IMG/VR virus record: IMGVR_UViG_3300013233_000050
Location: 1 to 23,408 of that record
Origin: a virus
Length of the DNA: 23,408 bases
Reading direction: 5' to 3' (one strand)
Shown: positions 1-23,408 of the stretch, in pieces
Layout: the number at the start of each line of letters is the position of its first letter
How positions within the stretch are numbered: position 1 is the first letter of the stretch
The notes under the pieces: model-generated
Told to the model about the DNA's origin: nothing
What the model saw: only the letters and a program-made list of their open reading frames with translations
The model's database searches: none
Program-made: the position numbers and the translations under genes

Positions 1-243
1 ATTTTATAGGAAAGTGACTCATCATAACTGAAAAATATTTAAGTGGTTATAATAGAAGGAAACGACTTTATTTTATAGGAAAGTGACTCATCATAACTGA
101 AAAATATTTAAGTGGTTATAATAGAAGGAAACGACTTTAATTTTATAGAAAAGTGACTGATCATAACTGAAAAATATTTAAGTGGTTATAATAGAAGGAA
201 ACCGACTTTATTTTATAGAAGAGTGACTGTCAGAATCAAATTA
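1..243 (+). repeat. Tandem ~69-70 bp repeat array A (cut by window start)
   Basis: Four copies of AGTGACT begin at 13, 82, 152 and 222, so the period is 69-70 bp. Each full unit reads AGTGACT, then CATAACTGAAAAATATTTAAG, TGGTTATAATAGAAGGAAA, CGACTTTA and TTTTATAG. The last unit switches to a second variant (AGTGACTGTCAGAATCAAAT) and ends near 243. The same units occur inverted at 18537-19156 and in this orientation at 23246-23408. Each unit has a conserved TATAAT, but I find no good -35 box 17 bp upstream of it. It is not a CRISPR, because there are no unique spacers. Confidence 0.95.
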
Positions 244-274
244 ACGACAATTACTCCAAAAATGTCATCAGAAT

Positions 275-282
275 CATAAATA
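275..282 (+). promoter_or_regulatory. T4-type late promoter, near consensus
   Basis: CATAAATA differs at one base from the T4 late -10 consensus TATAAATA. It lies 18 bases before the ATG of the gp15-like gene, with a Shine-Dalgarno AGGAGA (290-295) between them. A late promoter is expected for a tail gene. Confidence 0.55.
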
Positions 283-300
283 TGTGAACAGGAGAACTTA

Positions 301-1305
301 ATGGCTTTTCATCATGGCACTATCAGAAAGTACACATTAGCGTTACTTGATTTTTTCAACAATCTTGAGGTTCAATATCAAGACAGCGCGAACGTAACAA
401 TGACAAGGACAGTTCCTGTTGTATATAGTTCGAAGGAGAAGTCTAAGGTAATCGAATCGCACACAGCAGACGCACTAAGGACTGGGAACTACAATGTATT
501 ACCCAGAGCAAATATATCGTTAGTGAATATGAACAAAATTGACCAACGAATCATGAATCGGAACAACAAGATAGGTACGAGTGCAACAGGATCCAAGATG
601 GATTTCATGTTTAACTCAGTACCATATGAATTCGAATATGAACTAACGGTGATGTGTAGAGGTATGAACGAAGCATCTCAAATAGTGGAACAAATAGCAC
701 CTAAATTCAATCCAATTGTTGGTATAGATGTATGGGACGCTCAAAATCTAGATACTCCAACCAGAATACCGATCAAGTTGTTGGATATTTCAATAGAAAA
801 CGAGGATTACGAAGAATACAGTTCAAATATATGTTCTCTTAGTATGGGAATATCTGTTACTGGCAACTTATATTCTCCTATTCAAACCACAGACAGAGTC
901 AAATTTTTCAAGATGTCTATAAATGAGATGAACGGAACGACATTCAACCGTCGTATTATTGACAATTGGGATGTCGGACTTAACACCAATCCTATGGGTG
1001 GGAATCTCACTAATCCGGTGCGTAATCAAATAGGTAGTAATCTTGCTCCAGTCATTATTGACATTGTTCCTAGTACTCCATTAACAATAGGAACAACGTC
1101 AATAACAAGTATATGGACAGATACAAATAATCCGATAACTGAATTGACGTTCAGTTGGGTTTTGTTACAGGGAGTTGGAACAATTGTTCCTAATTTAGAT
1201 AAGTCAACGGTAACAATAACTGCGTCAGGTACTGTTGAAATTCAACTAACTATAACCGATCCATTTGGTGCAAGTGTAACGATGAATAAGATATTCACTG
1301 TTTAA
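301..1305 (+). CDS. 15: gp15-like tail completion / sheath terminator protein with extra C-terminal domain
   Basis: This 334-aa protein resembles gp15 of T4-type phages, the ring that ends the contractile tail and joins it to the neck. The family pattern is visible: an N-terminal YTLALLDFFNNLEVQY helix, then VPVVYSSKEK, LPRANISL and DQRIMNRNNKIG. It continues with the beta-rich VPYEFEYELTVMCRGMNEA and QIVEQIAPKFNP, and ends with an NICSLSMGISVTGNLYSPIQ strand. T4 gp15 has about 270 residues. Here residues ~249-334 add an Ig/PKD-like beta domain (ELTFSWVLLQG, IQLTITDPFGASV). The ATG at 301 has Shine-Dalgarno AGGAGA 5-6 bases upstream. The gene ends convergently with the next gene, the two stop codons overlapping in TTTAA. 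In T4, gene 15 is followed by 16 and 17; here a leftward operon separates it from 17. The assignment rests on remembered family similarity, with no search run. Confidence 0.75.
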   Translation: MAFHHGTIRKYTLALLDFFNNLEVQYQDSANVTMTRTVPVVYSSKEKSKVIESHTADALRTGNYNVLPRANISLVNMNKIDQRIMNRNNKIGTSATGSKMDFMFNSVPYEFEYELTVMCRGMNEASQIVEQIAPKFNPIVGIDVWDAQNLDTPTRIPIKLLDISIENEDYEEYSSNICSLSMGISVTGNLYSPIQTTDRVKFFKMSINEMNGTTFNRRIIDNWDVGLNTNPMGGNLTNPVRNQIGSNLAPVIIDIVPSTPLTIGTTSITSIWTDTNNPITELTFSWVLLQGVGTIVPNLDKSTVTITASGTVEIQLTITDPFGASVTMNKIFTV

Positions 1306-1598
1306 ATGATGATTTTCGAATCGCGTTGAATAATTTTTGACGTTGCGTCTTTGTATGTTTGTTCCACTTCAGGAAAGTCCTCAAGTGGAGCACTCCATAC
1401 AATATTCATTGGATTGACTTGAACTGCTGCTGGAGCATTACTCATAATGTCCACCATGTACGGCATGATACCACCAGTTTTAGCGCAGAATGGTGTTTTA
1501 ATTTGAATATCCACCATTCCTGATTCATTTGGAACTCCAATCGCTTCACCGAAGATTGTATCTCCGTTAGTTAAGTTCAATACTCTATAGACTGTCAT
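1302..1598 (-). CDS. Small conserved phage protein, possible Sm-like fold
   Basis: This 98-aa protein is the last gene of the leftward operon. Its first half (YRVLNLTNGDTIFGEAIG, VDIQIKTPFCAK) has the short-strand, turn, short-strand pattern of Sm/LSm-like barrels: an NG-D turn, a bent second strand, then MNIVWSAPL as a last strand. An acidic helical tail follows (EVEQTYKDATSKI). Similar small proteins occur in T4-type marine phages, but no role is known to me. The start codon overlaps the stop of the epimerase gene upstream (TAATG-type junction at 1595-1598 read leftward), with AAGGAAAT ahead of it as ribosome-binding site. The Sm-like reading is inference; the coding call is firm. Confidence 0.7.
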   Translation of the reverse strand: MTVYRVLNLTNGDTIFGEAIGVPNESGMVDIQIKTPFCAKTGGIMPYMVDIMSNAPAAVQVNPMNIVWSAPLEDFPEVEQTYKDATSKIIQRDSKIII

Positions 1599-2440
1599 AA
1601 TATTTCCTTTATATAATCACTAAGTTTGTGTTTAGGTTTCCAACCAAGTTCTTTTGTTTTTTCGCTCATAATAGGTGATGTCATTCTATTACCTTTTCTT
1701 GGTGGTAACATAGTTATTTTGTCAGAACTGACGAACATCTTAGCTAGTTCAAGTATGCTATAAGATTCATCTGAACCTATACCGTACCCATCTCCCTGAC
1801 CATCCATAACTAATATCAGAGCATCCACTACGTCATTCACGTTTGTGAAGTTTCTTCTTTGATCCCCAGGACTAACTACAGTCAGATTCTGATTATTTTT
1901 ATATTTTTCTTCGAATACACCAATAATTGTAGCGTATTGTCCAGTTCTGATTTCTCTACCGCCATACACGTTATAGAAGTATGTTATCCTGTAGTCGATA
2001 TTGAACCAATCCGCGTAATTTTGAATCATTTTGACATTGGATGATTTACTCCAAGCATATGGTGATGCGTCAGCGTTGTCTCCATCATCTCCGAATCTAG
2101 TACTAGATGCTGCATATGACAACTTACACTCAGGATGTTTTCTGACATACTCAAGAACTGCCAACGTTCCTATTTTATTACTTCTCATCACCATTTCAAC
2201 ATCTCGAAATGATTGTTCCACACGTGAATATTCTCCAAGGTGAAAGATGAAGTCAGGAACAATTGGTAGTAATTTGTCAATATCTGACGTTTCCCCAGAT
2301 ATATAATTGACTCCATTCACATGATTTTTCGTGGTTCCTAACGAATAGTTATCTAGTGCAAACACATCATGTTCTTCAATCAATCGTTCACAAAGATGTG
2401 AACCAATGAAACCAGCTCCACCAGTTACTAATATTTTCAT
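1595..2440 (-). CDS. NAD-dependent epimerase/dehydratase (extended SDR family)
   Basis: This 281-aa protein has the signatures of sugar-nucleotide epimerases and dehydratases such as UDP-glucose 4-epimerase. The Rossmann glycine motif is TGGAGFIG at residues 6-13. D30 at the end of strand 2 would select NAD. The catalytic Y128-x3-K132 (YAWSK) is intact, with the partner Ser/Thr in SST at 112-114. RRNFTNVNDVVDAL near residues 195-210 matches the conserved F-hDV segment that follows the substrate pocket. It would act on a nucleotide sugar in the cytosol; the product cannot be told from sequence. Phages use such enzymes to decorate DNA, capsids or host glycans. Its length is a little below the usual 310-340 residues because the C-terminal region is short. 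It lies between small genes in the leftward operon and has no capsid-type leader. Confidence 0.9.
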   Translation of the reverse strand: MKILVTGGAGFIGSHLCERLIEEHDVFALDNYSLGTTKNHVNGVNYISGETSDIDKLLPIVPDFIFHLGEYSRVEQSFRDVEMVMRSNKIGTLAVLEYVRKHPECKLSYAASSTRFGDDGDNADASPYAWSKSSNVKMIQNYADWFNIDYRITYFYNVYGGREIRTGQYATIIGVFEEKYKNNQNLTVVSPGDQRRNFTNVNDVVDALILVMDGQGDGYGIGSDESYSILELAKMFVSSDKITMLPPRKGNRMTSPIMSEKTKELGWKPKHKLSDYIKEIL

Positions 2441-2475
2441 TTAATGCCTCTATGAGTATTGTAATACACTATTCA

Positions 2476-2748
2476 TTAACACTCTGAAGTCTTACGTATC
2501 CATTCCTTAACTTCGGGGAGATTGTCTTCATACTTCTCAATAGCCACTATGACTAATTCAATCAGACGATTTTCAGATTCTCCATAAACATCGTGTGTAT
2601 TCTCTAAAAGTGTAGTTATGAACTCCAATGATGTCACATATGTGACATCATCAAGGACCACTTCGTCAGAACTATTAAATAATTGACGAATATCAATCAC
2701 AAACGTCAATCTTGCATTCTTTACAATTGGGTTTATTGTGTTTGTCAC
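2476..2748 (-). CDS. Small acidic protein of unknown function
   Basis: This reading frame of up to 90 aa is continuous with the leftward operon. I do not recognise it. It looks like an alpha/beta protein with an acidic helical C-terminus (ENRLIELVIVAIEKYEDNLP, then EVKEWIRK). The start is uncertain. GTG at 2748 gives 90 aa but overlaps 56 bases of the 52-aa gene upstream and has no clear ribosome-binding site. GTG at 2700 sits on the stop of that gene, would allow translational coupling, and leaves 74 aa starting VIDIRQLF. Confidence 0.6.
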   Translation of the reverse strand: MTNTINPIVKNARLTFVIDIRQLFNSSDEVVLDDVTYVTSLEFITTLLENTHDVYGESENRLIELVIVAIEKYEDNLPEVKEWIRKTSEC

Positions 2749-2851
2749 AATTTGGTTTGCGTCGGACAGTATATAATGACGTGTCTACTGAGGCAACATC
2801 ACCAGCTGTCGTTTCTTCATCAAGGAATTCTCTAAATGATAGTTTATACAT
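2693..2851 (-). CDS. 52-aa protein with capsid-targeting-like leader and Cys/His cluster
   Basis: Translation of 2851 to 2693 gives a 52-aa protein. Its ATG overlaps the stop of the 466-aa gene (TAATG), the same junction type as elsewhere in this operon, which argues that it is a real gene. The N-terminus MYKLSFREFLDEE ends in L-D-E and matches the leader seen on the four genes upstream. The C-terminal half carries C35-x2-H38-x4-C43-x2-C46 plus C51, a possible zinc-binding knuckle, next to basic residues (VRRKPN). It could be a small packaged nucleic-acid-binding protein; that is inference. It overlaps the beginning of the 90-aa reading frame downstream. Confidence 0.6.
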   Translation of the reverse strand: MYKLSFREFLDEETTAGDVASVDTSLYTVRRKPNCDKHNKPNCKECKIDVCD

Positions 2852-4251
2852 TAATACACCTTTATGAAGAAACCAACATCGTCACTTCCTATTTTTTTAG
2901 CACCATTTATTAACTTTGTAGTTATATAATTGATGTCATTTACGTGATTGACGAAGAAGTTTACATAAAATAAACCTTGAATCTTGTTCATCAACCTCAT
3001 ACCATATTCCACATCATCAGATGCTTTATTGAACAACTCATAAAACTCAGATTTGGATAATGATTCAACAATTGTCGTGTATTTCGAATGTTGAACATTG
3101 TTGTACCATGAATATATTTCTGATTTTTTCTTACTATCTATCTTTGAAAACGGTTTACTTCGAGGTCCAAAGAAAGACCCAACTCTTAACCTCTTCAGAC
3201 CATATTTATTCAGGATTTCGTCCATAGTAGCTGCTGGTACTTTGCCTACCCGTCCACCAGTTTTAGATCCATCAGAAGTTACTTCTACTTGTACACTACC
3301 ATAATCGAACGGAAATGTCCTAATTTGGAATGAAATTGGTTTCTTTGTTTCCATGTTGACGAATTTGAATCCACCAATTTCCTTCGTTTTATTTGTTAGG
3401 TCCACAACCATATTTTGAATTTTAGCACGAAAGTTTGGAACTTCTACTTTGTGTAAATTATTATATTCAACCTTTGGTGAACTAGCTGTTACTTGTTTAA
3501 GAGATACAGGAAACACCAATTCTTCATTATACATGTTGATAAGTTCAGAGTTGAACGCATTCATCAACTCCTTGCCATCATACATATCTATGATGTCGTT
3601 GAGGTTGTTGACGATATCATAAAACTTTCGTTTGGATACCAAGAATATGTCTGCAGGATTCCAAGAATCTTTCTTCTTTTTGACTTTTGTTGTGAATTTA
3701 GTTATTAGTTTGCCGAATGGTCCATTGTCTGTACCGTCGTGAATAATGTCGTAATCGTCAATGTTACCAACAATTGATTTAATAGCTATTGGAGTTTGTA
3801 TGAATGTATTCCTCCATTTAGCGAATAATTCAGGATTCTTTATAAATAACTCTTGTTTTGTATCTTCTGCTGTTGAAACTGGGTGCAAAATGGATTCGAT
3901 TGTGGCTTTTTCGCCAGCATCAGCTAATTTTTTACCTAAACTATTGACGGATTTGGAACCAGCTCCACCAAATTCCACAGTCTTTTTGAGTTTGCTCAAC
4001 AATATTGATCCAGTTGGTTCAATATCGAATGAGATACTACGTGGTTTGTTTCCACTGATAATAGCGTTTATGGTAGAAATGTTTCTCACATTATTCAATA
4101 TGGATACTTCGTTGCCGTCATTAGTTTCAAATTTTGATCCGTCCAATATTTTTTGTTTGAACACATACGATCGTTTGAGTTCGTACTTCACTAATTCCTT
4201 ATAGTTCAAACCAGCTTCATTAAGGGATTCGATGTAATTTCTGAAGTTCAT
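2851..4251 (-). CDS. Large protein of unknown function with capsid-targeting-like leader
   Basis: This 466-aa protein starts MNFRNYIESLNEAG, in which L-N-E fits the T4 gp21 cleavage rule (I/L)-x-E. The same MNFRNY opening begins the 505-aa protein encoded just upstream, so the leader is shared while the bodies differ. Around residues 195-260 it has SWNPADIFLVSKRKF followed by a helical stretch and LVFPVSLKQV. I recall a WNPADI block of this kind in hypothetical proteins of other marine T4-type phages, but know no function for it. A second block, KVGGFKFVN to GSVQVEVTSDGSK-like strands, lies in the C-terminal half. No transmembrane segment or signal peptide is visible. The ATG overlaps the previous stop (ATGA). 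It is probably packaged in the head if the leader works as in T4. Confidence 0.85.
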   Translation of the reverse strand: MNFRNYIESLNEAGLNYKELVKYELKRSYVFKQKILDGSKFETNDGNEVSILNNVRNISTINAIISGNKPRSISFDIEPTGSILLSKLKKTVEFGGAGSKSVNSLGKKLADAGEKATIESILHPVSTAEDTKQELFIKNPELFAKWRNTFIQTPIAIKSIVGNIDDYDIIHDGTDNGPFGKLITKFTTKVKKKKDSWNPADIFLVSKRKFYDIVNNLNDIIDMYDGKELMNAFNSELINMYNEELVFPVSLKQVTASSPKVEYNNLHKVEVPNFRAKIQNMVVDLTNKTKEIGGFKFVNMETKKPISFQIRTFPFDYGSVQVEVTSDGSKTGGRVGKVPAATMDEILNKYGLKRLRVGSFFGPRSKPFSKIDSKKKSEIYSWYNNVQHSKYTTIVESLSKSEFYELFNKASDDVEYGMRLMNKIQGLFYVNFFVNHVNDINYITTKLINGAKKIGSDDVGFFIKVY

Positions 4252-5765
4252 TTGTTATCCTTGTATGCGGCTCTTATTTCGTCGTACATGTCATGGATTT
4301 GTTTTGGCGTATTAGCAATAAAGTATTGTTTATCGTCAATATTATCAATAACTTTGCTAGCAGATATGTCAGAATCAGATCGTGTCATTTCTTTAACTGT
4401 AACACCAACGGTATGTTTCAATTGATCTTGATAACTCCGTACTCTATCGGATCCAGCATAAATGACATTGATATTATGTGGTGATTTTTGAATAATTGTT
4501 GTCAGATTGCCGTTAATGCTGTTAATAATAGTCACACCAGGAAACGTTGCTTTCAACATACGTTCGCGGAGAGATTTAGTTCCTTTTGTTTCTTTGTTAG
4601 TTACTACATCGATAACCACGTTATCGTACGTACGTAATGCTCGTTCGATTAACTTAACATGACCGTCTTTTGTCAACACTCTGAATTTGCCTAAGATCAA
4701 AGCATTGTTGTTACCTTCCATACTCTTGATCAATAGATTCTTTGCGTTCACCTGAATATCATCTTTAATGATTGCAGGTCCTTTTTTAGAATGAGTGAAA
4801 TCTAGTTTATATCTTCTAAGATCGTCAGACAGTTCACCAATTACGTCAGGAAGACTTCTTGAACCAACTGTGATTCCTTGGGATATTTCAAAAGCGACGC
4901 GTTTGACATTATTCCAATAGTTCGTTTCATCTAGTGGATTGTCCTCACGATATTTCATCTTAATCTGTAGTCGAGCAACTTGATCCACCTGATATTCTTG
5001 TTGGAATTTCAAGTATCTGTCGTCGTATTTAATGACTACTCCTTCTTCTTTGCCACCATACTTCGATTCGACACTCAGGAATAGTTCTCGGATGTCATCA
5101 ATTAATAATTCATCAACGTCCCAACTCATTGATTTATCACGTTTATTGAATTCTGTACGAAGATTTTTATTAATGATTCCGTCTTGAAACGACTTAGATG
5201 TTCCCATCACACCACTAAACAACAATTGGGGAACGTCAATCTTCAATTCTTTTGCGTAACTATCTCTATTTTGAGTATTGAATCCATTAGGAGATGTTTT
5301 CAATTTGCCAAACTTATCAGTCCATGTGGATTTACTCCACGCAATTAGAACCATTTTATGAGTTCTTGAGTAATTGCTAGACAATGTTGGTTTTCTCATA
5401 AGATATTCAATAAAAAGTTCAGTGCCAACAGGAATCGCGTTTTTTCCTAACTTAGTGAGATGAGTGAATACTTCTTTGAATTGTGACGATCCAATTGATT
5501 CTTTCTTTACTTTGGTGTTTGGTTGGTAGTTATATTCATCGGTATATAATATGTTTCCTTTATACGCAACGATGTAATCATCTAAGTGACCAGTATTGGA
5601 TTTCTTGATGATTGTGAGTTTCACACCATCTGTTTTATGTTCAACTACAACTGGTTTAGATAAAAAGTCACTTCTTTTCTTATCAGATGTCAGATATTTC
5701 CCAGCAGCGAGAATACTGATATCTAATTTATCAGCTGTTTCTATTAAATAATTCCTGAAGTTCAT
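4248..5765 (-). CDS. Ligase-type adenylation domain fused to cytidylyltransferase-like domain
   Basis: This 505-aa protein has three parts. Residues 1-9, MNFRNYLIE, form a capsid-targeting-like leader ending in L-I-E. Residues ~35-265 look like the nucleotidyltransferase domain of ATP-dependent DNA/RNA ligases: motif I K44-T-D-G47, a motif III-like ELFIEY at 116-121, motif IV EEGVVIK at 240-246 and motif V YLKFQ at 251-255. K44 would carry the AMP. Residues ~350-500 resemble the HxGH nucleotidylyltransferases (NMNAT/PPAT type): ALILGKF, T365-K-D-G-H369 in place of the HxGH box, GSDRVR at 438-443 and ISASK at 467-471. The last two are typical of phage members of this family. The HxGH box has one extra residue and T instead of the first H, so activity there is uncertain. 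No OB-fold follows the adenylation domain. The gene is spaced 2 bases from the kinase-like gene upstream. Confidence 0.85.
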   Translation of the reverse strand: MNFRNYLIETADKLDISILAAGKYLTSDKKRSDFLSKPVVVEHKTDGVKLTIIKKSNTGHLDDYIVAYKGNILYTDEYNYQPNTKVKKESIGSSQFKEVFTHLTKLGKNAIPVGTELFIEYLMRKPTLSSNYSRTHKMVLIAWSKSTWTDKFGKLKTSPNGFNTQNRDSYAKELKIDVPQLLFSGVMGTSKSFQDGIINKNLRTEFNKRDKSMSWDVDELLIDDIRELFLSVESKYGGKEEGVVIKYDDRYLKFQQEYQVDQVARLQIKMKYREDNPLDETNYWNNVKRVAFEISQGITVGSRSLPDVIGELSDDLRRYKLDFTHSKKGPAIIKDDIQVNAKNLLIKSMEGNNNALILGKFRVLTKDGHVKLIERALRTYDNVVIDVVTNKETKGTKSLRERMLKATFPGVTIINSINGNLTTIIQKSPHNINVIYAGSDRVRSYQDQLKHTVGVTVKEMTRSDSDISASKVIDNIDDKQYFIANTPKQIHDMYDEIRAAYKDNK

Positions 5766-5767
5766 AC

Positions 5768-6289
5768 TTACCCCATCACTCTAACTGAATATTCTGTCAT
5801 ATTATTTAATGACTCATATGTTTCTTTAGCTCGTTTATTAGTCTTCTCGATCTTCCATTCAGGAATCGATGATTGCTTACCAAGTTTTGTTCGGTCGTTC
5901 ATACGTTTAATAGCTACTTTTACATCAGTATCAACTAATACCAATCCAACATTAAATCCTGACTTTTGAGCTTTTACAATCTTATTTTCGATTGCTTTCG
6001 CTCCAGCACCAGTAGTCACTTGAGCAAACGACTTACCCTTACTTAAATACGAATCAATTTGTTTGGTAGCTATAGATATTCCTTTACTCAATGAGGATCG
6101 AGTCTTTGAGAAATCACCGCCCGTTAAGTCGTAAACAATTTTATCTAAGTCGATCAGAGGAAATGATAGGTTACTATCATACCAATAATTCTTTCCTGAT
6201 GCTGACCCACCGATGATTATAACAAATACCTTCTTGTCGTTCTTCATGGTTGATAGGTCAGATTCAGTTAATAATCCAATAAATGACAT
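5768..6289 (-). CDS. P-loop kinase-like protein with capsid-targeting-like leader
   Basis: This 173-aa protein begins MSFIGLLTESD, with L-T-E as a possible prohead-protease site. A strand, VFVIIIGG, then runs into a Walker A loop, G27-G-S-A-S-G-K33-N34, followed by LIDLDKI (D47, D49). This resembles small nucleoside, polynucleotide and zeta-toxin-type kinases. The Ser/Thr that normally follows the Walker lysine is Asn. A later VGLVLVDTDVKVAIKRMNDR looks like the strand and lid helix that carry the arginine of such kinases. The substrate cannot be told. The start overlaps the stop of the nucleotidyltransferase gene upstream (TAATG), and the ligase-like gene follows after 2 bases, so the three are probably co-translated. 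Confidence 0.8.
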   Translation of the reverse strand: MSFIGLLTESDLSTMKNDKKVFVIIIGGSASGKNYWYDSNLSFPLIDLDKIVYDLTGGDFSKTRSSLSKGISIATKQIDSYLSKGKSFAQVTTGAGAKAIENKIVKAQKSGFNVGLVLVDTDVKVAIKRMNDRTKLGKQSSIPEWKIEKTNKRAKETYESLNNMTEYSVRVMG

Positions 6290-7503
6290 TATTCGTATCC
6301 AATTAGTGATCTGAATGATTCTCTAGTACGACGTTGACCGTATTCCTTATAATAAGCTTCAACTAAACTCTTCGATTTGTCCTTGATTCGTAGTTCCTTA
6401 ATGAATCGTTGATAACCACCTGATTTTACTTGATAATCTAACTCTGGGTCATTAACTTCTAACTCTTGTGCTCGTTGTGGTTTCAATCCCCATAACAATT
6501 CCAAATATCTGTCGTGTGTAGCTGCGATTTGAGACTTATCTAAATATTTAGACATTAACTCCAATACTCCAACAAAAGAATTGAATAATTTGACGTCAGA
6601 TTCGTGACCCTCTAATTGACCAAATGATAATTTGTAAATATTAGCAACAACTGTTTCGTAACTACTTGATTTACTTGGGATTTCTTTATATACTTGTTTC
6701 CCATCAGCGAATATATCATTTCCATCGTGATCCAACATAGGTTCATAAGCTACTCTAATTCCTCTACCTACTGAGAATTTCAACATTTTAGGAATTTGGT
6801 GTTGTTTAGCTTTAGTAAGTACAATTTTTTCAGGTGTTGATTTGCCAGTAGCGATAACGATATCTTTTCTCACTGACGCACCACCGACAAGTGAACGGAT
6901 GAGGTATTTATGATTAACTGCTTTGATTGATGCTTTAGCGTCATCGAATGATGAACTATGAGAGAACTTAGCCCATTCGGTGGGTAAATTATCTTCAAAT
7001 TCAAGGAACTCAAAATCTACTTGAGCAGGAACACGCAATCCGTCAAACTCCACAAGGATTACGGAGTTAATTTGATCTCCAATAGCTGATGGAGTATGTT
7101 TATTTGACCCCATATATTTAGCGCCAGGAATAATATATTTACCTTCGATACTATCGAGATACTCCCACATTTCTTCTTTAAGTTCAACAGGTAGTGCAAT
7201 ATCTAGGTCACCAGCACTTGATTTATATTTAACGACTTCTTCATCTGAATACTCAGGATTCATAATGTAGCTTGTTGATCCGTTGAAGGCAAAACCGTTA
7301 GCCAGGATTGATTCATCAACCCAAATAGGTTTATTGTATCGTTTTTTGAAATCTTTATTCATTTGTTTAAAGATTGCCACGAATACTTTAATAAACTTAG
7401 ATCTGCCGATTTGTTTAACTGGGATTTTCTCAGCGTCAATAGTAGATCCGTCGCGTTTATTTGTTGCTCTGACGTTTCCGCCCTCATTTAGATATGTTTT
7501 CAT
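6289..7503 (-). CDS. Pol-beta-superfamily nucleotidyltransferase with capsid-targeting-like leader
   Basis: From the ATG at 7503 the product is 404 aa and starts MKTYLNEGG, with L-N-E as a leader end. A TTG at 7530 is in frame and would add nine residues, but it would hide the leader and overlap the gene upstream. The ATG has GGA 6 bases before it and lies one base after the upstream stop, so I prefer it. The fold signature is clear: FNGSTS (G75-S76) as hG[GS], then GDLDIAL (D99, D101) as the metal-binding D-h-D, and AQVDFEF (D163) as the third carboxylate. This family adds nucleotides to RNA, proteins or small molecules; the substrate is unknown. I recall similar NTases in other marine T4-type phages. 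The remaining ~230 residues look helical and are unassigned. Confidence 0.85.
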   Translation of the reverse strand: MKTYLNEGGNVRATNKRDGSTIDAEKIPVKQIGRSKFIKVFVAIFKQMNKDFKKRYNKPIWVDESILANGFAFNGSTSYIMNPEYSDEEVVKYKSSAGDLDIALPVELKEEMWEYLDSIEGKYIIPGAKYMGSNKHTPSAIGDQINSVILVEFDGLRVPAQVDFEFLEFEDNLPTEWAKFSHSSSFDDAKASIKAVNHKYLIRSLVGGASVRKDIVIATGKSTPEKIVLTKAKQHQIPKMLKFSVGRGIRVAYEPMLDHDGNDIFADGKQVYKEIPSKSSSYETVVANIYKLSFGQLEGHESDVKLFNSFVGVLELMSKYLDKSQIAATHDRYLELLWGLKPQRAQELEVNDPELDYQVKSGGYQRFIKELRIKDKSKSLVEAYYKEYGQRRTRESFRSLIGYE

Positions 7504-7504
7504 T

Positions 7505-8114
7505 TTACGTCCATTGTTCAGAATTTTCAATCATTTTAGTTATTCGGTCTTCGTATTGTTTATTTAGTTGAATAGGATAAAAGTTATTGGGTGTATAATC
7601 TACGCACACATTCATTCTATCGATATCATCATCGTATTTATCAGGTGACTTATTATGGATATGTCCGTGTATAACCTTAGTACATTTATGTTTTTTAATC
7701 AACTTAATCATGTGATTTTCTATTTGTTTTGTGTATGGAGTCTTGAAGCAAGGATAGTGACATAAAAGTGTATCGTCAACAATCATATATGGTTTAACAT
7801 CGATAAACCCAGCATCCAAGTAAAACTGATCGTCACATTTATCGTGGTTTCCACGTATAAGTATCTTTCTTCCTTTCATTAATCCTAATAAGTCAGAAAA
7901 TACATTCTCTCTACCACGTAACGCAATCGACAAGTCTCCCAATAATATTACTACATCGTCATCATTTACTACTTCGTTGTGTCTGACAATCATCATTTTG
8001 GCGTTATCTATTACACAATCTTCGTGATGAACATCGAATGGTCTATTTGCATACTTAATTATGTTGCTATCGGTGAAAAAAGTGATGATCGCTACTAACG
8101 AATACTTTTGCCAA
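7505..8114 (-). CDS. Calcineurin-like metallophosphoesterase, N-terminal motif in another frame (+1 shift)
   Basis: The main frame (downstream of ~8071) shows the calcineurin-like phosphoesterase motifs LLGDLS, IRGNHDK, LCHYP and HGHIHNK, and the family's NIIKYANRPF segment. It lacks the first motif D-x-H. That motif is present just upstream in a different frame: a strong Shine-Dalgarno AGGAGGT (8125-8119), 4 bases, TTG at 8114, then MAKVFVSSDHHFFHR (D9, H11) and a stop TAG at 8069-8067. A +1 shift at or just before CGA-TAG-C joins SSDHHFFH to NIIKYANRPF and restores the family layout, ~202 aa. The in-frame ATG at 8131 gives 208 aa but lies upstream of the Shine-Dalgarno and lacks D-x-H, so I do not favour it. 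The cause could be programmed frameshifting, a mutation or an assembly error. It heads the leftward operon. Confidence 0.75.
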
Positions 8115-8150
8115 AATGACCTCCTATACACTGTATTTTTACAATAATAC

Positions 8151-8158
8151 TATTTATA
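8151..8158 (-). promoter_or_regulatory. T4-type late promoter for the leftward operon
   Basis: The minus strand reads TATAAATAGTATTA, a full match to the T4 late -10 box. Transcription would start near 8145, ahead of AGGAGGT at 8125-8119 and TTG at 8114. It faces away from the plus-strand late promoter at 8184-8191, so one 40-bp region feeds both operons. Confidence 0.75.
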
Positions 8159-8183
8159 CTACACGACAGTTTGTTAGGATTCA

Positions 8184-8191
8184 TATAAATA
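8184..8191 (+). promoter_or_regulatory. T4-type late promoter for terminase and fibre genes
   Basis: TATAAATA is an exact T4 late -10 box. Transcription would start about 6 bases beyond it, close to the ATG at 8197, so the terminase message from this promoter would have almost no leader. No other promoter is seen before 14240, so genes 8197-14244 probably depend on it. Confidence 0.65.
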
Positions 8192-8196
8192 ACCAA

Positions 8197-10128
8197 ATGA
8201 TACACGACATCATCACTCCTGAAATCATTAAACAATTGCGAAACGAACCAAAAGAAATCACTGAGATGTTGCTTAGTGTTCTGAGATCTCGTGGAAACAG
8301 TGGCAAACAAATAGCTTTGGATCTTTTAGACTTAGAAAAGGACCATGAAGGTTATTATTTGGATGCTCATGGTAATCGGATGTCATTCAACGGAGACAGG
8401 ACGTTAAAGAAACCGTTTACGGATATGTTGTTGCATGATATACACGAAACAGAATACAAAAAATGTGCTGACGATATACACTATTTTAAAGATAATTTCG
8501 TCAAAATTAAGACACAATCAGGGATAAATTTCCCAGATCTCAGAGAATACCAAAACGAATTCATCGAAATACTACTTCCAGACGAACACGAAAACATTGC
8601 TGGTAAGTGTGGTAGACAATCAGGTAAAACAGTATCGACTGGCATTTACTTAGTGTGGATGTTCATTTTTCATTCAGATATGAACATAGGTATTGTTGGA
8701 AACAAAGGGGCTCAAGCAAAAGAATTCCTACATGTTGTTAAGAATATATTTGTGGAACTACCTATATGGATGACACCAGGATTGAGAGTATGGAATAAGG
8801 GCAGCATTGAAAGCGAACATAATATGAGAATTCTAACGGATGTACCTTGTTCTGATGCATTTCGTGGATACTCAATTAATCTTTTGGTTGTGGATGAAGC
8901 CGGGTTTATTCCTAGTACACGATGGAACGAATTCATCGATTCTATTATGCCGTCACAATCAGCTCTAGCTTGGAAGAAGAACATCGTTATTTCAACTATG
9001 AATGGTATGAATCATTGGTACGATATAACCAACGGAGCTAGTAAAAAGCACACTTTTAGTGTTGATGTTGACACTATTGTTGATGGTTTATGTGTCAATG
9101 ATATTACTGATTGTAGTGGATTATTGTATAAGGAGGAACCTATATATAGTGTGGAAGAAACGACTGACGGATATACTATCACCACTACTATTGGTTCAAA
9201 TGGTTTTGTGTTATATGAATTAGATTGGACTAGAGTTCCACGGTATAATTCCAAGGGTAGATTATTGACACCAGATGAGTTCAGGGATGGGGTTGTGGAG
9301 AAATATGGCGAAATGTATTTCAATCAGAACTATGCAAACGAAGCGTTAGGTAGTTCCAATACACTTATATCATCCAAACGACTTAAAGAATTCACCGTTG
9401 CACCCATACAAGAAATGATGGACGGCAAACTCAAAATATACAAATATCCTGAGAAAGGTCATCAATACATTATGACTGTTGACGCAGCAAAGGACGGAAT
9501 TGATGCGTTTGCTGTTCAGATTATAGACATAACTGACTTCAACTTTGAACAAGTTGCTGCAGCGAAACTACAAATAGATTATTTAAGAATGCCTGAATTC
9601 TTATATGAATGGTGTGAGTTATATAATATGCCATATTTAATCATTGAAAATAATGAGGGCGCTGGTCAATCAGTTGCCGACCAAATGTACCAAACATACG
9701 AATACGAAAATATTCATTTTGACACCAAAACAGATTCTCATTCCAAAAATAGTGTCAAATCAAGGAAACCTTACCCAGGATTCAGAACAACATCCAAAAC
9801 AAGACGACAAATTCTTCAAACTATGAAGTTATTTGTAGAGAATGATAAACTAAAGATAAATGATCAATCCACTATATCTGAATTCTTTCAATTCATTTTG
9901 ATAAATAATAAGTTCCAGGCTGATTCAGGGGCTCATGATGATATGATAATGTCGTTGAGCATGGCATTTGTGCCGTTTTGTAACACCAGAAACTTCAATG
10001 ATATGAAGGTTTTAATTAAGAACTTGTATACAGAAGTTGATGAGTCAGAAAGAGTGAATCTTGGTGAACTATTAACAATTGGGTCGTTTGACGATTTCAC
10101 TGACGAATCGTTCCTTCACGACATTTAA
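8197..10128 (+). CDS. 17: Terminase large subunit, gp17-like (ATPase and nuclease)
   Basis: This is the motor that pumps DNA into the prohead and cuts the concatemer. From the ATG at 8197 it has 643 aa, against 610 in T4 gp17. The ATPase has Walker A GRQSGKT at 139-145 and Walker B LLVVDEAGF with D233-E234. It has the family's GIVGNKGAQA, TPGLRVWNKGSIE and STMNGMNHWYDI, each closely parallel to T4 gp17. The C-terminal RNase H-like nuclease has D429 (TVDAAKDG), E484/E487 (IENNEGAG) and D581-D582 (AHDDMIMS). The frame stays open to an ATG at 8116, which would add 27 residues overlapping the leftward promoter and the phosphoesterase start; T4 length and promoter position favour 8197. No clear Shine-Dalgarno is seen at either. 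No gene 16 (small subunit) is in the window. Confidence 0.95.
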   Translation: MIHDIITPEIIKQLRNEPKEITEMLLSVLRSRGNSGKQIALDLLDLEKDHEGYYLDAHGNRMSFNGDRTLKKPFTDMLLHDIHETEYKKCADDIHYFKDNFVKIKTQSGINFPDLREYQNEFIEILLPDEHENIAGKCGRQSGKTVSTGIYLVWMFIFHSDMNIGIVGNKGAQAKEFLHVVKNIFVELPIWMTPGLRVWNKGSIESEHNMRILTDVPCSDAFRGYSINLLVVDEAGFIPSTRWNEFIDSIMPSQSALAWKKNIVISTMNGMNHWYDITNGASKKHTFSVDVDTIVDGLCVNDITDCSGLLYKEEPIYSVEETTDGYTITTTIGSNGFVLYELDWTRVPRYNSKGRLLTPDEFRDGVVEKYGEMYFNQNYANEALGSSNTLISSKRLKEFTVAPIQEMMDGKLKIYKYPEKGHQYIMTVDAAKDGIDAFAVQIIDITDFNFEQVAAAKLQIDYLRMPEFLYEWCELYNMPYLIIENNEGAGQSVADQMYQTYEYENIHFDTKTDSHSKNSVKSRKPYPGFRTTSKTRRQILQTMKLFVENDKLKINDQSTISEFFQFILINNKFQADSGAHDDMIMSLSMAFVPFCNTRNFNDMKVLIKNLYTEVDESERVNLGELLTIGSFDDFTDESFLHDI

Positions 10129-10139
10129 GGGAGTATAAT

Positions 10140-10511
10140 ATGGCTGCAGCACAATACGATTTTCAATTAGAACAAGGTGTAACATACAAAAAACACTTAT
10201 TGTATTCTGATTCTCTAAATCAACCCATAGACTTAACTGGATGGTCATCCAGAATGCAAATCAGAACACGAGTGACTGACGTCATTCCAACTGTGTCTAT
10301 CACATCGGACGCAGCTACATCGGACGTAAATACCTTAATTACCATGGGTGGAACTGCTGGAACATTAGATGTGTATATGAGTGATATAGTTACAAGTGGT
10401 TTGAACTTCAAAACTGCTGTTTACGATTTAGAAATCGTCGCTCCTAATGGAGATGTTACACGGTTGATATCTGGAACTATTACACTATCTCTTGAAGTAA
10501 CTAGGCCATAA
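10140..10511 (+). CDS. Small beta-sandwich virion protein (BppU/fibre-associated type)
   Basis: This 123-aa protein has the pattern of small beta proteins found beside fibre genes in many tailed phages: YDFQLEQGVTYKKHLLY, then PIDLTGWSSRMQIRTRV, ITMGGTAGTLDVYMSD, and AVYDLEIVAPNGDVTRLI-SGTITLSLEVTRP. The LTGWSSRMQIR and YDLEIV-TRLI-G elements are the hallmarks. It probably forms an Ig-like sandwich in the baseplate or fibre attachment. Its ATG has AGGGAG 6 bases upstream and lies 11 bases after the terminase stop. The role is inferred from the family pattern and the neighbours. Confidence 0.75.
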   Translation: MAAAQYDFQLEQGVTYKKHLLYSDSLNQPIDLTGWSSRMQIRTRVTDVIPTVSITSDAATSDVNTLITMGGTAGTLDVYMSDIVTSGLNFKTAVYDLEIVAPNGDVTRLISGTITLSLEVTRP

Positions 10512-10513
10512 AG

Positions 10514-10684
10514 ATGTTTGTATTGAATCTACAACTCGTGGGTTCCGAAGGCAGTCCTGACACATACGAATTACGTGGTGTCGATGTCGCAGAATTAGTG
10601 TACGTGACACCAGAAAAATACGAAAATGTAGTAGTGTCTGATTTAGTCACCACTAACGTTGTTATAACGGAGCCAGTCAGATAA
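10514..10684 (+). CDS. 56-aa small protein between fibre-region genes
   Basis: An ATG at 10514 follows the previous stop by two bases and opens a 56-aa frame. Its stop TAA overlaps the ATG of the collagen-like fibre (TAATG at 10682-10686). It reads [16 protein letters not shown] and then short beta-like stretches ([24 protein letters not shown]). The tight spacing on both sides and the lack of another frame here support a real gene. I recognise no family; it may be a small structural or attachment protein. Confidence 0.65.
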
Positions 10685-13149
10685 TGCCAGTACTATTAAC
10701 AACAACGCCAACAGCCAACATTCTAACCATATATGATCAGAATTCAACTGTAACACCATCTGCGACCGTAGTAAATATATCTACTGTTGAAACAGTCAAT
10801 CAACTATCGACCAATTCGAATAGTGTAGAAATTGTACACGAATATATTCAAGGACCTCCTGGAATAGCCGGTGCGTCAGTAGTCAACACTAATATAGACA
10901 CAAATGGTCACTTGATCATAACTATGTCTGACGGAACTAACGTCAATGTCGGTGTTGTTACTGGAACAATCATAACCAATACCCAAGTTGATGTAAACGG
11001 TCACTTGTTGATAAGTTTCTCCGATGGAACAACTTCAGACGTTGGTTTGGTGGTTGGTCCTATTGGATCGACAGGAGCTACTGGCGCAATTGGTCCTATT
11101 GGATTAACAGGAACGACAGGTGCGGTTGGTCCTATTGGATTAACAGGAGCTACTGGCGCAATTGGTCCTATTGGATTAACAGGAGCGACAGGTGCAACAG
11201 GTGCAATTGGATCTACTGGATTAACAGGTGCAACAGGTGCAATTGGTCCTACTGGATTAACAGGAGCAACAGGTGCAATTGGTCCTACTGGATTAACAGG
11301 AGCAACAGGTGCAATTGGTCCTATTGGATTAACAGGTACGACAGGTGCAATTGGTCCTATTGGATTAACAGGAGCTACTGGAACAATTGGTCCTATTGGA
11401 TTAACAGGAGCAACAGGTGCAATTGGTCCTATTGGATTAACAGGAGCTACTGGATTAACAGGTGCTACAGGAGCTACTGGTGTTGCTGGTCCTATTGGAT
11501 TGACAGGATTAACAGGTGCAATTGGAGTGTCTGTAGTAGGATCGACAATCGATTTGTCGAACCACCTCATTATGAGTATGTCTGACGGAACTACTGTGGA
11601 CGCGGGGGTCATAAGTGGATCATCAACGTCAAACGCAGCTGGATCTATATTTATAACCAACGTCACACCAGTCCAAAATGGCAATGTTGGATTCAAGGTT
11701 TTTGACCAAACAACTGTGCCATCCAACATAGTATTGAGAGAGGTATTGACAGACTCCAATTTAGTTAGAGTGAGTATAATATTGATTGGCGGTGACACTT
11801 CCATATATACTCCATCAGCTACTGTAGATGGTGTAGCAGTAAACAATCTCACGGAAGATGGAGCAACGAAGAGATACTACACTGGTTATGTCGATGTACC
11901 CATTTCTCAAACTAGAACGATTATTGCTGATAATTTAAGTGGATCGACTGCGTCAGTATTAGTGAAGATGGCTCCACCTGGTCCTCAAATCCAATCAATT
12001 TCTATTGGTGCGTATCCTACTGGACAAACAGAATTGAAACTTAATGACACAATAACTGCTACCATTGTGGTTGATAATTCAGCCACACAGGCAGTAGTAC
12101 TGATCGGAGGAGCAAACTCAACACATTCGTCATTCACAATGCAAGGAAACGACACTGCTGGAGTAGGATATAAACAAGGAATCGCTCTGATAAGTATAAA
12201 CTCATTGAATGGTCCTCAAACAATCCAAGCTCAAGCTAGTAATTCACTAGCTACAACAGGAAATACCATCACGTCAGCACCACTAATGTTAAATCAAACA
12301 ATTCCGTCCATCACTGTTAACTCGTTGACGTTTCCTGTAGGACAATCAGCGTTAAAAAATAGTGAAATGTGTGTTGTAGATACAACCATAACGAATTATG
12401 ACACGGTGTCCTATAATTCTTCAAATTGTTCTATTTTGAATAATACAATATTCGGACAAACTAAGAACTTTGTTAGGGTATCTGGAACTTACGTCAATTC
12501 AGGCACAAATTGTAGCATAACAGCCACTAAACTATCGAATGGAGCCACATCCACTAATACATTCTTGATTCCGATTGTTAATGTAAGTCCGACTGCTAAC
12601 ATACAAATAGCTGGGAATCCTACATCATTAGTATCGTCTCCTATTGGCGTTGATTATTCAGTTGTAGTAGTTCCTGATCAAGTAATAACTGGTCAACCGA
12701 CATTATCTGCATCCATAGGCACATTCATTGGAACATGGGCTAATAACGCATCGTTACTAAGGATATCAGACGGATCACTCAAGGGAGTGGGTACATTCTC
12801 AGGATTATCTATTGTTGGTTTGTCTGGATTGATTGGAACAACCATTACCTCTGGTAGTTCTTACAATGTATCTGGGTTCACATCTCGAACTATTACAATG
12901 TCACCATTTTCACAACTTGCTCCATTAGGAACAACCGTAACTAATGCAGCTAAGGTACGAGCCAATTACACTGGTGGGTCAGTGTTGACATATCAAACAT
13001 CGACGGCTTCAGTATCTAAGGGATTTACTATTGTAGATTCATTGGGCAACTTCAATCCATCAGGAGATCATTTTTGGTTAAGTGATTCAGCATTCGCTGG
13101 AAGTAACACATCCGGCACACTTCAAATAGATATTCAGGAAATAGTATAA
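10684..13149 (+). CDS. Collagen-like tail fibre protein
   Basis: This 821-aa protein has a fibre layout. Residues 1-124 are an N-terminal beta region with two copies of a NGHL-I-SDGT-VG motif (68-90 and 98-121). Residues 125-281 are about 52 uninterrupted Gly-x-y triplets built from [12 protein letters not shown], a collagen-like triple helix with Thr or Ala instead of Pro in the third place. A third copy of the motif ([17 protein letters not shown]) follows, and then several Ig-like or beta domains to residue 821. Collagen-like stretches are common in phage fibres and act as trimeric shafts. The C-terminal half would carry the receptor contact or further domains. Its start overlaps the previous stop and its end overlaps the next start, both as TAATG. 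Confidence 0.85.
11056..11526 (+). repeat. DNA repeat encoding the Gly-x-y collagen-like shaft
   Basis: The coding DNA repeats in units of 18 and 36 bp, with GGTCCTATTGGATTAACAGG and GCAACAGGTGCAATT recurring with few changes. Such an array can change length by slippage or recombination and so change the shaft length. The open frame seen on the opposite strand here is only a shadow of it. Confidence 0.9.
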
Positions 13150-13637
13150 TGGCAACATTTAATGATTTTGTACAACTAGAATTACCACTCAGACCTGCGA
13201 TTTTAACTGATCCACCACTTGAAACTGTTTTAGTGCGTAGAGGGTTAGGTCCTCGTATATTGGAACCTGTAGTTATAAATGAGGGAGAAGTATTGGGTAA
13301 GGTTGGTGGATTAATGACATCGGTACCATTATCAGTTCAAACTACCAAAACCAAACAGATAAATATCCCAAGTGGACAAACGATAGTACTATCATCGTAT
13401 TTGATGTCGAGTTCAGTTAGTCGTAAATTCATAATTGATATATCTAACGGAACAAATCAAATATCTTTTGAGTTATTAGTTGGGGTTGTTGGATCAACCA
13501 CAAACCATTCTATTTATAGCATAACAGGTTTGTTACCTATAAGTATATTTAGTATAACAAATAACCCATCATCTTATGATTTAGTGGTGTCGAATACCAC
13601 ACCAACAAGTTATACAGTGAATATAAAGGAATTATAA
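13149..13637 (+). CDS. Probable virion/fibre-associated protein
   Basis: This 162-aa protein starts FNDFVQLELPLRPAILTD, then ETVLVRRGLGPRILE and GEVLGKVGGL. A beta-rich, Ser/Thr-rich half follows (IDISNGTNQISFELLVG, YTVNIKEL). I recall the FVQLELP-RP-x-ETVLVRRG-GPR-GxVLGMVGG opening from fibre-region proteins of marine T4-type phages, where no function is known. It may be an attachment or capping protein with a C-terminal beta domain resembling those of the neighbouring fibres. The ATG overlaps the stop of the collagen-like gene (TAATG), so the two are coupled. Confidence 0.7.
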   Translation: MATFNDFVQLELPLRPAILTDPPLETVLVRRGLGPRILEPVVINEGEVLGKVGGLMTSVPLSVQTTKTKQINIPSGQTIVLSSYLMSSSVSRKFIIDISNGTNQISFELLVGVVGSTTNHSIYSITGLLPISIFSITNNPSSYDLVVSNTTPTSYTVNIKEL

Positions 13638-13647
13638 AGGTTTGTAT

Positions 13648-13671
13648 ATGACGGACAGTGAAGTAGTGTAA
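13648..13671 (+). other. Seven-codon mini reading frame ahead of a GTG-start gene
   Basis: AAAGG (13636-13640) followed by ATG at 13648 gives MTDSEVV and then TAA. It is in frame with the GTG at 13678, six bases after the stop. The mini frame has the better ribosome-binding site. It could deliver ribosomes to the poorly marked GTG by reinitiation, or be the remnant of a longer start interrupted by a nonsense change. Confidence 0.4.
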
Positions 13672-13677
13672 CTGGCA

Positions 13678-14244
13678 GTGGCACTGGGACTTTTTCAAAC
13701 TGCTGGCGGTATATCTGACGGTTCAGTTTATACTTTATCTGGAGTTGGTACTCCTGGTGGAGATGCTGGAGAACAAGATAACGCTAACGTTGGGTCAACT
13801 TACAGAAATACAGTTGATGGTTCGTTGTGGCAAAAAACCGTAGCTGGTACACTCAAATCGAATTGGATCAGACAAGCAACTTTATCTGACATATCATCAC
13901 TACAATCTCCAATAAAACGATTTTCTTCTATTGGATTTGGTGGTGGAGTAATTGATTCAATTCCTATTAATACAGTAGAATGTGTTAAATGGATAATAAA
14001 TGTCACCAATGCATTAACTAATGACAAATACTCCTTGGAGATGTTGTCCGTTCACAACGCTAGTTCGACTTCTGATGCTACTTTATCAAATAATTCTGTT
14101 GCGTTTGAGGTATCCATGGGAGCAGTGATTCCTGGATTGATAATAACTACATCATTGAGTGGTGTTGGCGTGGGACAAAATATAAACCTGTATATCACTA
14201 GCACAGTAACTACAGACGTTAAATTCGTTAGAATCGAGATATAA
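13678..14244 (+). CDS. Short fibre paralogue, N- and C-modules as in the 625-aa fibre
   Basis: This 188-aa protein is a compact relative of the 625-aa fibre at 15727. The N-termini align without gaps over 22 residues from the GTG (MALGLFQTAGGISDGSVY versus MANVIFKSSQGFADANVQ), which decides this start. Both continue with SG-PGG-D-A-VGS-N-G-K-W. The C-termini also match: VIDSIPINTVECVKW, then SLEML-H and GLIITTSLSGVGVGQ, ending in VKFVRIEI, against VVDSI, EAVKW, GLGITVALAGTGAAQ and IRVTRIAI. The central repeats of the larger protein are absent. It is probably a trimeric fibre or decoration protein. Its start lacks a good Shine-Dalgarno and follows a seven-codon frame. Confidence 0.75.
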   Translation: MALGLFQTAGGISDGSVYTLSGVGTPGGDAGEQDNANVGSTYRNTVDGSLWQKTVAGTLKSNWIRQATLSDISSLQSPIKRFSSIGFGGGVIDSIPINTVECVKWIINVTNALTNDKYSLEMLSVHNASSTSDATLSNNSVAFEVSMGAVIPGLIITTSLSGVGVGQNINLYITSTVTTDVKFVRIEI

Positions 14245-14247
14245 ATA
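14240..14247 (+). promoter_or_regulatory. T4-type late promoter inside the fibre operon
   Basis: An exact TATAAATA spans the end of the 188-aa gene (stop TAA 14242-14244) and touches the ATG at 14247. RNA starting about 6 bases downstream would miss the 14247 start or make it leaderless. The promoter therefore probably serves 14477 onward, while 14247 is read on longer messages or from the second ATG at 14253. Confidence 0.55.
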
Positions 14248-14480
14248 TGAGTATGACTAAATTCGACACAATATATTCTAAAGTGTTATTCGATCCAGAC
14301 ATCAGCAAGATCAGTATGTTCGAAATCGACAAATCAGAATATCCTAAATTACTGATATGGAAGATAGCCAAATCAATCAAACAAAAAAAACTAAAGGAAA
14401 CTGTACTAGCTGATCAGTATATTATGACCGTTGTCAGAAATATGCACATGTTATGGTACATGAGAGATAACTTCAAATGA
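14247..14480 (+). CDS. Small protein of unknown function
   Basis: This 77-aa protein is mixed-charge and probably alpha-helical: MTKFDTIYSKVLFDPDISK, then KLLIWKIAKSIKQKKLK and MHMLWYMRDNFK. I recognise no family. The next gene overlaps its stop (ATGA). The block of three overlapping small genes (14247-15480) between two fibre genes is typical of fibre assembly helpers. A second ATG two codons in (14253) is an alternative start. Confidence 0.65.
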   Translation: MSMTKFDTIYSKVLFDPDISKISMFEIDKSEYPKLLIWKIAKSIKQKKLKETVLADQYIMTVVRNMHMLWYMRDNFK

Positions 14481-15103
14481 GTGTAATTATAGACGACAAA
14501 AACGAAGTAACCAATCTAAGAACTATTGACGTTGAGTTCAAACCAAGAGCTGAAAAAATTGGTGTTTATAACGACGAAACAGAAACCTTTTTCTATAAGA
14601 GTAAAGATCCTGATGTTTTCTATAATAAAATCGATGGGTCTGTTTCTGACTCAGAATTCAACAATATCAAACACACCACAGCTAAACCACCACGTCCTGG
14701 GTTTAAGTTCAATTCTGACAATAAACGTTGGGAATATGACTTTGAATTAACGAAACAAAATACATTAGATAAAATTGAACACAATTTCAAAGTAGCTATG
14801 GATGAACGTAGAAATTCAATCACTCCTGGGGTATTAGATTTTTGGAATATTATTGATGAAGAAGTTAAATTATTCACAAAAAGAAAACGTGAGAATGACG
14901 TACCGTTTCTTCTCGAATATTCAAGATACTCTAAACACAGTATTGAAGCATTAGTCGTTATTCTAAGTAAAGAAATGAGTAACGTCAAAACTGACTTCGC
15001 TCGGTTATTAGGACAAAGACAAGCTGACATCACTACTGTTAACAATACAAAGGACAATGTTAATGGAATAAATATGTTATCTATTATAAGCAATAAACTA
15101 TGA
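14477..15103 (+). CDS. Probable fibre-assembly/chaperone-like protein
   Basis: This 208-aa protein has an N-terminal beta part. PPRPGFKFNSDNKRWEYD then recalls the PxGYxWDxxxxxW segment of phage tail-fibre assembly proteins, and a long helical part follows (KIEHNFKVAMDERRNSI, SIEALVVILSKEMSNV). This order is usual for fibre chaperones that ride with their fibre gene. The assignment is by pattern only. It overlaps the genes on both sides by four bases (ATGA). Confidence 0.65.
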   Translation: MSVIIDDKNEVTNLRTIDVEFKPRAEKIGVYNDETETFFYKSKDPDVFYNKIDGSVSDSEFNNIKHTTAKPPRPGFKFNSDNKRWEYDFELTKQNTLDKIEHNFKVAMDERRNSITPGVLDFWNIIDEEVKLFTKRKRENDVPFLLEYSRYSKHSIEALVVILSKEMSNVKTDFARLLGQRQADITTVNNTKDNVNGINMLSIISNKL

Positions 15104-15480
15104 GAATATTTAAACTTCAACCAACTTGGAAAAGAAATTTCTTTAAAAAACTATCAAATGTTGTCGTTAGGACAAAGTATAGTGTTTTTTGTGTAGAATC
15201 ACAATCAGTGTTCTATGTGTTAGACTTCAAAAAAGTCAGAATAGTAGATCAAGATATTATCGAAGACTCCAATGGAATCTTTTGGAAGTGTGGAGACCGA
15301 ATCAGTATCAAACGAAAATTCACAGCTAACAAATTTAAATACGACGGGATTAATCCTATCGTGAATCAAATAAAATTTGCAAGTGATATTATTAGTTTAT
15401 ATAAAGTCAAAGAAATCAACGAGTTATCGTTGGATAAAGTATTAGATAATCTTGGTAAATTTTACAAAAATATCGAATGA
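15100..15480 (+). CDS. Basic small protein of unknown function
   Basis: This 126-aa protein is rich in Lys, Ile and Phe. It starts MRIFKLQPTWKRNFFKKL, has a beta-like middle (YSVFCVESQSVFYVLDFKKV, then SNGIFWKCGDRISIKRKF) and a helical end (DKVLDNLGKFYKN). No family is recognised. It shares ATGA overlap with the gene before it and is followed by a late promoter, so it closes the three-gene helper block. Confidence 0.65.
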   Translation: MRIFKLQPTWKRNFFKKLSNVVVRTKYSVFCVESQSVFYVLDFKKVRIVDQDIIEDSNGIFWKCGDRISIKRKFTANKFKYDGINPIVNQIKFASDIISLYKVKEINELSLDKVLDNLGKFYKNIE

Positions 15481-15481
15481 A

Positions 15482-15489
15482 TATAAATA
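15482..15489 (+). promoter_or_regulatory. T4-type late promoter for the 66-aa gene and major fibre
   Basis: An exact TATAAATA lies 24 bases before the ATG at 15514, with GAGG about 8 bases before that ATG. It gives the 625-aa fibre its own late promoter, and a strong terminator follows that gene. Confidence 0.75.
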
Positions 15490-15513
15490 TGATGGAAATA
15501 TGAGGATGAAGAA

Positions 15514-15714
15514 ATGTTAATAGAATTAAAGGGTGTTGGATTGGCAGCCTATGCTAAACTCCACGGTGCCACTATTGTATCATACAATAAGCCAAAACGA
15601 CATTTCGTATTTGAGAGTGACGTGTCTGCAAACGAATGGATGGTTGATTATTTCAACTCATGTTGTTCTAAACACGACGCAGAATTGTGTAATCTGAGAA
15701 AACTACAAAACTAA
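15514..15714 (+). CDS. 66-aa protein, DUF5659-like
   Basis: The sequence LKGVGLAAYAKLHGA, then KPKRHFVFESDVSANEWMVD and CNLRKLQN follows the pattern of the small DUF5659 family: AAYL-x-G, then x-FVF-x-D, then a helix ending in LR-L. Members are small proteins of unknown function in phages and bacteria. The match is from memory of the pattern, so moderate at best. It lies between a late promoter and the major fibre gene, 12 bases ahead of that gene's ATG, so the two are co-transcribed. Confidence 0.65.
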   Translation: MLIELKGVGLAAYAKLHGATIVSYNKPKRHFVFESDVSANEWMVDYFNSCCSKHDAELCNLRKLQN

Positions 15715-15726
15715 GAGGAAAACAAA

Positions 15727-17604
15727 ATGGCTAATGTTATTTTTAAATCATCACAAGGTTTCGCTGATGCGAACGTACAGTATATTTCTGGCGCGTTTGT
15801 ACCTGGTGGTACTGGTGGTGCTGACGATCTTGCTCCTATCGGATCTTTATTTGCAAACTCATTGACTGGTGTTAAATATACCAAGATTGGTGCTGCAAAT
15901 GTTGCTGGTGATTGGGACGTATTGTCAATGGGAGCAGATACTGCTGCCGTACAAACAAGTGTAAACACTTTAAGTACATCTTTGACTGCTGAAATTGCAA
16001 ACCGTAATGCTGCTGTTGCTAGTGAAGCATCTGCTCGTACTGCTGCTGACGCAACAATTCAAGCTGAAGTTGACGCTATTGAAGTTGGAGCTGGTTTAAG
16101 TGTTGCTGGTGCGTATGTACCTGATGCTGCATCAAGCTACATCGCAACTGCTACAAGTATTCATAATGCTACTCAGTTGTTAGACGTTCAATTGGCTTCA
16201 ACTGAACTTAAAGCAACAACTAATGCTGCTGCAATCGTTAACTTGAGTGCAAACTCAACAACTGGCACAACAACATTGACTAACTCAGTCGCTGCTGTTC
16301 AAGCTGAATTGGACTTGGTTGAAGCTGGTGCTGGTTTGAGTATCACAGGTACTTACGTTCCTGATGCTGCTGCTCATTACATCGCTGCTGCGACAACTAT
16401 CCATAACGCAACTCAATTGTTGGACGCTCAATTGTTCGCAACTGACGCTGTAGCTACTGCTGCAATTCCAACTGTTGAAAAAGGCGCTGTAAATGGCGTT
16501 GCAACATTGGATGCATCTGGTCTATTGATCACTTCACAATTGCCACCATTGGCTATTTCAACAACAGTTCTTGTTGCTGATCAACCTGGTATGTTGGCTC
16601 TTGTTGCTCAGTCTGGTGACGTTGCTGTACGTACTGATATCAACAAAACATTCATCCATAATGGTGGTACTGCTGGTACTGTTGCTGATTGGACTGAATT
16701 ATTGACTCCAACTGATCCTGCAATGGCTGCTGAATTGAATGCTGTTGAAGCTGGCGCTGGTTTGTCAACTATTGGTGCATATGTTGCTAATGCTGCAGCT
16801 AACTACATCAGTGGTGCTGTATCATTGTATGACGCTGAAACATTGTTGGACGCTCAAGTTGCCTTGAACGCTGCTAACATTGCAACAGTTACTTCAACTT
16901 CTAATGCTAATGCTGCATCTGTTTCAACTGAAGCAACTGCTCGTGCTGCTGCTGATGCATCTATCCAAGCTGAAGTTGATGCAATCGAAGCTAGTTCTGG
17001 TTTGAGTGTTGCTGGTGCATATGTACCTGATACTGCTGCAAGTTATATTGCTGGCGCTGTTTCATTGCATAATGCTACACAATTGTTGGATGCTCAAGCT
17101 GCAACTTCTGCTGCTGCTGAAGCAACTGCTACTGCTGCTAATGATGCTGCTCATATCACTATGAACGCAATCATGGGTAATGGTACTTATTCAAGTACTG
17201 TTAACTACTTGCAAGCTGATGATCTTACTGTTGCTGTATCTAAATTGGATGCTGCTGTATCTAATGTTATGAGTACTGCTAGCGTATTGAATGTAACTGC
17301 AAGTGTTGTTGATTCAATCGTTACTAAATCTGATGAAGCTGTTAAATGGAGTGTTTCTGTACGTGATACAGCTACCCCATCTATCTGTTCAATGTTAGAA
17401 ATCTTCGCTGGTCATGATGGTGATAGTGTTAATGACGCTGTTAATCATGATTGGACTGAATATGCTGAACTTGACTTGAATGGCGGAATTACTGGTTTGG
17501 GTATTACTGTTGCTCTTGCTGGCACTGGTGCTGCACAGGTTATGGAATTGTCTGTATCAGCTACTGCTGCTGTAGATATTCGTGTAACTCGTATCGCAAT
17601 CTGA
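15727..17604 (+). CDS. Abundant repeat-rich tail fibre protein
   Basis: This 625-aa fibre has four parts: an attachment-like N-module (1-70, GAFVPGGTGGADD, IGSLFANS), an Ala-rich coiled-coil-like stretch (EIANRNAAVASEASARTAAD), four copies of AE-DA-E-GAGLS-GAYV-A-YI-A-HNATQLLDAQ, and a C-module shared with the 188-aa paralogue. Between repeats 2 and 3 is LVADQPGMLALVAQSGDVAV then DWTELLTP, a segment seen in many phage fibres. Arg codons are nearly all CGT, and Ala, Val and Thr are dominated by GCT, GTT and ACT. The neighbours use AGA and ATA freely. This points to very high expression. AGAGGAAAACAAAATG gives a good ribosome-binding site. It has its own late promoter and a strong terminator. 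Confidence 0.85.
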   Translation: MANVIFKSSQGFADANVQYISGAFVPGGTGGADDLAPIGSLFANSLTGVKYTKIGAANVAGDWDVLSMGADTAAVQTSVNTLSTSLTAEIANRNAAVASEASARTAADATIQAEVDAIEVGAGLSVAGAYVPDAASSYIATATSIHNATQLLDVQLASTELKATTNAAAIVNLSANSTTGTTTLTNSVAAVQAELDLVEAGAGLSITGTYVPDAAAHYIAAATTIHNATQLLDAQLFATDAVATAAIPTVEKGAVNGVATLDASGLLITSQLPPLAISTTVLVADQPGMLALVAQSGDVAVRTDINKTFIHNGGTAGTVADWTELLTPTDPAMAAELNAVEAGAGLSTIGAYVANAAANYISGAVSLYDAETLLDAQVALNAANIATVTSTSNANAASVSTEATARAAADASIQAEVDAIEASSGLSVAGAYVPDTAASYIAGAVSLHNATQLLDAQAATSAAAEATATAANDAAHITMNAIMGNGTYSSTVNYLQADDLTVAVSKLDAAVSNVMSTASVLNVTASVVDSIVTKSDEAVKWSVSVRDTATPSICSMLEIFAGHDGDSVNDAVNHDWTEYAELDLNGGITGLGITVALAGTGAAQVMELSVSATAAVDIRVTRIAI

Positions 17605-17612
17605 TAATGAGG

Positions 17613-17642
17613 TTGGGGGGAGAAATCCCCCCAATTATTTTT
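17613..17642 (+). terminator. Strong intrinsic terminator after the 625-aa fibre
   Basis: A perfect 8-bp stem TTGGGGGG/CCCCCCAA with a 6-base AGAAAT loop is followed by TTATTTTT. It is the clearest intrinsic terminator in the window and sits 9 bases after the fibre stop. It isolates the highly expressed fibre from the genes that follow. Confidence 0.95.
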
Positions 17643-17655
17643 ATAAGGAGAAGGT

Positions 17656-18261
17656 TTGTCACAATCAACTATAGATAGAACCTTTTCAACTAAGAATGGG
17701 ATAACTGTTAAATTGGGCAACAAAGAAGCGTTTTCCCTGTATGGTGGTGACGTACTTCCTACCATATTTGATAAACACGACAAAGTAGCCATTTCATCAC
17801 TATACGTTCACACTAATGGCGAAATGTATCAGAAAACATCTTCGCGAACGTGGAGAATGTTTCAAACTGATCCAACATCTAAACAATCATCCGATGATCT
17901 GATTAATGCTAGAAAAAGATTGTTGGAGTATACTCTTAATAGAACAAATGACTTTTATTTTTCGGTATTAATTAAAACAGTCAACATTACATTCCACTCA
18001 GATGACCAATTCAGAACTAGGTTGTCACTACTATATAATATGTCTCAAACATCACCAACATCTAAACATAAAGTGTTGTGTGAGAATCCTGTCAATAATG
18101 AACAATCGTTTATGACGTTCGATGGTGATGAAATATTTGCTATCGCTACTGTTGAACATAATGTGAGAAATTCACTTATCACAGAATATGAATCCACTTA
18201 TACTAATCTGTCAACCATGAAGGATTTTGAACTACGCAATATACATAATGGGTCACAATAA
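17656..18261 (+). CDS. Fibre-associated protein with DUF4376-like C-terminal half
   Basis: This 201-aa protein starts at TTG (17656), with AAGGAG 5 bases upstream. Its first 70 residues (YGGDVLPTIFDKHDKVAIS, then LYVHTNGEMYQKTSSRTW) match the attachment-like N-module of the 188-aa and 625-aa fibres, in which a GG-P-D-IGS-N-G-YxK-W pattern recurs. The second half (INARKRLLEYTLN, ITFHSDDQFRTRLSLLY, EQSFMTFDGDEIFAIATVEH) resembles DUF4376, a small domain often at the end of tail-fibre and fibre-assembly proteins: FxSDxxSRxRI, then a Trp/Phe loop and a D-x-hxAh-xAV helix. The DUF4376 call is by pattern. It is downstream of the strong terminator and has no visible promoter, so it may rely on read-through. 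Confidence 0.7.
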   Translation: MSQSTIDRTFSTKNGITVKLGNKEAFSLYGGDVLPTIFDKHDKVAISSLYVHTNGEMYQKTSSRTWRMFQTDPTSKQSSDDLINARKRLLEYTLNRTNDFYFSVLIKTVNITFHSDDQFRTRLSLLYNMSQTSPTSKHKVLCENPVNNEQSFMTFDGDEIFAIATVEHNVRNSLITEYESTYTNLSTMKDFELRNIHNGSQ

Positions 18262-18536
18262 TGTCAAAGCAACAACCATTACGACTATGCCACCGTCTTT
18301 GGTTACCTTGTTAGCGAACTCTAAACCAGTTACTAATACAACCATACACGGACCACATAATCATGATTCGTTCCGACCAGTGTTCACCACGAGTGGTTCA
18401 ATTCAACGAACGAAGAATAACATTTACCACTAATGGTCACCTTGTTCTGATATCTGCAGACAAACAATTAGCATTTATATTAAAAGAAACGTATGTGTCC
18501 ACCAAGTTACTATCAATCGATGCGTTGGGAATATAA
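18248..18536 (+). pseudogene. Frameshifted fragment of a fibre gene, homologous to the GH16 fibre N-terminal region
   Basis: One frame from ATG 18248 (or TTG 18227) reads through MPPSLVTLLANSKPV and HGPHNHDSFRPVFTTSGS and stops at 18431-18433. The frame one base further on, entered near 18398, gives FNERRITFTTNGHLVLISAD, then QLAFILKETYVSTKLL and DALGI, stopping at 18536. Joined, these match residues ~76-168 of the GH16 fibre at 21714-23186 (GIHTHDIFRDVLTRQGS, NNRRLVFSALSQSGKIVF, AVVIKDVYVSTTDL, VDGYIVG). The homology runs to the stop codon, where repeat array B begins, so the gene looks cut off by the array. It is most likely a relic of an exchanged fibre; a programmed +1 shift is less likely but possible. 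Confidence 0.7.
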
Positions 18537-19156
18537 TTCAGTTATGATCAGTCACTTTCCTATAAAATAAAGTCGTTTTTCTTCTATTATAACTACTTAA
18601 ATATTTTTCAGTTATGATCAGTCACTTTTCTATAAAATTAAAGTCGTTTCTTTCTATTATATCTACTTAAATTAATTTGATTCTGACAGTCACTTTTCTA
18701 TAAAATAAAGTCGTTTTCTTTCTATTATATCTACTTAAATATTTTTCAGTTATGACATTCACTTTTCTATAAATTAAAGTCGTTTCCTTCTATTATAACC
18801 ACTTAAATATAATTTGATTCTGACAGTCACTCTTCTATGAAATAAAGTCGTTTCCTTCTAATATAACCACTTAAATATAATTTGATTCTGACAGTCACTC
18901 TTATATAAATTAAAGTCGTTTCCTTCTATTATATCTACTTAAATTAATTTGATTCTGACAGTCACTTTTCTATAAATTAAAGTCGTTTCCTTCTATTATA
19001 TCTACTTAAATTAATTTGATTCTGACAGTCACTTTTCTATAAATTAAAGTCGTTTCTTTCTATTATATCTACTTAAATATTTTTCAGTTATGATCAGTCA
19101 CTTTTCTATAAAATTAAAGTCGTTTCTTTCTATTATATCTACTTAAATATTTTTCA
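18537..19156 (-). repeat. Tandem 67-70 bp repeat array B, nine units, inverted relative to A and C
   Basis: AGTCACT (ATTCACT in one unit) recurs at 18550, 18620, 18688, 18757, 18825, 18893, 18960, 19027 and 19096. Two unit types alternate: type I with TTTTTCAGTTATGATCAGTC and type II with TTTGATTCTGACAGTC. One unit (18757) is a hybrid. Type II reads as TTGATT, 16 bases, TATAAA on the plus strand, a fair sigma70 promoter. TATAAT is kept on the other strand. No gene lies in this 620-bp stretch. It separates convergent operons and forms an inverted pair with array C around the accessory cassette. Confidence 0.95.
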
Positions 19157-19173
19157 TATATCCACACAAACAA

Positions 19174-19195
19174 GTCCGTCGATTGCTCGACAGAC
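19174..19195 (-). terminator. Probable terminator of the leftward accessory cassette
   Basis: The minus strand reads GTCTGTCGA, GCAA, TCGACGGAC, a 9-bp stem with one G-U pair and a GNRA tetraloop, followed by TTGTTTGTG. It lies 30 bases after the stop of the 89-aa gene. The T tract is interrupted, so its strength is uncertain. Confidence 0.65.
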
Positions 19196-19224
19196 TATTG
19201 CATTACCGTATTGACTGATTACAC

Positions 19225-19494
19225 TCAGTCTATTTGTTTGTATTCCATACACTTGTAAAACGTTTGAGAACAACCATTGGCTGCCGCATTATTAACCGCT
19301 TTGTTCAGAGCAGTTTCCAAACTAGCTGATGTTTTTGGGTTGACGTTGATTTTCTTATTACCACGTTCGTGTTGATACGATGCACCAACATCAAGAGTGT
19401 ATTTGTACATGTCTACTAATTCCTTGATGGTAGATGGATCTGATTGAGTGGTCCGACCGTTGCGTCTACTAACTACAATATACTGTTTAGCCAT
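19225..19494 (-). CDS. Small conserved phage protein of unknown function
   Basis: This 89-aa basic protein reads MAKQYIVVSRRNGRTTQ, then ELVDMYKYTLDVGASYQHER, GNKKINVNPKT and ETALNKAVNNAAANGC. I recall similar small proteins with YTLE-G-SY-HE-GNKKIN-NPKT and a NNAAANG helix from T4-type phages, with no known role. AAGGAG is 10 bases before the ATG. It has its own sigma70-type promoter, nearly identical to that of the 119-aa gene, so it is probably expressed early. A hairpin terminator follows. Confidence 0.75.
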   Translation of the reverse strand: MAKQYIVVSRRNGRTTQSDPSTIKELVDMYKYTLDVGASYQHERGNKKINVNPKTSASLETALNKAVNNAAANGCSQTFYKCMEYKQID

Positions 19495-19518
19495 AATAAA
19501 TCTCCTTCTGATATGGGA

Positions 19519-19547
19519 AGTCTACACTAAAACTAATCAAAGGTCAA
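19519..19547 (-). promoter_or_regulatory. Sigma70-type early promoter, copy 1
   Basis: On the minus strand TTGACC, 17 bases, TAGACT. The -35 box lies over the end of the 265-aa frame. A stretch of about 30 bases including spacer and -10 is almost identical to the promoter at 20746-20718, so one copy arose from the other. Used by the host polymerase, it would make the downstream gene early. Confidence 0.75.
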
Positions 19548-20329
19548 CAGAATTGTTCAGGATAATTAATCATTAATTGTCGGAATTTATCGGAAAAGTT
19601 ATAAATACTAAACCACTCGTAATCGATATCTGCTAAGTTGACACAACCTTCGAACATTCTATCTATGTCTTCCGATACGTTGAATAACGGAATAGTAGTT
19701 AATGAGATACATTCACGAAACATACATAACGAGTATTTAACTTCTGACATATCTAATAACGGAATAGTTGTTAGTGATGTGCAATAATTAAACATCCAAT
19801 TCGTATTGTCCACTTTTGACGTATCTAACAACGGAATAGTAGTTAATGACGAACAACAATTAAACATCAAACTCATATCAGTCACTTTTGATGTATTCAA
19901 TAGTGGAATAGTTTTCAGAGACCTACAATCGTCAAACATGTTATTTGTACACCAAACTTCTGACATATCCAATAATGGAATAGTGGTTAAGGTCGTACAT
20001 TCTGTGAACATGAAACTCATATCAGTTACTTTTGATGTATTCAAGAGTGGAATGGTTTTCAGAGACCTACAATTATCGAACATATGAATCATATCAGTAA
20101 CATTTGATGTATTCAAGAGTGGAATGGTTTTCAGAGACCTACAATTGTCAAACATATGAATCATATCAGTAACATTTGATGTATCCAATAAAGGAATAGT
20201 AGTCAATGATGTGCAATCATAGAACATGAACCTCATATCAGTTATGCTAGAATAATCATATTGTTTTAGTTCTTTGTCACTTATTCCGTGTAATATTAAG
20301 TCACGCAGTTCCTCTTTTGAGTGACACAC
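19544..20329 (-). CDS. BspA-like leucine-rich repeat protein (DUF285 type)
   Basis: The protein has about nine 24-residue repeats of the form DTSNVTDM-MF-C-SLTTIPLL, the BspA/DUF285 type of leucine-rich repeat. These form curved solenoids for binding proteins or surfaces. No signal peptide is seen, so it probably stays in the infected cell. Two consecutive repeats are almost identical at DNA level. The C-terminal cap is CVNLADIDYEWFSIYNFSD. I place the start at GTG 20329, because VCHSKEELRDLILHG then aligns without gaps with MVITKNEFLSLILHG of the 119-aa paralogue upstream. TTG at 20341 is in frame and gives 265 aa. The GTG lies four bases after the stop of the paralogue, which fits reinitiation. 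It is read with it from the early promoter at 20746-20718. Confidence 0.85.
   Translation of the reverse strand: MCHSKEELRDLILHGISDKELKQYDYSSITDMRFMFYDCTSLTTIPLLDTSNVTDMIHMFDNCRSLKTIPLLNTSNVTDMIHMFDNCRSLKTIPLLNTSKVTDMSFMFTECTTLTTIPLLDMSEVWCTNNMFDDCRSLKTIPLLNTSKVTDMSLMFNCCSSLTTIPLLDTSKVDNTNWMFNYCTSLTTIPLLDMSEVKYSLCMFRECISLTTIPLFNVSEDIDRMFEGCVNLADIDYEWFSIYNFSDKFRQLMINYPEQFC
20032..20175 (-). repeat. Near-identical 72-bp tandem duplication in the BspA-like gene
   Basis: Two successive 72-bp units (TCAAGAGTGG begins at 20041 and again at 20113) differ at only a few positions, while the other repeats of the gene have diverged more. This indicates a recent gain of one 24-residue repeat. Confidence 0.85.
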
Positions 20330-20333
20330 AATC

Positions 20334-20693
20334 TTACACAAAATATTCAGGACAGTTGGATCTTAGTGTAGAAAACGACGTATCGAAATCATACACGCAC
20401 ATCCAACAATAGTCTATTTCCGACAGATTTACACAACCACTAAACGTATTATTCGTTACATTTGATGTATTCAACAATAGGGTAGACTTTAATGACGTAC
20501 AACGAGTAAACATATAACTCATATCAGTTACATTAGAAGTATCAAAAAAGGAATAGTAGTCAATGACGAACAACCATAGAACATAGAACATATGGTTCAT
20601 GTCTGTTATGCTCGAATAATCATATTGTTCGAGTTCTTTGGTGCTTATTCCGTGTAATATTAAACTAAGAAATTCGTTCTTTGTTATGACCAT
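20334..20693 (-). CDS. Short BspA-like paralogue with compensating frameshifts
   Basis: This 119-aa protein is a short relative of the gene that follows it. It has the same cap (NEFLSLILHGISTKELEQYD), SSITDMNHMFY, FDTSNVTDMSYMF, CTSLKSTLLLNTSNVT, and the same C-terminal cap (GCVNLSEIDYCW). Between MFY and FDTSNV it reads VLWLFVIDYYSF, where the family has DCSSLTTIPLLD. The DNA explains this. A 7-base duplication (CATAGAA twice on the plus strand, 20575-20588) shifts the frame, and one missing base near 20543-20549 restores it. In the shifted segment the other frame still reads GCSSLTTIPF. The protein has two extra residues and lacks a normal repeat there. ATG 20693 has GGAAGGAGAT ahead of it. 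Confidence 0.75.
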   Translation of the reverse strand: MVITKNEFLSLILHGISTKELEQYDYSSITDMNHMFYVLWLFVIDYYSFFDTSNVTDMSYMFTRCTSLKSTLLLNTSNVTNNTFSGCVNLSEIDYCWMCVYDFDTSFSTLRSNCPEYFV

Positions 20694-20717
20694 GTCATAT
20701 CTCCTTCCAACACAGGA

Positions 20718-20746
20718 AGTCTACACTAAAACTAATCAGAAGTCAA
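20718..20746 (-). promoter_or_regulatory. Sigma70-type early promoter, copy 2
   Basis: On the minus strand TTGACT, 17 bases (ending TTTTAGTG), TAGACT, with GAAGGAGA close to the ATG at 20693. Sequence and spacing are nearly the same as the promoter at 19547-19519. It begins four bases after the stop of the nuclease gene, so it separates early from late genes. Confidence 0.75.
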
Positions 20747-20749
20747 CGG

Positions 20750-21403
20750 TTATTTCAAGAACTTACAATTCACTCTGTGAGATTCTAACGTGTCACCACG
20801 AGAACTCTTGATTTTGTCGTTTTTGTAATAATAACATTCGTCGATATCTTTATTATATATTCTTTTCCAAAATGCCACTGGATAAGCCAAACCTATTTTA
20901 CCGATTCGTTTGGGGTTTGGTCCATACACAACACCATTCACAACATTAACGACTTTGTATTGTTTGGCTAAATATCGTTCCCTACGTTCTGCCTTGATCC
21001 ACGTTCGTCTGTTAATTACTTTGTATTGAGGGATAATATTAGCCATTGAATAAACAGAATGCAATGAATCGCGGGACCAATCAAACGATGCATCAGGTGC
21101 TAAATGACCTCTGTCTGCATGGAATGCGTTATGAGTATAATCTTTCGATTTGGTTCTGTATTGTTTAGGAATGGATCTGTCAGAATAAAACCCAGGTCTC
21201 TTCTTAATGTTGATGAGATCCATGTTATATCCATGTAAAGTATAAGTGACGTATTTAGCGCCCTTGTAGTTATAGTCGAAACATATCTTATAATACGTTT
21301 TATCCAATATCTGATCACAATTAACAGAGTTCATGGGATTGGAGTATGCAACAGTCGACAAACACAATAACATCACAATAAACATGGATCTCATCATAAT
21401 CAT
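20750..21403 (-). CDS. Secreted DNA/RNA non-specific endonuclease (beta-beta-alpha metal type)
   Basis: This 217-aa protein has a signal peptide (residues 1-21, MFIVMLLCLSTVAYS, cut probably before NPMN). Next comes the non-specific nuclease core: D97-R-G-H100 (HADRGHLAPDASF), then MANIIPQYKVINRRTWIKAE. H100 would be the general base, N131 the magnesium ligand, and E139 with R143 complete the N-x-W-x-E-x-R pattern. Family members (Serratia nuclease, NucA-like, EndA) degrade DNA and RNA outside the cytoplasm. It would be exported to the periplasm or medium, perhaps to degrade extracellular DNA or biofilm, or to handle incoming DNA of rivals. Its start overlaps the stop of the 96-aa gene (ATGA), so it is late. 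ATG at codon 4 is an alternative start. Confidence 0.88.
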   Translation of the reverse strand: MIMMRSMFIVMLLCLSTVAYSNPMNSVNCDQILDKTYYKICFDYNYKGAKYVTYTLHGYNMDLINIKKRPGFYSDRSIPKQYRTKSKDYTHNAFHADRGHLAPDASFDWSRDSLHSVYSMANIIPQYKVINRRTWIKAERRERYLAKQYKVVNVVNGVVYGPNPKRIGKIGLAYPVAFWKRIYNKDIDECYYYKNDKIKSSRGDTLESHRVNCKFLK

Positions 21404-21690
21404 AGTGGTTTCATGTCGTATGTTCTAGACACACCAATACGCGGATTGCCATTCGGACCTTCGTTTTCAGCTAATAAATCCAAACATTCCATTGAACCAA
21501 TCTGCAAGTCACGAACGTTCGTTAGATATTCGATGATTCCGATGTTGTTTTGGAAAACCATTCTAGCTTCTTCAGATTGATCGTGTACAATCTTTTTATT
21601 TTTGTCTAAAATTTCCAACATCAGTTGACTAACCAAGACATCCAACTTGTGTCCTGTTGGGTTTTCTGCACTCATTAAGATGGGTTTCAT
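21400..21690 (-). CDS. Small conserved protein of unknown function
   Basis: This 96-aa protein starts MKPILMSAENPTGHKLDVLV, then long helices (QLMLEILDKNKKIVHDQS, GIIEYLTNVRDLQIGSMECL). The MKPI-x-S-x-NPTG-x-KL opening recalls small hypothetical proteins of T4-type phages; no function is known to me. AGGAGATTAA precedes its ATG, and a late promoter (21718-21711) lies just upstream. The nuclease gene overlaps its stop, so the two are co-expressed late. Confidence 0.7.
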   Translation of the reverse strand: MKPILMSAENPTGHKLDVLVSQLMLEILDKNKKIVHDQSEEARMVFQNNIGIIEYLTNVRDLQIGSMECLDLLAENEGPNGNPRIGVSRTYDMKPL

Positions 21691-21710
21691 TTAATCTCCT
21701 TTTATTATTA

Positions 21711-21718
21711 TATTTATA
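21711..21718 (-). promoter_or_regulatory. T4-type late promoter for the 96-aa protein and nuclease
   Basis: The minus strand has an exact TATAAATA. It includes the stop codon of the GH16 fibre gene (TTA TAA). RNA would start near 21705, with AGGAG and ATG 21690 following. Confidence 0.75.
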
Positions 21719-23186
21719 AGATGGATTTCGTCATAGCGTTTCTATTATAAGATAAATTATAATCTAATCCACCAACTACTTTAGTTGCTTGATATATCGT
21801 GTCGAATGATAGTTTATTTGTTGGTACATAAATAACGTGTTCAGTTGTTGGTATGTTTAATAACGAAAAGACTTCACCACACGCTGAATTTGAATCAGAA
21901 TCGAACCACGCGTCATTAACGGTTTCTACTTCATACGTATCTTGAGATACTCCGACATAACTACACGAATCTATTGAAAATGTCAATGGTGTTGTATACG
22001 TAAACGGTCCTGACCACGCATCCACACCAGTCGTCGCCCATAGATTAAGGAACAAATTCATCGGTTTATTTGGAATTGAAGTCGTGACAGTGTGTACAAC
22101 TACACCATCAATTAACCACTTAATGCTGTTCGGTAACCACTCTATAGTGTATGTGTGGAACGCCAATGACGCATCAAATCCCAAATTAATCAATACTTCG
22201 TGTCCACCAATGCCGTTGTGGAAATAGTTTAGTTGAACTGTAGTTGTGTCTTTTCCCAAGAATTCGATATCAATTTCGTCGTGACTAGTTGTTCCGAATA
22301 CACCAGTGTACATGAATACACCATTAACTACACCTGAACCTTTAGTCGGTTTAACTGAAAATGTGGAAGTACCGTACGATAATGGTTTATTGGTTTTGTA
22401 TTCACCACTAGCGTATGGTTGATTTGAACAAGCCGATGAACCAACTGAACACAATGGGTTATTATCTAATGTAATATTCAACAACCCATTGGTAAAACTA
22501 ACGTGGTCAGAACGCCATCCAACTTGGAATGGATTACCGTTACTCCATCCGTCCGATTTGGTCCACATCGCTGAGTTAGGACCATTAAACGGAAAAGCGA
22601 ATGATACCATATTAGATTTAATTCTAATGATCATTGCGTCCTTACCTAAACCATTGAAAAGATTGAACATATCAGAACCAACAATATATCCGTCAACTTC
22701 TAAACCTAAATCGGTTGTGGATACATAAACATCTTTAATGACCACAGCTATATTTCTATCAGGTGTCATAAAAACTATTTTTCCAGATTGGGATAACGCG
22801 GAGAATACAAGTCTTCTATTATTTGATTGCGATGTATCTGACCCTTGTCTTGTTAAAACATCTCTAAATATATCGTGAGTGTGAATGCCAGATATTGTTG
22901 TTGAATTGTTTTTTGATTTCGTTGAATTATATTCTGTTAATTCTGACGGTGTCATACCAACTATTGTTTTATTCAACAAGTTTGTTATCTTTGTCTTGTG
23001 ATTGATTAGTTCGTTATTATCGTAAATATCATCATTCAACACACCTTCGGATTGTTTGAATCCTGACAATGTGGAAGTGTGAACATAATCTAAGAATGAA
23101 ACAACTTCAGATAAAAATTCATTCTTCTCCCTCTCGGATTTAGCTGCGGTCGTTTCGTTAGTTATGGTTCTTACAGTAAATGACAT
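21714..23186 (-). CDS. Tail fibre/adhesin with GH16 licheninase (beta-1,3-1,4-glucanase) domain
   Basis: This 490-aa protein joins a phage N-terminal region to a glycosidase. Residues 1-100 are helical (KSEREKNEFLSEVVSFLDYV). Residues ~95-170 match the broken fibre fragment at 18248-18536. Residues ~197-412 are a GH16 domain very like bacterial lichenases: MWTKSDGWSNGNPFQVGWRS, HDEIDIEFLGKDTTTVQLNY and GGHEVLINLGFDAS. Then come HTYTIEWLPNSIKWLIDGVV and NLWATTGVDAWSG. The catalytic E304-I-D306-I-E308 is intact (nucleophile E304, acid/base E308). Residues 413-490 are a C-terminal region I do not recognise. There is no signal peptide. It probably sits on the virion and cuts mixed-linkage or related glucans on the host surface. 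ATG 23186 has GAGGT upstream and its own late promoter. Confidence 0.9.
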   Translation of the reverse strand: MSFTVRTITNETTAAKSEREKNEFLSEVVSFLDYVHTSTLSGFKQSEGVLNDDIYDNNELINHKTKITNLLNKTIVGMTPSELTEYNSTKSKNNSTTISGIHTHDIFRDVLTRQGSDTSQSNNRRLVFSALSQSGKIVFMTPDRNIAVVIKDVYVSTTDLGLEVDGYIVGSDMFNLFNGLGKDAMIIRIKSNMVSFAFPFNGPNSAMWTKSDGWSNGNPFQVGWRSDHVSFTNGLLNITLDNNPLCSVGSSACSNQPYASGEYKTNKPLSYGTSTFSVKPTKGSGVVNGVFMYTGVFGTTSHDEIDIEFLGKDTTTVQLNYFHNGIGGHEVLINLGFDASLAFHTYTIEWLPNSIKWLIDGVVVHTVTTSIPNKPMNLFLNLWATTGVDAWSGPFTYTTPLTFSIDSCSYVGVSQDTYEVETVNDAWFDSDSNSACGEVFSLLNIPTTEHVIYVPTNKLSFDTIYQATKVVGGLDYNLSYNRNAMTKSIL

Positions 23187-23203
23187 GGTGTGTACCTCGA
23201 CGA

Positions 23204-23211
23204 TATTTATA
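23204..23211 (-). promoter_or_regulatory. T4-type late promoter for the GH16 fibre
   Basis: The minus strand has an exact TATAAATA, 17 bases ahead of the ATG at 23186, with GAGGT between them. Late timing fits a virion protein. Array C begins about 35 bases further upstream. Confidence 0.75.
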
Positions 23212-23245
23212 TGAACACATTAATTACGGATTATATATGAATAAA

Positions 23246-23408
23246 ACGACTTTATTTTATAGAACAGTGACCGATCATAACTGAAAAATATTTAAGTAGA
23301 TATAATAGAAGGAAACGACTTTAATTTATAGAAGAGTGACTGTCATAACTGAAAAATATTTAAGTGGTTATATTAGAAGGAAACGACTTTATTTTATAGA
23401 AGAGTGAC
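23246..23408 (+). repeat. Tandem ~68-69 bp repeat array C (cut by window end)
   Basis: AGTGAC recurs at 23266, 23335 and 23403, with TTTAAGTAGATATAATAGAA or a close variant and GGAAACGACTTTA between. The orientation is that of array A and opposite to array B. The unit at 23335 is a hybrid, with TGTCA of type II joined to TAACTG of type I. The array runs on beyond the window. Confidence 0.95.

Follow-up and report, generated by a model that had tools for sequence, protein, structure and literature searches.

Five adjacent genes of a T4-type phage known from an IMG/VR sequence (record IMGVR_UViG_3300013233_000050, positions 1 to 23,408; this whole stretch of 23,408 nucleotides is referred to here as the window) encode proteins with unrelated bodies and similar N-termini, which raises the question of what the common opening is for. 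The original prediction was that the five share a short leader ending in L-x-E, comparable to the capsid-targeting sequence of T4 internal proteins, and that the operon supplies proteins that are loaded into the head and injected with the DNA.

Organization of the locus

The five open reading frames were confirmed at the positions given below, all on the minus strand, with starts that are tightly coupled or overlapping, and BLAST comparison among the five bodies revealed no similarity. A 404-aa Pol-beta-type nucleotidyltransferase-like protein (6289..7503, minus strand; phrog_19290) has the leader MKTYLNE (7483..7503) and a cut predicted before GGN, and is followed by a 173-aa P-loop kinase of the AAA_33/zeta class (5768..6289, minus strand), the leader of which, MSFIGLLTE (6263..6289), would be cut before SDL. 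The third gene encodes a 505-aa putative fusion of an Rnl2-like RNA ligase to a PPAT/NMNAT-like nucleotidylyltransferase (4248..5765, minus strand), with the leader MNFRNYLIE (5739..5765) and a predicted cut before TADK-LDISI. The last two are a 466-aa protein of unknown fold (2851..4251, minus strand; phrog_1462), with the leader MNFRNYIESLNE (4216..4251) and a predicted cut before AGL, and a small Cys/His-rich protein of 52 aa (2693..2851, minus strand), in which the leader MYKLSFREFLDE (2816..2851) is followed by ETT and the cut is predicted before or after the next E.

The first gene of the operon, encoding a metallophosphoesterase (7505..8131, minus strand), lacks a leader, with the caveat that its 5′ end appears to be frameshifted; the downstream epimerase lacks one as well. 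The sharp edges that had been ascribed to the block are therefore those of the leader and not of the operon, since in 22 loci the leaderless phosphoesterase occurs together with the 404- and 505-aa families. Upstream of the operon is a T4-type late-promoter consensus, TATAAATA (8151..8158, minus strand), which occurs 10 times in the window against 3.3 expected and has a counterpart at the equivalent position in relatives L115 and L117. The idea that late promoters specially precede leader genes was not supported: TATAAATA showed no enrichment before leader genes relative to the other genes of these loci (p = 0.30).

The leader and its resemblance to the T4 capsid-targeting sequence

The leader occupies 7–12 residues at the very N-terminus of all five proteins. 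A loose pattern, M-x(3-9)-[LI]-x-E, fits 5/5 of the leader genes and a stricter, T4-spaced pattern ([FYW]xx[FYWL][LIVMF]xE, or a form three residues longer) fits 4/5, the weakest being the 404-aa MKTYLNE, in which the second aromatic is missing. Neither pattern was matched among the other 24 called genes of the window. At the N-termini of a 205-kb related phage, the loose pattern has a base rate of 9.7% and the strict one of 1.5%; against these rates, p is about 8e-6 for five loose matches in five and about 3e-7 for four strict ones, before a correction of about 27-fold for placement of the block. Because the strict pattern was devised after the data had been seen, homologues provide the better test. 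In the structural model of the 505-aa protein, which has a mean pLDDT of 90, values below 50 are confined to residues 1–15, which places the leader outside the folded body.

T4 IpII and IpIII do begin with MKTYQEFIAE/A (the slash marks the junction), as had been proposed, and the leaders of the window resemble the N-termini of the T4 internal proteins, Alt and gp24. Mutational work on IPIII has assigned targeting to aromatic residues 4 and 7 and processing to residues 8 and 10 (PMC9026906). The 505- and 52-aa leaders satisfy these requirements fully, and the 466-aa leader does so with a longer spacer; in these three the aromatics are three apart (F..Y, F..F and F..Y, respectively), as are Tyr4 and Phe7 of IPIII. 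In the 173-aa leader the second aromatic is replaced by L (F..L), and the 404-aa leader, with a single Tyr, meets only the processing half. The capsid-targeting-like reading of the leader is favoured by these full or partial matches and by the hydrophobic-x-E junction kept in homologues, and at the level of sequence the five openings are supported as T4-type capsid-targeting sequences, from which packaging, cleavage and injection are inferred.

The leader as a detachable module

Homologues of the 404-aa protein start either with M/GGN or with a leader, [LIMF]xE/GGN. All 12 leader-bearing rows have E directly ahead of GGN and L, I, M or F two positions before that E. In the tree, 16 of the 27 rows start M/GGN, and at least six gains or losses of the leader are needed; the closest relatives, L115 and L116, have no leader on this protein. 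A Campylobacter-type sequence, MKLSELILILE/GGN, was considered as a leaderless case and rejected, as its full-length start is a leader within which the BLAST alignment had begun.

Comparable junctions are found in the other families. Homologues of the 173-aa protein start with MRFIQYLIE/S, MKTFEEFLNE/S or MLNIKFKDFLIE/S, and varied leaders ending in hydrophobic-x-E directly precede the same body in the 505-aa family, relatives of which were recovered with an alignment query (46 loci) and not with a single-sequence query (none). The 466-aa homologue in L115 starts MGFKKFLCE/Q, and proteins of neighbouring families at the same locus start MRNFRDYLNILGE/A (L114) and MMSFTQYILE/A (L117). Starts in the 52-aa family include MSKRGFKKFLEE/E, MKFKKYLKDLAE/E and MSFKKYMKQLAE/E. 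Of 57 leaders drawn from these five families, 56 have a hydrophobic residue two before the cut (background 29%), and in 44 the cut is followed by A, S, G or T (background 20%). In homologues, the leader either diverges around a retained hydrophobic-x-E junction or is cleanly lost as a whole, and this pattern of loss, read from alignments, shows it to be a detachable module. A lack of the leader in homologues had been named as grounds for refutation; Vibrio and Campylobacter phages do have a leaderless 505-aa homologue, but many IMG/VR relatives have the leader. Among cultured phages, Methylophilales phage Melnitz-3 has homologues that bear it (QZI94969, QZI94970 and QZI94972).

The same leader also precedes other proteins. 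MNFR[..][FY][LI]xE was found at 37 ORF starts in IMG/VR; the bodies behind these starts are of about 20 or more unrelated kinds, among them a PARP-like, an HD and a nitrilase-like protein, and a permuted control pattern gave no plausible gene start in the same scan. About 61 of 64 DUF6267 N-termini carry a leader.

A prohead protease would be expected to accompany such leaders. Neither gp21 nor gp23 was found in the 23-kb window; both are present in the 205-kb relative, where the gp23 prodomain ends LVAE/G, and gp21 is also present in several other leader-bearing contigs. The presence of gp21 failed to separate leader-bearing from leaderless contigs, as gp21-bearing phages also have leaderless homologues; leaderless 505-aa homologues in such phages imply that the enzyme can do without packaging. 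A search for group I introns behind the split genes of contig 3300022538_000627 gave no Rfam match.

Predicted functions of the five proteins

The 505-aa family has the invariant motifs K44-x-D46-G47, E241-G242 and K253, and 10 of 30 homologues match the RNA_ligase Pfam model. An AlphaFold model built from 30 sequences (one from four sequences was poor, pLDDT 45) was matched by Foldseek to T4 Rnl2 (2hvr, E 3e-6) and to PPAT (5e-7). With KxDG, EG and K motifs and a modelled Rnl2 fold, the protein satisfies the criteria for the Rnl2 type, and its model combines an Rnl2-like RNA ligase with a nucleotidylyltransferase. A proposal that DUF6267 and its ligase domain form one family was unsupported, as profile comparison aligned only the nucleotidylyltransferase domain.

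In the 404-aa protein, G75-S76, G98-D99-x-D101 and D163-x-E165 are invariant in 25 homologues, and the columns of the family satisfy the Pol-beta signature GS...DxD...D. No match was obtained to Pfam, including the RlaP model, or to PDB profiles, so the Pol-beta assignment remains at the level of motifs. The 173-aa protein matches Pfam AAA_33 (1.3e-6), with zeta below the cut-off, and the closest PDB chains to its profile are 4gp7/4jst, the kinase domain of Pnkp (1.3e-4); it could be a zeta-like kinase instead of a polynucleotide kinase. The 466-aa protein, which had no match in the PDB, contains an NPADI...SLK motif reminiscent of PD-(D/E)xK nucleases. A conserved ETTxxDIAxVDxxL motif characterizes the 52-aa family, members of which occur in several relatives and in Vibrio phages; in the 205-kb relative, the gene lies near gp15.

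Enzymes of these types are also joined in single proteins: leader, NTase-like domain, DUF6267 and cytidylyltransferase in L062; leader, cytidylyltransferase and zeta/AAA kinase in L087; kinase and NTase in L157; and ligase and NTase in L159. At least one, and probably three, of the five leader proteins would be RNA-mending enzymes.

Proposed role and alternative explanations

It is proposed, with a probability of about 0.6, that the five proteins are loaded into the head by T4-type tags and constitute, in the main, a kit for healing and sealing RNA ends that is injected with the DNA. By their short aromatic leaders, the nascent proteins would be recruited to the prohead's scaffolding core. A gp21 homologue, presumably encoded outside the contig, would act there as prohead protease, cutting after hydrophobic-x-E so that the mature protein is released within the head; packaged DNA would then surround it, and the protein would leave with the DNA at infection. 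The kit would comprise the Pol-beta-type nucleotidyltransferase, the polynucleotide-kinase-like P-loop kinase and the Rnl2-like ligase-nucleotidylyltransferase, with the nuclease-like 466-aa protein and the small Cys/His-rich protein as further cargo. Injected at time zero, it may repair tRNA or other RNA that host defences of the anticodon-nuclease type have cleaved, before phage genes are expressed. Sequence analysis alone shows the leaders, their modularity and the conservation of their junction, as well as the ligase and nucleotidylyltransferase folds and the fact that the enzymes are linked; the defence role, like passage through the head, is inferred. The 404-aa leader is weak, and the phosphoesterase, which would complete the repair set, has no leader; both count against a head-loaded kit.

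That cargo of the same tags serves NAD or other cofactor metabolism, restoring NAD+ after defence-triggered depletion, or processes DNA ends, is the alternative that survives best, although it is unlikely. The C-terminal domain of the 505-aa protein resembles PPAT and NMNAT/NadR structures, and a role in countering NAD-depleting defence has been discussed for NMNAT-like phage proteins (PMC7824862); however, T4 RNA ligase 2 is the nearest match to the ligase domain, relatives of this domain match an RNA ligase model, and ligase, kinase, Pol-beta NTase and phosphoesterase together form a described RNA-repair set. It is more doubtful still that the leaders merely bring scaffold or core parts to the prohead core and are then cut off, leaving enzymes that act or stay trapped in the head. 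T4 gp22, gp67, gp68 and gp24 also have L/I-x-E sites and IPIII influences head morphogenesis, but the bodies here are folded catalytic-domain enzymes, not helical core proteins, and T4 internal proteins and CTS fusions reach the cell interior (PMC9026906). Chance, or ordinary amphipathic N-termini without a targeting role, is largely refuted: about 10% of N-termini fit the loose pattern and the 404-aa case is marginal, but the lack of any match among the other 24 window genes, the junction kept in divergent homologues, the clean losses and the many unrelated bodies, with a control lacking plausible starts, leave it scarcely tenable.

A wider formulation, that a pre-loaded, tagged RNA-repair kit mends anticodon-nuclease-type damage from the first moment of infection and that gain or loss of the tag at the exact mature N-terminus toggles enzymes of the T4 superfamily between cytoplasmic and virion forms, is put forward only tentatively, at just short of an even chance. 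If the proposal is correct, many environmental T4-type phages inject ready-made repair as a counter-defence, and the presence of a cytidylyltransferase in cyanophage virions would be accounted for. The tag also offers a sequence rule for listing the injected proteins of uncultured phages, and the clean switch between M/GGN and leader/GGN makes the cut site directly testable.

Comparison with known systems

Among the proteins that T-even phages load into the head, an action is known for Ip1, Ip2 and Ip3, which inhibit restriction, and for Alt, an ADP-ribosyltransferase. The tag of T4 IPI, IPII, IPIII and Alt is likewise N-terminal and of about 10 residues, with aromatics at the targeting positions, an (L/I)-x-E end, which gp21 cuts in T4, a small residue next and unrelated bodies behind it. 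The T4 cargo consists of small restriction inhibitors or an ADP-ribosyltransferase, whereas that of the window is a conserved enzyme set, several members of which are likely to act on RNA; gp21 was not seen in the fragment. A protease related to gp21 also processes many head proteins of phiKZ and SPN3US, cutting after x-x-E, and these proteins enter the cell (PMC9026906). These ejection proteins share a protease-cut x-x-E site but differ in their S/A-x-E motif and longer propeptides, the window leader being of the T4 type.

In cyanophages, the core proteins T4-GC190 and T4-GC71 (DUF6267, with a KWDGAP ligase-like motif) place similar enzyme types side by side, and in P-SSM4 a 466-aa homologue adjoins them. 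The T4-GC190 cytidylyltransferase of S-SM1, detected in purified virions (PMC3037559), starts MKKFSAFLNE/A and is related to the C-terminal half of the 505-aa protein. The ligase-like protein and nucleotidylyltransferase of cyanophages are separate genes, in contrast to the single protein of the window, and T4-GC71 has no leader.

The RNA-repair systems of T4 (Pnkp and Rnl1), of bacteria (Pnkp/Hen1) and of jumbo phages (ligase, RlaP NTase, kinase and phosphoesterase) also encode kinase, phosphoesterase, RNA ligase and Pol-beta nucleotidyltransferase together. The tag itself is known from T4, and the new part is the cargo, probable RNA-repair enzymes under a head-targeting tag. The repair systems described so far are produced within the cell during infection or stress, whereas the kinase, ligase and NTase of the window carry a head-targeting leader.

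Leader sequences as a detachable module

As judged from sequence, the leader shared by the 404-, 173-, 505-, 466- and 52-aa proteins, a short N-terminal stretch ending in L-x-E, is a detachable module. The original prediction was to be refuted if homologues lacked the leader; this is met by the 505-aa homologues of Vibrio and Campylobacter phages, which are leaderless (starting MSKQ-HLDISI and MQKDQIDISI, respectively), but not by IMG/VR relatives, in which diverse leaders precede the LDISI body, including MNFETYLSE/SRDQ, MDFLRYLNE/GKEQ, MKLRDFINE/SKEQ, MKTFKQYITE/AKAM and MSFKSFFVRRDYIVE/AKSGEM (a slash marks the predicted cut site). A distant group of 505-aa relatives has the body with nothing in front (MLDISI). 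Proteins of the 404-aa family start either M/GGN or leader-E/GGN, the GGN anchor being independent of any choice of cut site; in leader-bearing members E directly precedes GGN in 12 of 12, with L, I, M or F two residues before. At least six leader gains or losses are required on a 27-row tree of this family. Removal of the initiator methionine is expected before glycine, and M-GGN after such removal would have the same mature end as leader-E/GGN after cutting.

Across 57 leaders of the five families, a hydrophobic residue lies two positions before the cut in 56 (29% background) and a small residue follows it in 44 (20% background). The presence of E in all 57 is partly by construction, because the cut was placed at E in families other than the 404-aa one, whereas the other two counts are not. 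Several operon genes bear leaders in related loci L115, L117 and L125, for example a kinase with MRFIQYLIE/S or MKTFEEFLNE/S, and in L114 and L117 a different leader-fronted family occupies the position of the 466-aa gene, a swap like that seen at the T4 internal-protein locus.

The small Cys/His-rich ETTxxDIAxVD protein, encoded at 2693-2851 of the window, at 15440-15625 of L001 and at 63758-63940 of a 205-kb relative (L037), still carries a leader in those Vibrio phages that have leaderless 404- and 505-aa homologues, and may be a general head protein.

The operon and its enzymes

The five ORFs (2693-7503, minus strand) exist at the coordinates originally stated, and no other among the 29 called genes of the window has the leader opening. 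Each start abuts or overlaps the preceding stop, which supports a single operon, headed by a metallophosphoesterase gene (7505-8131, minus) and ending with the 52-aa gene. Upstream of the operon, at 8151-8158, is the octamer TATAAATA, a late-promoter sequence of T4 type; the window holds 10 such sites (3.3 expected), several of them 17-24 bases ahead of genes, and in L115 and L117 the octamer is 23-28 bases 5′ of the homologous first gene. Across relatives, leader genes are not preceded by such octamers more often than other genes are, and the octamer therefore indicates only that late expression of the operon is possible. The phosphoesterase gene seems frameshifted near 8066, toward its 5′ end: the frame from ∼8114 encodes the expected metallophosphatase motif SSDHHFFH and then a stop, with the remainder in another frame. 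A real frameshift and an assembly error are indistinguishable.

The 505-aa model, built with 30 homologues, has a mean pLDDT of 90, falling below 50 only at residues 1-15. Its N-terminal domain matches T4 RNA ligase 2 (2hvr, E 3e-6) and its C-terminal domain phosphopantetheine/NMN adenylyltransferases (E 5e-7); motif residues are invariant in the family, and the RNA_ligase Pfam model is matched by 10 of the 30 homologues. The P-loop kinase of 173 aa (Pfam AAA_33) is nearest by profile to 4gp7/4jst, which are labelled 'metallophosphoesterase' and represent the Pnkp kinase domain from Clostridium thermocellum. A Pol-beta nucleotidyltransferase signature is invariant in the 404-aa family, Pfam and PDB profile searches with the 404-aa protein giving no match, and the NPADI...SLK motif of the 466-aa protein, itself unassigned, recalls, by inference, PD-(D/E)xK nucleases. 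The 404-aa family accompanies the 505-aa family in 50 of the 64 loci holding the latter, some of which overlap on the same contig; both occur with the kinase in 12 loci and with the phosphoesterase in 22. Ligase, kinase, phosphoesterase and Pol-beta NTase together make up the RNA-repair set described for phages and bacteria (PMC7824862, PMC4411300).

Domains are also found fused, as leader, Pol-beta-like, DUF6267 and cytidylyltransferase (L062), leader, cytidylyltransferase and zeta/AAA kinase (L087), kinase and NTase (L157), and ligase and NTase (L159). Between domains of L087 (803-3035, minus) and L062 (from 6143, plus) lies L-x-E/G (DDIFLTE/GV, VLME/GIDH), a hint, without cleavage data, of polyprotein cutting as if by the prohead protease.

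Elsewhere in the window, a glycosyl hydrolase family 16 domain (Pfam 1.3e-39) is present in a 490-aa protein (21714-23186, minus), possibly a virion-borne polysaccharide depolymerase, whose gene has the octamer upstream, and a DNA/RNA non-specific endonuclease (20750-21403, minus; Pfam 3.8e-36) has a hydrophobic, signal-peptide-like N-terminus. Two adjacent genes (19544-20693, minus) encode DUF285/BspA-type leucine-rich repeats, and similar proteins adjoin the homologous operon in L004 (15512-16826). A tail protein adjoining the terminase contains a long collagen-like repeat (10684-13149, plus; Pfam Collagen 1.8e-22). In IMGVR_UViG_3300022538_000627 (L005, L015, L118), the homologues of the 404-aa protein, the 505-aa protein and terminase are each split, and GIY-YIG-like ORFs lie close to the break points; introns or homing elements are possible causes, and Rfam gave no match.

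Spread of the leader and virion evidence

An exact IMG/VR scan for MNFR[..][FY][LIF]xE detected 45 matches in 44 stretches. Of the 45 matches, 37 begin ORFs of at least 56 aa, a few probably by chance (e.g., L077, L080, L086), with ∼20 or more unrelated bodies, PARP-like, HD-domain and nitrilase-like proteins among them; a permuted control pattern detected seven stretches and no plausible gene starts. Of 64 distinct N-termini of DUF6267 proteins, a KWDGAP ligase-like family that is core in cyanophages, about 61 have such a leader. The cytidylyltransferase T4-GC190 of cyanophage S-SM1, detected in purified virions (Sullivan et al., 2010, PMC3037559), starts MKKFSAFLNE/A and obeys the leader rule. 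Leader-bearing PARP-like (L070, 2982-3294, minus; reminiscent of T4 Alt), HD-domain (L067, 8029-8562) and nitrilase-like (L096, 9437-10423) proteins are candidates for further injected effectors.

The prohead protease gp21 was found in the 205-kb relative (G001) and in contigs G010, G011, G013, G026 and G037-G040. Its distribution is consistent with capsid targeting without discriminating, because two long contigs with leaders, G025 and G029, both possibly fragments, lack the protease, and some contigs with a leaderless 505-aa homologue have it.

The tag and its predicted cut site are well supported by sequence alone. Loading of tagged proteins into the prohead is inferred from T4 and from S-SM1 proteomics, leader cutting by gp21 is likewise inferred, cargo would be injected by analogy with T4, and RNA repair countering ribonuclease defences is suggested by the enzyme types. 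Since the phosphoesterase lacks the tag, the injected kit may be incomplete, or the missing step may be provided later.

Comparison with known capsid-targeting sequences

The leader of the window is best described as a putative T4-type capsid-targeting sequence. The N-terminus of T4 IpIII does read MKTYQEFIAE/A, as had been stated, and that of IpII is the same; others are MKTFKEFTSTTTPVSTITE/A (IpI), MELITELFDE/D (Alt) and MAKINELLRE/S (gp24). Beyond the L/I-x-E rule, the cut sites in IpI, IpII, IpIII, Alt and gp24 are established T4 knowledge. According to a review, L/I-X-E is the gp21 cutting rule, IPIII mutants assign targeting chiefly to residues 4 and 7 and processing to residues 8 and 10, and capsid-targeting sequences are suggested to allow T4-like phages to package varied proteins (PMC9026906). 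Such sequences are already known on varied bodies. No report of RNA-repair enzymes bearing one was found among titles and abstract openings of the 14 open papers since 2012 that use the term 'capsid targeting sequence', or in broader literature searches, subscription literature being mostly uncovered. MNFRNYLIE (505-aa) and MYKLSFREFLDE (52-aa) have the T4 IPIII spacing, in which two residues separate the aromatics and L-x-E directly follows the second; MNFRNYIESLNE (466-aa) has the aromatic pair with a longer spacer, like T4 IpI; in MSFIGLLTE (173-aa) the second aromatic is replaced by L; and MKTYLNE (404-aa) meets only the processing half of the T4 IPIII requirements.

Follow-up and report, generated by a model that had tools for sequence, protein, structure and literature searches.

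Inverted repeats flank the fiber genes of the Mu gin/G segment and P1 cin switches, in which an invertase acts at short recombinase sites and alternative C termini are spliced to a shared N terminus. Repeated intergenic elements that border modules also occur in T4-type genomes; these PeSLs, each a single element consisting of an early promoter and a stem-loop, are mobile regulatory cassettes that Arbiol et al. reportedly proposed in 2010 as mediators of modular shuffling. Closest to the locus described here are the repeat regions (RR1 to RR4) of the Campylobacter Firehammerviruses CP220, CPt10, CP21, and IBB_35, which are extragenic arrays of about 70- to 97-bp units at about ten loci, with bipartite arms in direct or inverted orientation, some of them placed around small gene sets, and with array lengths that vary within a phage population. 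The authors of the CP220 genome proposed that the repeats are recombination substrates and named three repeat-bordered gene sets (PMC2853527). The modules termed B and C in CP21 are inverted relative to CP220, and the IBB_35 assembly comprises five contigs whose ends lie in arrays (PMC4546147).

We analyzed a 23,408-nucleotide stretch of viral DNA (IMG/VR record IMGVR_UViG_3300013233_000050; hereafter the window), a contig broken inside arrays at both ends (Table 1). Its layout matches that of the CP220, CPt10, and CP21 repeat regions and is of an already known kind, built from an unrelated unit. As in the Campylobacter phages, the arrays are extragenic, unit polymorphism occurs both inside an array and from one array to another, contigs end in the arrays, and the genome belongs to the T4 superfamily, with a related TerL. 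CP220 arrays 3c/4c (−), four genes and array 5 (+) follow the same plan as array B (−), six genes and array C (+) here. The present phage, a large T4-like member of the superfamily, appears to be of a different lineage, its TerL being 42% identical to the CP220 group and 57% identical to Vibrio phages pv27, phiTY18, and phiKT1024. These Vibrio phages appear to lack arrays, as judged from scans of pv27 and nearly all of Va1. The 13-bp Campylobacter core, AAACTTAAAGCAA, is absent from an alignment of 52 units, and array B, queried by blastn against CP220, matched only stretches of 19 to 31 bp, none within the CP220 arrays. Descent from a common repeat is thus unsupported at the blastn level, and at blastn sensitivity the unit also had no match in phage records. 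An array upstream of gp15 in CP220, as found here, was considered and rejected, the CP220 homolog lying at 156085, away from repeat 9. Two further differences are that module inversion is documented between Campylobacter isolates and not for the present arrays, and that here every copy of one fiber N-domain family is located at arrays.

Table 1. Features of the 23,408-nucleotide window
Feature	Coordinates	Strand	Remarks
Array A	1..243	+	3.3 units of 68-70 bp; precedes gp15; cut by contig start
gp15-like tail sheath stabilizer	301..1305	+	First gene past array A
Last intact ORF of plus-strand tail/fiber operon	17656..18261	+	Fragment starts at its stop codon
Pseudogene fragment of fiber N-domain (aa about 70-166)	18254..18536	+	Frameshifted near 18400-18421; both ends truncated; abuts array B
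Array B	18530..19165	−	About 9 units of 68-70 bp
Terminator-like hairpin	19173..19196	−	Closes cassette operon beside array B
89-aa cassette protein	19225..19494	−	No family found
DUF285/BspA-type leucine-rich repeat protein	19544..20341	−	
Short DUF285/BspA-type leucine-rich repeat protein	20334..20693	−	
DNA/RNA non-specific endonuclease	20750..21403	−	PF01223, phrog_14168
96-aa cassette protein	21400..21690	−	phrog_26726, unknown function; TATAAATA precedes gene
GH16 fiber-type protein, 490 aa	21714..23186	−	N-domain 1-188; GH16 lichenase-type 195-410; scaffold piece 419-475
T4-type late promoter TATAAATA	23204..23211	−	25 bp upstream of GH16 start, between gene and array C
Array C	23244..23408	+	2.4 units; runs off contig end

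The original prediction that B and C enclose a cassette, here of six minus-strand genes, as inverted repeats was borne out. Tandem Repeats Finder placed array B at 18549-19148, with a period of 68, 8.8 copies, and a score of 856, and array C over the full extent given in Table 1, also with period 68. The longest complementary arms between the two measure 133 nt (85% complementarity) and 119 nt (93%), a pairing far above chance. Array A, a third array of the window, had been missed in that reading. Also confirmed was the position of the 5′ end of the GH16 gene beside array C, with about 54-58 bp between start codon and array. The GH16 domain of the encoded protein (PF00722, E = 1.3e-39) harbors the catalytic motif HDEIDIEF (ExDxE) and matches β-1,3-1,4-glucanases (lichenases; PDB 1byh and relatives) with E of about 1e-55. 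In contrast to these enzymes, the domain is inserted in a phage fiber-type scaffold, the scaffold piece of which is common to the fiber F542 on contig G001. An AlphaFold model of the protein had a mean pLDDT of 34 and was discarded. The closest viral relative of the cassette nuclease (56%) is located on a contig stretch without arrays.

The fragment on the other side of array B is a relic of the same fiber family. The GH16 protein aligns to 18260-18421 through aa 69-123 (44% identity) and, one frame over, to about 18399-18530 through aa 120-166 (34%), and an N-domain profile built from two sequences finds both pieces (18254-18421, E = 4e-8; 18393-18554, E = 2e-5). The earlier assignment to residues ~76-168 was therefore right to within a few residues. 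Where it had the homology stop exactly at array B, the end falls within about 10 bp of the array, which begins at about 18535-18540. The frameshift and the lack of aa 1-68 had been overlooked.

Arrays B and C are two of many. Their unit recurs on four contigs of metagenome 3300013233, where it forms ten or more array segments at about eight loci, seven of these segments being on the three contigs other than the window; judging from synteny, from which the contig order was also derived, the four contigs probably represent one phage. Units in the ten segments are 62-71 bp long, and the alignment of 52 full units revealed a well-conserved core, AACGACTTT..TTTATAG..AAGTGAC, with TATAAT nearly always kept. 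For 26 of the 52 units the nearest neighbor resides in the same array, compared with 6 expected, which indicates homogenization within arrays and some sharing between them. B and C have 0.040 of their 40-mers in common, a mid-ranked value among the 45 array pairs (rank 8 at k = 30), while array A and array 2a of contig G002 share 0.281 and are probably one array. The possibility that A and C are the two ends of one circular array was rejected, as they have almost no common 30-mers, A is closest to 2a, and synteny with the relative G004 puts the topoisomerase end of G002 beside gp15.

G004, a 205-kb relative that is free of arrays, is almost perfectly collinear with the present phage: relative orientation is constant within each contig for 57 of the 58 homologous genes. 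At the site of array 3a, G004 has a 59-bp gap (35255-35314), and array 1b, an 80-aa gene, and fiber F542 together occupy what is a 344-bp gap in that genome. Thus, the arrays sit between genes and, where testable, their flanks are not inverted. On the G004 gene-order axis, 8 of 10 arrays are co-oriented by hand derivation, the exceptions being B and 2b.

Collectively, these data lead us to favor, with fair confidence, a reading in which B and C belong to a family of extragenic arrays, spread over the genome, that serve as passive recombination substrates at module borders, and the fragment is the relic of a lost fiber paralog. The copy number and unit composition of arrays would change through unequal exchange or slippage. 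Being long, nearly identical in sequence, and carried by a heavily recombining type of phage, the arrays would also occasionally allow modules alongside them to be gained, lost, or exchanged, and the cassette at 19.2-23.2 kb (nuclease, two leucine-rich repeat proteins, GH16 fiber, and two small genes) would be one such accessory module. The fragment would be the decayed remnant of another fiber of the family, the gene for which was once the last of the plus-strand tail operon and was truncated at what is now the start of array B. From the anatomy of B and C, we infer that recombination at the arrays brought in the cassette and truncated the older gene. The contigs showed no intermediate, empty site, or alternative junction.

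Alternatively, the arrays may be primarily cis-acting, serving as promoters in tandem, as sites of replication or packaging, or as targets bound by a phage protein, with recombination a by-product. We regard this as somewhat unlikely, though several observations speak for it, among them the conserved unit core and the shared orientation of most arrays. The arrays lie between transcription units and often adjoin early (TTGACC-N17-TAGACT) or late promoters, and several are flanked by core genes only. Indeed, 3a and A/2a are located between conserved core genes with no adjacent accessory gene, which suggests a cis function beyond module traffic only. However, array orientation relative to neighboring genes is inconsistent. 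A σ70 promoter in each unit was rejected: σ70-like sites in the region do not exceed shuffles (33 versus 30.8), and the distance from TATAAT to a −35-like hexamer differs between unit variants. In addition, neither RNA structure nor a stem-loop was found in the unit, and Rfam gave no match in the window or in two of its three sister contigs (L022 and L024). The unit thus differs from PeSLs in lacking a stem-loop and a clear −35 element and in forming long tandem arrays, and the early promoters adjoin arrays with none inside units.

It is also possible, but unlikely, that the fragment is an independently duplicated fiber gene in decay whose contact with array B is coincidental. The modest identity to the GH16 protein implies an old divergence, and the 5′ part of the fragment is missing as well, at the stop of the upstream ORF, where no array lies. 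Against coincidence, the homology ends so close to the array, and the three other copies of the family likewise adjoin arrays. In support of the favored reading, all four N-domain copies are 0-288 bp from an array, for which the probability with four random genes is about 3e-4, a post hoc value in which two of the four copies are recent duplicates. Beyond the window, searches covering IMG/VR, GenBank phages, GTDB genomes, and nine relatives recovered the N-domain on G001 and nowhere else.

The original prediction went further, proposing an adhesin switch in which inversion between B and C repeatedly flips or swaps the GH16 fiber module and leaves the fragment as a scar. This reading is not supported, and we consider it very improbable. 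It draws on the inverted arms of about 100 bp with 85-94% identity, on the clustering of fiber genes at arrays, and on the module inversion published for CP21 and CP220 isolates (PMC4546147). However, the late promoter of the GH16 gene lies within the invertible segment and there is no partner ORF for fusion, so a flip would alter neither promoter nor reading frame. Nor would inversion fuse the GH16 gene to the fragment, which array B would still separate from it. Both arrays are long tandem arrays outside the GH16 gene, whereas in the Mu gin and P1 cin switches the crossover lies inside the gene and joins alternative 3′ parts to a fixed 5′ part. Moreover, the similarity between B and C (longest exact match, only 44 bp) does not stand out among the dispersed arrays, gene order is otherwise collinear with G004, and no serine or tyrosine recombinase or invertase was recognized among the scanned window and array-flanking proteins, a subset of the ORFs of an incomplete genome. 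What stands of the switching proposal is that the fragment is a fiber relic and that the arrays are plausible recombination substrates bordering accessory genes; the specific B × C inversion is not supported. Equally improbable is an assembly artifact in which array B falsely joins non-neighboring regions into the order fragment, array, cassette: assemblers err at repeats and both ends of this metagenome contig lie in arrays, but the nine units of B carry many private variants, its exact repeats are at most 86 bp internally and 56 bp with any other array, which long k-mers could resolve, and it has a proper end next to the fragment.

The arrays account for the breakpoints of the assembly. The repeat-region layout of Campylobacter group II phages is also present in another T4-superfamily phage, and the unrelated unit, together with nearest relatives that lack arrays, suggests that array-partitioned genomes were gained independently. 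With an array-free, collinear relative at hand, the effect of arrays on gene order and gene gain can be asked directly. More speculatively, and at rather low probability, the arrays might guide an adhesin arsenal, with several paralogous fiber modules, GH16 among them, that share one N-domain scaffold and are each sited at a copy of the dispersed array, and inter-array recombination duplicating, relocating, and exchanging them within or between co-infecting genomes. The association of the arrays with the fiber paralog family offers a testable lead on how receptor-binding or depolymerase diversity may grow.

The window, a 23,408-base, metagenome-derived virus record, is from a T4-superfamily phage. 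Tandem Repeats Finder and a repeat finder confirmed the predicted inverted arrays B and C around an accessory cassette, and a single 68–70 bp unit builds arrays A, B, and C alike. Six minus-strand genes are enclosed by B and C, and the terminator-like hairpin marks the end of the cassette operon. Outside the cassette, the 821-aa protein carries a collagen-like Gly-X-Y tract (36-bp repeats, 11054–11447), the 188-aa and 625-aa proteins have N- and C-terminal domains in common, and the N terminus of the 201-aa protein resembles theirs as judged by eye. One adaptor may underlie the successive tail proteins encoded at 13678–18261.

Features of the window and their coordinates
Feature	Coordinates	Strand	Detail
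Array A	1–243	plus	both repeat programs
gp15-like tail sheath stabilizer	301–1305
Large terminase	8116–10128
821-aa protein	10684–13149
188-aa protein	13678–14244
625-aa protein	15727–17604
201-aa protein	17656–18261
Array B	18530–19165	minus	both repeat programs
Terminator-like hairpin	19173–19196
Cassette genes		minus	89 aa, unknown; two DUF285/BspA leucine-rich repeat proteins; non-specific nuclease; 96-aa phage protein; 490-aa GH16 protein
Array C	23244–23408	plus	both repeat programs; cut by contig end

An exact 20-mer of the unit core matched three other contigs from the window's own metagenome, 3300013233_000184, _000165, and _000142 (G001, G002, and G003), and was absent from every other IMG/VR contig; the unit had no blastn match among 50,697 phage records. 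The array segments total ten: A, B, and C; 1a, 1b, and 1c (G001); 2a and 2b (G002); and 3a and 3b (G003). Several contigs start or end in array sequence, as is usual where assemblers encounter repeats; the splitting of the Campylobacter phage IBB_35 assembly into five contigs was explained likewise (PMC4546147). The units are made up of interchangeable sub-variants, and for 26 of 52 units the nearest neighbor comes from the same array (6 expected), a pattern that points to homogenization within arrays and exchange between some of them. In unit orientation, the 3′ ends of B, 1a, 1b, and 3a fall at nearly the same unit phase, just after ..TCATAACTGAA, and the 5′ ends are scattered; by eye, the ends of A and 1c resemble this pattern. 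G003 1–1940 is strongly repetitive, probably coding, and extends past the contig end.

No such arrays were found in a 205,555-base relative (G004; TerL 59% identical), in Vibrio phage pv27, or in the scanned 194,001 of the 194,900 bases of Va1. Across the four contigs, relative orientation within the contig is kept for 57 of the 58 genes with a G004 homolog, and gene order is kept except for two genes with distant paralogous matches and one inverted neck gene. The latter (G003 12112–12840) has borders without arrays. The site of array 3a corresponds to a 59-bp G004 gap between the portal gene and a neck gene. Array 1b, an 80-aa gene, and the fibre gene F542 occupy a 344-bp G004 gap that separates the ribonucleotide reductase gene from the conserved gene after it. 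Given this collinearity and these intergenic positions, the arrays were added between genes without inversion of their surroundings wherever this is testable; G004 holds no homologs of the sequences flanking B and C, so the B–C interval lies outside the test. By G004 order, G003 would come first, followed by reversed G002 and the window, so that 2a would face A between the topoisomerase gene and gp15. The genes for the topoisomerase large subunit (G002 1332–3502) and ribonucleotide reductase (G001 24785–28062) are apparently split by intein-like pieces, and the CP220 reductase gene likewise has an annotated intein.

The array units may have a cis function, as their conserved core, with TATAAT nearly always present, would favor. 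However, the region holds no excess of promoter-like sites (33 compared with 30.8 in shuffles), the unit showed no RNA structure, Rfam gave no match in the window and two of the three sister contigs, and arrays occur in every orientation relative to neighboring genes. Placed by hand on the G004 axis, 8 of 10 segments point the same way (exceptions, B and 2b), which is not significant.

The original prediction held that inversion between B and C switches adhesins, for which we found no evidence. The T4 late promoter TATAAATA occurs 34 times on the four contigs (11.2 expected), 23 of these ≤250 bp upstream of a same-strand gene. It lies 25 bp upstream of the GH16 gene, 32 bp upstream of F542, and 34 bp upstream of the fibre gene at the G001 left end, thus ≤40 bp from the start in all three and nearer than any upstream array. 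A B × C inversion would move the GH16 gene to the plus strand (start ∼19219), together with its promoter and terminator, but the fragment would stay behind array B and no reading frame would be altered. With the promoter carried along, frames unchanged, and the fragment left behind, the B–C structure as built is poorly suited to on/off switching or fusion. Nor are B and C specially alike: among 45 array pairs, A–2a ranks first in k=40 sharing (0.281) and B–C mid-range (0.040), B–C is eighth at k=30 (0.254), and its longest exact match is 44 bp. An early-promoter-like block (TTGACC-N17-TAGACT, with conserved surroundings) is repeated at window 19519–19547 and 20718–20746, G001 34649, G002 867–1146, and G003 19398; it precedes LRR genes and also directly adjoins arrays 1c, 2a, and 3b.

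A search with the GH16 protein bore out the assignment of the fragment beside array B to fibre residues ∼76–168, in two frames: 18260–18421 matches aa 69–123 (44%) and ∼18399–18530, in the next frame, aa 120–166 (34%), with E=4e-8 and 2e-5 against a two-sequence N-domain profile. The homology starts where the upstream ORF terminates (stop codon, 18261), and its other end falls no more than ∼10 bp from the first base of array B. Because a frameshift lies near 18400–18421, aa 1–68 are absent, and the stop codon and array bound the homology, the fragment is a relic, truncated at both ends, of a GH16-fibre-family member; its ∼40% identity is too low for a recent duplicate of the GH16 gene.

The GH16-protein N-domain also occurs in F542 (G001:28858–30486; 36% over 191 aa) and in the gene cut by the G001 left end (1–380). 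The left-end gene stands beside array 1a and is 93% identical at the nucleotide level to the 5′ part and leader of F542 (1–454 against 30107–30561). Including the fragment, the four copies have an array at a distance of 54, 288, 220, and 0 bp; ∼15 of 106 genes have one as close, giving a chance of ∼3e-4 for all four, post hoc and with two copies being recent duplicates. This shared proximity is the one new lead. No further copy was found in IMG/VR, GenBank phages, GTDB genomes, or fetched relatives, the pattern-based scans reaching moderately close relatives only. From their late promoters and company, we infer that the N-domain proteins are virion fibres; a structure model of the GH16 fibre was uninformative. 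GH16 residues 195–410 match Bacillus-type lichenases (1byh, E=1e-55) and contain the catalytic motif HDEIDIEF. The domain sits as an insertion in the scaffold, whose pieces on its two sides adjoin each other in F542; the history of this family thus includes domain gain within the gene, away from any array.

Among known systems, that of the Campylobacter group II phages is closest. In CP220 and CPt10, ∼75 bp, mainly extragenic repeats occupy ten and eight loci, PCR of a single-plaque population gave ladders in six of seven repeat regions, and the repeats were proposed as recombination substrates, with three repeat-bordered gene sets listed (PMC2853527). The ladders were not reproduced in a later test; in CP21, the repeat regions number four and are bipartite, their arms standing in direct or inverted orientation, with units of mostly 72–86 bp and a 13-bp core, and CP21 modules B and C have the opposite orientation to those of CP220 (PMC4546147). 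In the CP220 record, arrays 3c–4c (minus), four genes, and array 5 (plus) follow the same plan as B, cassette, and C, whereas the unit here has no homology to the CP220 repeats at the blastn level. Given the same plan and a non-homologous unit, the arrays probably work like the Campylobacter repeat regions but do not belong to that repeat family. By the precedent of known repeat-bordered modules, B and C would be recombination-prone module borders.
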